DNA of 64,000 nt from Rhodoferax aquaticus (GTDB taxonomy: Bacteria; Pseudomonadota; Gammaproteobacteria; Burkholderiales; Burkholderiaceae_C), in NCBI RefSeq assembly GCF_006974105.1, contig NZ_CP036282.1, positions 62,001 to 126,000 of the forward strand, in the 5' to 3' direction. Position 1 is the stretch's first letter. Every line of letters begins with the position of its first letter. This document shows positions 1-64,000 of this stretch, one piece after another. The notes beneath the pieces are model-generated. The model had not been told where the DNA came from. It was given only the letters and a program-made list of their open reading frames with translations, and did no database searches. The position numbers and the translations under genes were made by a program.

Positions 1-1
1 C

Positions 2-1705
2 CAGCTCGAAGGCATGGGCACGTTTGAGGCGGGCAGCATCGGTGGGGTCGTCAAGGGCCAACTCGCCACCCCCCACCAAGGCAGCGGAGAGCGCCAAATC
101 AGCGCCCTCATCACCGCAGCCACCCTCATTCAAGAAACCCCGCGCCAGCGCGTCTACCAACTCACCCTGGAGCCCTGGCTGGCCCAGGCCCGGCTCAAGA
201 GCGACTGCAAAGTCTTCCAAGACATGAGCCCGGTCGACGTGATCGAACACGTGCTGGCCAACTACCCCCAGCCCAGTACCAAGAGGCTCCTAGAGAGCTA
301 CCCCGTGCGCGACTACTGCGTGCAGTACAACGAAACCGACCTGCAATTCATCACCCGGCTCATGCAAGAGTGGGGCATCAACTACCACTTCGAGCACAGC
401 GGCGAGGCCCACCGCCTCATCTGGAGCGACCACAACGGCGCCTTCCAAATCCGGCAACAAGACCTGCAACAAAACAGCGCTGATCCCGGCCTCAACCCCT
501 ACCACACCATCCCCTACTACCCGCTGGGGCACAAGACCGACCGCGAGTACATCCACCGCTTCAGCCCGGTGCAGCGCCTGACTGCCAGCGCCTACGCCAG
601 TGCCGACTACGACTACACCCGCCCCCAGGCCAGCCTGGCGGTGCAAGCCAGCAGCGACCATGCAGGCAATCACCCGGCCCACCAGATCTACCTCTGGCGG
701 GGAGGGAACAGCGGAGTGAACAGTGGAGCAGGTGGTGGAGCAAACACCTCCCTCTCTTCCTCCGACTACAGCCAGCCCAATGCAGGCGCAAACAGTGCCG
801 CCAACCAGACCGAACCCCAAGGCCAACACCTAGCTCGCTTGCGCCTGCAAGCCCTGCGCCAGGGGGCCTTACGCGCCCGAGGTGCCGGCCACATCCGCGG
901 CATCGTGCCCGGCAGCAGCTTCACCCTGGCCGAGCACCCCCAGACCAGCGCCAACACCGAATACATCGTCTTGCACACCACACTCGACATAGAAAACCCG
1001 AGTGAGCACAAAACAGGTAGCACCAACACCCAAGACACCACCCAAGGAAAGTGGCGCGTCCACACCGAATTCGAGGTCCAGCCCAGCACCATCGCCCTGC
1101 GCCCTGACGGCACACAGAGCAAACCCCTGATCCCCGGCCCCTTGAGCGCCTTGGTAGTCGGCCCCGCAGGGGCCAACCACCACACCGACTACCTCAGCCG
1201 CGTCAAGGTGCACTTCCCCTGGGATAGGCACGACGCGCGCGACCAACGCAGCAGCTGCTGGGTGCGGGTGGCAAGCCCTTGGGCGGGCAACCAGCTAGGG
1301 GCCATCCACATTCCCCGCATCGGGCAAGAAGTGCTGGTGAGCTTTGAAGGCGGCGACCCGGACAAACCCATCGTTATCGCCTCTGTCTACAACCAGAACA
1401 ACCAGCCTCCCTGGGAGCTGCCCGGCCAACAAGCCTTAAGTGGTATGCGTAGCCGCGAGCTCACCGCAGGCCAAGGCAACGCCGCCGCAGGAAGAAGCAA
1501 CCATGTGCTCTTGGACGACACCGCAGATCAAATCCAGGTGCAGGCCAAGAGCGACCACCAGCACAGCAGCTTGAGCCTAGGCCACATCACCCGCATAGAG
1601 AGCAGGGCAGGCCGCCAAGAACACCGGGGCGAAGGCTTTGAGCTGCGCACGGATGGCCACGGCGCTATCCGCGCCCAAGACGGCTTGCTCATCACTACCG
1701 AATAA
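2..1705 (+). CDS. vgrG: Type VI secretion spike protein VgrG, 5'-partial and C-terminally truncated
   Basis: This is the trimeric puncturing tip of the T6SS tube. The frame is already open at the left edge, so the N-terminus lies outside the window. The visible part covers most of the gp27-like base (VYQLTLEPWLAQARLKSDC, then the QYNETDLQFITRLMQEWGI motif) and the gp5-like OB-fold (SRVKVHFPWDRHD, SCWVRVASPWAGNQLGAIH, PRIGQEVLVSFEGGDPDKP). It stops after GAIRAQDGLLITTE, a string that in Burkholderiales VgrG proteins begins the DUF2345 C-terminal extension. The frame therefore ends where several hundred residues are usually found, which suggests a truncation by deletion or recombination. Family assignment is firm; loss of function is inferred. 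Confidence 0.92.
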   Translation, partial: QLEGMGTFEAGSIGGVVKGQLATPHQGSGERQISALITAATLIQETPRQRVYQLTLEPWLAQARLKSDCKVFQDMSPVDVIEHVLANYPQPSTKRLLESYPVRDYCVQYNETDLQFITRLMQEWGINYHFEHSGEAHRLIWSDHNGAFQIRQQDLQQNSADPGLNPYHTIPYYPLGHKTDREYIHRFSPVQRLTASAYASADYDYTRPQASLAVQASSDHAGNHPAHQIYLWRGGNSGVNSGAGGGANTSLSSSDYSQPNAGANSAANQTEPQGQHLARLRLQALRQGALRARGAGHIRGIVPGSSFTLAEHPQTSANTEYIVLHTTLDIENPSEHKTGSTNTQDTTQGKWRVHTEFEVQPSTIALRPDGTQSKPLIPGPLSALVVGPAGANHHTDYLSRVKVHFPWDRHDARDQRSSCWVRVASPWAGNQLGAIHIPRIGQEVLVSFEGGDPDKPIVIASVYNQNNQPPWELPGQQALSGMRSRELTAGQGNAAAGRSNHVLLDDTADQIQVQAKSDHQHSSLSLGHITRIESRAGRQEHRGEGFELRTDGHGAIRAQDGLLITTE

Positions 1706-2027
1706 CGATAAAAAAGGCCTGGCCCAATCCAAACATGCCAAAGCGAAAAAAAGCTACATGGATAAACATGGTGCCACCTTGGCCGGTCAGTTCGAGAAGG
1801 CTTTGCGCATCAACCCGCTGATCAAGCAGATTTTTGATCCCTTCATCATGGATAGCGACACCCGCGACGCCGTTGAGCCCAGCGCCAACTTTGTGACCCC
1901 TAGCACATCGGCCAAGACGCAGGTCACTACTCTGCAGGGGGACGTAAAGCCGGCCGAAAAAACCAATGAGTTCATCCACCGCAACCACCTGCATGTGACC
2001 GCAGTGGATGCGTATTTGCTACCTTGA
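1706..2027 (+). pseudogene. Remnant open frame after truncated vgrG, possibly an effector 3' end
   Basis: Immediately after the vgrG stop another frame is open without its own credible start. An internal ATG lies at 1758 and would give 89 residues. The peptide is basic at first (QSKHAKAKKSYMDKHG), then reads ALRINPLIKQIFDPFIMDSDTRDAV. It ends in a segment whose DNA is repeated twice more downstream. I do not recognise the family. Its position between a cut-off VgrG and a tandem immunity-like array fits the surviving 3' end of a T6SS cargo-effector gene, but that is inference. It could also be a short intact gene of unknown role. Confidence 0.35.
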
Positions 2028-2041
2028 GGAACATCGACATG
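1985..2041 (+). repeat. 57-bp leader repeat, copy 1 of 3
   Basis: Near-identical 57-bp segments precede each of the three tandem paralogs (the others are at 3345-3401 and 4714-4770). Each carries the AGGA ribosome-binding site and the ATG start, so the duplication unit includes the translation signals. Only a handful of positions differ between copies, mainly just before the ATG. Confidence 0.85.
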
Positions 2042-3184
2042 CAAGCAATGAAACTGCGTAAGGTGTTGGTGTGGGTGAGCTTGGGCCTGTGTATAGCGGT
2101 GGTCGCGCTGCAAGCGGCGCGGGCACAAAACCAAGCAGCGCAAGCCCCGCCCAAATACTCGATGTTGCGGTACGAATGGCTCAAGAAGCCATGGACGGTG
2201 CGCTATGTGATTGAGGTATATCTACGCCCCAATTCACTCATTAAATACGCAAAAAAGGAGAACGCCAAGAGCGAAGCCAAGCACTCGCCCGAGTTCAGGG
2301 ATTACCAAGAATATGTGGCTCCTGTCTTGCCATTCCAAGGGCAACCCTATGCCAACCAGGACGATCCTGGCTTTAACAACACCTACGGTGACTTTGGCCT
2401 CTTCGTCTTGCAGTTTGATCGCACCGGCCAGCTCATCAGCCCCCACATCGCGCCCATGCCTTTGATGGCTAAACAAATCTTGGATACAGAGAACCGTCGC
2501 AACGTGCAGTTGTACGAAGGCGGTGGGCAACCCGGCAGCAATTGGTATTACTTGGGCGAGTGGTGGGACTACCTGCCCGGCCCCTTGGGGGAGTCGGTCA
2601 CGCCCGCCCTGTGCTCAGCACATGATGACGGTCGGTATGGATTGGGCAGCGGTTACCGTGCGTTCAATCCAGACAAAAAATTCAGTGTTCAAGAAGTCCT
2701 CGACTCACAAGGCATCTTCGGCTGCCGTGAATGGACTTACCAACTCAAACGCCCGGTCAGTGTGGCAGGCCTTGGTGGCCAAGTCCCCGACGCCCAAGGC
2801 CTCTGCGCAGGCGGCTTTGAACCCGGCATGTACAAAGGCCGCCTAGTCTGCCCCGGTCTGGACGAGAGCAGCCATTACAAGCCCAACGCCAAGGGCTTTG
2901 TACAGCCCTACATCGACGTTACCAGCTACCACGACAAAGTGGGCAAGAAGGGCACCATAGGCCACTTCATCGGCTGGGCCGGGTTTGATGACCCGGTGCG
3001 CCCCGTCATTGGCAAGTTTGGCGACCGCTGGGTCTGCCTGCACGAATGCCCCGATGGCGCAGCCCCCGGCCCGATTGAGGACATCGCCCAGTGGACCACC
3101 CGGCGCGGCTGGCCCCTGCCCAAGCCCGGGCCGTATTTTGTGGACAGCAAGTTCAAGGCGAGCAAAGAGGACTTGGAGGAGTGA
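2039..3184 (+). CDS. Exported protein of unknown family, tandem paralog 1 (candidate T6SS immunity protein)
   Basis: 381 residues. The ATG chosen is followed by QAMKLRK and preceded by TTGAGGA at suitable spacing. A signal peptide ends near residue 30 (CIAVVALQAARA then QNQ), with no lipobox cysteine, so a periplasmic location is likely. Shared blocks with the other two copies include WLKKPWTVRYVIEV, EWWDYLPGPLGESVTPALC, REWTYQLKRPVSVAGLGG and GWAGFDDPVRPVIGKFGDRW. Differences concentrate between about residues 60 and 110 and around 130-200. Its 5' part is almost identical to paralog 3, while roughly the last 480 bases match paralog 2. I do not recognise a domain. The immunity role is inferred only from exported tandem copies beside vgrG. 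Confidence 0.75.
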   Translation: MQAMKLRKVLVWVSLGLCIAVVALQAARAQNQAAQAPPKYSMLRYEWLKKPWTVRYVIEVYLRPNSLIKYAKKENAKSEAKHSPEFRDYQEYVAPVLPFQGQPYANQDDPGFNNTYGDFGLFVLQFDRTGQLISPHIAPMPLMAKQILDTENRRNVQLYEGGGQPGSNWYYLGEWWDYLPGPLGESVTPALCSAHDDGRYGLGSGYRAFNPDKKFSVQEVLDSQGIFGCREWTYQLKRPVSVAGLGGQVPDAQGLCAGGFEPGMYKGRLVCPGLDESSHYKPNAKGFVQPYIDVTSYHDKVGKKGTIGHFIGWAGFDDPVRPVIGKFGDRWVCLHECPDGAAPGPIEDIAQWTTRRGWPLPKPGPYFVDSKFKASKEDLEE

Positions 3185-3344
3185 TGCAGCACCTTGCCCG
3201 CCCGACATTCATCCTCTACACCGGGAGCTACCGCGCCCGCGCAGGGCGGGGTGAGGTGCACCTGCCTGGAACTGGCCTTCTACATGCAAAAAAGGCGAAT
3301 CGCGCATGTGGAGTATGGGCAAGCAGCTATCAAAAAAAGAGCTA

Positions 3345-3401
3345 CCACCTGCATGTGACCGCAGTGGATGCGTATTTGCTACCTTGAGGAACGCCAACAT
3401 G
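3345..3401 (+). repeat. 57-bp leader repeat, copy 2 of 3
   Basis: Same segment as at 1985-2041, containing the ribosome-binding site and start of paralog 2. It is directly preceded by a degenerate piece of the dispersed repeat (GCAAGCAGCTAT near 3329-3340). Confidence 0.85.
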
Positions 3402-4553
3402 CAAGCAATGAAACTGCGTAAGGTGTTGGTGTGGGTGGGTTTGGGCCTGTGCATGGCGGGTTGTGCTCTGCAAGCGGCGCGTGCGCAGGACTCTGCAGCA
3501 GCACCAGCCCCCCTCAAGTACGACAAAGCGTGGTACCAATGGCTCAAGAAGCCATGGACGGTGCGCTATGTGATTGAGGTGGATGAACTTGCGAAAGGCA
3601 TGGATAAATATGCCAAAAAGAACAACGCCAAGAGCGAAGCCAAGCATTCGCCCGAGTTTCGGGATTACAAGGAATATGTAGCCCCTGTTTTGCCGTTCCA
3701 AGGGCAGGCCTATGCCAGTGAAAGGAATCCACTGTCTGGAAGCATGTACGGTGACTTGGGTCTCTTTGCGTTTGAGTTTGACCGCACCGGCCAGCTCATC
3801 AGCCCCCACACCGCGCCCATGCCCTTGATGGCCCGGCAAACGCTGGATGGCGAGAACCGCACCATGGTCGCGTTGTCTGAAGGCGATGGCAAACCTGGCA
3901 GCAATTTTTATGCCTTGGGCGAGTGGTGGGACTACCTGCCCGGCCCTTTGGGAGAGTCAGTGACCCCCGCGCTGTGCTCTGCGTTTGATGATGGTCGCTA
4001 CGGCGTCAGCAGCAGCGCTCGAGTGTTCTCCCCCGGCAAGAAGTTTGATGTCAAAGAAGTCCTGGACCCGCAAGCACAAGGCATCTTCGGCTGCCGTGAA
4101 TGGACTTACCAACTCAAACGCCCGGTCAGTGTGGCAGGCCTTGGTGGCCAAGTCCCCGACGCCCAAGGCCTCTGCGCAGGCGGCTTTGAACCCGGCATGT
4201 ACAAAGGCCGCCTAGTCTGCCCCGGTCTGGACGAGAGCAGCCATTACAAGCCCAACGCCAAGGGCTTTGTACAGCCCTACATCGACGTTACCAGCTACCA
4301 CGACAAAGTGGGCAAGAAGGGCACCATAGGCCACTTCATCGGCTGGGCCGGGTTTGATGACCCGGTGCGCCCCGTCATTGGCAAGTTTGGCGACCGCTGG
4401 GTCTGCCTGCACGAATGCCCCGATGGCGCAGCCCCCGGCCCGATTGAGGACATCGCCCAGTGGACCACCCGGCGCGGCTGGCCCCTGCCCAAGCCCGGGC
4501 CGTATTTTGTGGACAGCAAGTTCAAGGCGAGCAAAGAGGACTTGGAGGAGTGA
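3399..4553 (+). CDS. Exported protein of unknown family, tandem paralog 2, possible lipoprotein
   Basis: 384 residues, starting at the ATG inside the repeated leader. Unlike the flanking copies its signal sequence reads LGLCMAGCALQAARA, so a lipobox-like MAGC could make it a lipoprotein anchored at Cys24; cleavage after ARA remains possible. The central region diverges most from copies 1 and 3 (VDELAKGMDKYAKKNNAKSE, ASERNPLSGSMYGDLGLFAF). The last third is essentially identical in DNA to copy 1, a sign of recent duplication or gene conversion. The family is unknown. In T6SS loci, multiplied exported genes downstream of vgrG are often immunity proteins, which is the basis for the guess. Confidence 0.75.
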   Translation: MQAMKLRKVLVWVGLGLCMAGCALQAARAQDSAAAPAPLKYDKAWYQWLKKPWTVRYVIEVDELAKGMDKYAKKNNAKSEAKHSPEFRDYKEYVAPVLPFQGQAYASERNPLSGSMYGDLGLFAFEFDRTGQLISPHTAPMPLMARQTLDGENRTMVALSEGDGKPGSNFYALGEWWDYLPGPLGESVTPALCSAFDDGRYGVSSSARVFSPGKKFDVKEVLDPQAQGIFGCREWTYQLKRPVSVAGLGGQVPDAQGLCAGGFEPGMYKGRLVCPGLDESSHYKPNAKGFVQPYIDVTSYHDKVGKKGTIGHFIGWAGFDDPVRPVIGKFGDRWVCLHECPDGAAPGPIEDIAQWTTRRGWPLPKPGPYFVDSKFKASKEDLEE

Positions 4554-4713
4554 TGCAGCACCTTGCCCGCCCGACATGTCGTCTACACACCGGTGGCCAC
4601 CGCGCCAGAGTGGTGCGGGGTGGGGTGCACCTGCCTGGAACTGGCCTTCTACATGCAATAAGTGCCGATTGCGCTGGTGGAATATGGACAAGAAGCTATC
4701 AAAAAAAGAGCAA

Positions 4714-4770
4714 CCACCTGCATGTGACCGCAGTGGATGCGTATTTGCTTCCTTGAGGAACACCGACATG
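4714..4770 (+). repeat. 57-bp leader repeat, copy 3 of 3
   Basis: Third copy of the translation-signal segment, upstream of paralog 3. It too follows a degenerate dispersed-repeat fragment (AGAAGCTATC near 4691). Confidence 0.85.
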
Positions 4771-5919
4771 CAAGCAATGAAACTGCATAGGGTGTTGGTG
4801 TGGGTGAGCTTGGGCCTGTGTATAGCGGTGGTCGCGCTGCAAGCGGCGCGGGCACAAAACCAAGCAGCGCAAGCCCCGCCCAAATACTCGATGTTGCGGT
4901 ACGAATGGCTCAAGAAGCCATGGACGGTGCGCTATGTGATTGAGGTATACAAGTTTGCGAGTGATGCTGACAAATACGCCCAAAAGGACAACGCACAAAA
5001 GGAGGCAAAACATTCACCCGCATTCAGGGATTACAAGGAATATGTCGCACCTGTCTTGCCGTTCCAAGGCCAGCCCTATGCCCAGCAAGACGATGTAGTT
5101 TTCAACAACACCTACAGCGACTTTGGCCTCTTCGTCTTGCAGTTTGATCGCACCGGCCAGCTCATCAGCCCCCACATCGCGCCCAAGCCTTTGATGGCTA
5201 AACAAATCTTGGATACAGAGAACCGTCGAAACGTGCAGTTGTACGAAGGCAATGGGCAACCCGGCAGCAATTGGTATTACTTGGGCGAGTGGTGGGACTA
5301 CCTGCCCGGCCCCCTGGGGGAGTCGGTCACGCCCGCGCTGTGCTTTGGGTTTGATGATGGCCGCTATGGCGTCAACAGCAGTGCTCGCGTGTTCACCCCC
5401 GGCAAGAAGTTTGATGTCAAAGAAGTCCTAGACCCGCAAGCACAAGGCATCTTCGGCTGCCGCGAGTGGACTTACCAACTCAAACGCCCGGTCAGCGTGG
5501 CCGGTCTTGGTGGTCAAGTGCCCGACGCCCAAGGCCTCTGCGCAGGTGGCTTTGAACCCGGCATGTACAAAGGTCGCCTTACCTGCCCCGGTCTGGACGA
5601 GAGCAGCCAATACAAGCCCAACCCCAAAGGCTTTGTGCAACCCTATATCGATGTGACCAGCTACCACGACAAAGTGGGCAAGAAGGGCACCATAGGGCAC
5701 TTCGTCGGCTGGGCCGGGTTTGATGACCCGGTGCGCCCCGTGATTGGCAAGTTTGGCGACCGCTGGGTCTGCCTGCACGAATGCCCCGATGGCGCAGCCC
5801 CCGGCCCGATTGAGGACATCGCCCAGTGGACCACCCGGCGCGGCTGGCCTTTGCCCAAGCCCGGGCCGTATTTTGTGGACAGCAACTTCAAGGCGAGCAA
5901 AGAGGATTTGGAAGAGTGA
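4768..5919 (+). CDS. Exported protein of unknown family, tandem paralog 3
   Basis: 383 residues from the ATG in the repeated leader; upstream in-frame sequence belongs to another reading of paralog 2 and is not coding. The signal peptide is nearly identical to copy 1 (CIAVVALQAARA, then QNQAAQAP), with no lipobox. The specificity-like segment reads VYKFASDADKYAQKDNAQKE. The 3' part carries many scattered silent differences from copies 1 and 2, so this copy has been separate longer. A dispersed repeat follows the stop. Function unknown; periplasmic immunity-type role inferred from context. Confidence 0.75.
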   Translation: MQAMKLHRVLVWVSLGLCIAVVALQAARAQNQAAQAPPKYSMLRYEWLKKPWTVRYVIEVYKFASDADKYAQKDNAQKEAKHSPAFRDYKEYVAPVLPFQGQPYAQQDDVVFNNTYSDFGLFVLQFDRTGQLISPHIAPKPLMAKQILDTENRRNVQLYEGNGQPGSNWYYLGEWWDYLPGPLGESVTPALCFGFDDGRYGVNSSARVFTPGKKFDVKEVLDPQAQGIFGCREWTYQLKRPVSVAGLGGQVPDAQGLCAGGFEPGMYKGRLTCPGLDESSQYKPNPKGFVQPYIDVTSYHDKVGKKGTIGHFVGWAGFDDPVRPVIGKFGDRWVCLHECPDGAAPGPIEDIAQWTTRRGWPLPKPGPYFVDSNFKASKEDLEE

Positions 5920-6030
5920 TGCAGCACCTTGCCCGCCCGACATTCATCCTCTACACCGGGCGACACCGCGCCCGCGTGGTGCCGGGTGGCGTGCGCGTGC
6001 TCGGTAGGGCGGAATTACATGCGAGAAAAT

Positions 6031-6079
6031 AGCCCTTTGCGCCCACGGAATAAGCGCAAGCAACTATTGAATTTATAGC
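6031..6079 (+). repeat. Dispersed intergenic repeat, forward orientation
   Basis: Contains the window-wide core (GCCCACGGAATAAGCGCAAG, then CAACTATTGAATTTATAGC). Related copies are at 9766, 19591 (inverted), 41201 and 47593. The 3' end can fold back (CTATTGAATTTATAG). It reaches the stop of the downstream minus-strand gene. Confidence 0.7.
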
Positions 6080-7494
6080 GTAAAGATTTTTCCCGGATTG
6101 AGGATGTTGTGCGGGTCTAGTGCGCGCTTGATGGTGCGCATCATCTCCACGGCCCCGTTGCCGGTCTCTTCCACCAAAAAGCCCTGTTTGTGCAGGCCCA
6201 CGCCGTGTTCGCCCGTGCAGGTGCCGCCCAGTTTGAGGGCACGGGTGACCAGCTGGTGGTTGAGTTGTTCGGCCAGCGCGCGCTCTTCGGGTTTGTTGGG
6301 GTCAATCAGGTAGCCCATATGGAAGTTGCCGTCGCCCACATGGCCCACCATGAAGTAGGGCAGGCCGGCCTCGCGCGCCTCGGTCACGCTGTCCAAGAGC
6401 GCGTCTGCCAGGTGGGAGATGGGCACGCAGGTGTCGGTGGTGATGGCTTTGCAGCCCGGGCGGGACTGCACGCCCGCAAAGTAGGCGTTGTGCCGTGCGG
6501 TCCACAAGCGGGTGCGCTCCTCGGGCGTCTCGGCCCAGGCAAAGGCGGCGGCACCGTGTTCGTTGGCAATGTCTTGCACCAGCGCCACCTGTTCTTTCAC
6601 GCCATCGGGCGAGCCGTGGAACTCCAACAGCAGCATGGAACTCTCGGGCAGGCTGAGCTTGGAGTGCGCGTTCACCATGCGGATGGTGTTTTCGTCCAGC
6701 AGTTCGCAGCGCGCAATCGGCACGCCCATTTGGATGATTTGGATGGTGGTGTTGACCGCATCCGCCAGCGTGGGGAACGAGCAGGTGGCCGCCATCACCG
6801 CTTCGGGCAAGGGGTAGAGCTTGACGGTGACCTCGGTGATCACGCCTAGCGTGCCTTCGCTGCCCACAATCAGGCGGGTCAGGTCGTAGCCCGCGCTGCT
6901 TTTCTTGGCCCGCGTGCCGGTGCGGATGACTTCGCCGCTGGCGGTCACCACTTCCAGTGCCAGCACGTTTTCGCGCATGGTGCCGTAGCGCACCGCGTTG
7001 GTGCCGCTGGCACGGGTGGCGCTCATGCCGCCAATGGTGGCGTCCGCGCCCGGGTCTATGGGGAAGAAGAGGCCAGTGGACTTGATCTCGTCATTGAGTT
7101 GCTTGCGTGTCACGCCGGGCTGCACCGTCACCGTCAGGTCTTCGGCGTTGATGGACAGCACCTGGTTCATGCGGCTCACATCCAGGCTGATGCCGCCTTG
7201 CACGGCCAGCAAGTGGCCCTCTAGCGAAGAGCCCACGCCAAAGGGAATCACCGGTACCCGGTACTGCGCGGCCAGCGTGACGGCATCGCTCACATCCTGT
7301 GTGTTCTGCGCAAACACCACGGCCGAGGGCGGCGGCACGTCAAAGGCCGATTCATCGCGCCCGTGCTGCTCGCGCACCACCAGTGCGGTAGACAGTTGCT
7401 CACCAAAACGCGCCTGCAAGGCCGCCAAAAACGCGGGAGGCACAGGGCGTTGCGCAACTTCAGGCAGCAGGGGCGGGAGGTGAGGGGTGTTCAT
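6073..7494 (-). CDS. FAD-linked D-2-hydroxyacid (D-lactate-type) dehydrogenase
   Basis: 473 residues, the usual length of the DLD/GlcD family of FAD-binding PCMH-fold oxidases. These oxidise D-lactate or related D-2-hydroxyacids and pass electrons to cytochromes or quinones. The PCMH FAD-binding signature is clear (PVIPFGVGSSLEGH, VQPGVTRKQLNDEI, FPIDPGADATIGGMSATRASG, SAGYDLTRLIVGSEGTLG). The C-terminal cap has the conserved HVGDGNFHMGYLID and GGTCTGEHGVGLHK strings, ending NPGKIFTL. A GGAG ribosome-binding site precedes the ATG. There is no signal peptide, so it is probably a cytoplasmic or peripheral membrane enzyme. The exact substrate cannot be read from sequence; glycolate oxidase GlcD is the nearest alternative, but no glcE/glcF partners are adjacent. 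Confidence 0.9.
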   Translation of the reverse strand: MNTPHLPPLLPEVAQRPVPPAFLAALQARFGEQLSTALVVREQHGRDESAFDVPPPSAVVFAQNTQDVSDAVTLAAQYRVPVIPFGVGSSLEGHLLAVQGGISLDVSRMNQVLSINAEDLTVTVQPGVTRKQLNDEIKSTGLFFPIDPGADATIGGMSATRASGTNAVRYGTMRENVLALEVVTASGEVIRTGTRAKKSSAGYDLTRLIVGSEGTLGVITEVTVKLYPLPEAVMAATCSFPTLADAVNTTIQIIQMGVPIARCELLDENTIRMVNAHSKLSLPESSMLLLEFHGSPDGVKEQVALVQDIANEHGAAAFAWAETPEERTRLWTARHNAYFAGVQSRPGCKAITTDTCVPISHLADALLDSVTEAREAGLPYFMVGHVGDGNFHMGYLIDPNKPEERALAEQLNHQLVTRALKLGGTCTGEHGVGLHKQGFLVEETGNGAVEMMRTIKRALDPHNILNPGKIFTL

Positions 7495-7601
7495 AGCAAG
7501 ACTCCGGTGTGGTTGCAGCGCAAGGCCGCTGCGTTACCCATTCTAAGAACCCACGCGCCGCGAAAGGCTGACGCCAGGCTGGCAGCGCCCAGGGCACCCC
7601 G

Positions 7602-8357
7602 CTATTCGGCTGACAGCGTGAAGTTTTGGATGACGGTGATGTGTTCCCCCGCAGGCCGAGATCCGTTTGCGGGAACTTGAAATGTCATGCTCACTGCCAT
7701 AGGGAAAATATTGGGCAAAGGCGTGGTGCCCAGCACGCTTGCGCGCTCCAGTTCCCACGCCCATGTTTGTGGCTGGGACAGCGCACGCGTGTCGCGGTGC
7801 AAGACTTTGTTGTCGCGAATCTGTTTGACCTCCAGCACGTAGTTGCCAGCGCGCGTGCCCTCGGTGCGCACCTCTAAGCGCCAGTTGTGGTTGGGCAAGG
7901 GCGTCACCTTAAAGCCCGTGATTTTGAAAGCCCCCGCGACCGATTGCGCATAGCTTGCCAAGTCCAGCGCGTCTTGCTTTTGGCGCGCTTGGTAAGCCTT
8001 TGCCACGTCTTGGCAGCGCTGCGGTGAGTGGCTTGATCCGTCGCCCCACAGAGAGCGCCGTTCAATCACTTTGGGGCACAGGTCGGCGCGGCCCGTGCGC
8101 CGCACCAACTCCATGTAGCAGGCCGAGCGGTAGTAGTAGGTTCTGCCTGCGCCCGGAAACGAGAACCATGCCCCGTCCGTCATGCCGCTCGCGTAGGCGT
8201 TGGGTGGCGTGGCCTCGCACACGGCCTCCAGTTGAGCGGTGTTGTAGCGGTCGTACTGTAGGGTGGGGCTGTCTGTGCTGGGCTGGGCCAACACAGTGCC
8301 GCTGGCACTGAGCAGCAGCATCGCCAAGGTCTTCCATGAAGTTCTGCGTAGGTCCAT
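7602..8357 (-). CDS. Hypothetical exported protein
   Basis: 251 residues from the ATG beginning MDLRRTSWKTLAMLLLSASG, which gives a standard signal peptide cleaved near VLAQ. Upstream in-frame sequence is longer but not signal-like. The mature part has several cysteines in its first half (EAVCEATPPNAY, SACYMELVRRTGRADLCPKV, SPQRCQDVAKAY), suggesting disulfides, followed by a beta-rich stretch (VTPLPNHNWRLEVRTEG, GNYVLEVKQIRDN) ending ITVIQNFTLSAE. I recognise no family. It is divergent from the adenosyltransferase gene and shares its short upstream region. Confidence 0.7.
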   Translation of the reverse strand: MDLRRTSWKTLAMLLLSASGTVLAQPSTDSPTLQYDRYNTAQLEAVCEATPPNAYASGMTDGAWFSFPGAGRTYYYRSACYMELVRRTGRADLCPKVIERRSLWGDGSSHSPQRCQDVAKAYQARQKQDALDLASYAQSVAGAFKITGFKVTPLPNHNWRLEVRTEGTRAGNYVLEVKQIRDNKVLHRDTRALSQPQTWAWELERASVLGTTPLPNIFPMAVSMTFQVPANGSRPAGEHITVIQNFTLSAE

Positions 8358-8437
8358 GCGGCGCAGTATGGCGTGGGGTCCACTCCCCGGCAAGCCGCCA
8401 TAGCGTAAGGACTTGTAGCTGCTGCCACAATGGCGCC

Positions 8438-9016
8438 ATGGCAAACCGACTCACACAAATCGCCACCCGCACTGGGGACAATGGCACCACTGGGCTGGGT
8501 GACAACACCCGGGTTTCTAAAAACAGCTTGCGCGTGCACGCCATGGGCGAGGTGGACGAGCTCAATTCGCACATCGGCGTCCTGCTGTGCGAAGACATGC
8601 CGCAAGGCGTGCGCACCCTGCTGGTAGAGGTGCAACACCAGCTCTTCAACTTGGGCGGAGAGCTCTCTATTCCCGGCTATGAGTTGCTCAAACACGAAGC
8701 GGTGCTGGCCTTGGACGAGGCGCTGGCCGAGCACAACGCCCATCTGCCACGCCTGCAAGAGTTCATCTTGCCCGCCGGTAGCCGCGCTGCGTCGCTGGCC
8801 CATGTGTGCCGCACCGTCGCCCGCCGTGCGGAGCGCGCCGTGGTGGCCTTGGGCAACGAAGAGGCCTTGAAAGACACGCCGCGCCAATACCTCAACCGCT
8901 TGTCGGATTTGATGTTTGTACTCGCCCGCGTGCTCAACCGCCACCGCACCGACGGCACTGTGGGTGACGACGTGTACTGGAAAAGCGAACGCATGGCCAA
9001 GGGCGCGGCTGAGTAA
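8438..9016 (+). CDS. PduO-type cob(I)alamin adenosyltransferase
   Basis: 192 residues, typical for the family. It transfers the adenosyl group of ATP to cob(I)alamin to give coenzyme B12, in the cytoplasm. The ATP-binding N-terminal motif TRTGDNGTTGLGDNTRVSK is intact, as are MGEVDELNSHIGVLLCE, the core FILPAGSRAASLAHVCRTVA with RRAERAVV, and the C-terminal YLNRLSDLMFVLARVLNR. The ATG chosen begins MANRLTQIATRTGD, matching family starts. No cobalamin biosynthesis gene or B12 riboswitch is adjacent, so it is likely used for B12 salvage or as a housekeeping enzyme. Confidence 0.93.
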   Translation: MANRLTQIATRTGDNGTTGLGDNTRVSKNSLRVHAMGEVDELNSHIGVLLCEDMPQGVRTLLVEVQHQLFNLGGELSIPGYELLKHEAVLALDEALAEHNAHLPRLQEFILPAGSRAASLAHVCRTVARRAERAVVALGNEEALKDTPRQYLNRLSDLMFVLARVLNRHRTDGTVGDDVYWKSERMAKGAAE

Positions 9017-9131
9017 GACATTGCCAACGCATTTGCCCAAGGCGCAGCCCCAAGACACCATGTCCCTCCCCGGCAAGGCCGATGCCCAAGCGGCGGTCGA
9101 GCTAGCGCTTAGCGGCTAGTGCTGTGAGCGT

Positions 9132-9159
9132 AAAAAAGCCACCTGCAGAGGTGGCTTTT
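9132..9159. terminator. Bidirectional intrinsic terminator
   Basis: A perfect hairpin (AAAAGCCACCT, loop GCAG, AGGTGGCTTTT) with A-run and T-run on opposite sides. It can therefore end transcripts from the adenosyltransferase side and from the minus-strand small gene that ends just beyond it. Confidence 0.85.
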
Positions 9160-9178
9160 GGCTGCGTGGGGTTAGCGC

Positions 9179-9484
9179 TTATTTCTTGGGGGCTTCGGCT
9201 TTGGCTACCCCTGCATCTGCTTTTGCCTTCGCGTGCGCGGCCTTGGCTTCTTCACGTTTGGCTTTAGCGGCTTCGCGCTTGGCCTTCAATGCTTCCATCT
9301 TGGCCTTGCGGGCTTCCGCCTTGGCTTCTTTGCTCATTTCGGCAGGTTTGGCCGCAGCGGCTGGTGCTGCTGCTGGTGCTGTTACGGCTGGCTTAGCGGC
9401 GGGGGCTGCAGGTGCTGCGGTTTGAGCGAATGCGCCCAAGGTGGATACGACAAGTGTTGCGGCGATGAGAGTTTGTTTGAACAT
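9179..9484 (-). CDS. Small exported Ala/Lys-rich protein
   Basis: 101 residues. A clear signal peptide (MFKQTLIAATLVVSTLGAFA) is followed by an Ala/Pro-rich stretch (TAAPAAPAAKPAV) and a Lys/Ala/Glu-rich helical tail (SKEAKAEARKAKMEALKAK, REEAKAAHAKAKADAG), ending in APKK. The mature protein is very basic and of low complexity, probably a single charged helix in the periplasm. Histone H1-like proteins share this composition but lack the export signal. No function can be named. It ends beside a strong hairpin terminator. Confidence 0.75.
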   Translation of the reverse strand: MFKQTLIAATLVVSTLGAFAQTAAPAAPAAKPAVTAPAAAPAAAAKPAEMSKEAKAEARKAKMEALKAKREAAKAKREEAKAAHAKAKADAGVAKAEAPKK

Positions 9485-9598
9485 GGTCTTCTTAACTGTT
9501 CATGGCGACGTTGCCATAGCTCTTTAACGCCGGGGCCCGTGGCCCGCCTACTGGGCTTGGGTAAAGCTATGTAAAGCCAGCGCTGTGTCATGCCGGGC

Positions 9599-9748
9599 TC
9601 AAGAAGGGCCGCAGCAGTTGGTTAGGTAGGTGCTGGCAAACCACACCAAGAAGCCCACAAACGCGACGGCCAAGCCGCAGACAGCAAGCAGGCGGCCAAA
9701 GCGTGGTGTGTATTCTTTGCGTGGGGCTGGATCGGGAGCGTCAGACAT
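9599..9748 (-). CDS. 49-residue single-pass membrane protein
   Basis: A short frame starting MSDAPDPAPRKEYTPRFGRL, with one hydrophobic helix (LLAVCGLAVAFVGFLVWFAS) and a short tail TYLTNCCGPS. The basic residues before the helix favour an N-in topology with the paired cysteines outside. The clean amphipathic layout and good codon use support translation; no family is recognised. It lies between the Ala/Lys-rich gene and a thioesterase, all on the minus strand. Confidence 0.5.
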   Translation of the reverse strand: MSDAPDPAPRKEYTPRFGRLLAVCGLAVAFVGFLVWFASTYLTNCCGPS

Positions 9749-9765
9749 AAGTGTGTTGAAAGTGG

Positions 9766-9816
9766 TTGCTATATAAATAGTAGCTACTTCTGCAATAGGG
9801 ATGGGCGCTACAGCCT
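9766..9816 (-). repeat. Dispersed intergenic repeat, inverted orientation
   Basis: A diverged copy read on the minus strand (TGGGCGCTAC core at one end, GCTATATAAATAGTAGC fold-back at the other). It sits in the gap between the small membrane protein gene and the thioesterase gene. Confidence 0.5.
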
Positions 9817-9829
9817 AATTTTGCCAAGT

Positions 9830-10255
9830 CTATGAGCGGGCACCCAAGACCGACATGGTGAGGCGTGACACGCACGTCATCTCGCCAGCGTCGTTACGCA
9901 TATCGATTTGCCACACCTGTGTGGTGCGGCCAATATGCACTGCGCGTGCCGTGCCCGTGACCCAGCCCGCCTTCACGCCGCGCAGGTGGTTGGCGTTGAT
10001 GTCCAGGCCCACGGCTTGGTGCCCCGGGGCGCAGGCGAAGTTGGCACCGCACGAGCCCAAAGTCTCGGCCAACACCACGGACACACCGCCGTGCAGCAAG
10101 CCAAAGGGTTGCACCGTGCGTGCGTCTACCGGCACGCGGCCCACCAGGTAGTCGTCACCCACTTCTAAAAACTCAATGCCCAAATGGCTCACCGCTGAGT
10201 TCAGGCTGAACTGCGTGAGGGCGTCTACAGAGATGGGTTTTTGCCAAATAGGCAT
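9830..10255 (-). CDS. Hotdog-fold acyl-CoA thioesterase, YdiI/MenI type
   Basis: 141 residues from MPIWQKPISVDAL, matching the usual family start and length; an upstream ATG would add 25 residues unlike the family. It hydrolyses acyl- or aroyl-CoA thioesters; E. coli YdiI acts on 1,4-dihydroxy-2-naphthoyl-CoA. Diagnostic motifs are VPVDARTVQPFGLLHGGVSV, the catalytic helix VVLAETLGS (conserved Glu), GLDINANHLRGV and GRTTQVWQIDM. The physiological substrate here is not determinable; no menaquinone or phenylacetate genes are nearby. Confidence 0.88.
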   Translation of the reverse strand: MPIWQKPISVDALTQFSLNSAVSHLGIEFLEVGDDYLVGRVPVDARTVQPFGLLHGGVSVVLAETLGSCGANFACAPGHQAVGLDINANHLRGVKAGWVTGTARAVHIGRTTQVWQIDMRNDAGEMTCVSRLTMSVLGARS

Positions 10256-10344
10256 GTGCGGTCCTTGTCTGAAAATGGTGAGGGGCTGGCCGTGCCGTGC
10301 CCATGTCCAAGATGGTACGTGCAAACCCACAAGCGCCCATGCCG

Positions 10345-10361
10345 TGCGCCAATGCGGTGCA
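10345..10361. promoter_or_regulatory. Candidate NtrC binding site 1
   Basis: TGCGCC-N5-GGTGCA, a 17-bp site differing at one position from the enteric NtrC consensus TGCACC-N5-GGTGCA. Its centre lies about 146 bases upstream of the predicted sigma-54 transcription start. Found by eye; not tested. Confidence 0.5.
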
Positions 10362-10391
10362 TGCAGCTTGGGTTCATGGGGTGCGCGAACC

Positions 10392-10408
10392 TGCCTGCTA
10401 ATGGTGCA
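10392..10408. promoter_or_regulatory. Candidate NtrC binding site 2 (weaker)
   Basis: TGCCTG-N5-GGTGCA: the right half matches the NtrC consensus fully, the left half keeps TGC. It is centred about 99 bases upstream of the predicted start, a usual enhancer distance. Confidence 0.35.
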
Positions 10409-10472
10409 ACTACGCGGCTCTGCCTAGGTGCAATGAGGGTAAATACGCCCGTGTAAACCCCCGTGGAAACGC

Positions 10473-10488
10473 TGGCACGAAACTCGCA
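10473..10488 (+). promoter_or_regulatory. Sigma-54 promoter (-24/-12)
   Basis: TGGCACG-N4-TCGCA, one mismatch from the consensus TGGCACG-N4-TTGCW, with the essential GG and GC exactly 10 bases apart and a matching AACGC lead-in. Predicted start is near 10499. The 320-base gap between the thioesterase and importer genes otherwise shows only the neighbouring activator- and repressor-like sites. Confidence 0.65.
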
Positions 10489-10505
10489 TGGATGGCTAGA
10501 ATAAG

Positions 10506-10521
10506 TTGACCAATTGGTTAG
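10506..10521. promoter_or_regulatory. RutR-like TetR-family operator
   Basis: TTGACCAATTGGTTAG against the RutR consensus TTGACCA-N2-TGGTCAA: 12 of 14 defined positions match. It lies just downstream of the predicted transcription start, a repressing position. The operon carries its own TetR regulator with RutR-like features. Confidence 0.6.
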
Positions 10522-10575
10522 CTTATGCAGGCAAACCCTTTGGCAACTACAGCGACTTACCACACCTGGGCGTCA

Positions 10576-11403
10576 ATGAACCATTCTGAATCCACTCACT
10601 TGGGCACGGCCCCAAGCCAGACCCACCTCCAGCAGCGGACGGCGGTAGAGGTGCGCAATGCCAGCGTGATTTACCAAACGGCAGACACCCCCGTTCACGC
10701 ACTGAGCGACATCGATCTCCACATTGCCGAAGGCGAATTTGTATCGCTTATCGGGCCCTCAGGCTGCGGCAAAACCACGCTGATGCGGGTGATTGCCGAC
10801 CTTGAGCACATCAGCGCTGGCGAGGTGCTGGTCAACGGTGTGAGCCCCCATGACGCGCGCTTGGCCCGAGCTTACGGCTATGTTTTTCAAGCGCCTGCCT
10901 TGTTTCCTTGGCGCAATGTGTTGGCCAATGTGACGCTGCCCCTGCAGATCCAAGGCAAAGGCAAGGCGGAGGCAAAACGCATCGCCATGGAGCACCTGGA
11001 GCGCGTGGGCTTGAAGGGCTTTGAAGGCAAGTACCCCTGGCAGCTCTCCGGCGGCATGCAGCAGCGGGTGTCTATTGCGCGTGCGCTCTCGTTTGAACCC
11101 AAGATTTTGATGATGGACGAGCCCTTTGGTGCGCTCGACGAAATCACGCGTGACCGCCTGAACGAGCAGCTGCAGCAACTCTGGCAGCGCGAGCGCCGTA
11201 CCGTCGTGTTTGTGACCCACAGCATTGCCGAGGCGGTGTATTTGTCGACCAAGATTGTGGTCATGTCCCCACGGCCCGGACGCATCGTGAAAGTGATCGA
11301 TTCGCCGCTGCCCGATGAGCGCCATTTGGGCTTGCGGGACACGCCAGCCTTTATGGAGCTGGCCCACGAAGTGCGCGAGGCCTTAGCCGATGGCCACCAC
11401 TAG
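10576..11403 (+). CDS. ABC importer ATPase (SsuB/TauB/ThiZ type), nitrogenous-base uptake
   Basis: 275 residues from MNHSESTHLG. An ATG 51 bases earlier lies only three bases past the putative operator and has no ribosome-binding site, so the later start is preferred. Cytoplasmic nucleotide-binding subunit with Walker A (GPSGCGKTT), Q-loop (VFQAPALFPWRN), signature LSGGMQQR, Walker B (ILMMDEP) and the switch histidine in VFVTHSIAEAVYL. It overlaps the next gene by 14 bases. The subfamily serves NMT1/THI5 and taurine/sulfonate importers; the RutR-type regulation favours a pyrimidine-related substrate here. Confidence 0.9.
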   Translation: MNHSESTHLGTAPSQTHLQQRTAVEVRNASVIYQTADTPVHALSDIDLHIAEGEFVSLIGPSGCGKTTLMRVIADLEHISAGEVLVNGVSPHDARLARAYGYVFQAPALFPWRNVLANVTLPLQIQGKGKAEAKRIAMEHLERVGLKGFEGKYPWQLSGGMQQRVSIARALSFEPKILMMDEPFGALDEITRDRLNEQLQQLWQRERRTVVFVTHSIAEAVYLSTKIVVMSPRPGRIVKVIDSPLPDERHLGLRDTPAFMELAHEVREALADGHH

Positions 11404-12283
11404 ATCACTGCCTCAGCGCCTTGTGCACGACTGGCTGCCAGTCGCAGTAGTGCTACTGGCGGTCCTCATCGCTTGGTATGTTGCAGCCTGGGGCCTCAAT
11501 GCGCAAGGCGCCATTGAGCGGGTGCTCGATGAAGAAGCGGGCTACACCCAGATGGAGTTGTTCGAGGCCACCATGACCATGGAGCGCCCGCTCATGCCCG
11601 CACCGCACCAAGTGGCCATGGACTTTTATGAGAGCCTGACCGAGTGGCCTATCGACTCGCCGCGCAATCTGATTTACCACGTCATCGTCACTGGCCAGTC
11701 CACGCTGCTGGGCTTTGCCATGGGCACGGCACTGGGGCTGGTGCTGTCAGTACTCATCGTGCACAGCCGCACTTTGGACAAGGCTTTGCTGCCCTGGATC
11801 GTGGCCTCACAAACGGTGCCGGTGCTGGCCATTGCGCCCATCGTCTTGGTCATATTGGGCAGCCTGGGTTTTGCAGGCACCGCGCCTAAAGCGGTGATTG
11901 CCATGTACCTGTGTTTCTTCCCGGTCACGGTGGCCATGGTGCAGGGCCTGCGCTCGCCGCAAAAGATTGAAACCGAGATGATGCACACCTACGCCGCATC
12001 CCGCTGGCAGTCGCTGTGGCTCTTGCGCTTGCCTGCGGCCTTGCCCTTTCTGTTCCCCGCCTTGCGTGTGGGTGTGGCAGCGGGCTTGGTGGGCGCCATG
12101 GTGGCGGAGCTGCCTACCGGCGCGCAAGCGGGCCTCGGTGCAAGGTTGCTCACGGGTTCGTACTACGGGCAGACCACCCAAATTTGGTCAGCCTTGGTGA
12201 TGTCTGCGCTTTTGGGGCTGGCCCTGACTGGCATCGTGGCGGGGGTTGAGCGCTTGGTGTTGCGCAGCCGGGGGGGCGTATGA
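11390..12283 (+). CDS. ABC importer permease 1
   Basis: 297 residues; BPD-type inner-membrane permease with an N-terminal anchor (VAVVLLAVLIAWYVAAW), then about five further helices. The EAA-type loop for contacting the ATPase is MMHTYAASRWQSLWLLRLPA. A periplasmic segment after helix 1 is rich in Glu (RVLDEEAGYTQMELFEATMT), longer than in SsuC/TauC. It overlaps the ATPase gene and, by ATGA, the second permease, so the two form a translationally coupled heterodimer. Confidence 0.9.
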   Translation: MATTRSLPQRLVHDWLPVAVVLLAVLIAWYVAAWGLNAQGAIERVLDEEAGYTQMELFEATMTMERPLMPAPHQVAMDFYESLTEWPIDSPRNLIYHVIVTGQSTLLGFAMGTALGLVLSVLIVHSRTLDKALLPWIVASQTVPVLAIAPIVLVILGSLGFAGTAPKAVIAMYLCFFPVTVAMVQGLRSPQKIETEMMHTYAASRWQSLWLLRLPAALPFLFPALRVGVAAGLVGAMVAELPTGAQAGLGARLLTGSYYGQTTQIWSALVMSALLGLALTGIVAGVERLVLRSRGGV

Positions 12284-13143
12284 CAGAGAGCGTGACTTCC
12301 ATGTGGTTTTGGCCCGGCATGCTGCTGCTGGCTTTGGTGGCGGGCTACAGCGTGTACCGCATGGCTGCAGTGCAAGGCGCGCGCTGGGTGGGCATGGCCA
12401 CAGCCGCACTGTTTGGCGTGTGGGTGGTGCTGTTTTGGGAAATCTTGGTGCGCGCACTCGATGTGCCGCGCGTGCTCTTGCCTGCCCCGAGCTTGGTCAT
12501 GGGCTCTATGGTGGACCACGCGCCCAAATTGTGGGGCGACTTTGTGCAAACTGTAGGCAAGGCCGTGGTCATTGGCTGGGCATTGGGTTGTGGCTCAGGC
12601 TTTTTAGTGGCCGTGGCCATTGACCGCATGCCTTTTTTGCAGCGCGGCTTGTTGCCTGTGGCCTCGCTCACCAGCGCTATTCCTTTGGTGGGCGTGGCAC
12701 CCATTGCGGTGATGTGGTTTGGCTTTGAGTGGCCTAGCAAAGCCGCCGTGGTGGTGCTGATGACGTTTTTCCCCATGCTGGTGTCCACCTTGGCGGGCCT
12801 CAAAGCGGCGGGCAAGTTGGAGCGCGAGCTCATGTACAGCTATGCCGCCAGCTACACCCGCACCTTGCTGGCACTGCGCCTGCCAGCGGCCTTGCCGTTT
12901 ATTTTTGGTGCGCTCAAGGTCAACGCTACGCTGGCCTTGATTGGTGCCATCGTGGCGGAATTTTTTGGCTCCCCAACCTCGGGGTTGGGCTTTCGTATCT
13001 CCACCGAAGCGGCACGCATGAACATGCCGCTGGTGTGGGGCGCCATTGTGGTGGCGGCCGTGACCGGGTCATTGGCCTACGCCTTGCTAGTGCAGTTGGA
13101 ACGCCGCGCGGCGTTCTGGCACCCCTCGGTGCGTGAAGGGTGA
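12280..13143 (+). CDS. ABC importer permease 2
   Basis: 287 residues, paralogous to permease 1 (EAA loop LMYSYAASYTRTLLALRLPA, PFIFGALKVNATLALIGAIV). It begins inside the preceding stop codon. Six hydrophobic segments are visible, starting WPGMLLLALVAGYSVYRMA. Two different permeases with one ATPase is the layout seen for riboflavin- and hydroxymethylpyrimidine-type NMT1 importers. Confidence 0.9.
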   Translation: MTESVTSMWFWPGMLLLALVAGYSVYRMAAVQGARWVGMATAALFGVWVVLFWEILVRALDVPRVLLPAPSLVMGSMVDHAPKLWGDFVQTVGKAVVIGWALGCGSGFLVAVAIDRMPFLQRGLLPVASLTSAIPLVGVAPIAVMWFGFEWPSKAAVVVLMTFFPMLVSTLAGLKAAGKLERELMYSYAASYTRTLLALRLPAALPFIFGALKVNATLALIGAIVAEFFGSPTSGLGFRISTEAARMNMPLVWGAIVVAAVTGSLAYALLVQLERRAAFWHPSVREG

Positions 13144-13205
13144 CCTCGCGCCGTGTTTGATGTGTACGTTGTTTTGACGATTACTTAACCCAGAAGGAGC
13201 CTTTC

Positions 13206-14222
13206 ATGATTCGTTCTTCCAAGTTCACGCGCAGCCTCACGGCAGTAGCGCTTGCTGCTGCTACGCTGGGCGCAAGCTTTGGCGCAGTAGCGGCCGATAA
13301 GGTCACCGTGCAGCTCAAGTGGGTGCCACAAGCCCAGTTCGCCGGCTACTACATGGCCGCCGCCAAGGGCTTCTACAAAGACGCTGGCTTGGAGGTGACC
13401 ATCAAACCCGGCGGCCCTGACATCGCACCCACCCAGGTGATTGCCGGCAAACAAGCCGACATCGTGGTCGATTGGATGCCCTCAGCCCTGGCCGCGCGCG
13501 AAGCCGGTGTGCCTTTGGTCAACGTAGCTCAGGTGTTCAACCAGTCCGGCCTCATGCTGACCTGCAAAAAGGCCAGCGGCGTGGCAAGCCCCAAAGACTT
13601 CAAGGGCAAGACCCTGGGCGTCTGGTATGGTGGCAATGAGTACCCCTTCCTGAACTGGATGGGCAAGCTCGGCCTGAAGACCGACTCCGATATCAAGATC
13701 CTGAAGCAAGGTTTCAACGTCGACCCGCTGCTGCAAAACCAAGCTGCCTGTATCTCCACCATGATTTACAACGAATACTGGCAAGTGGTGGACGCAGGTG
13801 TGAAAGAGAAAGACCTGGTCACCTTCTTCTATGAAAAAGAAGGCGTTGCCACGCTGGAAGACGGTTTGTATGTGTTGGAAGACAACCTGAAAGACGCAGC
13901 CTTCGTCGCCAAGATGGGCAAGTTCCTCAAAGCCACACTCAAAGGCTGGGACGCTGCCGTCAAAGACCCTGAAGGTGCTGCCAAAGCGGTGGTCGCCGCC
14001 GACACATCTGGTAGCGCCAGCCTGAAGGTGCAAAAGCGCCAAATGGAAAACGTGGCCAAGCTGATCACCAACGCCGGTACCAAGAAGATTGGTTACCTGG
14101 AGCCCGCCGCCTATGAGCGCACCGTCAAGGTGTTGCTGGCCGGTGGCAGCGACCCAGTGATCAAGAAAGACCCAGGCAAGGCGGCGTACTCCCACGCCAT
14201 CTATGACGCTGCACAAAAGTAA
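13206..14222 (+). CDS. ABC importer substrate-binding protein, NMT1/THI5-like
   Basis: 338 residues with a Sec signal peptide cleaved near GAVAAD and a strong AAGGAG site before the ATG. The NMT1/THI5 family fold is recognised from VQLKWVPQAQFAGYYMAAAK, GLEVTIKPGGPDIAPTQVIA and VWYGGNEYPFLNWM. This periplasmic family binds pyrimidine precursors, riboflavin or related amines. The promoter architecture and RutR-like regulator suggest a pyrimidine or other nitrogen-rich ring compound; the actual ligand is not provable from sequence. Confidence 0.9.
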   Translation: MIRSSKFTRSLTAVALAAATLGASFGAVAADKVTVQLKWVPQAQFAGYYMAAAKGFYKDAGLEVTIKPGGPDIAPTQVIAGKQADIVVDWMPSALAAREAGVPLVNVAQVFNQSGLMLTCKKASGVASPKDFKGKTLGVWYGGNEYPFLNWMGKLGLKTDSDIKILKQGFNVDPLLQNQAACISTMIYNEYWQVVDAGVKEKDLVTFFYEKEGVATLEDGLYVLEDNLKDAAFVAKMGKFLKATLKGWDAAVKDPEGAAKAVVAADTSGSASLKVQKRQMENVAKLITNAGTKKIGYLEPAAYERTVKVLLAGGSDPVIKKDPGKAAYSHAIYDAAQK

Positions 14223-14258
14223 GACCATGCTCCGCAGCGATGCTTTGCTTCAACCCGC

Positions 14259-14885
14259 ATGAACAAAGCCGCTGAAGGCCCCAAGGGCCTCATTCGCCAA
14301 ACGAATGAGGCCCTGATACTTTCTGCCGCCGAAAAGGTGTTTGCCCGCGCTGGATTCGCGGGCGCCACCATGGCCAACATTGCCGAAGCCAGTGGCTTGC
14401 CCAAAGCCAATTTGCACTACTACTTTGGCTCTAAAGATGTGCTGTACCGCGCCGTGTTGGCGCGCATTTTGGAAGACTGGTTGGTGCCCACACATGGCAT
14501 CACCTTGGAGGCGGAACCCCGTGCCGCCATAGAGCAATACATACGCGCCAAGATGGCCTTGTCGGCCCAGCGGCCCGATGGGTCCAAAGTGTTTGCCAAC
14601 GAACTCTTGCACGGCGCCCCCGTGATCAAGCAACTGCTGGCCACCGAGCTGCGCCGTATGGTGCAAGAAAAAGCCGCCGTGGTGCAAGCCTGGGTCAACG
14701 CCGGGCGCATGGCCCCTGTGGACAGCGTGCACCTCTTCTTCACCATCTGGGCCGCCACCCAAACCTACGCCGACTTCGACGTGCAGGTAAGCGCCGTCCT
14801 CGACACCGACACCCTACAAGCCCCCGACTACACCCGAGCCACCGAACATGTGGTGTCCCTGATCTTGCGAGGGTGTGGGTTGTAA
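14259..14885 (+). CDS. TetR-family regulator, RutR-like
   Basis: 208 residues. The N-terminal helix-turn-helix is textbook TetR (ILSAAEKVFARAGFAGATMA, IAEASGLPKANLHYYFGSKD). The C-terminal part (FANELLHGAPVIKQLLATEL, FFTIWAATQTYADFDVQVSA) resembles the RutR/YcdC ligand domain, which in E. coli binds uracil and thymine. It follows the binding-protein gene by 36 bases with no terminator, so it is probably cotranscribed and autoregulating through the operator at 10506-10521. RutR identity is inferred, not proven. Confidence 0.85.
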   Translation: MNKAAEGPKGLIRQTNEALILSAAEKVFARAGFAGATMANIAEASGLPKANLHYYFGSKDVLYRAVLARILEDWLVPTHGITLEAEPRAAIEQYIRAKMALSAQRPDGSKVFANELLHGAPVIKQLLATELRRMVQEKAAVVQAWVNAGRMAPVDSVHLFFTIWAATQTYADFDVQVSAVLDTDTLQAPDYTRATEHVVSLILRGCGL

Positions 14886-15072
14886 GGAAAACGGGCTGTG
14901 GCGCGCATGTAGCGTGCGCAGGTAGCTATAACATTCGCAGCAAAATCACTGTTAGGTGACCAGAGATAAACTGTCTTGGAACGGCTGCAGTGTTGCGAAG
15001 GCTGACTTTTCGTGGCATGTCCACAGCTGGGTGGTATCCAATAGGTCCTCCATACATTGTTGGCTAAACATC

Positions 15073-15597
15073 ATGATGCGCCTCTTGATCACACTTCTCT
15101 GCTTGGTGAGTCCGCTTAGCGCTGCATTCGCTGTCGGACCGCCCTTGGCTCAAAAGCCTTTGCTCTTGCAGATTCAACGATTGACTGACCTTCTTAGGGA
15201 CAGTCAGGCTGTCGGCTACCCCAATGCGACAATGGCGCAGGCTATCGAATTGCAGAGTGGGCGGCAACTCGTACTGGCCGTATTCACTATTGAAGGTTTT
15301 GGCGGCGGCAACAATCATTCTCAGTTTTTGGCCGCATTCGAAACTGACACCGAGACCAAGCCTACGCACTACAGATTGCTTGACGTAATCAAAGTCGCCG
15401 GCAAAGGCTGGCGCGGGATTGAAAAACTAAATGCGCGTGTTTTGCAGGCACCCAAGTCACAGGACATCAGGGTCGAGATCGATGCCTTAGAGGTTGGACC
15501 GGATGACCCACCAAACTTTCCCAGCATCAAGACGGTAGTTCGACTTGTGATTAGCAAGGGGCGCCTTACTGAAATAGAGTCAAAATCGTCCCCATAG
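15073..15597 (+). CDS. Hypothetical secreted protein
   Basis: 174 residues from a double ATG (MMRLLITLLCLVSPLSAAFA), an evident signal peptide; the longer upstream frame is not signal-like. Mature sequence contains LQIQRLTDLLRDSQAVGYPN and VLAVFTIEGFGGGNNHSQFL and ends VVRLVISKGRLTEIESKSSP. No family recognised. Its base composition is less GC-rich than the flanks and it has no operon partner except the next, unrelated secreted protein, so acquisition as a pair is possible. Confidence 0.65.
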   Translation: MMRLLITLLCLVSPLSAAFAVGPPLAQKPLLLQIQRLTDLLRDSQAVGYPNATMAQAIELQSGRQLVLAVFTIEGFGGGNNHSQFLAAFETDTETKPTHYRLLDVIKVAGKGWRGIEKLNARVLQAPKSQDIRVEIDALEVGPDDPPNFPSIKTVVRLVISKGRLTEIESKSSP

Positions 15598-15678
15598 CAG
15601 TAGCGCAACCCACGCTCGCAATTTCAGTAATCAGTGAAGATGCCGCAAGTTTTGCGACACACATTAAGCAGGGTGCAC

Positions 15679-16128
15679 ATGATCCGTTTGGCCTTGACCA
15701 TCCTCTTTGCAACATTTGCTGCCAATGCCGTAGCTCAAACGAAAATGCCCTCGGCTGTGACGCGCTACCTAAAGCAACAAGGGCCTATCACAGAAGAACA
15801 GATGTTCCACGCGTCTGAACCGCGAGAGCAAGTGGTCCTGTGGTACTGCGTTGACGAGAATTCCCCAGGAGGTAAGAACGAAGGCGCGAGCAACCCAGCA
15901 AACGTGCTTTGCCATGTTGCACTATTCAACCGCAAGGGTGAATCGTGGTCCTTCGCGAATAGCAGTGCCTTGGGCCAAGGGAGGGTGACTACCTTCACAA
16001 ACGGCGTCGTTGCAGCCGAATCAGTAAGGTACCAAAGTGGTGATGGGCTCTGTTGTCCCAGCAACATTCGTAAGAAATCATTTGCCACCACAGATGGAAA
16101 ACTTGTCGAAAAGCAAGGCGCACACTAA
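15679..16128 (+). CDS. Hypothetical secreted protein
   Basis: 149 residues starting MIRLALTILFATFAANAVAQ, a signal peptide, after an AGCAGGG site; an upstream GTG would spoil the signal. Four cysteines (LWYCVDENS, NVLCHVALF, GDGLCCPSN) could form disulfides in the periplasm. No domain recognised. The roughly 240 bases that follow, before the next gene end, show no convincing feature. Confidence 0.65.
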   Translation: MIRLALTILFATFAANAVAQTKMPSAVTRYLKQQGPITEEQMFHASEPREQVVLWYCVDENSPGGKNEGASNPANVLCHVALFNRKGESWSFANSSALGQGRVTTFTNGVVAAESVRYQSGDGLCCPSNIRKKSFATTDGKLVEKQGAH

Positions 16129-16372
16129 CAGAACACCCCGCCCGGACACGCATGCACATCGTGCTTTGCCACGGTTCGTAGCTGCTAAAGCGTGAAATCG
16201 AGATGATTTAACCAACGCTATCTGTAAAGCTGTAGGACCGATACCAGCCTTTAGCAGCCGTCAAATCGTGGACCTAAAACAAGCGGCGGAGCCTAAGCCC
16301 GTTGCCGACTTGACGTGGCGGTGAGCGCCGTGCGCTATACCTCCACCTAGCCCCCCGAGTACCCTCTCGCCA

Positions 16373-19300
16373 CTAAGCGTTCTTTTGCCACGCCGCATCA
16401 GGCCGCCAGCTGGCTACCCAGGCGGGCATTTGGTCGGGGGGCATGGGTCGGGCTATGCCATAGCCTTGCCCCAATTCGCACCCCAGTTGCAGCAACGCCG
16501 TGCCGTGGGCTACGGTTTCTACGCCCTCGGCGATGACCTCGCGTTTGAAGGCCGCGGCCAGGCCGATCACCCCTCGCAAAATGGCCAGATCGTCGGCGTC
16601 GTCCAGCATGTCGCGTACAAAGCTGCGGTCGATTTTGAGCAGGGCCACGCGCAGTTGTTTGAGGTAGGTGAGGGTTGAGTAGCCGGTTCCAAAGTCGTCT
16701 AGCGCAAAGCGCACGCCCATTTGGGCACAGTCCTCAATCACCTGCGAGACCTGCGCCATATCGGCCAAAGCGCTGGTTTCCAGAACTTCCATCTCAATGC
16801 AGCCCGGCTGTGCCTGAGGGTGGCGGGCCAAAATAGTGCGCAAGCGCTCCACGAAGTGGACCCCTTGCAATTGGCGTGCACCTATGTTCACGCTCACCGG
16901 CAGCACCAGCCCTGCGGCGCGCCAGCGCTCCACTTGAGACAGTGCCGCGTCCATCACCCATTCGCCCACATCCACGGCCAGGGGGTCGTCTTCGATCACG
17001 GGCAAAAAGGTCGCGGGGGCAAGTAGGCCTTTTTCGGGGTGCTGCCAGCGGATCAGCGCTTCCGCTCCGATCACTTCGCCGGTGTGCATATTGACCTTGG
17101 GTTGGTAGTGCAGCACTAGCTCGTGGTTTTCAAGTGCCAAGCGAATGCGCTCCAAGCTTTCGTGGTGGCTGCGCAGGCTGCTGTCGTGTTCGGCATCAAA
17201 GACGTGGTAGCGGTTCTTGCCCGAGAGTTTGGCCTGGTACATGGCCTGGTCTGCCTGGCGTAGCAGCTGGTCGGCGTCGATGTCGCGCGCCTGCGGGTAG
17301 TAGGTGACGCCTAAGCTGGCCGAGACCTGTAGGTTCAGTGCGCCAGACGGGATCGGCGCAGCGGCTGCGGTGAGCATGCGCTCCAAGAGGGACTCGCTGG
17401 CCTGCGCGTCTTGCAGATCGCTCAGCACCGCCACGAATTCGTCGCCGCCCATGCGGGCGATGGTGTCGCCTTCGCGCAGCGTGTCTTTCATGCGTTGGGC
17501 CAAGGTCACCAGGACTTGGTCGCCTAACTGATGGCCGTGGCGGTCGTTGATGGCCTTGAAGCCATCGAGGTCGAGGTAGACCACGGCGAGCTGCTTTTGC
17601 TTGCGTTGGGTTTGTGCCATCGCGTGCTGGAGCCGATCAGCCAGCAGCACACGGTTGGGCAGACTGGTGAGCGCATCAAAGTGGGCAATATGCTCCAACT
17701 GCCGCTCGTAGGCCTTGCGCTCGGTGAGGTCCACATCGACGCAAAACATCTCGGGTGCCTGCCCCGGTTCCTGCACACAGACATGGCTTGAAAATACCTC
17801 CACCCGTGAGCCATCTTTGCGGCGCAGTGACAGCTCCCCAGCGGGAATGGGCGTGCCGGTGGCAAACATCTCGCCCATGGCCTGGCGTACACCGTCGTGC
17901 ATTTCTGGCGGAATGATGGTGTCAAACAGCGTGCGGCCTAGGACTTCGGCTGCACTGAAGCCGTAGAGCCGCTCGGAGGCCTGGTTCCAGTAGCGCGTCA
18001 CGCCGTTTTCGCCATAGCCCTGCACCGCCACCATGGGAATATCTTGCAGAATTTGGCGAAACCGGATCTCGCTCATCTGCAGGCGAACCTGCGACTCCAT
18101 GCGCTCGGTGATGTCGCTGTTGGTGCCAATCATGCGCAGGGGCCTGCCGCTTGCATCGCGCTCCACCACCTTTCCGCGCCCGTGTATCCAAAGCCAACTA
18201 CCGTCCTTGCTCCGCATGCGGAACTCGGCTTCATAGGTATCGGTTTCGCCATCGAGGTAGCGCTGCAGGGCGCTTAATGCGCTGCCCGCATCGTCCGGGT
18301 GGAGGTAGGTTCTCCATGCGTCTGCGCCGTTGCCAATTTCATCCTCGGTATAGCCCAGCATGGCTTTGTAGCGCGGCGATAAATACACCTGCCCTCTGTC
18401 TATATCCCAGTCCCACAGGCCATCACCTGCGCCGTCGATTGCAAACTTCCAACGCTCTTCACTTGCCTTCAGGGCCGCCTCACGCTGGGCCCAGGTCTGC
18501 GCGATATGGTTAAAGCCCGCCACGAGTTGGCCGATTTCGCTTTGCGAGTCTGTCGGTAATGCATGTGAAACCGCCTGGGAATGGGCCAAGGCCGTCATGG
18601 CGTTGGCGGTGGCCATCAAGGGCGCGAGCTGACGCCGTAACACCAGCCAGGTGAGCACGCCGGTCAGCACGGTCAGCAACAGTGTGGCACCCAGCATGCG
18701 CTGCTGCAAGCTGGCAATCGGCGCAAAGGCTTCAGCCGTGGGCAGCGAGGCCAACACATACCACCCTGCGGTCGGAATGCCTTTGCCTGAAACCAGCACG
18801 TTCACGCCCTTGGGATTGGGTGAAACAGCCGAACCTTCGTACCCGGCAGCAAACCGGTCTACCCACACGTTGACACCCACAGCGGGCAAGGGCTCCATGA
18901 TGCGGCGCTTGTCGGTGGCGGTAATGACCCGCCGACTGGACGCTGAAATCAGTACATACCCACCGCTTTTGCCGTAAGCGCTTTGGGTGATCTTGTCCAG
19001 AAAGTTGGGTTTGCCTAGGTCCACCACACCCACCAGCACGCCCATTGCCTGTCCCCGCGCGTCAAGAATGGGCGCGAAGATGGAGAAGATGTGGGCTTTG
19101 GGACTTTCGCTTAGCACCGGTTGCCCGACCAGCGCTTTGCGGTCTTTCACTACTTTTGCCAACGTGTCGCGCTCGTCGCCGTTGGGGCCGAACTGGTTGG
19201 CGGTGGTTCGCGCATCCGCAAGCACTTTGCCTTGGGTGTCGGTCACGAAGATGCCACCGTTGTACAAGGCAGCGGCATGCTGGCGTTGCCCAAGGTAGGT

Positions 19301-19585
19301 CTGCAGTGCCACTGCATTGGCCATCATGGGAGCATCAATTTTTGCGGCGGCTACTTCCAACGCACCTAAGAAATCCTTCAGTTCGTCGTCCACATCCTGC
19401 GCTAGCAGCGACACCGTGGAAAACTGTTGGGCACCCAGCAATTGCTGCATATCAGCTTGCAGACTGCGGCTGATAAGGTACGACAAGCTCCAGATGCCGA
19501 GTACAAAAATAAGCAGCGTGAAAGCCGTGGCGCGGACTTTCAGTGAGCGCCACGGCGAGTAACTGGGTTGTGCGTCAGGATCCAT
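16373..19585 (-). CDS. Cache-HAMP-PAS-PAS-GGDEF-EAL c-di-GMP signalling protein
   Basis: 1070 residues, inner membrane. Order: membrane helix about 19-39; periplasmic double-Cache sensor (GGIFVTDTQGKVLADART, KSGGYVLISASSRRVI); second helix near 305-325 (LLLTVLTGVLTWLVLRRQ); HAMP; two PAS domains with PAC segments (DAGDGLWDWD-type start, RMIGTNSDITERMESQ; then VQGYGENGVTRYWNQASERL); GGDEF with intact MGGDEF; EAL with intact EALIRW, LDDFGTGYS, KIDRSFV and EGVET. Both catalytic halves look competent, so it may make or degrade c-di-GMP depending on signal. It stands alone and is not obviously linked to the neighbouring CHAT gene. Confidence 0.95.
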   Translation of the reverse strand: MDPDAQPSYSPWRSLKVRATAFTLLIFVLGIWSLSYLISRSLQADMQQLLGAQQFSTVSLLAQDVDDELKDFLGALEVAAAKIDAPMMANAVALQTYLGQRQHAAALYNGGIFVTDTQGKVLADARTTANQFGPNGDERDTLAKVVKDRKALVGQPVLSESPKAHIFSIFAPILDARGQAMGVLVGVVDLGKPNFLDKITQSAYGKSGGYVLISASSRRVITATDKRRIMEPLPAVGVNVWVDRFAAGYEGSAVSPNPKGVNVLVSGKGIPTAGWYVLASLPTAEAFAPIASLQQRMLGATLLLTVLTGVLTWLVLRRQLAPLMATANAMTALAHSQAVSHALPTDSQSEIGQLVAGFNHIAQTWAQREAALKASEERWKFAIDGAGDGLWDWDIDRGQVYLSPRYKAMLGYTEDEIGNGADAWRTYLHPDDAGSALSALQRYLDGETDTYEAEFRMRSKDGSWLWIHGRGKVVERDASGRPLRMIGTNSDITERMESQVRLQMSEIRFRQILQDIPMVAVQGYGENGVTRYWNQASERLYGFSAAEVLGRTLFDTIIPPEMHDGVRQAMGEMFATGTPIPAGELSLRRKDGSRVEVFSSHVCVQEPGQAPEMFCVDVDLTERKAYERQLEHIAHFDALTSLPNRVLLADRLQHAMAQTQRKQKQLAVVYLDLDGFKAINDRHGHQLGDQVLVTLAQRMKDTLREGDTIARMGGDEFVAVLSDLQDAQASESLLERMLTAAAAPIPSGALNLQVSASLGVTYYPQARDIDADQLLRQADQAMYQAKLSGKNRYHVFDAEHDSSLRSHHESLERIRLALENHELVLHYQPKVNMHTGEVIGAEALIRWQHPEKGLLAPATFLPVIEDDPLAVDVGEWVMDAALSQVERWRAAGLVLPVSVNIGARQLQGVHFVERLRTILARHPQAQPGCIEMEVLETSALADMAQVSQVIEDCAQMGVRFALDDFGTGYSTLTYLKQLRVALLKIDRSFVRDMLDDADDLAILRGVIGLAAAFKREVIAEGVETVAHGTALLQLGCELGQGYGIARPMPPDQMPAWVASWRPDAAWQKNA

Positions 19586-19590
19586 ACGGG

Positions 19591-19633
19591 CTATCGTTTT
19601 TATAGCTGCTTACGCTTGATTTGCATGGGCTAG
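19591..19633 (-). repeat. Dispersed intergenic repeat, inverted
   Basis: Reads ATAGCTGCTTACGCTTGA then TTGCATGGGCTAG on the plus strand, the reverse complement of the family core. It lies just upstream of the GGDEF-EAL start, so it may fall within that gene's leader. Confidence 0.65.
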
Positions 19634-19766
19634 AAACTGATCGGATAGGAACGTACCACTTCATTGAACTCGGCCTTGTGGAGTGCCGCCGTATGCGCCC
19701 CAATCGTCTCTCAATGCCCAGGGCTTAGCAAGCAGTTTCGCGAGCCAGCGGCCATCCAAACAAGCC

Positions 19767-22736
19767 TCAGCGCCCTCCATCACCCACCAGAGCGTAAGGG
19801 GCCCAAAAGGCGGGGTGGGCGTATTTGGGGTTTGCCATCACTTTGAGCATGGCTTGGCGCAGGCTCTCGGCCTTGGGCTCTTTGGGGTTGGCGGCGTAGT
19901 GGGCGAAGGTGCTGGTCGTGAGCAGCTTGGCGGACTCGCTTTCAACTGCCCAGTGTGTGACCAGCAAACTGCGGCTGCCCGCGTAGAAAAAACCACGGGC
20001 CAAGCCGCTCAAGGCTTCTTCCGCCTTGCCATCCGCTGCCGCAGTGTTGCAGGCTGACAGCACCACCCAATCCGCGTTGAGCTTGAGCGACAGCACGTCT
20101 TCCAAGGTGAGCAACGGTGCCAGTGGGTTCTGGGCTTCTGCCCCGGTGGCAGCCAAGGCTAAAGCCGGTTGCGTGAGCTTGGGCAAGTCACCTGCCATAA
20201 GGCCATGGGTAGCGAAGGCGATGACGCGTTTGTTTTGCAATTGGCCACTTTGGCTAGCCGCCAACACGCTCTCGCGCGTAGCCCGCGCGCCCAAGTACAC
20301 ATCGCTGCCCGGGTTGGCTTTGAGCGTTTTGGCAATGGCCAGCAGCTCATCGCGCGTCTCGGGGAGTGCAGGTATATCGGCATAGCGCAGCCCTGAAGCG
20401 TTGGGCTTGGCCAAGGCGTCGAGGTCGAGAGCCAGGTCATTGGCGCTGTTGCTAGCAGTGGATTGGCTGCGCAGGGTGGTTTGGCCAGTGGCTGCGCTGG
20501 CCTGCATGCGAAACGCTGGGTCGCCCCAGGCCACAAAGGATGGGTCCGCGTTCTTGGTTTGACTTACGGTTTTAAGGGCGAGCCAGGCGGACAGGCTGGG
20601 CACTTGGGCAATGGCTGCATCACGAATCAACCAAGGTGCTTTGCTGTCAAAGCCACCGCCCGCGCGGGTGTGCAAGAGACCGAGGGGAATTTGGCTCAAA
20701 GCGCCACCTGCCGCCACGATGAGCTGCGTTTTGCCGCGCCAGGCGGGCGCTACCGGTGCCAACAAGGTGTCGTAGAGCTGAAAGGCGGCATCTCCATCAA
20801 ACCGGGTACCCGCGTTGCCAGGCGTTCCAAAGTCCAGCTGCTGGCGCAAGCGGTTGACCAATGCCTTCACCGTGTCGGCACCCATGTCGGCGCGCACAAA
20901 GGCCGCCGGGCGGTCTGCACTCACGGCCCACACGTAGACTGCCTGCGGGGTGGGCAGGAGCAACAGCACGGCCTGTTTGCTATCGAGCTTGCTTGCGATC
21001 TCTTGCACCGTGGGTGGCACGGGGTGCACCAAGCGGTCGTACTCCGGCATGGCGGTTTTGATGTCGGCTTGCAGCTGTTGCCGGTCTTTTTCAAGGGCAG
21101 CGATTTTGTCGCGAGTCTCGGAAAGTGCTTGCCCTGCGTCTTGGCTCAACAGGGTGCGCAGGCCTGAAATTTCCAGCTTGATGTCTTGCTCGCGCCGCAC
21201 CAGCTGCACCAGTGCGGGTGTGCGCGCTGCGGCGCGCACCGCGGCGTCATTCAACGCGTCTTGCACCACACCGCCACGCACCCAGTCAGCAGCGCCCATG
21301 GCCTGGGTGGCGTCTTCGCCGGGTGTGAGTGCCAAGGCGTCCAAGTAGGCCGCGAAAACAATCTCACGGTATTCTTTGCGCAGGCCTACGTTTTCCAGAT
21401 TGTCGGCATTGGCGGGGAGCATATAGGCCCGCACCGCCGACTTCAGCAGAGGCAAGGCGGCTACTTGGTTGTCGCTTCCACCCGCACGCCACAGCGCCGC
21501 ACCCTGCAAGCCTTGCGCCTGCGTGGTGAAGAAGTGTTGTTCTCCTAGATTGGCTTGGTTGAATTTGACGGAACGGGCAAAGAAAACCGCTGCCTTTGCA
21601 TACTGTTGATTGCCGAAATACAAGTAACCGTTGTCTGTGTTGAGCCCAGTTTTGCCCTGTAGCTTAGGGTTGGCTTGTTCCAGTTGGTCTAGACCTGTTC
21701 GTAGCGCGAAGGCGTCTTTCCAGCGGCCCTGTGCACTGAGGCTATTCATCAGGTCTCGCGAGATTTGTGCGCGCTCCACACTGGCCTCTGGTACGCCTAG
21801 CTTTGCTCGCACAGCATCTGCTTTGCGGTACAACTGCTCCGCGAGGGCAAACTCGCGCTGTGAAAAACGTAGGTTCGCTGCTGTACGGTAGATGCGGCTC
21901 AGGAAATCCGGCGGCAATTGATGACGGCTTGAAAACTCCACCAGCTCTTTGAGCGCTGTTTCTGCATCGCCCAAACGCCCAGCCTCACGATAAGCTCCCA
22001 GCTTTCTTTCCAATGCATTGATCACCGACTGAAAGGCATAAAGCTCCTTAAGTCGCCCGGGGTCGTTGGCCGCTTGCACCAGCTTTAACTCTTGGCGTGC
22101 CAAATGGGCGGCTTGCTCCGCAGCTTCAATCGCTTTTTGGGGCTGCCCTTTGTACGACTCTAGGCGTGAGGTGCATTCCTGCATTTTTCCTTGTGCACGC
22201 GTGAGTAAGCGCTGATCCTTGCCTTTGGCGGGCGCTAGTTCGAGCACGCGCAAGAGTTCGCGCGAGTCCATGAGGGTCTTGCTTGCTCCCTCCAAATTGC
22301 TTTGCAGCAACAACTCGCATCCCAACAGAGCGGCGGAAAAAGCGCCATGCACGGGGCTAAAGAGCACTATGGCCTGGCGCATGAGGTCATTGCCCTCTTG
22401 ATTGGCGTCGCCGCGGCTGTAGAGCGCTAAGGCTAAGTTGTGTTTGTAGGTGGCATTGTTCGGCAAGGCACGCACGGCTTCTCGCATGACCACTTCATAG
22501 GCAGCCGAGTCTGCCAATCGCTTTGCTGCGTTGATCTTGACATCGATATACATCGAGAGCGTGTCGGCATTTTTTGTCACGGGAAGGGGTTGGGCCAATC
22601 GGTAGCGCAAGTTGGCTGTCTCTTCCGAGGTCAAGGCTTTGAACGCGCCTGCAATATCGTCAGACTGCGCCAGCACTGGCAAGGCACACCCGCAGAGCAT
22701 GGCCAGCGTGGCGATGAATCGCAAAAAATGTCCCAC
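19767..22736 (-). CDS. Exported TPR-CHAT caspase-like protein 1
   Basis: About 989 residues from a GTG preceded by AGGGGA. An ATG at 22811 would add 25 residues but lacks a ribosome-binding site and buries the signal peptide (LRFIATLAMLCGCALPVLAQ). The first two thirds are helical TPR-like repeats (AVRALPNNATYKHNLALALY, EAGRLGDAETALKELVEFSS), with a coiled coil near 530-580 (LSETRDKIAALEKDRQQLQA). The C-terminal CHAT domain, a caspase-fold cysteine peptidase, has its His in IAFATHGLMAGD and its Cys in WVVLSACNTAAADG, 145 and 93 residues before the end. It is divergent from the lipoprotein-OmpA-CHASE2-metacaspase run and paralogous to the CHAT gene that closes the cluster. Periplasmic location is inferred. 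Confidence 0.88.
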   Translation of the reverse strand: MGHFLRFIATLAMLCGCALPVLAQSDDIAGAFKALTSEETANLRYRLAQPLPVTKNADTLSMYIDVKINAAKRLADSAAYEVVMREAVRALPNNATYKHNLALALYSRGDANQEGNDLMRQAIVLFSPVHGAFSAALLGCELLLQSNLEGASKTLMDSRELLRVLELAPAKGKDQRLLTRAQGKMQECTSRLESYKGQPQKAIEAAEQAAHLARQELKLVQAANDPGRLKELYAFQSVINALERKLGAYREAGRLGDAETALKELVEFSSRHQLPPDFLSRIYRTAANLRFSQREFALAEQLYRKADAVRAKLGVPEASVERAQISRDLMNSLSAQGRWKDAFALRTGLDQLEQANPKLQGKTGLNTDNGYLYFGNQQYAKAAVFFARSVKFNQANLGEQHFFTTQAQGLQGAALWRAGGSDNQVAALPLLKSAVRAYMLPANADNLENVGLRKEYREIVFAAYLDALALTPGEDATQAMGAADWVRGGVVQDALNDAAVRAAARTPALVQLVRREQDIKLEISGLRTLLSQDAGQALSETRDKIAALEKDRQQLQADIKTAMPEYDRLVHPVPPTVQEIASKLDSKQAVLLLLPTPQAVYVWAVSADRPAAFVRADMGADTVKALVNRLRQQLDFGTPGNAGTRFDGDAAFQLYDTLLAPVAPAWRGKTQLIVAAGGALSQIPLGLLHTRAGGGFDSKAPWLIRDAAIAQVPSLSAWLALKTVSQTKNADPSFVAWGDPAFRMQASAATGQTTLRSQSTASNSANDLALDLDALAKPNASGLRYADIPALPETRDELLAIAKTLKANPGSDVYLGARATRESVLAASQSGQLQNKRVIAFATHGLMAGDLPKLTQPALALAATGAEAQNPLAPLLTLEDVLSLKLNADWVVLSACNTAAADGKAEEALSGLARGFFYAGSRSLLVTHWAVESESAKLLTTSTFAHYAANPKEPKAESLRQAMLKVMANPKYAHPAFWAPYALVGDGGR

Positions 22737-22825
22737 CCAAAAGTCCCCCTGAAATAATGATGGCGAGCTTAGTGCATCAGGCTTCACATGAACGCTACGT
22801 GGCCCGCGCATAATTTAACGGCTAA

Positions 22826-22844
22826 GCGTGTGTAATACACACGC
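22826..22844. promoter_or_regulatory. Perfect 19-bp palindrome between divergent cluster genes
   Basis: Arms GCGTGTGTA and TACACACGC around one central A. It lies 90 bases upstream of the CHAT GTG and 94 bases upstream of the lipoprotein ATG, the position expected of an operator serving both directions. No T-run follows in either direction, so an intrinsic terminator is unlikely. Confidence 0.5.
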
Positions 22845-22937
22845 CTCGCTATTGGAGCATGGCCGCTTCACCGTTAGACTGCGGCCACCCAGTGGGTGGG
22901 CCCAGTGCCCTCACGCAAACCTAGGAACCCCTAAGTA

Positions 22938-23438
22938 ATGAAACACTTCTCTGTGCCCATGTTGGCGACCACACTGCTCTTGGCGGCTTCCCTCACGGCC
23001 TGCGAAACCCAGCCTGTCGCACCTAGCGCGGCAGTTGCAGCTAAGCCCGAAGTCGCGTTTGTAGATTTGCAAGGCTTTGACCGTGACCTGTCGGGCGCGC
23101 TAGCCGCCAAGTTGCCCAAGGTGGACGTGGCGTTCTACGACCGCATTGCCCCCAGTGCTTTGCCTGAGCGGCTGCATCATTGGATGGCCTCTGTGGAGGC
23201 CGGTGGCGGCACCGTGAAGGTGACCCCTCCCCCCGGTAGCGTCACGCCTAAAGACCCGTTTTTGTTGATCAGTGCGATCAGTGCGGTATGGAACGCCAGC
23301 AAGATGGTCAATGCCGCGGCAATCAACGCCCAATACAAGCCCGCACAAGCCTACGATGCGCAGATCGTGTTGAAGGCAGACCCCCAAGGGGTCTCCGTGG
23401 TTGACAAAATTGTGTTTGTGCAGCGTCCAAGCAAGTAG
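22938..23438 (+). CDS. Outer-membrane-type lipoprotein of unknown function
   Basis: 166 residues. The signal sequence ends in a good lipobox (LTAC, Cys22) followed by a flexible Ala/Pro stretch. The residue after Cys is Glu rather than Asp, so outer-membrane sorting is expected. The folded part includes VAFVDLQGFDRDLSGALAAK and ends DAQIVLKADPQGVSVVDKIV. No family recognised. First gene of the same-strand run; the OmpA gene follows after 7 bases. Confidence 0.8.
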   Translation: MKHFSVPMLATTLLLAASLTACETQPVAPSAAVAAKPEVAFVDLQGFDRDLSGALAAKLPKVDVAFYDRIAPSALPERLHHWMASVEAGGGTVKVTPPPGSVTPKDPFLLISAISAVWNASKMVNAAAINAQYKPAQAYDAQIVLKADPQGVSVVDKIVFVQRPSK

Positions 23439-23445
23439 GTCTGCC

Positions 23446-23964
23446 ATGCGTCTCACTGCCCTATTTTTAGCCGTATTGCTGTGTGCCTCAGGAGGCGCAT
23501 CGGCACAAGTAGCCACGCCCACTGCTGAGCAAATGGTGCAGCAGCTCAAAACCCCGCCACGCCTGCGCAGCTTGCGCAACTTGGCCGTTGAGGCAACTGG
23601 CGGCGCGCAAGCGCAAGCCCCTGAGCGTCCGTCGCTCTCGCTGTTGATTCAGTTTGACTTCAACTCCGCCCGTGTGCGGCCCCAAAGCCAACAAGCGTTG
23701 CTGAACTTATCGCAGGCGCTCTTAACGCCTGAGCTGGCCAGTAGCCGTTTTGCAGTGGAAGGGCACACCGATGCCAAAGGCAATGAGGACTACAACCTCA
23801 AACTCAGCGCCCAGCGTGCCCAAGCCGTGGCCGACTTCCTCAAGGCCCGTGGCGTGACCGAGGAGCGTTTGGTGGCCGCTGGCAAAGGGGCCACCGAGTT
23901 GGCCAATAGCGAGTCCCCCTATGCGCCAGAGAACCGGCGCGTGCGCATCGTCAACCTGAACTGA
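23446..23964 (+). CDS. OmpA-family peptidoglycan-binding protein
   Basis: 172 residues. Signal peptide MRLTALFLAVLLCASGGASA, a short linker, then a C-terminal OmpA domain from about residue 65 (IQFDFNSARVRPQSQQALLN, EGHTDAKGNEDYNLKLSAQR, APENRRVRIVNLN). The Asp and Arg that bind diaminopimelate are conserved (HTDAKG, LSAQRA). It has no beta-barrel, so it is a periplasmic cell-wall anchor. It lies between a lipoprotein and a CHASE2 sensor, suggesting the system is attached to the envelope. Confidence 0.9.
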   Translation: MRLTALFLAVLLCASGGASAQVATPTAEQMVQQLKTPPRLRSLRNLAVEATGGAQAQAPERPSLSLLIQFDFNSARVRPQSQQALLNLSQALLTPELASSRFAVEGHTDAKGNEDYNLKLSAQRAQAVADFLKARGVTEERLVAAGKGATELANSESPYAPENRRVRIVNLN

Positions 23965-24020
23965 GCCTTGCACTTGCCAAGCTTCGTGCGGTTCGCACCT
24001 CGGTTGTGAGCACCTAAGGT

Positions 24021-25760
24021 ATGCACCTGTGGGACCGCTTTAGCGAGGCCATTGGCGCCCTGCCTGCACGGCGGGTCACGTGGGGCTTGGTGCTGGTGTT
24101 TGCGCTGTGGGTGTTGTTGGATGTGTTGGTGCTCAAGTTCACAGGTGGGCTCACCCAGTCCACCTATGACGCCATGGTGCGTGCCCGTGTGCTGGCACCT
24201 GCGCCAGACCCTCGCATTGTGGTGGTGGATATTGACGAAGCCTCATTGGCACGCATGGGCAAAGAGTTCGGCCGCTGGCCTTGGCCGCGAGATACCTTGG
24301 CCACTGTGCTGGAGCACATTGAGCGCCAGCAACCCGCAGCGGTGGTGTGGGATGTGTTGTTTTCCGATGCTGACCGCCTGAGTCCGGGGGGAGACGCGGC
24401 CTTCAATGAGGCCGCCAAGCGCAGCGTACATAGCCACTTCTCGGTGGTGCGCCTGCCACAGAGCAATGATGCGGACAGCCAAATCGGCAAAGTCGCCTTG
24501 CCCAGCCTGTGGCTAGCGCCCCATTTGCAAGCCCTGCTTGCGGAGCCTCGGAGCGCTCCACAGCCGTCGCTGCCTGCAGCCACTGTGGCCCTCATTCCCC
24601 CAGGGTTGCCGGCGGTAGCCAATGGGCGCTTGGGCTACAACAACGGCTATGTGGATGATGATGGGGTGCTGCGTCGCTACCGCTACTTCGAGCGACTGAG
24701 CGACGGCAGCGCCATCCAGTCCCTCCCCTTGAGTGTGCTGTCTGCTATAGATTCAGAAGCGGCTGGTGCATATCTGGTGGGCGCTAGCGAAAGAATAGGC
24801 GGCAAAGACGACCTCATCGTCTGGCCCAAGCGCGCGAACGCCTATCCCCACCTTGCGTTTGCCGATGTGTTCATGCAGGCAGAAGGCGAGCCGCCTTGGG
24901 TGCCGGTCCCCTCGTTGGCGGGCAAGGTGGTCATCATCGGGGCTACTGCACCGAGCCTGCACGATATCCACCCCACACCTTTGTCCAATATGCATGCCGG
25001 GGTGGACGCGTTGGCCGTGGTGGTGGACAACGCCATGAACCAGCGCCAACTGCGTGAGTTGCCACGCGGTTTGCAAGCGGCGCTGGCCATTGCCTTGTGT
25101 GTGGCCTTGGCCTTGTGGGTGCAGTTCAAGAGTGCGGCCTCTTTGGCACCGGCCCTGCTGGCCTTGCCGGCGGCTTTGCTGGGCGTCAGTTACCTGAGTT
25201 TGAATGGCTCCCCCGTGTTTGTTGACCTGCATTTGTCCGCAGCCCTAGGGCTGGTGTTTTTGGCGGTGCTGCGCTTTTGGAGTGCATTGCGGCGGGTGCA
25301 TTGGTGCCTACCACCGCAGGGCGATGTGCTGGCGGTATGGCCCCTGCGACGCGATGCGGCTTGGCTGGAAGAGCCCTTGGACCGTCTGATCGATGCGGTA
25401 GAGCGCCACGCACCCGAATGCCGTGTGCTGGTGTGCGACTCCAACGTGGTCTGGCCCGCGACCTTGCGCTGGCCCGAACTCGCGCGCTTTGCGGCCGTGG
25501 TGGGCCCACCCGATGCGCTGCAGCGTGCGCTGCCTGCACTGACTCGCCAAACCCAGCGCCTGGTGCAGCAGGCAGGCCCGCTCTCGCTCTTGCCAATGGT
25601 TCCCGTCCACGCGGGTGGCGAAGCCGCCCTTTTGGCGGGCCGGCGCCTGCAACTGGCCCAGTACGCGTACCAAACATGGGCGACGTTCGGTGCGCTCGCC
25701 CCTCAAGCCCACGCAGTGCCGGCACCTTCAACACACAACAACCCAGGGAAAACCACATGA
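24021..25760 (+). CDS. CHASE2-domain membrane sensor
   Basis: 579 residues. One N-terminal helix (VTWGLVLVFALWVLLDVLVL) precedes a periplasmic CHASE2 domain to about 330 (RIVVVDIDEASLARMGKEFG, RWPWPRD, PAAVVWDVLFSDADRLS, GKVVIIGATAPSLHDIHPTP). Three helices follow (AALAIALCVALALWVQFKSA, LALPAALLGVSYL, ALGLVFLAVLRFW). The cytoplasmic tail of about 170 residues matches no kinase, cyclase or HD output that I know (GDVLAVWPLRRDAAWLEEPL). CHASE2 proteins usually end in such outputs, so this one may signal through partners. Its stop overlaps the metacaspase start (ATGA). A dispersed-repeat-like stretch lies inside the gene near 24743. Confidence 0.9.
   Translation: MHLWDRFSEAIGALPARRVTWGLVLVFALWVLLDVLVLKFTGGLTQSTYDAMVRARVLAPAPDPRIVVVDIDEASLARMGKEFGRWPWPRDTLATVLEHIERQQPAAVVWDVLFSDADRLSPGGDAAFNEAAKRSVHSHFSVVRLPQSNDADSQIGKVALPSLWLAPHLQALLAEPRSAPQPSLPAATVALIPPGLPAVANGRLGYNNGYVDDDGVLRRYRYFERLSDGSAIQSLPLSVLSAIDSEAAGAYLVGASERIGGKDDLIVWPKRANAYPHLAFADVFMQAEGEPPWVPVPSLAGKVVIIGATAPSLHDIHPTPLSNMHAGVDALAVVVDNAMNQRQLRELPRGLQAALAIALCVALALWVQFKSAASLAPALLALPAALLGVSYLSLNGSPVFVDLHLSAALGLVFLAVLRFWSALRRVHWCLPPQGDVLAVWPLRRDAAWLEEPLDRLIDAVERHAPECRVLVCDSNVVWPATLRWPELARFAAVVGPPDALQRALPALTRQTQRLVQQAGPLSLLPMVPVHAGGEAALLAGRRLQLAQYAYQTWATFGALAPQAHAVPAPSTHNNPGKTT
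24743..24789 (-). repeat. Dispersed-repeat-like segment inside the CHASE2 gene
   Basis: GCTATAGATTCAGAAG, then GCTGGTGCATAT and GGTGGGCGCTAG, resembles the inverted repeat family. It stays in frame and encodes AIDSEAAGAYLVGASE in the CHASE2 domain. Similarity is partial; chance is possible. Confidence 0.35.
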
Positions 25761-27706
25761 CTCAAGCTCACAAGCGCCGATGCCCGAAAACCCTCTTGCG
25801 AACCCTAGGCGCCGTGGCCTTGGGCACGGTACTGGCGACGTCAGCCAGCGCCCAGGTAGCGTCCAGCCCAGGGGCCGGGCAGGCGCTCACTGCAGTCAGG
25901 GCCACAGAGCTGCGCGCAGACAAGCTGGGTTCAGCCGCCGTATTGCGCAATGTGCCTGCCGGCACCAGTTTGCGCTTGCTCAGCGTGGAGGGTGGGTGGG
26001 CTTTGGTAGAAGCCAGCGCGGTCGACAAAGCCGCAGCCAAACTGACCGGCTGGGTGCGCGCCAGTGCTATCGACCTGCAGGCGGGCAGCTCTGCAGCGTC
26101 TGGCATGCGCAGTGGCCGCGAAAGCGCTGGCAACACCGCATTGACCTTGGGGGTGCGCAGCTTGCCACCCCGGGTGAATCGGCACGCGCTGATCATTGGG
26201 GTGAGCCGCTACGCAGACACCAACACGCCGCCCTTGCCTGGCGCGCGCGTGGACAAAGAGTCGGCCACCCAAATGGCACAGGCCATGCAAGTGCCCGCAG
26301 GCAATATTCAGTACCTGCAAGATGAGCAGGCGACGGGCGACAACATCCGCAAAGCCCTGCGCGAGCTCACCGACAAGGTGCAAGACGGTGACCGGGTATT
26401 CATCCACTTTTCAGGCCATGGCACCCGCTACAAAGATGCGACGGCCGGAGGCTGCGTAGAAGCGCTGCTGGCCTACGACGGGGGCCAAAGCGGTACGCTC
26501 ACCAACCACGAGATGGCAGAGCTGCTCAAGCCCATGACCAACAAGACCGACAAGTTGTTTGTGATGTACGACGCCTGCCACTCGGGCGGCGTGGTGCAAG
26601 CGGCCTCTAGCGTGCGCACGCGCGGGTTCACAAACGCCAATGACGATGGCCTGCTGCGCCCCAAGTTCGCCAACATTTCCGACGAGTGCGGCCGCCCGGT
26701 CAACGTCAAAACCCGCAACTTGGTGGTAGAGGCACAAAGCAAAGGGGCATTGCCCCAAGACATCATCCACGTCAGTGCTTCGCGTGACAACGAGGTGAGC
26801 TTTGACGATGAGCTCAAAGGCGGCCTGGCCACCCAGTACATGCGCGACTGCATGCTGCGCGATGCCAAAGACGTGGACAACTCAGGCGCCATCACCATGG
26901 ACGAGATTCGCATGTGCGCCCAAGAAAAAATCAACAAGCGCATGGCCAATGACGCCAACTACAAGGCCCATAACCTGATGCTCAACGGCAATGCCGACTT
27001 TGTGCCTGCCTGGTTCAGCCAAGTGAGTGCTGCGCCCATGGTGAGCTTGCCCACGCCCACGCCCACGCCGCCCGCGCAAGCCCTGGTAGCGGCCCCAGCC
27101 AAGCCTGTGAGCGCCGCACCTGCTGTGCCCGTGCCCGCCCCAACACCTGCCCCGGTCGTGGTGGCCAAGCCCCTCACGGGTGAACAGGCACTGCGCCAGA
27201 TGTGGGACCAGCGCGATGCGAAGCGCAATGTGCGGGTAAGCCTAGGCAAGAGCACGCTGACCATAGGCAAAGATGCCTTGGAATTCAGCGTGCAGTCTGA
27301 CCGTGCGGGCTATGTGTACGTGGCCTTGGCTGGTTCTGACAACCAGTCCGTGTACCTGTTGTTCCCCAACGATTTGGACGGCAACAACACAATTGAAGCG
27401 GGGCAAAAGCTCACGCTGCCCCGTGCCAACTGGCGTGTATCGGCTGGGGGGCCGGTTGGCACAGACCATGTGATGGTGATGGTCACAGACGCACCGCGCG
27501 AAATCAGTACGCTGGCTGCCAACAAGGCAGGCCCTTTTGTGAGTTCGCTCAATGACGCCACTGGCCGCGCCCAACTAGGTGCTTTGATGAGCACTTCACG
27601 CCTAGGCACCAGCCCGGTGTGCCAGAGTGTCACGGCTCGGCAGCAGAATACCGCCTGTTCTGACGCCTACGGCGCCGCAATGGTTTCAGTGGAGGAAGTC
27701 AAATGA
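25757..27706 (+). CDS. Exported metacaspase-like protease (SH3-caspase-DUF4384)
   Basis: 649 residues from the ATG overlapping the CHASE2 stop. Signal peptide ends near residue 32 (LATSASAQ). Then a bacterial SH3-like domain (about 42-110, ELRADKLGSAAVLRNVPAGT); a C14 caspase domain (about 140-410) with His221 in FSGHG and Cys274 in YDACHSGG; an EF-hand-type loop at 372-383 (DVDNSGAITMDE) inside the caspase domain; a Pro-rich linker (TPTPTPPAQ); and DUF4384 (about 475-590, FSVQSDRAGYVYVALAGSDN, VYLLFPNDLDGNNTI). The dyad is intact, so proteolysis is plausible. The EF-hand suggests calcium dependence, as in many metacaspases. The next gene again overlaps by ATGA, indicating coupled translation. 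Confidence 0.92.
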   Translation: MTQAHKRRCPKTLLRTLGAVALGTVLATSASAQVASSPGAGQALTAVRATELRADKLGSAAVLRNVPAGTSLRLLSVEGGWALVEASAVDKAAAKLTGWVRASAIDLQAGSSAASGMRSGRESAGNTALTLGVRSLPPRVNRHALIIGVSRYADTNTPPLPGARVDKESATQMAQAMQVPAGNIQYLQDEQATGDNIRKALRELTDKVQDGDRVFIHFSGHGTRYKDATAGGCVEALLAYDGGQSGTLTNHEMAELLKPMTNKTDKLFVMYDACHSGGVVQAASSVRTRGFTNANDDGLLRPKFANISDECGRPVNVKTRNLVVEAQSKGALPQDIIHVSASRDNEVSFDDELKGGLATQYMRDCMLRDAKDVDNSGAITMDEIRMCAQEKINKRMANDANYKAHNLMLNGNADFVPAWFSQVSAAPMVSLPTPTPTPPAQALVAAPAKPVSAAPAVPVPAPTPAPVVVAKPLTGEQALRQMWDQRDAKRNVRVSLGKSTLTIGKDALEFSVQSDRAGYVYVALAGSDNQSVYLLFPNDLDGNNTIEAGQKLTLPRANWRVSAGGPVGTDHVMVMVTDAPREISTLAANKAGPFVSSLNDATGRAQLGALMSTSRLGTSPVCQSVTARQQNTACSDAYGAAMVSVEEVK

Positions 27707-28212
27707 TGCAAACAAGCGCACGCACCCTGGTTTGGGGTGCTCTGTTTTCTATAGCTGCTTACGCAATACCCGTGGGCGCACAGGGCACTTTGGCACCTGT
27801 TCTTTCTGAAGCATCTGCCGGGTGGCTGGTCACCGCAGCGGAGGCGCAAGCCTACAAGGGCGAGGCGGGATTTGACGAAGCGCCCGGCTTGCGTCCGCGC
27901 TCGGTTATTCCGGTGATTGACATTCTCAAGCCCGAACCTACAGCCGACCTCAAGGTGAAAGCTCCCTTTGCCATTGCGGTGGAGTTCAAGGGCCAAAGCG
28001 ATGCCCAGATCGACCCCTCTACTTTCAAAGTGATGTACGGCGCCTTGAAGATTGACATCACCAGCCGTATCACCAAATACGTGACGGTCAGCAAAGACGG
28101 CTTCACCCTGGACAATGCAAAAATTCCGCCGGGCAAGCACCGCCTGATTCTGCAAATCCAAGATGCCAAGCAGCGTGTGGCGGAGCGCGAATTGCGGGTG
28201 GAGGTGGAGTAG
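27703..28212 (+). CDS. Small exported protein of unknown function, cluster member
   Basis: 169 residues starting within the metacaspase stop. The signal peptide (WGALFSIAAYAIPVGAQG) is partly encoded by a dispersed-repeat copy. The C-terminal hundred residues look like an all-beta Ig-like or CARDB-type fold (LKVKAPFAIAVEFKGQSDAQ, DGFTLDNAKIPPGKHRLILQ, RVAERELRVEVE). That fold call is tentative. Coupling to the metacaspase suggests a partner, substrate or inhibitor, but nothing in the sequence decides which. Confidence 0.75.
   Translation: MMQTSARTLVWGALFSIAAYAIPVGAQGTLAPVLSEASAGWLVTAAEAQAYKGEAGFDEAPGLRPRSVIPVIDILKPEPTADLKVKAPFAIAVEFKGQSDAQIDPSTFKVMYGALKIDITSRITKYVTVSKDGFTLDNAKIPPGKHRLILQIQDAKQRVAERELRVEVE
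27748..27779 (-). repeat. Dispersed repeat copy inside a signal-peptide coding region
   Basis: ATAGCTGCTTACGCAATA then CCCGTGGGCGC on the plus strand closely matches the inverted family core seen at 19591 and 47593. Here it encodes SIAAYAIPVGA, the hydrophobic end of a signal peptide. Confidence 0.6.
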
Positions 28213-28216
28213 CCCT

Positions 28217-28900
28217 ATGCCGCATAGCACCTTCAAGCCGTATTCGGTGGTGAGCTGCCTGGTACTCGCCCTTATGGGTTGGGGTGGGGCCGTAGGCGTG
28301 GCCCATGCAGCACGTGTGGTCGCGGTGCACGGTGTGTTGCACCTAGAGCGGGGCGACAAAGCCCAAACCGTGCTGGCTGGCATGGCGGTGCAAGAGGGCG
28401 ACAGCTTTCGCAGTGAGGGCGAAGCCGAATTACTGATCCGGTTTGATGACGGCGCTCGGATGGTGCTGCGGCCGGGTTCGAACTTGCGGCTGACGACTTT
28501 GCGTGAGCACGGGCCTATGACCAAGCGCCAGAAAACCATGCACATGGTCAAAGGCGGTTTGCGCTTTGTTTCGGGACGTGGTCCTGCGCGCCACCGCGTT
28601 GCCTTTGAAACCGAGACCGCCACCATTGGAATCCGTGGCACCGACATCGAAATCGCGGTGGCTGACGAGGCCGTGGCCGACAACGCCAGTGGTACCTACT
28701 TGCAGGTCAACAGCGGTGCGGCAACCCTGCAAGCGGTAGATGGCACCGTCTTAAGCGTAGACCCCGGCGAGGTAGCCTTTGGCGGCGAGCCAGAGCTCAC
28801 CCCCAAAGACGGCTCAGGCATCAAGCGCCCGGCAGGCCGCAAGCTCTTGGGGGCCATGTTGTTCTTCAAGAAAACGGGCATGGATGCAATGCTGAAATAG
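28217..28900 (+). CDS. Exported FecR-domain protein
   Basis: 227 residues from MPHSTFKPYS. The signal peptide ends GVAHAA, and the mature protein opens directly with a FecR domain (VVAVHGVLHLERGDKAQTVL, EGDSFRSEGEAELLIRFDDG, GLRFVSGRGPARHRVAFETE, ATIGIRGTDIEIAV). Classic FecR is an inner-membrane anti-sigma regulator with a cytoplasmic tail. This one has no membrane helix or sigma factor partner and belongs to the secreted FecR type found with CHASE2 and adenylate-cyclase genes. Last gene of the run, convergent with the second CHAT gene. Confidence 0.88.
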   Translation: MPHSTFKPYSVVSCLVLALMGWGGAVGVAHAARVVAVHGVLHLERGDKAQTVLAGMAVQEGDSFRSEGEAELLIRFDDGARMVLRPGSNLRLTTLREHGPMTKRQKTMHMVKGGLRFVSGRGPARHRVAFETETATIGIRGTDIEIAVADEAVADNASGTYLQVNSGAATLQAVDGTVLSVDPGEVAFGGEPELTPKDGSGIKRPAGRKLLGAMLFFKKTGMDAMLK

Positions 28901-28936
28901 CACATGGGGTCGGGGTGCAAGCACCATGGCTCGCTT

Positions 28937-31927
28937 TCAGCGCCCGCCATCTCCCACCAAGGCGTAGGGCGCCCAAAAAGCCGGGTGGCTATAACGCTTG
29001 TCTGCCATCACACTGAGCATGGCCTGGCGCAAGCTCTCGGCTTTGCGGGCGGTGGCTTGGGTGGCGTAGTGGGTCAGCGTGCCGGTGGTGAGCAACTTTG
29101 CGCTTTCACTTTCGACCGCCCAGTGGGTGACCAGCAGGCTTCTGCTGCCCGCATAGAGGAAGCCCCGCGCCAAGCCACTGAGCGCTTCTTCTCCCTTGCC
29201 ATCGGCACTGGCGGTGTTGCAAGCCGACAGCACCACCCAGTCGGCATTGAGTTTGAGCGTGAGCACGTCGTCCAGGGTCAGCAGTGCGTCAAGGGGATAC
29301 TGCGCGCTCGCCGCGGTGGCCGCAAGCGCTAAGGCCGGCTGCGTTAACCGTGGTAAGTCGCCTGCCATCAGGCCATGGGTTGCAAATACGATGACTTTTT
29401 TCTTCTGTAGCTCGCCCGCTTTGCTGCTGGCAAGCACGCTTGCCTTGGTGGCCAAGTTACCCAAATGGAGGTCACGTTGGGGGTCGGCTTGCAAGGCCTT
29501 TGCAATCGCCAAGAGTTCGTCGCGTGTTTCTGGGAGTGTGGGTATGTCGGCGTATTGCCTAGACTCTTTGGCGTCATCCTGATCCAAGTCCACCAGCCGT
29601 ACGTCCCGCGCGTTGGGGTCTGCAGCAGCCAGTGCGTGGGCGTGTGTGCCAAAAACGGGATCTCCCCATGCGACCAATGCGTCGGGGGCCGATGCGACTT
29701 TGGACAACTGTTTCACCGCGAGCCAGGCGCTTAGGCTGGGTACATGGGTGATGGCGGCTTGCTTGATGAGCCACGGTGCGTTGGCGTCCAGTGTCTTCGT
29801 TGGCTTGGTCAGAAGCAGCCCAAAGGGAACTTGCCCTAGGGCGTCACCGGCCGCTACCACCAGATGGCGCTTGTCGGTGAGTGCGGCTTCTACAGGGCGC
29901 AGCAATCGTTCGTACAAGGTGCTGGCCGCAGCCGAGTTGAATGGCAATACGACATTGCCCATGGTGGCAAAGTCAAGTGTCCCCCGCAGGTCGTTGACCA
30001 GCTTGCGTAAGGTTGTGCGTGGCAGCACCACACGCGCGCTAGCCCCCGGGCCATCGCGTGTGAGTGCCCATACGTAAACGGCCTGTTCTGTGGGCAGCAG
30101 CATGAGCAAAGCTTCGTCTTCAGCCAAAGCAGCTTTGAGGTCATTGACCCCGGGGGGCATGGGGCGCACCAAGCGGGCGTAGTCGGGAAAACGGGCCTGA
30201 ATCTGGATCTGCAACTGCTTGTTGCTGATCTCCAGATCGCTTACTTGAATACGCATTTTCGACTGCACGTCGGCTGGCGCCAATGCATCATCGAGCAAGA
30301 TTTTGCGCAAGGCCTCAATGGTGTTTTTAGCGTCTTGCGCGCTGCGCACCAGCTCGGCCAAGGCGGGCTCCACTGCGGCAGAACGCAACGCCGCATCGGC
30401 AACAGCTTCTTGCACCGCTCCGCCGCGCACCCAGTCTGCGGGCCCAACCAGGTCCATGCGGTTCACCGTGGGGCTAGCAAAGGTCGCATCCAAAGCAGTT
30501 GCGAAGATCAGCGCGCGAATGTCAGCGCGCAGTCCAACGGCTTCGTAGCTGAAGTTGTCGGGTTGCATGTAGTCGCGTATGGCGTCTTGCATCAAGGTCA
30601 GAGCCAGTGGCCGTTGCTTGGGGTCACCGCCCTTCCACAAAGCCACGCCTTGCAGGCCTTTTGCCTGTGCCACGTAAAAGTGGCCTTGTGGGTAGCGTTT
30701 GCCCTGCTCCAGTGCGACTTGTTCAAACAGGGTTGCGGCCTCGTCCAAGTGCGTGTGACTGCCAAGATAGGTATAGCCGCGTTCTAGAGGCATTTGGAAG
30801 CGCTTGGCCGCTGGTGCATCATTTTGCGCAGCAGCATCCAAGCTGGCGAGCCTATCCAAAGCGTCGCTCCAGCGGTGCTGCCCCAAGAGCGTCGCGATAC
30901 GCATGCGCGCTAGGTTGACCCGCGTGGGACTGCTGGCTACCAGCCCCTGGGTTTGAGCCAGTTGGTCTGCTTGCAGGTAATAACGTTCTGCGGAGACGAA
31001 CTCATGCTGGTCAAAGCGCAGGCTGGCTGCACGTACATAAATTTCATTGAAATAGCGGGGCTCCAAGGCCACTGTTTTTGCCAGCTCCAATTGCTGGCGC
31101 AAACTGCGGTCTGCATCGCCGTAACGCCCTGCGTCTTGCCATGCAATAGTCAACTGGCTCAGCGCCGAGGCCAAGTCACCCGCGGCGTAGCGCACCTCTT
31201 TCTGCAGCTCGTCTTGGGGTAAACGGGTCTCTGCTTTTGCACTTGCAAACCCGTTGCGCCCCACCTCTACGGCAGTAATGGCTAGTCGCAGTGCTGCATC
31301 CTTTCGCCCGTAGTAGCTGTGAATCTCAGAGCCAAGGCGCAGTGCGCGGGATTCGGTGCGCAGCAAGTAGACCGTGTCCAAGCTCACAAGGGTCTTTTGC
31401 TTCTTCAGAAGCGCTATGTTTGCGTTTGCAAGCGCTAGCACGTGAGCCGCTTCTTCTATGCGGCCCGAGTTCTTGAGGTCGCCTACCAAATTCACACGCA
31501 CATGCTCTTGCCGAGGGCCAGGCTTTGTCTGGTTCACCTCTGCAGTGCGCGTACGTAGGCCTTCGTTAATCTCGCCCGCACGCATGAGCTCGATCGCAAA
31601 GTTATTGCGCGGCAGCGTTGCGGGCATCAGCTTTTCCCAGCTGCGATACAACGCTAGCAAAGCTTGTGAGTCCCCCAGTTTTTCTCCGGCAACTTGTTTG
31701 CTGCGCAACAGGGACTTGAGCGCGCCGTCGGCAAGGTCTGTGGGCAATGGGGCCGCCAATAGGGCCCGCAGCGAGGACGCTTCTTCGGGGCTCACCTGCT
31801 TGAGCGCACTGCCTAGTTCGTCTTGCGCTGTAGCGTGACCGCCCATTGCCGCAAGCCATAACGTGAAGCAAAACGCCAATGCCTTGGTCGAGGGCGCGCA
31901 AATGTGCATACGAGTAACCCGTGCCAT
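28937..31927 (-). CDS. Exported TPR-CHAT caspase-like protein 2
   Basis: 996 residues. Signal peptide near 16-35 (LAFCFTLWLAAMGGHATAQ). An N-terminal helical TPR-type region (RSWEKLMPATLPRNNFAIEL, SAERYYLQADQLAQTQGL) is followed by a C-terminal CHAT domain with His851 (IVFATHGLMAGD) and Cys903 (WVVLSACNTASADG). The last 146 residues align without a gap to the other CHAT protein of the cluster, and both end FWAPYALVGDGGR, so they are paralogs. The TPR halves have diverged, suggesting different partners or signals with the same catalytic output. It is convergent with the FecR gene, 36 bases apart. Confidence 0.9.
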   Translation of the reverse strand: MARVTRMHICAPSTKALAFCFTLWLAAMGGHATAQDELGSALKQVSPEEASSLRALLAAPLPTDLADGALKSLLRSKQVAGEKLGDSQALLALYRSWEKLMPATLPRNNFAIELMRAGEINEGLRTRTAEVNQTKPGPRQEHVRVNLVGDLKNSGRIEEAAHVLALANANIALLKKQKTLVSLDTVYLLRTESRALRLGSEIHSYYGRKDAALRLAITAVEVGRNGFASAKAETRLPQDELQKEVRYAAGDLASALSQLTIAWQDAGRYGDADRSLRQQLELAKTVALEPRYFNEIYVRAASLRFDQHEFVSAERYYLQADQLAQTQGLVASSPTRVNLARMRIATLLGQHRWSDALDRLASLDAAAQNDAPAAKRFQMPLERGYTYLGSHTHLDEAATLFEQVALEQGKRYPQGHFYVAQAKGLQGVALWKGGDPKQRPLALTLMQDAIRDYMQPDNFSYEAVGLRADIRALIFATALDATFASPTVNRMDLVGPADWVRGGAVQEAVADAALRSAAVEPALAELVRSAQDAKNTIEALRKILLDDALAPADVQSKMRIQVSDLEISNKQLQIQIQARFPDYARLVRPMPPGVNDLKAALAEDEALLMLLPTEQAVYVWALTRDGPGASARVVLPRTTLRKLVNDLRGTLDFATMGNVVLPFNSAAASTLYERLLRPVEAALTDKRHLVVAAGDALGQVPFGLLLTKPTKTLDANAPWLIKQAAITHVPSLSAWLAVKQLSKVASAPDALVAWGDPVFGTHAHALAAADPNARDVRLVDLDQDDAKESRQYADIPTLPETRDELLAIAKALQADPQRDLHLGNLATKASVLASSKAGELQKKKVIVFATHGLMAGDLPRLTQPALALAATAASAQYPLDALLTLDDVLTLKLNADWVVLSACNTASADGKGEEALSGLARGFLYAGSRSLLVTHWAVESESAKLLTTGTLTHYATQATARKAESLRQAMLSVMADKRYSHPAFWAPYALVGDGGR

Positions 31928-32079
31928 GGCAATGAGGGCCTAGCGCACTGCACCAGTTGCTTGCCAAATGGCCGATTGCATGCAGAGGCTAGGAGTATGC
32001 GCTAGCGCAATGGCCTTGTGCCTAGGCTTCTAAAGCAGTACAAACCATGCGCATCACCCAGCGATCGATTGGAGGAGCT

Positions 32080-33537
32080 ATGCGACATATAGAGTTGGGA
32101 CGCCGCACCGCCATGGGCGCCGTAGGCCTCGGGTTGGGGGCCGTCTTGGCACCGCAGGCGTTTGCGCAGACACAGCGGCCCACAGATCTCACAGAGCCCA
32201 TGGCTCCCGGCGTGGCTGGTGGGCGCGTCATTGTTATTGGTGCGGGTGTGTCTGGGCTGGCGGCGGCTCAGCGTTTGCGTTCCGCAGGCATGGACGTCTT
32301 GGTCTTGGAGGCCCGTGACCGCATAGGAGGGCGTGTGTTTACCCAAACGCATTGGCAAGGGCCGGCGATAGACCTAGGTGCTTCTTGGATTCACGGCGCT
32401 GGGCCCGCCAACCCGATTGCCAAGCTCGCGCGCCAAATGGGCGCTCGGTTGACGCCGACCAGCGAAGAGCGTGCCGGCGTCTACAGCGGTGATGGCGGTG
32501 AACTTGGCGCGGCGGAGCAGAGGTGGCTCGAATCCATCCGGGCCCAAATCAGAGCCGCGATCGCGCAAGGTGGGCGTGCCCGACGTGATCGCTCGCTGAA
32601 AGCCTTGGTCTACAGCGCTTTGGACTATGACCGCCGTGCGGCTGTGGAGCAGCGCATGATCGACTATGTGCTCAACAGCAGCTATTAGCACGAGTATGGT
32701 GGCGCGGTGGACCAGCTGTCCGCGCAGTGGTTTGACAGTGGTTCATCCTATGACGGTGACGAGTTGCTGTTCCTTGATGGTTACCAGGTCTTGGTCAAGC
32801 ATCTGGCCGCAGGGGTGAATGTCAAGCTTGAGCATGAGGTGACTGCCATCGTGGACCAAGGGTCTGCGGGCGTGAGCGTAGAGACTAAGCAGGGGGTGTT
32901 TACGGCAGCACGCGTGGTCGTGACCCTTCCCTTGGGGGTGTTGAAGTCGGGCAGTGTGCACTTCCAGCCCGCCTTGCCCTTTGGCAAACAGGCGGCCATC
33001 GACGGCCTTGGCGTCGGGGTGCTCAACAAATGCTGCCTTTTGTTCCCGCAAACGTTTTGGGACAGCGAGTTCGATTGGCTCAACTACCTACCCAAGCTAG
33101 GGCAGGGAGGCCAGTGGGCCGAGTGGGTGAGCTTTGCGCGCCCCACCAAGCGCCCGGTGTTGATGGGCTTCAACGCGGCGGACTTTGGCACTGCGATTGA
33201 ACAGTGGGACGACACCGCTATCGTGCAAAGCGCAGTGGGGGCCTTGCAGTCCATGTTCGGGCGAGATATACCTGCCCCCGTGGACGCATTGGTGACCCGC
33301 TGGGCGTCCGATCCCTACGCCCGTGGAGCCTACTCCTGCCATGTGTTGGGTTCGACGCCGACGCAGCGGGATGACTTGGCAAAGAACATCCACGGCCGGC
33401 TGTTCTTTGCGGGGGAAGCGACCGAGCGACAGCACTACCAGACGGTGCATGGTGCTTACCAGTCAGGCTTGCGGGCTGCACAAGAAGTGCTGCTTGCCGG
33501 TGTCGCCACCACCAACAGCAAGCGCACGCGCTCTTAG
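32080..33537 (+). pseudogene. Flavin amine oxidase interrupted by an in-frame amber codon
   Basis: The start with GGAGGAG before it gives a Tat-type signal (GRRTAMGAVGLGLGAVLAPQAF), then the FAD dinucleotide motif VIVIGAGVSGLAAAQRLRSA and RIGGRVFTQT. TAG at 32686-32688 interrupts, then the same frame continues HEYGGAVDQLSAQWFDSGSS through LPLGVLKSG to the C-terminal FAD motif LFFAGEATERQHYQTVHGAY. Homologs usually have a Glu before HEY, so a single GAG to TAG change would explain the stop. No frameshift is seen. It is either a recent nonsense pseudogene, a readthrough case or a sequencing error. Intact, it would oxidise a polyamine or monoamine in the periplasm. Confidence 0.85.
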
Positions 33538-33587
33538 CAGGCCGCTCATTCGCGCTGGGTAGACACGCGCGCGGCCATTGGCAAGCT

Positions 33588-34679
33588 TTACGCTGTAAAC
33601 ACCCGTGCCTTGCGCGGTGTCAGCACCACGGTGTCGCCGTCTTTTAGCTCCAGCGCTTTGTACTCTTGTGCGCCAATTTGGGCTTCGATGATGTCTCCAC
33701 TGCCTGCGGCGCTGCGGTCTTCAGGCAGCAGCTCTAGGCGGGCAATCGGCCCGACCACAATGGCGCGCACCAGCTTGGCCACGATGCCCCCCACTGGCTG
33801 GCCCGCTTTGTAGGGTTGCACGTCGATGTCGTGGGGGCGCACATAGGCAAAGGCCTTGGCGTTTTGCGCTGCGCTGTGCTCGGGGCTGGTCAAGCGCACG
33901 CCATGGTGGTCTTGGCCAATCAGCATTTCGCCTTCATGGGCGCGGCCATGGAACAGGTTCACATCGCCCAAAAAGCCATAGACAAACGGGCTGGCGGGGT
34001 GGTCCCACACCTGCTGGGGCGAGCCAATTTGTTCAATGTTGCCACTGTTCATCAGCACCACGCGGTCAGCCACTTCGAGCGCTTCTTCTTGGTCGTGGGT
34101 CACAAAAATGCTCGTGACATGCAGGTCGTCATGCAAGCGGCGCAGCCAGCGGCGCAGTTCTTTGCGCACCTTGGCGTCTAGCGCGCCAAAGGGCTCGTCC
34201 AGCAGCAGCACTTTGGGCTCTACCGCCAAGGCGCGGGCCAGGGCAATACGCTGGCGCTGACCGCCAGAGAGCTGCGCTGGGTAACGGTCTGCCAACCAGT
34301 CCAGTTGCACCAAGCCCAAGAGCTCATGCACTTTTTGCTTGATGACAGACTCGCTGGGGCGGCTGGCGCGTGGTTTCATGCGCAGGCCAAAGGCTACGTT
34401 GTCAAACACGCTCATGTGGCGGAACAGGGCGTAGTGCTGGAACACAAAGCCCACATTGCGCTCGCGCACATGCACGTCGGTGGTGTCTTCACCGCTGAAC
34501 AAGATGTTGCCGTGGTCGGCGGTTTCTAGCCCCGCGATGATGCGCAAGAGCGTGGTCTTGCCGCAGCCGGAGGGACCCAAGAGGGCGACCAGCTCGCCGG
34601 ACTCAATGTCCAGGCTCACATCGTTAAGGGCTTTGAAGCTGCCAAACTCTTTGCTGACGTTACGGATTGCGATGCTCAT
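33588..34679 (-). CDS. cysA: Sulfate/thiosulfate ABC importer ATPase CysA
   Basis: 363 residues from [20 protein letters not shown]. Complete NBD: Walker [11 protein letters not shown]-loop [20 protein letters not shown], signature LSGGQRQR, Walker B VLLLDEP, switch His in [13 protein letters not shown]. It is followed by the TOBE-type C-terminal domain usual for CysA ([17 protein letters not shown]). Hydrolyses ATP on the cytoplasmic side to drive sulfate or thiosulfate uptake. Last gene of the sbp-cysT-cysW-cysA operon, 4 bases after cysW. Confidence 0.96.
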
Positions 34680-34683
34680 GGTG

Positions 34684-35571
34684 TTAAACGCTGGGTTTTT
34701 CTGGGGGGAGGGCAGCTGCGGCTTTTTGCTCGCGCTCAAACTGCCATTCAACAAACGACTTGATGACCAAGGTGACCAAGGCCAACAGGGCCAAGAGAGA
34801 AGCCACCGCAAAGGCGGCTACCGATTGGTATTCGTTGTACAAAATTTCTACATGCAAGGGCATGGTGTTGGTTTGGCCGCGGATGTGACCTGACACCACC
34901 GACACCGCGCCAAACTCGCCCATGGCGCGTGCATTGCACAAGATCACGCCATAAATCAGGCCCCACTTGATGTTGGGCAGCGTGACATGCCAAAAGGTTT
35001 GCCAGCCAGTGGCTCCGAGTACCTGGGCCGCCTGCTCTTCTTCGGTGCCTTGCGCTTGCATCAGCGGTATCAGCTCCCGGGCAATGAAAGGAAAGGTCAC
35101 GAAGATGGTGGCCAACACAATGCCGGGCACCGCAAACACGATCTTGATGTCGTGGGCTTGCAACCAAGGCCCAAACCAGCCATGGGCGCCAAACATCAAC
35201 ACGTAGACCAAGCCCGCCACGACCGGCGACACGGAGAACGGTAAGTCAATCAGGGTGGTCAAGAACGCCTTGCCTTTGAACTCGTACTTGGCAATGGCCC
35301 ACGCCGCTGCCACGCCAAACACCAAGTTCAGCGGCACAGCAATGGCGGCAGTCAGCAAGGTCAGGCGAATAGCGCTCCAGGCGTCTGGCTCCTTCAGGGC
35401 TTCAAAGTACGCACCAAAGCCTTTGCGCAGTGCCTCGGTGCACACGGCGGCCAATGGCAATACCAAGAATAAGAACAAAAAGGTCAGCATCACGCCAATG
35501 AGCGTGTTGCGCAGCCATGCGGGCTCGGTGGTGCCCGCTTTGGCAGTGCGTAAGGTCGCTGTGCCGCTCAT
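34684..35571 (-). CDS. cysW: Sulfate ABC importer permease CysW
   Basis: 295 residues from [10 protein letters not shown]; the start overlaps the cysT stop (ATGA). Inner-membrane permease with six helices and the EAA loop [20 protein letters not shown]. CysW hallmarks are [20 protein letters not shown] and [20 protein letters not shown]. Pairs with CysT. Confidence 0.95.
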
Positions 35572-36422
35572 GACTGTGCTCCCGAGCGGCGGCGCTGCCA
35601 AGCTTGCAGTGCGTTGATCAGCATCAACAAGACAAAGGAGATGAGCAGCATGACCGTGGCCACTGCCGTGGCACCCGCGTAGTCGTACTGCTCTAGCTTG
35701 CCGATGATGATGAGCGGCGTAATTTCAGAGACCATGGGCATATTGCCTGCAATAAAGATAACGGAACCGTACTCACCCACCGCCCGGGCAAAGGCCATGG
35801 CAAAGCCAGTGAGCAAGGCGGGCGCAATGGTCGGAAAAATCACATGGCGAAAGGTCTGCCAGCGGCTTGCGCCCAAGCAGGTTGCGGCTTCTTCCAGCTC
35901 TTTCTCCATGTCTTCCAACACGGGCTGCACCGTGCGCACCACAAACGGCAAGCTAATGAAAATGAGCGCGATGACAATGCCGTTGCGGTTAAACGCCAGC
36001 TGAATGCCGTAGGGGGCCAAGAGCGAACCAATCCAGCCGTTGTCAGCCAAAAGCGCCGTCAAGGCAATGCCGGCCACCGCGGTGGGCAGCGCAAAGGGCA
36101 GGTCCACCATGGCGTCCACAACCTTCTTGCCGGGGAAGGGGTAGCGCACCAGCACCCACGCCACCAGCAGGCCAAACACCACATTGACCAAGGCCGCAAT
36201 GAGCGATGCACCAAAGGTGAGTTGGTAGGCAGCTACCACGCGTGGGCTGGCCACAGCCGCCCAAAACTGCTCCCACGTGAGGGTGAAGGTTTTGAGGACC
36301 AGTGCTGACAGCGGTATCAGCACAATCAGGCTCAGGTACAACAGGGTGTAGCCCAGCGTGAGGTTAAAGCCCGGCAGGACGCGCTTAGACGCACGCTTGG
36401 GGGTGGTGGGGGCAATGGACAT
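35568..36422 (-). CDS. cysT: Sulfate ABC importer permease CysT (CysU)
   Basis: 284 residues, six helices, with [20 protein letters not shown] at the N-terminus, [20 protein letters not shown], the EAA loop [20 protein letters not shown] and [18 protein letters not shown]. Homologous to CysW, with which it forms the channel. It follows sbp across a hairpin terminator that may lower expression relative to the binding protein. Confidence 0.95.
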
Positions 36423-36434
36423 GGATCAGACGAA

Positions 36435-36460
36435 AAAGAAAGCGCGCCGATACGGCGCGC
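36435..36460 (-). terminator. Intergenic terminator/attenuator between sbp and cysT
   Basis: On the minus strand an 8-bp stem (GCGCGCCG and CGGCGCGC, loop of three) is followed by TTTCTTTTT. It would end most sbp transcripts and let a fraction continue into cysTWA, giving binding protein excess. No separate cysT promoter is evident in the 50-base gap. Confidence 0.75.
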
Positions 36461-36472
36461 AGGAGGCCAGAG

Positions 36473-37474
36473 TTACTTAACGGTGTACAGCTTATCGAAC
36501 TGGCCACCGTCGTTGAAGTGCACTTTTTGCGCCTCAGAGAACGAGCCAAAGTAGTCTGCTGCTGTGAATAGCTTGATGGGCTTGAAGGTGCTGGCGTACT
36601 TTTTCAGAATGGCCGGGTTACTTGGGCGAATGGCGTGCTTGGCCGCAATCTCTTGCGCCTCATCGGTGTACAAGAAGTTCAGGTACGCACGGGCTTGGTC
36701 AGCGGTCCCTTTTTTGGCCACGGTGCGTTCCACCACGGCCACAGGGTTCTCGGCCACGATGGAGCTGCTGGGGTGAATCGCGTCGACCTTGCCTGCGCCA
36801 AATTCATTGTCCACCGACACCACTTCAGACTCAAACGTGATCAGTGCGTCGCCGATATTGCGTTGCAAGAAGATGGTGGTGGCGTCACGTCCACCCTTGG
36901 CCAAAACCGGCACGTTCTTGTACAGCTTGGCCACAAACTCCGCGGCTTGTGCATCGGTTCCGCCCTTGGCACGTACAGAGCCCCAAGCCGCCAGATAGGC
37001 CATGCGGCCATTGCCACCGGTTTTGGGGTTGACCACAACCACTTGCACGCCAGGCTTGATCAAATCGTCCCAGTCTTTGATGCCTTTGGGGTTACCGTTA
37101 CGAACCAAAAACAGCATGGTGGAGCTGGTAGGGGCTGCATTGCTTGGGAACTTCTTGGTCCAGTCTTTGGCCACTACGCCGTTGCCCGCCAGAAAATCGA
37201 CATCGGTGGTGGTGTTCATGGTCACCACATCGGCGTCCAAACCGTCGTTCACAGCACGTGCTTGGGCGCTGGACCCCGCGTGGCTTTGGTCAATCTTGAT
37301 GTCTTTGCCCGTGGTCTTTTTGTAGTTGGCAATGAAGGCCGCGTTGATATCTTTGTAAAACTCACGTGACACGTCGTACGACACGTTGAGCAAAGTGGTT
37401 TGTGCTGCTACAAAATTGCTAGCTGCCAACGCAATAACAGCGAGCGCCAACTTGGTTTTTTGCTTGAGGTGCAT
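36473..37474 (-). CDS. sbp: Periplasmic sulfate-binding protein
   Basis: 333 residues with signal peptide (LALAVIALAASNFVAAQ). Sbp/CysP family strings: LLNVSYDVSREFYKDINAAF, HAGSSAQARAVNDGLDADVV, NPKTGGNGRMAYLAAWG. Delivers sulfate to CysTW. The roughly 240 bases upstream are AT-rich near 37550-37630, probably promoter and CysB region, but I could not define a site. Thiosulfate specificity (CysP) cannot be excluded. Confidence 0.95.
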   Translation of the reverse strand: MHLKQKTKLALAVIALAASNFVAAQTTLLNVSYDVSREFYKDINAAFIANYKKTTGKDIKIDQSHAGSSAQARAVNDGLDADVVTMNTTTDVDFLAGNGVVAKDWTKKFPSNAAPTSSTMLFLVRNGNPKGIKDWDDLIKPGVQVVVVNPKTGGNGRMAYLAAWGSVRAKGGTDAQAAEFVAKLYKNVPVLAKGGRDATTIFLQRNIGDALITFESEVVSVDNEFGAGKVDAIHPSSSIVAENPVAVVERTVAKKGTADQARAYLNFLYTDEAQEIAAKHAIRPSNPAILKKYASTFKPIKLFTAADYFGSFSEAQKVHFNDGGQFDKLYTVK

Positions 37475-37714
37475 GGAGTTTTTCCAAAAAGTAAAAGGCC
37501 TGTAAGCAGCCTCTGAAGGGCCACGAATGCCTGAATTCTGGGCAAAACTGCGCTGAACAACAACGAATTGTTTATTGTTTGATTATTCGCTAAAGCGTAT
37601 ATAGAAATCCCTAATGTCTTTTTATCTTGCATAAACAACAGGGTGCAGACCACGTGGGTGGGCGCGCCTTGTGGTGCCCAGGGCAGAATCGGCGCGCAAT
37701 GCCTTGCCGCCTGT

Positions 37715-38179
37715 TTAGCGCAACAGCCGCACCGCCCCAATGGCCAGCCAACCCAACACAAAGTTCAGCACCACCAGCTTGTGAATGGTGGCAGCCGCAG
37801 CGGCAGCCACGGGCCACTCACTTGCGGCGACTGCACGCTGAAACTTCTTGAAACCTGCGAATCGGATGTGCCCAAACACGAGCACCATGAGCAGGCCGAA
37901 CGCTGCCATGAGGTTCCAGCCCAGCGGCAAGCCATTGCCCGATGCATGCGCCGCCTTAGCAGCACCTGCGTACAGATGCCCGCCGGTGGCCAGCACCACC
38001 ACGACCGCGATCAGTACCACGTTAAAAAACCGCTGCCACACCTGTGCCATTAAGCGGGCACGGGGCTGGGGCTCCATCACGGCCAGCGTGGCAGGGCGCA
38101 AGGCCAGCAGCATGAAGGTCATGCCCCCCATCCAAACGATGGCGGCAATCAGGTGAAGGAGCTTGAGGATGTCATACAT
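37715..38179 (-). CDS. CopD-like integral membrane protein
   Basis: 154 residues from MYDILKLLHLIAAIVWMGGM; a longer upstream frame has no membrane or signal character. Four hydrophobic helices (FNVVLIAVVVVLATGGHLYA, NLMAAFGLLMVLVFGHIRFA, VLNFVLGWLAIGAVRLL). The HLIAAIVWMGGM-type first helix with its His resembles the CopD/YccA-type heme- or copper-associated membrane family. No cop genes adjoin it, so a copper role is only family-based. Confidence 0.75.
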   Translation of the reverse strand: MYDILKLLHLIAAIVWMGGMTFMLLALRPATLAVMEPQPRARLMAQVWQRFFNVVLIAVVVVLATGGHLYAGAAKAAHASGNGLPLGWNLMAAFGLLMVLVFGHIRFAGFKKFQRAVAASEWPVAAAAAATIHKLVVLNFVLGWLAIGAVRLLR

Positions 38180-38439
38180 AAGGTAGGGCTCAGGGTTGGG
38201 TGAAGGGTGCTGTCCAATGCAGCAGGCTGAAGGTGGGCATTGTGGGCCATGCGATGGCAGGTCTGTGTGCAGCGCCGACAAAGGCCGTGGCAGATTCTGG
38301 GTCATGGACAGGGCCTTTACGCCTACGACGTTCTGATTTTTCCGAACTTAAACTGAAGGAAATACGAATTTACGCGAAGTGTCTTTGTGCCTACAGTTGC
38401 AAGCTTACGAGCCACAACAGGCTTTTTTGGAGTAACGCC

Positions 38440-38976
38440 ATGCGACTAAGTACCCGAGGACGATTTGCCATCACCGCCATGATTGACTTGGCCCTGCGCG
38501 AGAGCGCTCACCCAGTGCCTTTGGTCGACATCGCGCTGCGCCACCGAATTTCTTTGTCTTACTTGGAGCAGGTGTTTGCCAAGCTGCGCCAACACAGCTT
38601 GGTGGAAAGCACGCGCGGACCTGGCGGCGGCTACACCCTGGGGTTCCGACGTGATGCCATTACGGTGGCAGACATCATTGTGGCCATTGAAGACGACTCC
38701 GAAGAACGTGTAGGCCTTAGCAGCCGCGACAGCTCGCAAAGTGCGCACGACATGACCCAAGGCCTGTGGGATTCCTTGCAAGAAACAGTGCTGGCCCATA
38801 TGCGCACCATCACCTTGCGCAGCTTGGCGCAAGAGCAGCGTGCCAAAGGCTTCCAAGTGGCTGAACGGGTCTCCTCCAAAAAAGGCGTGTTCAAGAAGCC
38901 CAAGCCAGAGGTGATGCGTATCAATGCGCCTAACTCGGTGTTTGCACTGGGCCAAATGTTCCCTGCGCGCAGCTAG
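38440..38976 (+). CDS. Rrf2/IscR-family regulator lacking all cluster cysteines
   Basis: 178 residues from the ATG after TTGGAG. The winged helix is IscR-like (MRLSTRGRFAITAMIDLALR, ISLSYLEQVFAKLRQHSLVE, STRGPGGGYTLGF, ITVADIIVAIEDD). In IscR three cysteines in the next stretch bind a [2Fe-2S] cluster; here that stretch reads ERVGLSSRDSSQSAHDMTQG, and the whole protein contains no Cys. It should work as an apo-regulator or sense something else. The sulfate importer is nearby, so sulfur or cysteine control is a possible but untested link. Confidence 0.88.
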   Translation: MRLSTRGRFAITAMIDLALRESAHPVPLVDIALRHRISLSYLEQVFAKLRQHSLVESTRGPGGGYTLGFRRDAITVADIIVAIEDDSEERVGLSSRDSSQSAHDMTQGLWDSLQETVLAHMRTITLRSLAQEQRAKGFQVAERVSSKKGVFKKPKPEVMRINAPNSVFALGQMFPARS

Positions 38977-39143
38977 GACACGCCCCACGGGTATCGCTTG
39001 CTCTATGAGCGAGCGGTGCCTTGTGCCAGAGCGCGCGCCCACGCGCTGCGATTGGAGGGCATTCACAGATGCGCTAAGCCTTGGCAAACCGGCCCTTGCT
39101 TGGGCGGATAGGCTATAAATCAGCACTACATCAAGGAGTGCAC

Positions 39144-41189
39144 ATGGGGCGACGGTTGAGGTGCGTGGGAGTGGCGCTCGCCGCCGCGATGGGGCTGCAA
39201 AGCCTTGGTTTTGCCAAAGACGCGGGTCCAGCATTGGGCTATTCACCCGCGAACATGGACAAGCGCGTGAGTCCGCGTGAGGACTTTTACCGATACGCCA
39301 ACGGCCATTGGCTCAAGCGCACCGACATCCCCTCTGCGGATGCTGATGTAGGCGGCTTCACCCTGCTAGCCAACAACCTCAATGACAAACTCCTAGCGCT
39401 CATCCAAGAGGCTGCCAACACCCCTGCAAACAAACAAAGCGTCAGCCGACAGCAAATTGGGGACTTCTATCGCGCAGCGATGGACCTACCCCGCCTCGAC
39501 GCATTGGGTCTGCAACCCATTGCACGTGACTTACAGGCCATTGAAAGCGCGCAGAGCCCTGCCACTTTGGCTGCGCTCTTGGCTCGCCTGCAGCTTGGCT
39601 TTGGCGTGTCGCCCCTGCTCAATGGTTTTACAGGCGCGGACCCCAAGCAAAGCAATATGACCGTGCTCACCCTGTATCCCGGTCTACAAACCTTGGGCCA
39701 AGATGAGTATGCAAGCTCCTTTGCGCAGCCGGTGCGGGCCCTCTACCGTGACTACATGGTGCAGATGTTTCAGACCCTGGGTGACACCGAGATCAGTGCC
39801 AACACCAATGCTCGCACGGTGATGTCGATAGAGGGTGAAATTGCGGCCGCCCGCCTTACCCCTTTGCAGCAGCGCGACCCGCAACTGACCTACAACAAGC
39901 TCAGCTTAGACGAGGCGCAAGCCTTGATTCCTGCCGTGGACCTGCGTGCCTTCATCACCGCACTGGGTATGACACCACCCGCCACAGTGATGGTTCCCGA
40001 CATGAACGGCTTGCGCACTGGTCAAAAGGTAGTGGCGGAGCGGTCGGTAGAGGACATACGCACTTTGCTGCGATGGCATGTGCTGTCAGCCAGCGCTTCG
40101 GCCCTAGGCCAACCGTGGCGCGGCTTAAACCAAGAGTTTTCCCGCGCACGCAGCGGCGCAGAAAGCCAAGAAAGCCGCGAGCGTGAGGTCACCAAGGCCA
40201 TTGCCTCCACGCTGTTTCACCCCCTGTCGCGTGTGTATGTGGAGACCTACTTTCCAGAGAGCACGCGCCGCGATATCACCACCATGGTGAACCTCATGCG
40301 GGAGGAGTTTGCCAAGCGCTTGCAGACTAACCCGTGGTTGGACGAACCCACCCGCGCTGCCGCCCTAGACAAGCTGTCCAAAGTAGACATCGCAGTGGGC
40401 TACCCCGACCAGTGGATTGACTTTGGCGGCGTACGGATTGTGTCGAATGACTACTTGGGCAACATCCAGCGTGTCACCGAGTTTTTGATGCGCCGAGACT
40501 TCGCGCGCCTCGGGCAGCCCGTGGTCAACGACCGCTTTGCAGCGCCCAACATGACCACACCCATCGCGGTCAACGCGGCGTACAGTCCGCGCACCAACAG
40601 CATTGACATCACCGCCGCCATTGCGCAGCCCCCGTTTTACAAACAAGGGGCCGACCCCGCCGTCAACTACTGCACCATGGGTGCTGTCATTGGCCATGAA
40701 CTCACCCATGGCTTTGACAGCTTCGGGCGTCAATTTGGCCCAGCGGGGAATTTGCGCGACTGGTGGACACCGCAAGCCACCGCAGAATTCACCAAGCGCA
40801 CCGACATGCTGGTGCAGCAGTACAGCGAGTTCACGGTGCTGCCCGGCCTGATGCACAACGGCGCGCAGACCTTGACCGAAAACACCGCAGACCTGGGTGG
40901 CATCACCTTGGCACATGCCGCGCTCAAGCGCTACTTGGCGACCCATCCCCAAAACAAGATTGACGGTCTCACCAGCGACCAGCGCTGTTTTGTCGCTTGG
41001 GCCCAGATGTGGGCGTACAAGGCCCGTCCAGAGCGACTTCGCACCTTGGTCGCGACCGACTACCACGCCATTGGCTCCGTGCGCGGTGTGGCTCCGCTGC
41101 TTCATCTCGATGTATTCCACAAAGTGTTTAAAACCCGCAAGGGTGACCCCATGTGGCGTGCGCCCGAGCAGCGCGTCCGCATTTGGTAG
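39144..41189 (+). CDS. M13 family (neprilysin-like) zinc metallopeptidase
   Basis: 681 residues from the ATG after AAGGAG. Signal peptide ends near LGFAKD. The N-terminal domain shows the M13 opening (NMDKRVSPREDFYRYANGHW, LKRTDIPS). The catalytic domain has NAAYSPRTNSIDI, zinc motif GHELTHGFD (His518, Glu519, His522) and the third ligand in ENTADLGG (Glu579), ending with FRTRKGDPMWR-type M13 residues (FKTRKGDPMWRAPEQRVRIW). Periplasmic oligopeptidase, intact by every visible motif. It stands alone between the Rrf2 regulator and a DMT exporter. Confidence 0.94.
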   Translation: MGRRLRCVGVALAAAMGLQSLGFAKDAGPALGYSPANMDKRVSPREDFYRYANGHWLKRTDIPSADADVGGFTLLANNLNDKLLALIQEAANTPANKQSVSRQQIGDFYRAAMDLPRLDALGLQPIARDLQAIESAQSPATLAALLARLQLGFGVSPLLNGFTGADPKQSNMTVLTLYPGLQTLGQDEYASSFAQPVRALYRDYMVQMFQTLGDTEISANTNARTVMSIEGEIAAARLTPLQQRDPQLTYNKLSLDEAQALIPAVDLRAFITALGMTPPATVMVPDMNGLRTGQKVVAERSVEDIRTLLRWHVLSASASALGQPWRGLNQEFSRARSGAESQESREREVTKAIASTLFHPLSRVYVETYFPESTRRDITTMVNLMREEFAKRLQTNPWLDEPTRAAALDKLSKVDIAVGYPDQWIDFGGVRIVSNDYLGNIQRVTEFLMRRDFARLGQPVVNDRFAAPNMTTPIAVNAAYSPRTNSIDITAAIAQPPFYKQGADPAVNYCTMGAVIGHELTHGFDSFGRQFGPAGNLRDWWTPQATAEFTKRTDMLVQQYSEFTVLPGLMHNGAQTLTENTADLGGITLAHAALKRYLATHPQNKIDGLTSDQRCFVAWAQMWAYKARPERLRTLVATDYHAIGSVRGVAPLLHLDVFHKVFKTRKGDPMWRAPEQRVRIW

Positions 41190-41200
41190 TTTGTTAGAAA

Positions 41201-41251
41201 ACAGCCGTTTACGCCCATCGCATAAGCGCGAGCAGCTATCTATTTGATAGT
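41201..41251 (+). repeat. Dispersed intergenic repeat, forward orientation
   Basis: TTTACGCCCATCGCATAAGC then GCGAGCAGCTATCTATTTGATAGT, including the terminal fold-back CTATC/GATAG. It sits between the convergent M13 and DMT exporter genes. Confidence 0.75.
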
Positions 41252-41269
41252 ATTTCAGCTTGGCTGAGC

Positions 41270-42148
41270 CTAGGTCTTGCGAGCGCTTTGCACCAGCAAC
41301 ACGCCTAGCACCACTACCACCACACCGGCTGCCTCCCACAGGCTCAAGTGCTCGCCCAAGAGCACGCTGCCCAGCAACAGCGCCACGATGGGGTTGATGC
41401 TGGCATACGTGGTTGCCACCGCGGAACCCATGCGAAGCGTCAAAATGTTAAAGGCCAAGTAGCCGCCAGCAGTGACCCCCAGCGCGAGATAGGCGAGCGC
41501 TGCCATCGATGACCAAGTGATGGCACCCAGTGGCTCTGCCACCAAAACGGACAAGACCGTGCCCACCAAACCACCCACGGCCATCTGCATGCACGACGCG
41601 ACCAGCACATTGCGCGGCATGTTGCCACGCTCGGTCAGCACCGAAGACACCGACGCCAACGCAGCGGCACTGAGGATGTAGGCATGCCCCACACCCCAGC
41701 CTCCGCCTAAGTAGGCCTCGTAGACCAACAGCAAGCCACCGATGCCGAGCACCGTGCCCAGCAGGGCCCGTGGCGCTACCCGCCGCTCCAGCGCGCCGTT
41801 GAGCACGCAGGTCATGATGGGCATGGTGGAGAACAGCACCGCAGTCATGCCCGACGACACCGACTGCAGGCCCCAGACGATCAAGGCACTCACGACCGTA
41901 ATGTTGAGCGTCCCCACCAAGGCGGGCCCCCGCCACGCCTTGAGGTCAGAGAGTGCCGGTAGCGCTGCCCCACGGTGCTTGAGCACGAGCCACAAAACAC
42001 CGGCCGCCAAAAGCCCGCGCACGCCACAAAGCAGCAAAGGGGGCAGCGCCGTGGCTGCCATCTGCACCACCATATAGGAGCTGCCCCACACCACATACAC
42101 GGTGAAGAACGAGAGGCCTACAACCCAAGGCTGCTTCAGCAAGCTCAT
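41270..42148 (-). CDS. EamA/DMT-superfamily transporter
   Basis: 292 residues from MSLLKQPWVVGLSFFTVYVV; further upstream frame is not membrane-like. Ten helices in two EamA halves (WGSSYMVVQMAATALPPLLL; AVATTYASINPIVALLLGSV followed by LLGEHLSLWEAAGVVVVVLG). The second-half motif with Pro and GE is characteristic of RhaT/EamA exporters of amino acids or metabolites. Substrate unknown. Confidence 0.9.
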   Translation of the reverse strand: MSLLKQPWVVGLSFFTVYVVWGSSYMVVQMAATALPPLLLCGVRGLLAAGVLWLVLKHRGAALPALSDLKAWRGPALVGTLNITVVSALIVWGLQSVSSGMTAVLFSTMPIMTCVLNGALERRVAPRALLGTVLGIGGLLLVYEAYLGGGWGVGHAYILSAAALASVSSVLTERGNMPRNVLVASCMQMAVGGLVGTVLSVLVAEPLGAITWSSMAALAYLALGVTAGGYLAFNILTLRMGSAVATTYASINPIVALLLGSVLLGEHLSLWEAAGVVVVVLGVLLVQSARKT

Positions 42149-42392
42149 GGGCAGCCTAGGCCTAGGGACAAGAGGGTGTGCGTCGCAGATGGCATGGGGG
42201 GTGGTTGGACTTGGAAGTATTGCGAAGCATAGCGCTGCGGTACAGCAAAGGGAACACCATCTGGGTGCTGACCTGGGTTCTGCAGCAAAAATACCTTCAC
42301 ACAACTTTACCTAAAGGCAGTAGGCGCGGGACGCGGGCCCTTCGTTGTAGTGACAAGCCGATCAAGGCTTGTTCAACCTAGATGAGGACACT

Positions 42393-42986
42393 ATGGAAAC
42401 CCGCTTATTGATTGCTTCCTTGTTCGTCGCTTTTGGCGCTAGCGCCGCGATGGCACAAACCAATACGGCCAACACCGTGCAACGTGACGTCAACCAGCAA
42501 ACTCGCATTGAGACCGGGCTGAAGGACGGCAGCCTCAACACCAAAGAGGCCGGACGACTAGAAACTGAGCAAAGTCAAGTTGACCGGCTACAAGCCCGTG
42601 ACTTGAAAGACGGCAAGCTCACCTTGAAAGAACGTGCGCAACTGCGCAGAGCCCAAAACAAGGCTAGCCGAGACATTCAGTCGGCCGAGCACAACAACGT
42701 CAAGGGCAACCCTGAGTCCAAGTCGTCCGAGCGCTTGCAAGCTGATGTACAGCGCAACATCCAACAAGAAAAACGCATCGAGCAAGGCGTGCAAAGCGGT
42801 GCTCTCACCAAGCCTGAAGTCAGCACACTTGAGCGTGGTCAAGCGCGCGTCGACCGCAAGGAAGCTAAGGCAGCACGCGACGGCAATGTAGGCCGAGTGG
42901 AACAGGCCAACATCCAGCACGCCGACAACAAGCACAGTGAGGAAATCTTGGACAAGAAGCACAATGGCAAGACCCGCAAGGGGTAG
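42393..42986 (+). CDS. Exported charged protein with internal duplication
   Basis: 197 residues from METRLLIASLFVAFGASAAM, a signal peptide cleaved near MAQ. The mature protein has two similar blocks of about 50 residues: VQRDVNQQTRIETGLKDGSL (after residue 26), then VQRNIQQEKRIEQGVQSGAL. Each continues with LE-E/RGQ-VDR-A-RDG-type residues (LETEQSQVDRLQARDLKDGK; LERGQARVDRKEAKAARDGN). It is very polar and helical and ends in a Lys/His-rich tail. No named function; similar small periplasmic proteins occur in Comamonadaceae. Confidence 0.8.
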   Translation: METRLLIASLFVAFGASAAMAQTNTANTVQRDVNQQTRIETGLKDGSLNTKEAGRLETEQSQVDRLQARDLKDGKLTLKERAQLRRAQNKASRDIQSAEHNNVKGNPESKSSERLQADVQRNIQQEKRIEQGVQSGALTKPEVSTLERGQARVDRKEAKAARDGNVGRVEQANIQHADNKHSEEILDKKHNGKTRKG

Positions 42987-43049
42987 CACGGAGTAGCGGC
43001 CTGCGGAGGTTTTCGGCAGGCTACTCATCGCTTCAACCACAGGGCTCCT

Positions 43050-43499
43050 ATGAAAACTGTTTCCTACGCACTGGCGCTTGGCGTCAGTTGTTTGATGGTG
43101 GCGTGCGCTACAACGGGCAGCGCCAGCCCATCGGCCAAGCCGGTGTTTTATCCCAACGCCAAGCTCAATGCCGTGGGTCAAGACAAAGCCAACCAAGAGG
43201 CCCAAAGCTGCATGTCGCAGGCCATCGGTGCGGGGCTTACGCCGGACGAGAAAGACAATGCCATTGCCCACGGCGCTGAAAAAGGTGCGGCAGTGGGCGG
43301 CGTGGCTGCAGCTGTGGGCGCCCTGGTGCGTGGCAAGGGTGTGGAACGGGCTGTCGAGTCCGGCGCGGGCGGTGCGGCTGTGGGTGGCGCTGCCGGGGCT
43401 GTATCCGGCGCCTTCCACGACAAGCCCAACACCACTTACCGCCACTACGTGCAGCGCTGTCTGAAAGACCGTGGCTATGAAGTCATTGGTTGGAACTAG
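43050..43499 (+). CDS. Glycine-zipper lipoprotein
   Basis: 149 residues. The lipobox LMVAC gives a lipid-anchored Cys19. A Gly/Ala-rich hydrophobic stretch (GAAVGGVAAAVGALVRGKG, ESGAGGAAVGGAAGAVSGAF) is a glycine zipper as in outer-membrane lipoproteins of the YMGG/17-kDa antigen type. The C-terminus (YRHYVQRCLKDRGYEVIGWN) resembles many short envelope lipoproteins. Its end overlaps the convergent deacetylase gene by 17 bases. Confidence 0.85.
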   Translation: MKTVSYALALGVSCLMVACATTGSASPSAKPVFYPNAKLNAVGQDKANQEAQSCMSQAIGAGLTPDEKDNAIAHGAEKGAAVGGVAAAVGALVRGKGVERAVESGAGGAAVGGAAGAVSGAFHDKPNTTYRHYVQRCLKDRGYEVIGWN

Positions 43500-44262
43500 G
43501 CCGCACCAGCTGCTCTTTGGGCAGGTTGGTGGCACTCAGGCCCACCTGGTCTAGCCGCACAAATACCAGGCCATTGCGCAAGAGCTGAAGCAAGCCGGTG
43601 GAGAGCCCCTCCGCCGTGTCAGAGGCAGGCTTGTTCATGTGGGCAATGATCACGTCACCGCCTTTGACGTGCCGTAAGCGCTCTTCCACAGCGGGCTTGC
43701 GCAAAGTGGCCCCCGAGTCGGCATTGATAGAAAAACCTGCAATACCAAAGCCCATGCGCTCAATCTCTGCAATGGCCTGCGGGTCGTACTCGGCCGTTGC
43801 ACCCCGGTACCAGTGGGGTGGCACACCAATCATCTCGGTGATGGCCTTGGCCCCTTCGCTGACTTCTTGGCGCAGGTGCAGCAGGTCTGGCTCGCCGGCA
43901 ATGCCATAGACCTTGCGCCCCGCCCCAATGACTGCGGGAATGTGGTTTTCACCATGGTCTTCTACGTCGAACAAGTCCAAGTGCGCTTTGATGATGGCCA
44001 CACCTTGGGGGTTCTTCAGTAGCCACTTTTTAGTGGCAAACAGCGTCGCCGGTATGCGGTTGCGAATGAGAAACTCAATCAAATCATCATCAAACGCGCC
44101 AGAGCAAGCGTCTAGCGTGAGCGCAATGTTGCGTGTGGGAGTGGCACTGGCTATGACGTCATGCACTTCAATGGGCGTTTGGGCCCACAGCGGCGGGTAA
44201 GTACAGCACAGTGCGCCGACTGCGAGGCGTACCAAGAGGCGCCTCGCAGCCGCCATAGGCAT
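43483..44262 (-). CDS. Exported polysaccharide deacetylase (NodB-like)
   Basis: About 259 residues from MPMAAARRLLVRLAVGALCC, which gives a proper signal peptide; an ATG at 44319 would add 19 residues. NodB-fold signs are IALTLDACSGAFDDDLIEFL (first metal/base motif), IPATLFATKKWLL, HGENHIPAVIG (His motif), GVPPHWYRGATAEYDPQAI and HVKGGDVIIAHMNKP. The usual TFDDG is varied to TLDACSG, as in a divergent periplasmic subgroup. Likely removes acetyl groups from an envelope glycan; substrate unknown. Confidence 0.85.
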   Translation of the reverse strand: MPMAAARRLLVRLAVGALCCTYPPLWAQTPIEVHDVIASATPTRNIALTLDACSGAFDDDLIEFLIRNRIPATLFATKKWLLKNPQGVAIIKAHLDLFDVEDHGENHIPAVIGAGRKVYGIAGEPDLLHLRQEVSEGAKAITEMIGVPPHWYRGATAEYDPQAIAEIERMGFGIAGFSINADSGATLRKPAVEERLRHVKGGDVIIAHMNKPASDTAEGLSTGLLQLLRNGLVFVRLDQVGLSATNLPKEQLVRPSSNQ

Positions 44263-44379
44263 TTGTTGGCGTAATGGCTTGCAAAAGGAAAATTTAGTAG
44301 GAGTGAGTAGCAATTGCATAGCGGCATGCTAGCGCCTCGGTACACTGCGCCCAGTTTTGGCACTTGTCTCTGTTTTTGT

Positions 44380-44829
44380 ATGCACACATCACCTTTGGCC
44401 TCCTTGCCCGACCACCACAACGCCCGTACCGAGGCGGCGCTGGACCGCCTGCGCAAAGCCATGGCCGACATTGAGGCGGATATCCACGCCCACCAAGGCG
44501 TCTACCCCTTTAACCATGGCCGCGTGACCCAGTCGGAGCTGTGCCGCCGGGCAGATGTCAAGAAAGCAACCCTGCAAACGCCCCTGCACAAAGACACCAC
44601 CCGCGTGCAGATCTTGCAATGGCTAGACGGCCTGAGTCAGCACCTGGCCCAAACCCGAGACGCCACCCGCGAGCGCGTGACCGCTGTGGCCGACACCTTG
44701 ATCAGTGAACGTGCGCAACTTGTCCAAGACTTAGCCCATGTCCAAGCCCAGTTGCAAACGGCTTTGCAACGCGTCACTGCGCTAGAGGAAGAAAACATAG
44801 CCTTGCGGGCGCAGTTGCGACAAGGATAA
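44380..44829 (+). CDS. Hypothetical protein with HTH-like N-terminus and C-terminal coiled coil
   Basis: 149 residues from MHTSPLASLPDHHNARTEAA. An N-terminal segment (GRVTQSELCRRADVKKATLQ) looks like a helix-turn-helix, followed by a long heptad-like helix (RERVTAVADTLISERAQLVQ, ALEEENIALRAQLRQG). This layout recalls KfrA- or TnpC-like DNA-binding proteins. No mobile element is recognised around it. DNA binding is a guess from the pattern. Confidence 0.7.
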   Translation: MHTSPLASLPDHHNARTEAALDRLRKAMADIEADIHAHQGVYPFNHGRVTQSELCRRADVKKATLQTPLHKDTTRVQILQWLDGLSQHLAQTRDATRERVTAVADTLISERAQLVQDLAHVQAQLQTALQRVTALEEENIALRAQLRQG

Positions 44830-44857
44830 GCCCGCGCACGTGCGTGATACTTGCCGC

Positions 44858-45784
44858 ATGTCAGCACCTTCAGTCTCCAACCCTCAACTCTCATCCCAAT
44901 GGGCCAGCATGGCTTTGTGGGTCATACCAGCCCTGTGGGCCGTCAACTACATCATTGCGCGCAAGGCCCCGGGGGTGGTGGAGCCCTACGCTTTGGCTCT
45001 GGGGCGCTGGGGCCTGGCCGGTCTGATCTTGACGGTGATTGCTCGCCACGAACTGTGGCAACAGCGCAAAGCCATTGCCACGGTCTGGTACCAGTACGTG
45101 GTCTTGGGCTTTTTTGGCATGTTGGTGTGCGGTGCCTGGGTGTACCTCGGTGCAAAAACCACGGTCGCCATGAACATTGCACTGATTTACGCAGCCTCTC
45201 CTGTGCTGATTGCCTTGGGCGCGGTGCTGTGGTTGGGCGAACGTTTTAGTCGCACCCAAGCCGCAGGCGTGGTCTTGGCCCTGCTGGGGGTCGTGCACGT
45301 GGTGGTGAAGGGCCAGTGGGGGGCGCTGGCACAGGTTCAATGGGTGACGGGCGACCTATGGATCGTCATGGCCATGGTGTCTTGGGCCGCCTATGCCTTG
45401 CTGCAAAAAATATGGCCTAGCAGTTTGAGCCCCACGGCGCGCCTCGCCGCCATCTGCATGGGCGGCGTAGCGTGGCTCTTGCCTTGCAGTCTGTGGGAGT
45501 TTGCCCAACCCAACACACCCGCCTGGGGATGGGAGGCCAGCGCCTTGGTCCTCGCAGGGGCCTTGCTGCCAGGGGTAGGTGCGTACTGGATTTACGGCTG
45601 GGCTCAAAAGATATTGGGTGCTAGCCGGGTGGCTGTGACCTTGTACTTGGGGCCCTTGTACGCTGCCGTTGGGGCCTATGCAGTCTTGGGCGAACCCTTG
45701 GGGTGGCACCACCTCACAGGCGCACTCTTGATCTTTCCCGGGGTGTACTGGGTTTCTCGAACGCCAGGTAAAAAAAGCACCTAA
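44858..45784 (+). CDS. EamA/DMT-superfamily transporter
   Basis: 308 residues from MSAPSVSNPQLSSQ. Ten membrane helices in two EamA repeats (ALWAVNYIIARKAPGVVEPY, NIALIYAASPVLIALGAVLW LGE; then LYLGPLYAAVGAYAVLGEPL). The paired Pro/Gly and LGE motifs match the family; a metabolite exporter by analogy. It is only distantly similar to the DMT gene at 41270. It follows the HTH/coiled-coil gene by 28 bases and could be cotranscribed. Confidence 0.9.
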   Translation: MSAPSVSNPQLSSQWASMALWVIPALWAVNYIIARKAPGVVEPYALALGRWGLAGLILTVIARHELWQQRKAIATVWYQYVVLGFFGMLVCGAWVYLGAKTTVAMNIALIYAASPVLIALGAVLWLGERFSRTQAAGVVLALLGVVHVVVKGQWGALAQVQWVTGDLWIVMAMVSWAAYALLQKIWPSSLSPTARLAAICMGGVAWLLPCSLWEFAQPNTPAWGWEASALVLAGALLPGVGAYWIYGWAQKILGASRVAVTLYLGPLYAAVGAYAVLGEPLGWHHLTGALLIFPGVYWVSRTPGKKST

Positions 45785-45795
45785 AAGTGGCATTG

Positions 45796-45836
45796 GCGCT
45801 TGTTCCACTTTCGTAAGTAGCTATAAAAACCGCAGC
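45796..45836 (+). repeat. Degenerate dispersed repeat fragment
   Basis: GCGCTTGTTCCACTTTCG then TAAGTAGCTATAAAAACCGC keeps the GTAGCTAT end of the family but little of the core. It lies just after the DMT transporter stop. Confidence 0.35.
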
Positions 45837-45926
45837 AAATGGTTGCCCTATCCATGGGGTGTGCACCCTAAACGCAAAGGGTTAACCCTTATAAAATTGC
45901 GCTTTCACCCCTTAGGGAGCCGACGT

Positions 45927-46163
45927 ATGTCACCCTCTGAGCATCCGCTGCAAGCCGCATATCCCGCCCAAGACCTGTCCCATTGCATGGGCTCGGCAGG
46001 CTTGGCCCTTGTGGCCTTGCCCTTTGAGATCGCCCGCGCCCAGTATGCCAACGCAGTGCAGTGCGGTTTATTGCCGCAGTCCTTACGGGCGGCAGCGCGC
46101 TACGCACAGAGTTTGGATGCACTGGAGAAGCTCACCTTAGGGCCACTGGCGCGGCGCGTATAA
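45927..46163 (+). CDS. Small hypothetical protein
   Basis: 78 residues from the ATG after TAGGGAG. The sequence has MGSAGLALVALPFEIARAQY and a helical C-terminus (SLRAAARYAQSLDALEKLTL). No signal peptide; weak amphipathic helices. Family unknown. The in-frame region further upstream overlaps a repeat-rich gap and is unlikely to be coding. Confidence 0.55.
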   Translation: MSPSEHPLQAAYPAQDLSHCMGSAGLALVALPFEIARAQYANAVQCGLLPQSLRAAARYAQSLDALEKLTLGPLARRV

Positions 46164-46217
46164 GCCAGCGCTAACTTAATAAAAAAACCGTTGGTCACCT
46201 CTGAAGGTGCTTATTCC

Positions 46218-47264
46218 ATGAAAAAAATCGTTGCATTGACCGTTGCCATGCTGCTCCCGCTATGGGTCGCAGCCCAAACGCCCACTGCCGGTGCAGGCGC
46301 TAGTTTTCCCTCGGCCGTGTACCAGCTGTGGGCCCAAAAGTACGAAAAAGCCTTCAACAAACCCGTGAGCTACATGCCCACGGGTTCAGGCGACGGTGTC
46401 AAAAAAATCATCGCCCGCGAGGTTGCGTTTGGGGGCACAGACTCTCCGCTGTCTGAGGCCGACCTCAGCAAGCACCGCTTGGTGCAACTGCCGGTGTTGG
46501 TGGGCGGAATCGTCCCTATCGTCAACTTGAAAGGCATCAGCGCCAATGAACTGCGTTTGACGGGGGATGTGTTGGCGGACATTTTTCGCGGTGACATCAA
46601 GGTCTGGAATGACAAACGCATCGTGGCCTTGAACCCTGGCGTGGCGCTGCCCAACCTTGCCATCACCCGCATCGTGCGCAGCGAAAAGTCAGGCACCACC
46701 GAGGGTTTGACCAAGTATTTGGCCCACGTGTCTGCAGAGTTCAAGCAAGAGGTGGGCGTTTCCTCCTTGCCCACGTGGCCGACCGGGGCGGCTGCGGCCC
46801 GTGCGGTGGAGGGCAATGACGGGGTTGTCAAAGGCATCCGTGACACGCAAGGTGCCATCGGCTACCTTTCGTTTGACCGCGTCTTAAAGCATGGCCTGAC
46901 CGCCGTGCGATTGCGTTCGGGCGATGGACAGACCTTTGTGTCTGCCAGTGAAGAGGGCTTCAGAGCCGCAGTCAAGGCTTCGGATATGTTGCGTTCGGGC
47001 GATGAAACCTCCAGCCTCATGAACACGTCCGCGGCGGCGGCGTGGCCCATCACACTTACCACCTATGTCTTGTTGGATGCCCAGCCCAAGACCGCCAGCA
47101 GCGTGGCCACCGCCCTGCATTTTTTGTACTGGACGCAGCTTAGCGGCGACGGTGCGCTTCGAAACAGCGGCTTTTCGCCTCTGCCCTCCGAAGTGCAAGC
47201 CAAGTTCTCGGCACGGTTGATGAAAGTGAAACCCCAGGACGGCCAAGCTATCGCGTTTATGTAA
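46218..47264 (+). CDS. PstS-like periplasmic phosphate-binding protein, orphan
   Basis: 348 residues from MKKIVALTVAMLLPLWVAAQ, a signal peptide. PstS family motifs: GAGASFPSAVYQLWAQKYEK, TGSGDGVKKIIA, VAFGGTDSPLSEADL, LADIFRGDIKVWNDKRI, RSEKSGTTEGLTKYL and QGAIGYLSFDR. It has no pstCAB or phoU neighbours and no complete Pho box was found upstream, so it may serve a remote importer or act in phosphate sensing. Motif preservation argues for function. Confidence 0.9.
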   Translation: MKKIVALTVAMLLPLWVAAQTPTAGAGASFPSAVYQLWAQKYEKAFNKPVSYMPTGSGDGVKKIIAREVAFGGTDSPLSEADLSKHRLVQLPVLVGGIVPIVNLKGISANELRLTGDVLADIFRGDIKVWNDKRIVALNPGVALPNLAITRIVRSEKSGTTEGLTKYLAHVSAEFKQEVGVSSLPTWPTGAAAARAVEGNDGVVKGIRDTQGAIGYLSFDRVLKHGLTAVRLRSGDGQTFVSASEEGFRAAVKASDMLRSGDETSSLMNTSAAAAWPITLTTYVLLDAQPKTASSVATALHFLYWTQLSGDGALRNSGFSPLPSEVQAKFSARLMKVKPQDGQAIAFM

Positions 47265-47344
47265 GCGCCACAGAAATCCAATGGGCCAACTGTCATAAAC
47301 GCACCCTAAACTACCCGCTTCACTTGTTGTCCCAAAGGGTTCTT

Positions 47345-47587
47345 ATGTCCATACGAACGTTTGCTAACCTGCACAGCACCTATGCCAATCTGCGTGACCG
47401 CTATGGCGACGCAGACACCCATGTGCTTGAGCTCAAGGCCGAAATCGAGCAACTCACCCGCGCCGCCAAACTGCCAGCCACTGGCGACCGCCGCACTGCC
47501 AAGCCATCTTCCGGCGCGCTGTCGCGTGCTTCGTTCCAAGACCCATACAAAGCCAGTCGCGCATCACGCAGCACCCACTGGCACTAA
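47345..47587 (+). CDS. Small hypothetical protein
   Basis: 80 residues from MSIRTFANLHSTYANLRDRY; an earlier in-frame start has no advantage. A short heptad-like helix (THVLELKAEIEQLTRAAK) is followed by a Ser/Arg-rich tail (ASFQDPYKASRASRSTHWH). Cytoplasmic, family unknown. A dispersed repeat begins just after the stop. Confidence 0.5.
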   Translation: MSIRTFANLHSTYANLRDRYGDADTHVLELKAEIEQLTRAAKLPATGDRRTAKPSSGALSRASFQDPYKASRASRSTHWH

Positions 47588-47592
47588 GTCAA

Positions 47593-47645
47593 ATCGGGCC
47601 CTAGCGCCCATGGAATAAGCGCAACCAGCTATCTTTTTGGTAGCT
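47593..47645 (+). repeat. Dispersed intergenic repeat, best-preserved copy
   Basis: GGGCCCTAGCGCCCATGG then AATAAGCGCAACCAGCTAT and the fold-back GCTATCTTTTTGGTAGC. It lies in the gap before the convergent yehW gene end. Confidence 0.75.
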
Positions 47646-47723
47646 TTTTTCGCAGTAGCTATAAGTTCCCTAGGCCATCCACATCCGCCCGGCACCGCGT
47701 GCATCGGCAGGGCACACACATAG

Positions 47724-48476
47724 TTACGCCCGCTTGCTTTGCTGCAAGCGCCGCGCCCAGCGTTCAAACGCGCTGTCTACCGTGAGCGCCAGCAGCCCGG
47801 TCAGCACCGCGCCTTGCAGCACATAGGCGGTGTTAAAGCCGCTCAAGCCAATGATGATGGGCGAGCCCAGATTTTGCGCACCCACGGTGCTGGCAATGGC
47901 TGCTGTGCCAATGTTGATGGTGACCGAGGTGCGTATGCCCGCCACCATCACCGGCGCTGCGAGCGGCAACTCCACCTGCCAAAAGGTTTGCCAAGGGCTC
48001 AGGCCCAGGCCGCGCGCGGCGTCTAGCGTGGCACTGGGTGTGGATTCCAGCCCGGCAATCACGCCTTGCACCATGGGCAGCAAGCCATAGAGGGAGAGCG
48101 CCACAAACGCGGGCCACTCGCCAAAGCCGATGAGCGGCACCGCAATGGCCAGCACCGCCACGGGCGGAAATGTTTGGCCCATGGCCACCAAGGACTCCAC
48201 CACGCTGCGGTAGGGCTTGCCCGCTGCCCGCGTGACCCACAGGCCTGCCGCAAACGACACGGCCAGTGCCAGTGCGCTAGAGCTGGCCACCAAACCCACA
48301 TGGGCCAGCAGCAGGTTCAAAAACGTGTCTTGCTGGTAAATAGGCCGCTCTTGCTGCGCAAACGCCCAGTGAAACAGCGGCTCCAAGTGCGCCATGCCTA
48401 GTGTGAGCGCCAGCAAGGCCAGCGCCATCAACAGCGGCGTGGCATAGGCCCGCCACAGCGGTGCGCGGGGTGTCAT
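47724..48476 (-). CDS. yehW: Osmolyte ABC importer permease, YehW type
   Basis: 250 residues, six helices, BPD permease of the glycine betaine/choline type (AMGQTFPPVAVLAIAVPLIG, DAARGLGLSPWQTFWQVELP, TSVTINIGTAAIASTVGAQN). Its gene overlaps the ATPase gene by ATGA. The order Z-Y-X-W matches the E. coli yeh and Salmonella osm systems, which import compatible solutes under osmotic or stationary-phase control. Substrate inferred from family only. Confidence 0.88.
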   Translation of the reverse strand: MTPRAPLWRAYATPLLMALALLALTLGMAHLEPLFHWAFAQQERPIYQQDTFLNLLLAHVGLVASSSALALAVSFAAGLWVTRAAGKPYRSVVESLVAMGQTFPPVAVLAIAVPLIGFGEWPAFVALSLYGLLPMVQGVIAGLESTPSATLDAARGLGLSPWQTFWQVELPLAAPVMVAGIRTSVTINIGTAAIASTVGAQNLGSPIIIGLSGFNTAYVLQGAVLTGLLALTVDSAFERWARRLQQSKRA

Positions 48477-49417
48477 GCGCGCGCGTCCAGCAGGTCGGCA
48501 AAGTGCACCACACCTGCATCGGCACCCTGCGCGTCCACCACGGGCAGCGTGGTGCGGCCTTGCACGATGAAGGCCGACAGCGCTTCGCGCAGTGTGAGGT
48601 CTGCCGAGATGGGCTGGCCGTCGCTGCTGTCGCGGGCGCGCTCGCTGCGCCGGGCGCGGTCACGCACGCTGCCCAGCGCCAGGCGCTTGAGGCCCAGTTC
48701 CGCACGGCCCAAAAAGTCGCTCACAAAATCATTGGCGGGGCGGGCCAACAGCTCGAGTGGCGCGCCATCTTGCACGATGTGCCCGTCTTGGAACAGCACA
48801 ATGCGGCTGGCCAAAAACAGGGCCTCGTCAATGTCGTGGGTCACCATCACCACGGTGGTGCCCGAGAGTTGGTGGATGCGTTTGAGCTCGCGCTGCAGCA
48901 CGATGCGGGTCACCGGGTCTAGCGCACCAAAGGGCTCGTCCATCAGCAAAATTTCAGGCTCACCGGCCAAGGCGCGTGCCACACCCACGCGTTGCTGCTG
49001 CCCGCCGGAGAGTTCATCAGGAAAGCGCTTGGCAAACTGGCTGGGTTCTAACTGCAGCAGCGTCAACAGCGCTTGCACCCGCGCGTGCACCCGCTCGGCA
49101 GGCCAGCCCAGCAGCCGTGGCACCGTGCCAATGTTTTTCTCCACCGTCCAGTGGGGGAACAAGCCCACCGACTGAATGGCATAGCCCATGCGCAAGCGCA
49201 AGGCCTGGGGCGGCAGCGTTTGCAGGTCTTGGCCCTGAAACACAATGCGCCCGGCGTCACAGTCAATCAAGCGGTTCATCATGCGCAGCGTGGTGGACTT
49301 GCCCGAGCCTGAAGGCCCAATCAACACGACAAACTCACCCTTGCCAATGTGCAAGTCAATACCATCCACGGCCGTGGTGTCGCCAAAGTGTTTGCTGACC
49401 TGTTGAAACTCAATCAT
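48473..49417 (-). CDS. yehX: Osmolyte ABC importer ATPase, YehX/OsmV type
   Basis: 314 residues. NBD with Walker A GPSGSGKST, QSVGLFPHWTVEKNIGTVPR, signature LSGGQQQR, Walker B ILLMDEP and switch His in VMVTHDIDEALFLA. A C-terminal tail from about 250 looks like a degenerate CBS region (ADLTLREALSAFIVQGRTTL, PVVDAQGADAGVVHF), usual in OpuCA-type subunits that sense ionic strength. An Arg/Glu-rich insert (RDRARRSERARDSSDG) separates the two. Confidence 0.92.
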   Translation of the reverse strand: MIEFQQVSKHFGDTTAVDGIDLHIGKGEFVVLIGPSGSGKSTTLRMMNRLIDCDAGRIVFQGQDLQTLPPQALRLRMGYAIQSVGLFPHWTVEKNIGTVPRLLGWPAERVHARVQALLTLLQLEPSQFAKRFPDELSGGQQQRVGVARALAGEPEILLMDEPFGALDPVTRIVLQRELKRIHQLSGTTVVMVTHDIDEALFLASRIVLFQDGHIVQDGAPLELLARPANDFVSDFLGRAELGLKRLALGSVRDRARRSERARDSSDGQPISADLTLREALSAFIVQGRTTLPVVDAQGADAGVVHFADLLDARA

Positions 49418-49449
49418 CGCGTGTCTCTCTATTACTTTGTGGCTTGGGT

Positions 49450-50655
49450 TTAGGCCGTGTGGCGCGCCCAGCGGCCGCAGGCGGTGGCCACGCTGCTTAG
49501 CAAACCCTCGGCCAGCCAGGCCATAGCCACAATCGGGAACACAGCCAGCACCACCAAATCCATGGCGCTGCTAAACAGGCCCTCAAACATCAGCGAGCCC
49601 AAGCCACCGGCACCAATGAGCGCAGCCACGGCGGTGAGGCCAATGGTTTGAATCACCATGACCTTCACGCCCGACACCACCAAGGGCAAGGCCAAAGGCA
49701 GCTCCACTTGCCACAGCGTTTGCCTCGCCGACAAGCCCATGGCCTGCGCCGATTCATGGATGGCGCGCGGCACCTGCTGCAAGCCTGCCACCACACTGCG
49801 TACCAAGGGCAGCAGGGCGTAAGCGCACAGGGCCAGCACCGCGGGTGCCATGCCCACTCCGTGCAAGCCCAGCGCAGGCAGCAGCGGCCATGCCTTGCCC
49901 AAGGCCGCGAGCAGGGCCATGAGTACGCTAAACAAGGCAATCGACGGAATGGTTTGCACACCACTGAGCAGCACAAAAAAGCGCTGGCTCCAGCGCGGTG
50001 TGCGCTGCAGGTACACGCCCAAGGGCAAACCCACGCCCAAGGTCAGCGCCACGGTATAGCCCATGATGTGCAGGTGCTGCCCCCACGCGCGCCAAAAGTC
50101 TTCGGCCCGCGCACTGTATTCTTTGACGGTGGACAGCGCATCTAAGCTGCCACTCAGGCCCAAGGCCCCAATGCCCACGGCCAGCAGCGCCCATGCGGCG
50201 GTGCGTTGCACGGCCTGCCACTGCAGCTGGCGCATCAATTCATTGGCGGTGAGCCATAGCACCAATGTGAATACCCAAAAACCACTGCCCAGCGTGGTGC
50301 GGCCCAAGCCTTCGGTCTGCACATCGGCCACTGTGGCAAAGCCACCCACCAGAGCCGCCAAGCTCAGCAGCGAGATTGCGGCACTGAGCAAGCCCGCGCT
50401 GAAGGCCACGTTTTGCCAACGCCGCGCAAGCCACCCAGAACCCGCCAAGACCACGCTGATGAACAGGCTAGCCAAGGGCAGCAGCGCCGCCCAACCCACT
50501 TGGGCTGCCACGCTCCACAGTGCCACACCTTTGCCACTGAGCAAACGGTTGGGGCTGGCACTCAGCAGCGGCAGGGCCAGCAACACCAGCGCACCCACGG
50601 CCGCCAGCACCCATAGGGCACGGGCGGTTGGGGGAGCGCGGTGGGTGCTAGCCAT
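49450..50655 (-). CDS. yehY: Osmolyte ABC importer permease, YehY type
   Basis: 401 residues, larger than YehW because of an N-terminal extension with about four extra helices (LPLASLFISVVLAGSGWLAR, GLLSAAISLLSLAALVGGFA), as in YehY. The permease core has YTVALTLGVGLPLGVYLQRT, GVQTIPSIALFSVLMAL, ESAQAMGLSARQTLWQVELP and VIQTIGLTAVAALIGAGGLG. It follows the binding-protein gene by 5 bases. Confidence 0.9.
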   Translation of the reverse strand: MASTHRAPPTARALWVLAAVGALVLLALPLLSASPNRLLSGKGVALWSVAAQVGWAALLPLASLFISVVLAGSGWLARRWQNVAFSAGLLSAAISLLSLAALVGGFATVADVQTEGLGRTTLGSGFWVFTLVLWLTANELMRQLQWQAVQRTAAWALLAVGIGALGLSGSLDALSTVKEYSARAEDFWRAWGQHLHIMGYTVALTLGVGLPLGVYLQRTPRWSQRFFVLLSGVQTIPSIALFSVLMALLAALGKAWPLLPALGLHGVGMAPAVLALCAYALLPLVRSVVAGLQQVPRAIHESAQAMGLSARQTLWQVELPLALPLVVSGVKVMVIQTIGLTAVAALIGAGGLGSLMFEGLFSSAMDLVVLAVFPIVAMAWLAEGLLSSVATACGRWARHTA

Positions 50656-50660
50656 AGGGT

Positions 50661-51593
50661 TTAGCCCTTGATAAAGCCCTTGGACTTGAGGTAGTCAGCC
50701 GCTACCTTTTTGGCGTCTTTGCCTTCCAAGGCAATCTGTGCGTTCAAGCCTTGCAAGGTCACACCGTCCAGAGACTTGAACACCGGTGCCAACACGTCTT
50801 TGATCTTGGGGTTTTTGGCCAAGACTTCATCGCGAATGGTGGGCGCGGGTGCGTACACGGGTTGAATGCCTTTGGGGTCATCCAAAATCACCAAGCCCAA
50901 GGCGGCCACAGGGCCGTCTGTGCCATAGGCCATGGCTGCGTTCACGCCCGAAGTGCCTTCGGCCGCCGCTTTGATGGTGACGGAGGTGTCACCGCCCGCC
51001 AGCGTCAGCAACTGGTCTTGGCTCAGCTTGAAGCCGTAGCCCGTTTGGAAGGCGGGCAGTGCATCGGAGCGCTCAATGAACTCGGCCGACGCCGCCAGCT
51101 TGAACTTGCCGCCACCGCTCACCCAGCGCCCTAGGTCTTCCAAAGTTTTGAGTTTGTTGGCAGTGGCCACATCTTTGCGCACTGCAATCGCCCAGGTGTT
51201 GTTGGCGGGGGCGGCGTCTAGCCAGGTGATTTTGTTCTTGGCGTCGAGCTGCTTGACCAAGTCATGTCCGGCCTTGGCGTTTTTCCAGGCGGGGTTTTTC
51301 TCATCAGAAAAGAAGAAGGCGCCGTTGCCGGTGTACTCGGGGTAGATGTCAATTTCACCGGCCACCAAGGCGGTGCGCACAATCTTGGTGTTGCCCAAGC
51401 GCACCTTGTTTTCGGTCTTGATGCCGTTGGCCTCTAGCACTTGCACAATGATGTTGCCCAAGAGCGCACCCTCGGTGTCGATTTTGGACGCCACGCGCAC
51501 CGGCGCGTTTTGTGCCCAGCTGGCGGTAGCTGCCAAGCCCGCGAGGGCGATGCCCGCTACAGCCAAAGTGCGGCGATTGAGAGAGAAGCGCAT
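50661..51593 (-). CDS. yehZ: Osmolyte-binding periplasmic protein, YehZ/OsmF type
   Basis: 310 residues from MRFSLNRRTLAVAGIALAGL after an AAGGAAC site. Signal peptide cleaved near ASWAQ. OpuAC/YehZ family strings: VRVASKIDTEGALLGNIIVQ, VRLGNTKIVRTALVAGEIDI, YPEYTGNGAFFF, NNTWAIAVRKDVA and IQPVYAPAPTIRDEVL. First gene of the operon, delivering glycine betaine-like solutes. The 293 bases upstream, to the next gene, show no feature I can support. Confidence 0.9.
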   Translation of the reverse strand: MRFSLNRRTLAVAGIALAGLAATASWAQNAPVRVASKIDTEGALLGNIIVQVLEANGIKTENKVRLGNTKIVRTALVAGEIDIYPEYTGNGAFFFSDEKNPAWKNAKAGHDLVKQLDAKNKITWLDAAPANNTWAIAVRKDVATANKLKTLEDLGRWVSGGGKFKLAASAEFIERSDALPAFQTGYGFKLSQDQLLTLAGGDTSVTIKAAAEGTSGVNAAMAYGTDGPVAALGLVILDDPKGIQPVYAPAPTIRDEVLAKNPKIKDVLAPVFKSLDGVTLQGLNAQIALEGKDAKKVAADYLKSKGFIKG

Positions 51594-51886
51594 GTCAGTT
51601 CCTTGCAAAAGTAAATCAAAGGGTGAAGAAATTCGAGGTCCCGTGCAGCGTGGGCTGCCTGCACTTTACGCCGAGTGTGTGAACCGCGGAAAAACGCGGC
51701 GCAAAGGGCTAGGGTTTCGGGCACGTAGCTCCAAGCTTAGTTCGGAACTGCGTGTAGCTTGTGCACTTGCGCAAAACCCCCACATTGCCTACATCGGTTG
51801 AACTAAAACACGTTGAAGCCTAGACTACCCGTGGGCGCACAGGGTGCCGACTACGCAGCAAAAGCGTTGCAGCACCCACACATTTC

Positions 51887-52684
51887 ATGGTTGCTATGAA
51901 CACATTTCGCTTTTTTGTTGCCTTCTGTCTGGCCTGTGTCTGGGTACCTCTGGCGGCACAAGAAAGTAATCCTCCTAAACCAGTCGTTACGGTTGCTTTG
52001 ATGCAGGGAAATGCACCGTTCAACTACGCCGATGCCGCGAGTGCCTCTGGCCAAAGCGGACTGTTTATAGAACTATTGGATGCCATCTTCAAGCAGCTCA
52101 AACTCCCTTATGAAGTGCAAACCTATCCTTGGGCGCGGGCACAGAGTCAGGTGCAAGCCGGGCGTTCGGACTTCATGGTCACAGTGCCTACACCCGAACG
52201 GCTGCAATATGCAGAGGCCAGTGCCCAAGCTGTTTTTCTGATGCACATGCAGGTTTTCACGCTCAAAGATCACCCCCGCTTGGAAGAAATAAAAAGCGTA
52301 CGTTCAGCGCAGGACATCTTGTCTTTGCAACTCATCCCTATTTCAAATCTTGGCAATGGCTGGCACAAGGCAAACATTGATGTCATTGGTATACCCACGA
52401 CCTATGGCACGACAGACGAATCTGCTGCCAAGATGCTCGTCTACAAGCGAGGTGATATCTTGATTGATTCGGCCGTGTCTATGCCTCTGGAAATCAAGCG
52501 GCTCGGGTTGGATGGAAAAATTGTTGCGGCGGCTGAGCCTTTTGCACCCTTGAAATTCCATTTGCTCATCAGCAAACGGTCTCCGTACGTGGCTTTGCTA
52601 CCCAAGGTCAACCAAGCCATTGCCACGCTGACCAAGAACGGAACCTTGGAGCGTCTGGCCGCCAAGTACGCCAAGTTGGACTAG
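51887..52684 (+). CDS. Periplasmic solute-binding-like protein (SBP_bac_3 type)
   Basis: 265 residues (262 if the ATG at 51896 is used). Signal peptide FFVAFCLACVWVPLAAQE. The fold is that of amino-acid-type binding proteins: VTVALMQGNAPFNYADAAS, FIELLDAIFKQLKLPYEVQT, YPWARAQSQVQAGRSDFMVT and the C-terminal AIATLTKNGTLERLAAKYAK. No permease or ATPase adjoins it, so it may be an orphan receptor. Its stop overlaps the convergent DedA-like gene end by 4 bases. Confidence 0.85.
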   Translation: MVAMNTFRFFVAFCLACVWVPLAAQESNPPKPVVTVALMQGNAPFNYADAASASGQSGLFIELLDAIFKQLKLPYEVQTYPWARAQSQVQAGRSDFMVTVPTPERLQYAEASAQAVFLMHMQVFTLKDHPRLEEIKSVRSAQDILSLQLIPISNLGNGWHKANIDVIGIPTTYGTTDESAAKMLVYKRGDILIDSAVSMPLEIKRLGLDGKIVAAAEPFAPLKFHLLISKRSPYVALLPKVNQAIATLTKNGTLERLAAKYAKLD

Positions 52685-53352
52685 TCCGCTACGCCCACAG
52701 ACGCACGCGCATCGACCTGCTTGGGTGCAGCGTTTCCAGTCTTGCCTGCCTGGCGCTCTTGCAAAATGCGCTCTGCCAGGGGCTGAAGGTGGCGCTTGAT
52801 TCGGTTGCCCGCCAATGCAAAGGTGGCGATGCTGGCCACCAACAAAGCCAAGCCAAGGTAGGCAGCCCAACGCGGGTCAAGCGCAGCACCCATGGTGCCA
52901 AACGTCCAGCCAATACCCACCATAGTTCCTATCCAGATGAAGGCACCGATACCGTCTAGCAGCAAGTGGCGGGTCCACGGCAGCAGCGAAGCGCCAGCGC
53001 CTATGCTGACCAAAGAAAACGCACCTTTGACGAAGCGATAGCTCAGCAGCACACGCAGGCTGTAGCGCTCTACGCCGGCACTGGCCAGAGCGAGCCACGC
53101 CGCCAGACCCGGAAACTTTTTGCAGATCCAGGGCGCAGCAAAGCGACCCGTGGCAAACCGAATCTGGCCTCCCCCGATCGTGCCCAGCAGCGTCACTGTG
53201 AGTAAAGCGCCTAGGTGCAATGCACCCATGGCCGCCGCAAACGCAGCCAGCATGGGTAATGGCCCGGTCTTGCCCAAGCAATACAGCAACAGCAGGCCAT
53301 AGACCCAGTAGTCATACCGCTCAATGGCGCTTAAAAGTTCCGCTAAGTTCAT
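52681..53352 (-). CDS. DedA/VTT-like membrane protein
   Basis: 223 residues with about five helices (GLLLLYCLGKTGPLPMLAAF, ALLTVTLLGTIGGGQIRFAT). The family centre is seen in VERYSLRVLLSYRFVKGAFS and SIGAGASLLPWTRHLLLDGI, the position of the DedA RF..G..R motif in diverged form. DedA/VTT proteins scramble or flip phospholipids. The C-terminal tail is basic and soluble. Diverged, so the exact role is uncertain. Confidence 0.75.
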   Translation of the reverse strand: MNLAELLSAIERYDYWVYGLLLLYCLGKTGPLPMLAAFAAAMGALHLGALLTVTLLGTIGGGQIRFATGRFAAPWICKKFPGLAAWLALASAGVERYSLRVLLSYRFVKGAFSLVSIGAGASLLPWTRHLLLDGIGAFIWIGTMVGIGWTFGTMGAALDPRWAAYLGLALLVASIATFALAGNRIKRHLQPLAERILQERQAGKTGNAAPKQVDARASVGVAD

Positions 53353-53431
53353 GCCAACGAGTATGCCTGCCTATGGCGCTATGTGGAGCCAGTCAGCAGC
53401 AAAACCGTGCGGCTTGGAATGGCAAGGTGGG

Positions 53432-53815
53432 CTAGGGTGGCGGTAGGCGTCGGGTAAACACGAGATGAAAGAACCCAGAGAGTGCTGCGCACGCTTGCGC
53501 GGTGGTCGCCATGCCAAGGGCTGTGGATTGGCTGAGCGTGAGCAGTGTGTCCACTTCAGACTTCGCGGCAGCAGAAATGGTCGACTTGTCCATGCATTCG
53601 CTGAGCGTCTTTGCGTCAGGCGCTTTTAAATACAGCAGTTCCTCACAGAACTTTGCACAGAGCAAGATGGTTTCACTATTGGCGGACTCGCCATTGCAGA
53701 ACGCAAACTCGACCTCCATCAAGCGCACCGCAAGAAAGTCTGTGACCCAAAAATTCTTCGGCTTGAGCTGCTCTTGCAACTGGTGGCAAAAGGCAAAGCG
53801 TTCGTCGTCTGTCAT
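53432..53815 (-). CDS. Hypothetical small protein
   Basis: 127 residues from MTDDERFAFCHQLQEQLKPK. Predominantly helical with cysteines (EFAFCNGESANSET, LLCAKFCEELLYLK, LSECMDKS). No signal peptide, membrane segment or known domain seen. It lies between DedA-like and metY on the same strand but is unlikely to be coupled to either. Confidence 0.6.
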   Translation of the reverse strand: MTDDERFAFCHQLQEQLKPKNFWVTDFLAVRLMEVEFAFCNGESANSETILLCAKFCEELLYLKAPDAKTLSECMDKSTISAAAKSEVDTLLTLSQSTALGMATTAQACAALSGFFHLVFTRRLPPP

Positions 53816-53886
53816 GGGCAAGAGCTGCGCTAGATTCCATCAGCCCAAGCGCACCGGCAAGCCAGTGTGCTTGGGCTGCTAGGCTG

Positions 53887-55182
53887 TTACACCTTGGACA
53901 AGGCCGCATCCAAGTCGGCCAGCAAGTCGTCAATGTGCTCAATGCCTACCGACAAGCGCACCGCATCTTCAGGCACACCGGCCTTGATCAACTCCGCAGG
54001 CGAGAGCTGGCGGTGGGTGGTGGACGCAGGGTGGGTGGCCAAAGACTTGGCGTCGCCAATGTTCACCAAGCGGGTAAACAGATTGAGCGCATCCAAGAAG
54101 CGCGCACCGGCTTCGCGGCCCGCACCCGCGGCCGACTTCACACCAAAGGTCAGCAAGCCAGAGGCTTTCCCGCCCAGGTACTTTTGGGCCAAAGCGTAGT
54201 CGGGGTGGCTCTCCAGAGCCGCGTAGTTCACCCATTGCACCTTGGGGTGCTTTTCTAGGAATTGAGCCACCTTGAGGGTGTTGTCGGTGATGCGTTCCAT
54301 GCGCAGGCTCAGGGTTTCAATGCCTTGCAAAATCAAGAACGCGTTGAACGGGGAGATGGCCGCGCCGGTATTGCGCAGCGGCACCACGCGGGCACGGCCA
54401 ATGTAGGCCGCAGGGCCCAGCGCTTCGGTGTACACCACGCCGTGGTAGCTCGCATCAGGCTCGTTCAGGCGCTTGAAGCGGGCTTTGTGCTCGGCCCAAG
54501 GGAACTTGCCGCTGTCCACGATCGCGCCACCAATGGTGGTGCCGTGGCCGCCCAAGTATTTGGTGAGCGAGTGCACCACGATGTCCGCACCGTGTTCAAA
54601 CGGACGCAGCAAATACGGGGTGGCCACTGTGTTGTCCACAATCAGTGGCACGCCATGGCGGTGGGCGATGGCGGCAATGGCCGCAATGTCAGTCACCGTG
54701 CCTTGTGGGTTGCTCAAAGACTCAATGAAAACCGCCTTGGTCTTGTCGTCAAACAAGCCTTCAAAGCTGGCCAGGTTGCGTGCATCGGCAAAGCGGGTGG
54801 TAATGCCAAACTGTGGCAGCGTGTGCGCCAGCAGGTTGTAGGTGCCGCCATACAAAGCGCTGGTGGCCACAATGTTGTCGCCCGCCTCAGCAATGGTTTG
54901 GATGGCATAGGTCACCGCCGCTTGGCCAGAGGCCAATGCCAGCGCGGCAATGCCGCCTTCCAAGGCCGCCACGCGCTTTTCCAGCACGTCTTGGGTCGGG
55001 TTCATGATGCGGGTGTAAATATTGCCCGGCACCTTCAGGTCGAACAAGTCAGCGCCGTGCTGCGCACTGTCAAACGCATAGGCTGCCGTTTGGTAAATCG
55101 GCACCGCCACGGCCTTGGTCGTGGGGTCTGGGCTGTAGCCCGCGTGAACCGATTTGGTTTCAAATTTCCAGCTGTCTGACAT
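53887..55182 (-). CDS. metY: O-acetylhomoserine sulfhydrylase (PLP-dependent)
   Basis: 431 residues, the usual length. Cys/Met-metabolism PLP family: FETKSVHAGYSPDPTTKAV, IYTRIMNPTQDVLEKRVAAL, TSALYGGTYNLLAHTLPQFG, and the cofactor lysine Lys208 in VVHSLTKYLGGHGT, with RFGxK-type tail LSVGIEHIDDLLADLDAALS. It makes homocysteine from O-acetylhomoserine and sulfide, in the cytoplasm, linking sulfate uptake to methionine. A palindrome lies about 80 bases upstream, between this gene and the divergent helicase gene. Confidence 0.95.
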   Translation of the reverse strand: MSDSWKFETKSVHAGYSPDPTTKAVAVPIYQTAAYAFDSAQHGADLFDLKVPGNIYTRIMNPTQDVLEKRVAALEGGIAALALASGQAAVTYAIQTIAEAGDNIVATSALYGGTYNLLAHTLPQFGITTRFADARNLASFEGLFDDKTKAVFIESLSNPQGTVTDIAAIAAIAHRHGVPLIVDNTVATPYLLRPFEHGADIVVHSLTKYLGGHGTTIGGAIVDSGKFPWAEHKARFKRLNEPDASYHGVVYTEALGPAAYIGRARVVPLRNTGAAISPFNAFLILQGIETLSLRMERITDNTLKVAQFLEKHPKVQWVNYAALESHPDYALAQKYLGGKASGLLTFGVKSAAGAGREAGARFLDALNLFTRLVNIGDAKSLATHPASTTHRQLSPAELIKAGVPEDAVRLSVGIEHIDDLLADLDAALSKV

Positions 55183-55259
55183 GCGTTTCTCCGTTGTGTT
55201 TGTAGGGATTGAAAGACTGTGCAGATAACTCTAAAGCACCTAGTCCCGAACTCAAAAGA

Positions 55260-55281
55260 ATATTAAGTAGGGTCTTAATAT
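55260..55281. promoter_or_regulatory. 22-bp AT-rich palindrome upstream of metY and the helicase operon
   Basis: Arms ATATTAAG and CTTAATAT around TAGGGT. It lies about 78 bases from the metY start and about 143 from the helicase start, in a strongly AT-rich stretch unlike its surroundings. It is probably a repressor or activator site for one of the two divergent units. It does not fit the MetR (TGAA-N5-TTCA) pattern. Confidence 0.5.
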
Positions 55282-55423
55282 CAATATGTGGCTAAAGAAG
55301 TGGCGGGCAGGGTGCAATCCGTGTGCTCCGCGCCCCATGCAAAAAAGCCCGCTGAATCATCGGGCCCCCTCTCAAGCCGTATGGGCCGCGCTATATAGTC
55401 GAAGGCTCAAGGGGAGAACACAC

Positions 55424-58303
55424 ATGCTGATCCAATCAGCCGACGATAAAACAGCACACACCACTGCGCACCATGCTAAATATTTCGCATGGGAGCTCAC
55501 ACGCCGCCGAGCAGCCTCTGAGGAGGACCGCCTAGCGCAGTCGCTGTTCGATGCCAGCGTTGACCTAAATCCTCATCAAATTGACGCAGCACTCTTCGCA
55601 CTGAATAACCCTCTCAGCAAAGGCGTGGTGCTGGCCGATGAGGTTGGCCTTGGTAAGACCATTGAAGCCGCGCTGGTGCTGTGTCAACTCTGGGCTGAGC
55701 GCAGGCGCCGCCTGCTGGTCATTTGCCCCGCTGCGCTGCGCAAACAATGGGCGCAGGAGCTGGCCGATAAGTTCAACCTGCCCGCTGAAGTGCTCGATGC
55801 GCGAACCTGGCACCGACTGCGTGAAGGCGGTATCTATGACCCATTGGACCGCGACGTCATCAGCGTCATGTCCATCCATTTCGCCGCCCGCATGGAAGCC
55901 CAATTGGCGGCTGTGCCCTGGGATGTTGTCGTCATTGATGAAGCCCACAAACTGCGCAACGCCCACCGCAAGAGCCATGAAACCGGGCAGGCACTCAAGC
56001 GCGCGTTGGCGGGCCGCAAGAAGCTGTTGCTGACAGCCACGCCCTTGCAAAACTCCTTGATGGAACTGTACGGACTCACCTCACTCATTGATGAAGAAAT
56101 ATTTGGCGACGAGCGTAGCTTTCGCTCGCAGTACAGCAGCATCGATGGCGACATCCAGTCTTTGCGCCGCCGCTTGCAGCCCTTCATCAAGCGCACCCTG
56201 CGCCGCGACGTTCTGGAGTACGTGCCGTACACCCAACGTCACGCGCTCACCACGCCGTTTTCTCCTTCTGAGGAGGAAGTCCGGTTTTATGAGCTGATCT
56301 CTGCCTACCTGCAGCGCGACTTCAGCTACGGCTTCCCAAGTCGCCAAAAGCACCTGGTGGCACTTATCTTGCGCAAGCTGCTGGCCTCGTCCACCGAAGC
56401 CGTGGTAGCCACGCTGGACGCCATCCGCACCCGGCTGCAGCGCTTGCTGGACAAGCAGACCATCGACGAAGAGTGGATTCAGCAGCTGATTGAAGACGAA
56501 GACCTCGACGAAGATTTGCTGGAAGACGACGACCCCGTTGCACCCAGCTCCGATGGCACGCCACCTGTGGACTACGCCCTGGTGCGCGAGGAGCTGGCAG
56601 AGCTAGATGGCTACCTGCGCCTGGCCCGCAACATCCGCGAAGACCAAAAGTCCCACGCGCTGTTGTCAGCGCTGCAGCAGGGCTTTGTGCGCATGGGCGC
56701 CATGGGGGCAGCCCGCAAGGCGGTGATCTTCACGGAGTCCCGCCGCACACAAGACTACCTGGCCCGCTACCTTGAAGCCCACGGTTACGCGGGCAAGGTC
56801 ACCATGTTCAGTGGCGGCAACCAAGGCCCTGCGTCTACCGGCATCTACCAGCGCTGGCTAGCCCAATACACCGGCAGCGACCGTGTGACGGGCTCCCCAG
56901 CCATAGACCGCCGCACCGCACTCATCGACCATTTCCGCCAAGAGTCTGAAATCCTCATCGCTACCGAAGCTGCGGCTGAGGGCGTCAACCTGCAGTTCTG
57001 TTCGCTCGTCGTCAACTACGACCTGCCCTGGAACCCCCAGCGCGTGGAGCAGCGCATTGGCCGCTGCCACCGCTACGGCCAGCGCTTTGACGTGGTGGTT
57101 ATCAACTTCCTGAACCAGCGCAACGCGGCTGATCAGCGTGTGCTGGAGCTGCTGCAAGACAAGTTCCACCTGTTCGACGGCGTGTTCGGTGCGTCTGACC
57201 AAGTGCTGGGCCAGATCGAAAGCGGCATGGACTTTGAAAAGCGCATCGCCGAGATTTACGACCGTTGCCGCACGCCCGCAGACATCGACGCTGCCTTTGC
57301 ACAACTCCGCACCGAGCTGGACGCCGATATCCAGGCCCGCATGCAAGAGACCGAAAAGCTTTTGCTGGAGCACTTTGACGCCGACATCCACGACCTGTTG
57401 CGCAGCCACAAAGAGCGCGCCGAAAGCCAGCTCGACCGCATTACCCGGTTTTTCTGGTGGCTCACGCAGTACGTGCTGACAGGTCTTGCCCGGTTCGACA
57501 CCGCCAAGTTGGGCTTTGACCTGCAACTGCCCCCCGTGGTGCAGGCACCCATTGGCGCTTACCAACTCATCCGCAAAGGCGAGCCCCCACCCGAACACGC
57601 CCGCGTCTACCGGCTCACCCATCCGTTGGGCCAGTACGTGCTCGACACCGGGCGCAGCTTGCAAGCGCCCCTGCAGAGTCTTACGTTTCACTACGGCAGC
57701 CACAAGCCCCGCATCAGCATGGTGGAACGACTGGTGGGCCAAAGCGGCTGGATGCAGCTCAGCCTGCTGGAGCTCGACAGCTTTCAGCACGAAGAGCACC
57801 TGGTGTTCACCGCCATGACCGACACCGGGGAAGTGCTGGACCAAGAAAGCTGCGAAAAGCTTTTCTACTTGCTGGCTACCACCACCGACCTGCAAACCAG
57901 CCCGCCCATGGAGCTGCAGGCCAACACCCAGCGCCAGTTAGAAGCCACCCTCAGCCGTGCGCTGGAGCTTAACGACCAGTTTTTCCAGCAAGAGCGCGAC
58001 AAGCTCGAAGCCTGGGCCGACGACCGCATCGCCTCCGCCGAGCTGGCCCTCAAAGACACCAAACTCAAGCTCAAAGGCCTCAAGCGCCAGGCCCGCATGG
58101 CCCTCAGCATGGAAGACGCAGAGCGCCTCCAACGCGACATTAGCAAGACCGAGACCGCCCAACGCCGCCAGCGGCAAGAGATATTTGCCGTGGAAGACGA
58201 AATCGAAGCCCGGCGCGACGCGCTCATTGCCGCCCTGCAAAAGCGCCTGCACCGCGCCAGCCGCAACCAGAGCCTGTTTGTGCTGCGCTGGAGCGTGGTG
58301 TGA
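55424..58303 (+). CDS. SNF2/RapA-like helicase of a restriction-type operon
   Basis: 959 residues from the ATG after AGGGGAG; an earlier in-frame ATG has no site. Helicase lobe 1: Walker A ADEVGLGKT (about 71-79), DEAH in VVIDEAHKLRN, LLLTATPLQNSLMELYGLTS. An acidic insert (EDEDLDEDLLEDDDP). Lobe 2: KAVIFTESRRTQDYLARYLE, ILIATEAAAEGVNLQF, and arginine-finger motif VEQRIGRCHRYGQ. A long C-terminal coiled coil (LKGLKRQARMALSMEDAERL). Similar to DrmD of DISARM and RapA. Expected to translocate on duplex DNA with the methyltransferase and nucleases downstream. No drmA, drmB or drmC is present. Confidence 0.9.
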   Translation: MLIQSADDKTAHTTAHHAKYFAWELTRRRAASEEDRLAQSLFDASVDLNPHQIDAALFALNNPLSKGVVLADEVGLGKTIEAALVLCQLWAERRRRLLVICPAALRKQWAQELADKFNLPAEVLDARTWHRLREGGIYDPLDRDVISVMSIHFAARMEAQLAAVPWDVVVIDEAHKLRNAHRKSHETGQALKRALAGRKKLLLTATPLQNSLMELYGLTSLIDEEIFGDERSFRSQYSSIDGDIQSLRRRLQPFIKRTLRRDVLEYVPYTQRHALTTPFSPSEEEVRFYELISAYLQRDFSYGFPSRQKHLVALILRKLLASSTEAVVATLDAIRTRLQRLLDKQTIDEEWIQQLIEDEDLDEDLLEDDDPVAPSSDGTPPVDYALVREELAELDGYLRLARNIREDQKSHALLSALQQGFVRMGAMGAARKAVIFTESRRTQDYLARYLEAHGYAGKVTMFSGGNQGPASTGIYQRWLAQYTGSDRVTGSPAIDRRTALIDHFRQESEILIATEAAAEGVNLQFCSLVVNYDLPWNPQRVEQRIGRCHRYGQRFDVVVINFLNQRNAADQRVLELLQDKFHLFDGVFGASDQVLGQIESGMDFEKRIAEIYDRCRTPADIDAAFAQLRTELDADIQARMQETEKLLLEHFDADIHDLLRSHKERAESQLDRITRFFWWLTQYVLTGLARFDTAKLGFDLQLPPVVQAPIGAYQLIRKGEPPPEHARVYRLTHPLGQYVLDTGRSLQAPLQSLTFHYGSHKPRISMVERLVGQSGWMQLSLLELDSFQHEEHLVFTAMTDTGEVLDQESCEKLFYLLATTTDLQTSPPMELQANTQRQLEATLSRALELNDQFFQQERDKLEAWADDRIASAELALKDTKLKLKGLKRQARMALSMEDAERLQRDISKTETAQRRQRQEIFAVEDEIEARRDALIAALQKRLHRASRNQSLFVLRWSVV

Positions 58304-58335
58304 CGTGTCGCCAAAACCCGAAAATGGCGACACGT
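58303..58335. repeat. 11-bp inverted repeat after the helicase gene
   Basis: Arms ACGTGTCGCCA and TGGCGACACGT, loop AAACCCGAAAA, starting at the last base of the helicase stop codon. No T-run follows, so it is not a standard terminator. The GTGTCG/CGACAC core recurs in two inverted repeats inside the yhcG gene of the same operon. Confidence 0.7.
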
Positions 58336-58437
58336 TGTCGTCTCATGTCGCTGCTGCGTACAGGTTCTGCACACCACGTTAGCCACGCCATACTTGGGCC
58401 ACACCCCGCAAACCCCTTATCGCACCTATAAGAAACC

Positions 58438-60336
58438 ATGACCAACACCACCAACCTCACCGAACTTGGCCACAGTCCCGACGCAATGGCCCAGCGCCAG
58501 GCCGAACTGCTGGCCCTGCTGCGCCAGACCGCTCCCGAAGTGGTGAGCGATAACCAGATCAAATTCGACAAACTCAAAGAACTGCTGGGCGAAGAGCGTA
58601 TTGCGCCCTCTGAACACTACGAGCTGAACTGGGCAGGCAAAACCGAAGCCCGGCGTGAAATACAAAAAACCAGCAGCCACACCCTTCGGCCAGACGCCAA
58701 CAACCCGGCCCAAGCCCAGCACATGCTCATAGAGGGCGAAAACCTGGAAGTGCTGCGCGTGCTGCAAAAAAGCTACTACGGCAAGGTGAAGATGATCTAC
58801 ATCGACCCGCCGTACAACACAGGCAACGACAGCTTTGTGTACCCGGACGACTATTCAGAAACGCTGGATGAATACCAGAAGCGCACGGGCGAGAAAAGTG
58901 CTGAAGGGTATTTGAATAAGCAAAGCCTTTGGAAGAAAAACAGCAAAGAGAGCGGTCAGTACCACAGCGCCTGGCTAAGCATGATGTACCCGCGCTTGTA
59001 TTTGGCGCGGAATTTGTTGCGGGATGACGGGGTTATTTTTATTTCGATTGATGACAACGAAGCGGCGAATTTGAAGTTGCTTTGTGATGAGGTGTTTGGG
59101 ACGGAATGTTTTGTCTGTGATGCAATTTGGCGTTCAAAAGACAACAGCAATAACGATGCCAAAACCTTTTCCTTTGATCACAATCACACTCTGATTTACT
59201 CAAAGTCATCTTCATGGGAGCCTGCAAAGCTTGATGACTCTTCGAAAAGAACCCACTTTAAAAATCCTGACGGAGACCCGAGAGGACCGTACTTTGATGG
59301 CAATCCATTAAATTCCCCAAATTACAGGGAAAATTTAGTTTATTTTTTGACTTCACCTAACGGGGTCGAGATTCGTCCGCCAAAAAATGGTTGGAGATGG
59401 TCTAAAGAGGTGATGGAGGAGAAAATAAAGAGCAGCGAAATAAGATATTCAGATGATGGGCAGTCCATAAAAAGACGAACCTATCTAAATGAAATGGTTG
59501 GTCTTCCACCATCTTCGCTCTGGATCGATCTGGAAAAAACTGGTCACAACAGGCAGGCCAAGTATGAACTGCTCAAGATAATTCCAGAGGATGTATTTGA
59601 CACCCCAAAGCCTGTAAAACTCATCAATTACATCATTCAACTCTGTGGTGCGGTAGATGGCGTCTATTTGGATTTTTTCGCAGGCAGCGGCACCACAGCT
59701 CACGCCGTAATGGAATTGAACGCTGAAGACGGCGGCAATCGCCGGTGCATCAGCGTGCAAATGCCCGAAGTACTTGAAGAAACCAGCGAAGCCTACAAAG
59801 CGGGCTACCGAACTATTGCCGACATCACCCGCGCCCGCATCGATAAGGTGATCTCCAAGCTCAAAGCCGAGCACCCCGACAAAACCGCCGATTTGGCCTG
59901 CGCCCATTTCACGTTGGTACCGAGCAACTTCAAGGTCTGGCGTGGCGACGTGGGCAGTGCCGACGCACTGCGCGAGCAGTTGGCCTTGTTCCAAAGTGCT
60001 GAAAAGGCTGGGCAAGCCCAAGCCACCGACGCGCAAACCGCCATGCTGGCCGAGCTGCTGCTCAAGCATGGCCTGGGCGCACTGGGGGTGCATGCGGTCA
60101 GCGCACCAAAGCTAGTGGCGGGCGTGACGGTGCACCGCGTGCTGCTGCCCGATGACAAGCACATGTGGCTGTGTTTTGAGCCCTACACCGATGCGCTGAA
60201 AGACGAGATGGTGAAAGCGCGCCCGGCGCAGGTGGTGCTGCTCAATTCGTGCTTTGTGGGTGACAAAGCCGACGAGCAGCTGTCCAACCTGCAACTGGAG
60301 CTGGCGGGGCTGGACATTGGCCTGACGGTGATTTGA
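58438..60336 (+). CDS. mod: Type III restriction-modification DNA methyltransferase (Mod), beta class
   Basis: 632 residues. Catalytic DPPY at 123-126 (IYIDPPYNTGND) precedes the SAM-binding FAGSGTT near 414-420, the beta-class order of N6-adenine Mod subunits. Between them lies the target-recognition region, whose DNA (about 59000-59640) is clearly more AT-rich than both flanks, so it has probably been swapped by recombination. Mod determines sequence specificity for both methylation and cleavage. It follows the helicase by 134 bases that contain an inverted repeat, and precedes yhcG by 8 bases. Confidence 0.95.
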   Translation: MTNTTNLTELGHSPDAMAQRQAELLALLRQTAPEVVSDNQIKFDKLKELLGEERIAPSEHYELNWAGKTEARREIQKTSSHTLRPDANNPAQAQHMLIEGENLEVLRVLQKSYYGKVKMIYIDPPYNTGNDSFVYPDDYSETLDEYQKRTGEKSAEGYLNKQSLWKKNSKESGQYHSAWLSMMYPRLYLARNLLRDDGVIFISIDDNEAANLKLLCDEVFGTECFVCDAIWRSKDNSNNDAKTFSFDHNHTLIYSKSSSWEPAKLDDSSKRTHFKNPDGDPRGPYFDGNPLNSPNYRENLVYFLTSPNGVEIRPPKNGWRWSKEVMEEKIKSSEIRYSDDGQSIKRRTYLNEMVGLPPSSLWIDLEKTGHNRQAKYELLKIIPEDVFDTPKPVKLINYIIQLCGAVDGVYLDFFAGSGTTAHAVMELNAEDGGNRRCISVQMPEVLEETSEAYKAGYRTIADITRARIDKVISKLKAEHPDKTADLACAHFTLVPSNFKVWRGDVGSADALREQLALFQSAEKAGQAQATDAQTAMLAELLLKHGLGALGVHAVSAPKLVAGVTVHRVLLPDDKHMWLCFEPYTDALKDEMVKARPAQVVLLNSCFVGDKADEQLSNLQLELAGLDIGLTVI

Positions 60337-60344
60337 AAGGGGCC

Positions 60345-61424
60345 ATGATGAACCCCATGCAGACATCAGGCGACGCCGCTCCCGTTTTGTTGAACGATGT
60401 GCGCCAGCTCATTGAGCAGGCGCGTGCGCATGTGGCTAGTGCGGCCAACAGTGTGCTTACGGTGCTGTACTGGCAGGTGGGTGAACGCATTCGCCGTGAG
60501 GTGTTGGGCGAAACCCGTGCCGATTATGGCGAGCAGATTGTGTCGACGCTGTCGACACAATTGGTACAGGCCTATGGCCGTGGGTTTTCTGAAAAAAGCC
60601 TTCGGCGCATGATCCAGTTCGCAGAGGTGTTTGCTGATGCGCAAATTGTCGCGACACTGTCGCGACAATTGAGCTGGAGCCATTTCATTGAAATCCTGCC
60701 GCTCAAGCAGCCGCTGGAGCGTGAGTTTTATGCCGAGATGTGCCGCATCGAACGTTGGAGCGTGCGCACCTTGCGCGAGCGCATTGGCAGCCAGTTATAT
60801 CTGCGCTCCAGCATTGCCAAAAAGCCGGAAGCCGCTATTGCCCAAGAACTGAGCCATTTGCGCGAAGGCGGGCAGATGACGCCCGATCTGGTGTTTCGCG
60901 ACCCCTACATGCTGGACTTTTTGGGCCTGCCTGAGGGCTACAGCGAGCGCGATTTGGAAAGTGCCATCTTGCGTGAGATGGAGCGCTTTTTGCTGGAGCT
61001 GGGCGCGGGCTTTACCTTTGTGGCGCGGCAAAAGCGCATCAGCGTGGGGGCGGACGATTTCTATCTGGACTTGTTGTTCTACCACCGGCACCTGCGCCGC
61101 TTGGTGGCGGTGGAGCTGAAGCTGGAGAAGTTTGCGCCCGCGCACAAAGGGCAGATGGAGTTGTACCTGCGTTGGCTGGACCAGAACGACCGCGCCGAGG
61201 GCGAGGCTTCGCCCATTGGCCTGATTTTGTGCGCCAGTGCTGACCGCGAGCAGGTGGAGCTGATGGATTTGGACAGCGCCAACATTCGGGTGGCGCAATA
61301 CCTGCACGCCTTGCCCGATGTGCAGGTGCTGCAGGCGCAGTTGCACCGCGTGGTGCAACTAGCGCGAGAGCGGCAGGCCCGGCAAGTGCTGGACGCGCTG
61401 CCCGACAACAAGGAACAGACATGA
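60345..61424 (+). CDS. YhcG/DUF1016 PD-(D/E)xK nuclease-like protein
   Basis: 359 residues from MMNPMQTSGD after AAAGGGG. N-terminal DUF1016 domain (NSVLTVLYWQVGERIRREVL, FSEKSLRRMIQFAEVFADAQ, SRQLSWSHFIEILPLK). The C-terminal PD-(D/E)xK nuclease fold has the metal-binding Asp in DDFYLDLLFYH and the ELK in RLVAVELKLEKF. The family often accompanies restriction systems; the nuclease residues look intact. The coding sequence contains two perfect inverted repeats. The stop overlaps the start of the type III restriction gene by ATGA. Confidence 0.9.
   Translation: MMNPMQTSGDAAPVLLNDVRQLIEQARAHVASAANSVLTVLYWQVGERIRREVLGETRADYGEQIVSTLSTQLVQAYGRGFSEKSLRRMIQFAEVFADAQIVATLSRQLSWSHFIEILPLKQPLEREFYAEMCRIERWSVRTLRERIGSQLYLRSSIAKKPEAAIAQELSHLREGGQMTPDLVFRDPYMLDFLGLPEGYSERDLESAILREMERFLLELGAGFTFVARQKRISVGADDFYLDLLFYHRHLRRLVAVELKLEKFAPAHKGQMELYLRWLDQNDRAEGEASPIGLILCASADREQVELMDLDSANIRVAQYLHALPDVQVLQAQLHRVVQLARERQARQVLDALPDNKEQT
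60537..60561. repeat. Perfect inverted repeat inside yhcG, copy 1
   Basis: Arms ATTGTGTCGAC and GTCGACACAAT around GCT, encoding QIVSTLSTQL. Also a tandem repeat of GTCGAC. Confidence 0.8.
60644..60670. repeat. Perfect inverted repeat inside yhcG, copy 2
   Basis: Arms AATTGTCGCGAC and GTCGCGACAATT around ACT, encoding QIVATLSRQL. Same architecture as the repeat 83 bases upstream, with GTCGCGAC in place of GTCGAC. Confidence 0.8.
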
Positions 61425-64000
61425 CGATGAAGCTGCAGTTTTCCCACCAAGACTACCAAAAGAAGGCCGTGGATGCGGTGGTGAAGGTGTTTGACGGCCA
61501 GCCGCTGGCCAAGAGCGATTTTGCGCTGGTGGCGCACCAAGGCAGTGTGGCCTATGCGGGGGATGGGAGCATTGGCAATGCACTGAAAATCTCACCCGAG
61601 CAACTGCTTGAAAATTTGCGGGCAGTGCAAGCGGCCAATGCGCTAGAGCAGTCGGCCGCCTTGGCAGAGTCTCGTTCAGACAATGGCAAAGAGGTGTTTT
61701 GCCCGCTGAACTTCACCATTGAGATGGAAACCGGCACGGGCAAAACCTACAGCTTCATCAAGACGATGTTTGAGCTGAACAAGGTGTATGGTTTCAAGAA
61801 GTTTGTGGTGGTGGTGCCCAGCGTGGCCATACGCGAAGGCACCATGAAAAACTTGGAGATCACGCGCAGCCACTTTGCCGCCGACTATGCCAATGTGCCT
61901 TGCGTGCCGATTTTGTACGACAGCACCAAGCTAACCGACTTGCGCCACTTTGCGCAGAGCGATGCGCTGAGTGTGCTGGTTATCAACATTGACAGTTTTA
62001 CCAAGGACAACAACAAGATTAACCAGAAGGGTGAGCGGGCGTTTGCGCCCATCGAATACATCCGGGCGGTGAACCCTATCGTCATCGTGGACGAGCCGCA
62101 GAACTTCGAGACCGATGTGCGCCGCCGGGCGCTGTTTGACTTGAACCCGCTGTGCACGTTGCGTTACTCGGCCACGCACAAAAACCCCTACAACCTGCTG
62201 TATTCACTCAACCCCGTGCAGGCGTATGACTTGGGGCTGGTCAAGCAGATTGAGGTGGACGGCGTGCTGGCCGACGAAGACCACAACCAGGCCTTTGTGG
62301 AGCTGGTGAGCATCGAGGCCAAAGCCAAGGGTATTTCTGCCAAGGTGTGCATGGATGTGAATGGCAAGACGGGCCCCAAGCGTTCCGAGTTAACCCTGAA
62401 GCTGGGCGACGACCTGTATGACAAGTCCAAGCAGCGCGATGTCTATCAAGACGGCTACATCCTGAATGAAATTCGGGCGGAGGATGGTGAGATCGAATTC
62501 TCTGGCGGGCGTGTGATTCGCATCAACCAGGCCCAAGGTGGGCTGGCCGATGATGTGATGCGCTTTCAGATTGAGCGCACGGTGGCGGCGCACTTTGCCA
62601 AGCTCAAAAATGTGCAGCCCATTGGCGTGAAGGTGTTGAGCCTGTTTTTTGTCGACAAGGTGGCTAACTACCGGGCGTATGAAGAGGACGGCAACCCGAC
62701 GCTGGGCAAGTTTGGTGTGTGGTTTGAAGAAGCGTTCAACAAATACGCCAGCAAGCCGCAGTACCTTGGCTTGATTCCACACAGCGCCGGCGAGGTGCAC
62801 GACGGGTATTTCTCCGGCGACAAAAAGGGCAAGGGAGCGAAAGCTAAAACGGTGTGGGTGGATACGTCTGGCACGGTAGCGAAAGACGACAGCACTTACC
62901 AGCTCATCATGAAAGACAAAGAGCGGCTGCTGAGCGCGGCGGTGCCGCTGCAATTCATCTTCAGCCACTCGGCGCTGCGTGAGGGTTGGGACAACCCCAA
63001 TGTGTTCCAGATTTGCACGCTCAACGAGACCAAGAGCGCCGTGAAGAAGCGCCAGGAAATCGGGCGCGGGCTGCGTCTGTGCGTCAACAAGGATGGCGAA
63101 CGTGTGCAAGACAAACGGGTAAACGTGCTGACGGTCATACCCAACGAGAGTTATGAGACCTTTGCCAAGTCGCTGCAGCAAGAGATTGAGGATGAAACCG
63201 GCGTGAGCTTTAGTGGGCGGGTGAAAAACGCCCGCGCCAAGGCGCGCATCAAGCGCAAAGCCTTGTCCGCTGATGAAGAAGCGCTGTTCCAAGCCATTTG
63301 GAAAAAGATCAACTACCAGACCAGCTACAGCGTGACGCTGGATACCCCGGCGCTGATTGCGGAGTGTGTAAAAGCGCTGGGGGACATGAACCAGTACCCC
63401 AAAGTGCGCCCACCCAAGATACGCGCCGACAAGGCCAAGATCATCATGCGCCGCGAGGGGGTGGAAGGGTTGCACATTGGCACCGGCGACACCGACGCTA
63501 GGGTGTACGGTAGCACGGTGCCCGATGTGTACGCCTATATCCAGAACCGGATGCACCTGTCTCGGTCCACCATTTTTGCCATTCTGGACGGGTCAGGGCG
63601 CTTGGGGGAGTTGTTGCGCAACCCACAGGCGTTTTTGGACACCGCCATCGCGGCCATGCGCACCTGTCTGCAGGCGCTGATGGTCCAAGGCATCAAGTAC
63701 AAAACCATCAACGGGCGTGAGTATGAAATGAGCCTGTTTGACGAGGAGCAGGAAACCTACCTGAGCAGCGTGTATCCGCCCGCCAAAGACGACATGACCA
63801 CGCCGGTGGATAAAACCTTGCTGCAGGCCCAGCCGGTGGATGAGCAAAAAGCGCCTGTGGGTGAAGCGTTTACCTGCGTGCTGAGCCAAAGCGACACCGA
63901 AAGCCAGTTCGCCCATGACTGCACGGTGGACGAGCGCGTGAAGTTCTTCTTTAAGCTGCCCAGCCGCTTCAAGGTGGCAACCCCTTTGGGCAACTACAAC
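61421..64000 (+). CDS. res: Type III restriction endonuclease subunit (Res), 3'-partial
   Basis: The frame is open from ATG (MTMKLQFSHQDYQKKAVDAV) to the right edge, 860 codons, with no stop. SF2 helicase: Walker A METGTGKT near residues 102-109, Walker B-type VDEPQNFE near 225, SATHKN, and motif VI KKRQEIGRGLRL near 550. The C-terminal PD-(D/E)xK nuclease of Res expected after about residue 880 is beyond the window. It acts with Mod to cut unmethylated DNA after ATP-driven sliding. Translation is coupled to yhcG. Confidence 0.93.
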   Translation, partial: MTMKLQFSHQDYQKKAVDAVVKVFDGQPLAKSDFALVAHQGSVAYAGDGSIGNALKISPEQLLENLRAVQAANALEQSAALAESRSDNGKEVFCPLNFTIEMETGTGKTYSFIKTMFELNKVYGFKKFVVVVPSVAIREGTMKNLEITRSHFAADYANVPCVPILYDSTKLTDLRHFAQSDALSVLVINIDSFTKDNNKINQKGERAFAPIEYIRAVNPIVIVDEPQNFETDVRRRALFDLNPLCTLRYSATHKNPYNLLYSLNPVQAYDLGLVKQIEVDGVLADEDHNQAFVELVSIEAKAKGISAKVCMDVNGKTGPKRSELTLKLGDDLYDKSKQRDVYQDGYILNEIRAEDGEIEFSGGRVIRINQAQGGLADDVMRFQIERTVAAHFAKLKNVQPIGVKVLSLFFVDKVANYRAYEEDGNPTLGKFGVWFEEAFNKYASKPQYLGLIPHSAGEVHDGYFSGDKKGKGAKAKTVWVDTSGTVAKDDSTYQLIMKDKERLLSAAVPLQFIFSHSALREGWDNPNVFQICTLNETKSAVKKRQEIGRGLRLCVNKDGERVQDKRVNVLTVIPNESYETFAKSLQQEIEDETGVSFSGRVKNARAKARIKRKALSADEEALFQAIWKKINYQTSYSVTLDTPALIAECVKALGDMNQYPKVRPPKIRADKAKIIMRREGVEGLHIGTGDTDARVYGSTVPDVYAYIQNRMHLSRSTIFAILDGSGRLGELLRNPQAFLDTAIAAMRTCLQALMVQGIKYKTINGREYEMSLFDEEQETYLSSVYPPAKDDMTTPVDKTLLQAQPVDEQKAPVGEAFTCVLSQSDTESQFAHDCTVDERVKFFFKLPSRFKVATPLGNYN

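Follow-up and report, generated by a model that had tools for sequence, protein, structure and literature searches.

Most work on caspase-fold proteases of bacteria has dealt with enzymes of the cytoplasm. In Trichodesmium erythraeum, a metacaspase and a CHASE2 domain are described in one protein, with the caspase N-terminal and predicted to be cytoplasmic (PMC3501461, PMC2853523). According to a published model, the caspase is switched on in the cytosol when CHASE2 binds its ligand (PMC7475262). Among prokaryotic metacaspases, OmpA is reported in 14 operons, and signal peptides are suspected in some cases (PMC3501461). A CHASE2 sensor of a different kind is found in the BiofilmReg operon of Burkholderia, which is reported to have no orthologues in Comamonadaceae (PMC5192318).

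Here we analyze a locus within the window, a 64,000-nucleotide stretch of the Rhodoferax aquaticus chromosome, in which a CHASE2 membrane protein is encoded among several proteins with predicted export signals, three of them caspase-fold proteases. We propose that the locus encodes a periplasmic caspase system that is associated with the wall, gated by CHASE2, and used for controlled proteolysis in the envelope. We give this reading an even chance of being right; the export, catalytic motifs, and linkage of the system are predicted from sequence, and its gating, substrates, and purpose are inferred. As the original prediction had supposed, no published description of this gene set was found in the literature; the fusion of CHASE2 with a cytoplasmic metacaspase has already been published.

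Results

All eight genes were confirmed at their positions, with open reading frames and Pfam agreeing on the domains first assigned to them and on the two CHAT paralogues (45% identical) that flank the locus (Table 1). Six plus-strand genes, LIPO-OMPA-CHASE2-C14-IG-FECR, form an operon-like run (22938-28900), in which the ATGA overlaps reported for CHASE2/C14 at 25757 and for C14/IG at 27703 are real. Both CHAT genes are on the minus strand, CHAT1 diverging from this run and CHAT2 converging on it, and the eight genes are therefore not one transcription unit. Scans for sigma-70 promoters and terminators across 22600-32100 performed no better than on shuffled sequence, so that the limits of the operon rest only on spacing and strand. 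The divergent intergenic region, in which no consensus promoter was found above chance, likely holds the promoters for both CHAT1 and the operon, judging from its position.

Table 1. Features of the CHASE2-caspase locus, in window coordinates; export is predicted
Feature	Positions	Strand	Length	Description	Match or motif
CHAT1	19767..22811	-	1014 aa (longest ORF)	Exported TPR-CHAT protein	Pfam CHAT 2.2e-46
Divergent intergenic region	22737..22937			Between CHAT1 and operon	Position only
LIPO	22938..23438	+	166 aa	Uncharacterised lipoprotein family	Lipobox LTA-C
OMPA	23446..23964	+	172 aa	Exported OmpA-type peptidoglycan-binding domain protein	Pfam OmpA 1.3e-20
CHASE2	24021..25760	+		Four TM helices, periplasmic CHASE2 domain	Pfam CHASE2 3.2e-46
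C14	25757..27706	+	649 aa	Exported SH3 + metacaspase-type caspase + DUF4384	C14 2.3e-24; DUF4384 1.3e-15
IG	27703..28212	+	169 aa	Small exported protein	30 orthologues in the 62 loci
FECR	28217..28900	+	227 aa	Exported FecR-domain protein	Pfam FecR 8.2e-9
CHAT2	28937..31927	-	996 aa	Exported TPR-CHAT paralogue	Pfam CHAT 4.5e-46

The C14 domain scores 86.8 bits against a Pfam cut-off of 21.4; DUF4384 is also above its cut-off, and SH3_3 falls below. The motifs HFSGHG and DACHSG indicate an intact His-Cys dyad, which is retained in the relatives (DAC in 62/62, GHG in 61/62, the one miss being a gene truncated by its contig). The N terminus of the protein shares homology with the SH3 protein that partners CHASE2 in other families (hhalign 99%, E = 2.4e-18), with two control profiles scoring near zero in the same comparison.

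In the CHASE2 protein, Pfam finds CHASE2 only, with no cyclase, kinase, or other output domain. The AF2 model (pLDDT 91.5, pTM 0.86) has a cytoplasmic C-terminal domain, approximately residues 436-558, in a ferredoxin-like arrangement; this fragment gives no Pfam match at an E value of 1, and cyclases are absent among the matches listed for the fold. A degenerate cyclase was considered for this region on the strength of hhalign values of 97-99%, but intact cyclases made up 9 of the 35 sequences from outside the family. Removal of the true cyclases lowered the values to 15-19%, and we therefore do not claim the assignment but retain it as a possibility.

LIPO matches no Pfam or NCBIfam family. 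It has 155 homologues and, among the 120 matches listed, all of those that are named are called hypothetical protein. Its AF2 model (pLDDT 80.6) folds as β-α-β-α-β, followed by two helices and two final strands. In 250 genomes of the bacterial family, 10 of 11 LIPO matches have a C14 match no more than 7 kb away, the profile having been built from C14-linked copies. In OMPA, Asp109 and Arg124 are spaced as in the diaminopimelate-binding pair. IG has no match in Pfam or in the PDB, and an Ig-like domain is our guess from its sequence.

The CHAT domains of CHAT1 and CHAT2 score 159 and 158 bits (Pfam cut-off 24). CHAT1 carries the motifs FATHG and SACNT and a TPR_12 match below the Pfam cut-off; it probably starts at the GTG at 22736, giving a signal peptide that ends VLA-QSDD, and the heuristic places the end of the CHAT2 signal peptide at ATA-QDEL. 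The His and Cys motifs of CHAT proteins occur in the window, and both patterns are present in 21 of 22 CHAT ORFs of the relatives, the exception being a 218-aa fragment. The same 250 genomes contain 23 CHAT matches, of which six have a C14 match at a distance of 10 kb or less and 17 lie farther away or on another contig, and the host genome encodes a third, solitary exported CHAT protein. CHAT as a dedicated partner of C14 was rejected on the count of 6/23, and we regard it as accessory.

The original prediction also held that these proteins are exported. All soluble members are indeed predicted to be exported by a signal-peptide heuristic, which scores C14 (49/53), CHAT (20/21), a second class of exported caspase described below (39/43), LIPO (31/31), OmpA (45/46), IG (30/30), and FecR (5/5) as positive, against a high background of 129/314 among the other genes of the same loci.

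Conservation was followed in 62 loci chosen by C14 from many species and several genera. Some of these share one genome (L046 and L047, L063 and L087, L075 and L081), and L016 and L017, which duplicate the contigs of L049 and L045, were not counted a second time. At least 8 kb is available on both sides of C14 in 25 loci (the full-context subset), the other 37 being shorter on one side. Genes were called as longest ORFs, which can overlook genes that are short or carry a frameshift. In L067, CHASE2 overlaps an over-long C14 ORF, and the locus was counted as CHASE2-bearing.

The recurrent part across the 62 loci is OmpA-CHASE2-C14 together with the lipoprotein and the small exported protein. 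Besides C14, the six commonest families are all members of the system (48, 45, 32, 31, 30, and 17 loci), and the commonest unrelated family, the ABC ATPases, occurs in 9 of 62. Of the 55 loci with enough sequence on that side, 43 have CHASE2 immediately upstream of C14, and in three more a gene separates C14 from an upstream CHASE2. In the full-context subset, CHASE2 is present in 21 loci, OmpA in 20, LIPO in 16, the second caspase in 15, IG in 13, CHAT in 9, and FecR in 4; CHASE2 and OmpA occur together within 8 kb in 19. The expected conserved co-occurrence thus stands for CHASE2, OmpA, and C14 (19/25) and is not supported for FecR, which is clear in 5/62 loci with one further weak match, and for CHAT, found in 15/62. 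Four full-context loci (L082, L083, L084, L087) have C14 with no CHASE2 match, which indicates that the caspase can exist without CHASE2.

The exact eight-gene set occurs in 0/62 loci, a count in which the 37 loci that are short on one side do not allow full exclusion; the nearest, L026 from Rhodoferax bucti, has seven of the eight genes. We rejected the view that these eight genes constitute a fixed unit. Exported caspases of the second class, of which the window has none, are found in 31/62 loci with up to four copies in tandem. With thresholds of >300 bits for CHAT and >150 bits for the second class, which leave a 72-bit CHAT match in L043 uncounted, 20 of 25 full-context loci have at least one accessory caspase of either kind. 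Mutual exclusion of the two kinds was considered and is not seen (both in 4/25, neither in 5/25).

Elsewhere in the order, 11 other Burkholderiales families encode CHASE2, then an exported SH3 protein, then an M48 protease. These three genes are contiguous in 32 of 40 order-level loci; because most of these loci were picked for their top CHASE2 scores, the fraction is not a prevalence. In 10 of the 32, the CHASE2 protein carries a cyclase. The LIPO and IG families were undetected in the 40 loci and the OmpA family appeared in two. Conversely, M48 is found in 0/62 caspase-type loci and is absent from the window. The caspase-type CHASE2 sequences group together in the tree (support 100/99), which is midpoint-rooted, carries a warning of long branches meeting, and sets no direction for a change between M48 and caspase. 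Taken with the SH3 homology, these sequence comparisons fit a swap of M48 and caspase behind one CHASE2 sensor, in whichever direction. Two placements in the tree deserve mention: L151 sits on a very long branch and its position is uncertain, and L054, titled Cytophagales, groups with Comamonadaceae and is possibly a misbinned contig. No published account of the CHASE2-SH3-M48 operons was found.

Discussion

In the mechanism that we propose, the polytopic inner-membrane CHASE2 protein is strongly predicted to hold its CHASE2 domain in the periplasm, where the SH3-caspase may dock on it. Binding of a ligand, or stress on the membrane or wall, would alter the contact between CHASE2 and caspase, and the activated caspase would cut, probably after Arg or Lys. 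Its targets might be proteins of the envelope close to the wall or, in a short cascade, the accessory exported caspases. The OmpA peptidoglycan binder, the dedicated lipoprotein, and the small exported protein accompany CHASE2 and C14, with TPR-CHAT or second-class caspases added in variable number, and the output would be regulated envelope proteolysis, the niche that the exported M48 protease would fill in the CHASE2-SH3-M48 operons. That CHASE2 could act on a caspase has a precedent in the Trichodesmium fusion and the gating model, as described in the sources cited above. A broader and more tentative scheme would have one CHASE2 receptor act through a shared SH3 adaptor on interchangeable exported proteases, with these proteases then activating variable CHAT and caspase zymogens near the wall. 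The proteases could then be, with similar tentativeness, M48 in many families of the order and the SH3-caspase in Comamonadaceae. If the proposal is true, the periplasm would be a site of caspase signalling, with an operon exporting up to three kinds of caspase-fold protease, and CHASE2, whose ligands are given as unknown in the cited part of PMC5192318, would gain a protease partner.

Of the alternatives, inside-out control as in LapD-LapG fares best, and we consider it unlikely rather than far-fetched. Here the cytoplasmic C-terminal domain of CHASE2, perhaps a degenerate class III cyclase turned receptor, would bind a protein or a nucleotide, upon which the periplasmic part would release or hold the caspase, which would trim surface proteins such as adhesins.

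It is improbable that the exported proteins of caspase fold serve degradation or nutrition as general peptidases, periplasmic or secreted, with CHASE2 only regulating expression or acting as an anchor. The number of exported proteases is large and variable, as this would have it, but caspase-fold proteases are usually narrow in specificity and regulated, and the OmpA protein would hold the complex at the wall; the gene overlap with a membrane sensor and the shared SH3 domain further suggest control.

Regulated cell death or anti-phage defence, in which attack on the envelope would trigger the exported caspases to destroy it, ranks just behind as a poor prospect. Caspase-fold proteases are described in bacterial defence (Craspase), a CHASE2-triggered caspase death model has been outlined for cyanobacteria (PMC7475262), the C14 domain matches the PADLOC caspase model (5e-20), and the tandem copy number of the accessory caspases varies. 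However, the soluble members all carry predicted export signals, none of the eight proteins has a nuclease or lysis domain by Pfam, and the one other match to a defence model, OMPA to ZorB, is through a shared domain; the eight-protein set corresponds to no known PADLOC system. Plasmid and phage records contain almost no relatives of C14 (one weak match in phage and one partial match on a plasmid, covering 23% of the query), and among the window ORFs scanned the nearest defence-type genes lie approximately 23 kb away (55286-61424). The regulated cell death first suggested for the locus thus finds little support, and an envelope function is, from sequence, the better guess. An accidental run of envelope genes, to which the inconstancy of FecR and CHAT might point, is very improbable overall and is refuted for the OmpA-CHASE2-C14 core by its recurrence in 62 loci.

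We return to the proposed CHASE2-gated periplasmic caspase and its relation to known systems. Like the window, the Trichodesmium fusion links a CHASE2 receptor with a metacaspase, there tied physically in a single polypeptide; in the window Pfam places CHASE2 and C14-DUF4384 in separate genes, and the Trichodesmium caspase is described on the cytoplasmic side, opposite to the predicted location of the window caspase. The portion of the published description used here mentions no OmpA, SH3, or exported caspase. BiofilmReg likewise sets a CHASE2 sensor beside an exported FecR-domain protein, but its CHASE2 protein is described as a histidine kinase, its operon includes a response regulator, and its FecR protein has LysM (PMC5192318); Pfam finds neither a kinase domain on the window CHASE2 nor LysM on FECR, and the operon here includes no response regulator. 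The prokaryotic metacaspases and orthocaspases share the C14 fold with its His-Cys dyad, and the cited part of PMC3501461 describes neither a CHASE2-SH3-caspase operon nor arrays of exported caspases.

For the CHAT proteins, TPR-CHAT/Csx29 of Craspase has the same TPR and CHAT architecture; it is described as working with crRNA-bound Cas7-11, whereas the window proteins are predicted to be exported and lie beside an envelope operon. HetF of the Anabaena divisome is also a CHAT protein at the cell envelope, but it combines CHAT, TM, and TPR in a single polypeptide and interacts with FtsI, and no exported CHAT is described in the cited part of that account (PMC8406250).

LapD-LapG is described as working in a similar manner, an inner-membrane receptor controlling a periplasmic cysteine protease; the window, with CHASE2 alone and C14/CHAT in place of GGDEF/EAL and the C93 protease by Pfam, is not a member of that system. 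The CHASE2-SH3-M48 operons share with the window a CHASE2 membrane protein, a homologous exported SH3 domain, and a protease encoded directly downstream, and differ in that the protease is an M48 metalloprotease in place of the SH3-caspase. M48 and caspase behind the same sensor would offer a clean comparison for what the sensor controls.

Gene organization of the cluster

The window belongs to a 4.74-Mb single-contig genome, and ORF calls and Pfam matches agree with the eight ORFs and domains of the original prediction. Six of these form a forward-strand run comprising a lipoprotein, an OmpA-type peptidoglycan-binding protein (OmpA), the membrane protein CHASE2, an exported SH3–metacaspase–DUF4384 protein (C14), a small exported protein (IG), and an exported FecR-domain protein, separated, from the coordinates, by 7, 56, −4, −4, and 4 bases. 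The flanking TPR-CHAT paralogues, CHAT1 and CHAT2, are 45% identical, and the closest CHASE2 in our tree is from Rhodoferax bucti (417 columns, 81% identical), which makes Rhodoferax or a close relative the probable host.

A TetR-like regulator (by eye) sits directly upstream of the lipoprotein gene in locus L016, whereas in the window ~8 kb, including a GGDEF-EAL gene and CHAT1, separates its very similar copy from the lipoprotein gene; this placement suggests that the chromosomal site is old and that insertions followed later. Elsewhere in the window are a VgrG-type gene, an apparent amine oxidase gene, and three consecutive genes that are likely a restriction or DISARM-like defence cluster.

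Coordinates and orientation of features in the window and in other loci
Feature	Position	Strand	Remark
Lipoprotein–OmpA–CHASE2–C14–IG–FecR	window 22938-28900	+	six-gene run
CHAT1	upstream of six-gene run	-	divergent (from coordinates)
CHAT2	downstream of six-gene run	-	convergent (from coordinates)
TetR-like regulator	window 14259-14885
TetR-like regulator, similar copy	L016 3069-3707
Type VI secretion spike (VgrG-type)	window 14-1705
FAD-dependent amine oxidase (by eye)	window 32047-32688 and 32707-33537		two same-frame ORFs, stop between
SNF2 helicase related to DrmD (5e-191), type III-like DNA methyltransferase, DUF1016/YhcG nuclease	window 55286-61424
Exported TPR-CHAT	L158 8939-11878
Exported CHAT, C14, and second-class caspase	L161 4949-12394
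CHAT and FecR-like ORFs	L164 7856-12254

Compartment and catalytic motifs

Both visual inspection and a heuristic recognized signal peptides on the soluble members, and the lipoprotein has a lipobox, in line with the export originally proposed; the heuristic was also positive for 129 of 314 other genes in relatives' loci and is thus supportive rather than proof. The structure model of CHASE2 has four membrane-length helices, and the basic residues that precede helix one and follow helix four put its CHASE2 domain on the periplasmic side and residues ~436–558 on the cytoplasmic side. The OmpA domain retains an Asp and an Arg spaced like the pair known to bind peptidoglycan.

The strict SGHG...DACHSG motif is present in 59 of 62 C14 proteins (the exceptions being one truncated gene, one DACYSG, and one DACHSC), and both CHAT motif patterns occur in 21 of 22 proteins, the other being a fragment. 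Judged by sequence, C14 and CHAT look like active proteases.

Conservation among relatives

A C14-alignment scan of one genome per species (84,980 species) returned 62 loci, of which, going by record titles, 37 are assigned to Comamonadaceae or a genus within it (Rhodoferax, Polaromonas, Limnohabitans, Curvibacter, Ramlibacter, and Brachymonas), 23 only to Betaproteobacteria/Burkholderiales, and 2 elsewhere. Besides C14, the families most often present in these loci are CHASE2 (48), OmpA (45), the lipoprotein (32), a second exported caspase class that is not in the window (31), IG (30), and CHAT (17, two weak or fragmentary), followed by ABC ATPases (9); FecR is clear in 5, among which the L039 copy is on the opposite strand, and L068 has a further, weak match. 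Where at least 8 kb was available on each side of C14 (25 loci), the co-occurrence originally predicted holds for CHASE2 (21) and OmpA (20), with the lipoprotein in 16, the second caspase in 15, and IG in 13, but not for CHAT (9) or FecR (4). The observation stands, and what is conserved is a larger, more modular system than the original prediction described.

Among 250 family genomes, 52 match the C14 model at E 1e-20, many only in the DUF4384 half, and 13 reach 1e-200, which points to a patchy distribution. The lipoprotein is a marker of the system: it occurs in 10 of these genomes, and 10 of its 11 matches lie ≤7 kb from a C14 match.

Proposed exchange of the CHASE2 partner

A CHASE2-alignment search found matches in 255 of 399 genomes of the order. 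Among 40 loci examined, mainly the best-scoring, 32 from 11 families have genes for a small exported SH3 protein and then an M48 protease downstream of CHASE2, and in 10 of the 32 CHASE2 carries an intact cyclase. Loci L144–L150 and L152–L154 have CHASE2-cyclase, then SH3 and M48 genes. The N-terminal region of C14, including the linker after SH3, is homologous to this SH3 protein (hhalign 99%, E 2.4e-18; two control profiles near zero). The SH3 profile matches 53 of the 62 caspase-type loci at E 1e-5, and an M48 search found none in these loci or in the window. A maximum-likelihood tree was built from 82 CHASE2 regions; in it, all 47 rows of the caspase type and L118, which itself has an SH3-bearing caspase, form one group (100/99), with the caution that long branches meet close to this group. 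The simplest account, in a tree whose root is not fixed, is that the SH3 partner was fused with a caspase, displacing the M48 protease.

Accessory exported proteases

CHAT matches above 300 bits comprise 20 copies in 15 loci, 17 on the operon strand. CHAT lies between OmpA and CHASE2 in L059 and L065, overlapping OmpA by four bases in L059, and reaches three in a row in Limnohabitans (L051). Clustering assigns 46 proteins, including fragments, to the second caspase class; they come from 31 loci, and L059 has a tandem run of four. Pfam C14 matches for six representatives range from 1.5e-26 to 5.6e-43, and 39 of 46 have GHG...DACR. Exported caspase-fold proteins thus vary in number and kind, and sensor and scaffold are retained.

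Elsewhere in its genome the host has a third, solitary exported TPR-CHAT gene (L158). The group in L161, which adjoins putative anti-sigma and ECF-type sigma factor genes (by eye) and is without a CHASE2 match, is a differently regulated version. In another genome (L164), a CHAT ORF overlaps a 477-aa FecR-like ORF.

Proposed mechanism and comparison with known systems

Beyond the observed anatomy and linkage, we propose that CHASE2 would respond to the state of the envelope or to a ligand in the periplasm and control the SH3-caspase through contact; OmpA and the lipoprotein would keep these components close to the wall and the outer membrane, and CHAT or further caspases may be downstream proteases or substrates. 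The envelope protease system of the original prediction is plausible; cell death as its function has little support in this analysis.

A literature search covering few subscription journals, and including PMC5192318, PMC3501461, PMC8406250, PMC2853523, and PMC7475262, found no published CHASE2–SH3–caspase operon, no CHASE2–SH3–M48 operon, cyclase-bearing form included, and no description of exported CHAT/caspase arrays; a search for periplasmic caspase and similar phrases returned 0 papers. The CHASE2–caspase tie itself is already published as a metacaspase–CHASE2 fusion in Trichodesmium (PMC3501461, PMC2853523), for which receptor-triggered caspase activation inside the cell has been proposed (PMC7475262). 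There the two are one fusion with an intracellular caspase; here they are separate proteins, with the caspase predicted to be exported. LapD-LapG pairs a periplasmic cysteine protease with an inner-membrane receptor controlling it, a precedent for such control. The operon would be a periplasmic, multi-protein counterpart of the Trichodesmium fusion.
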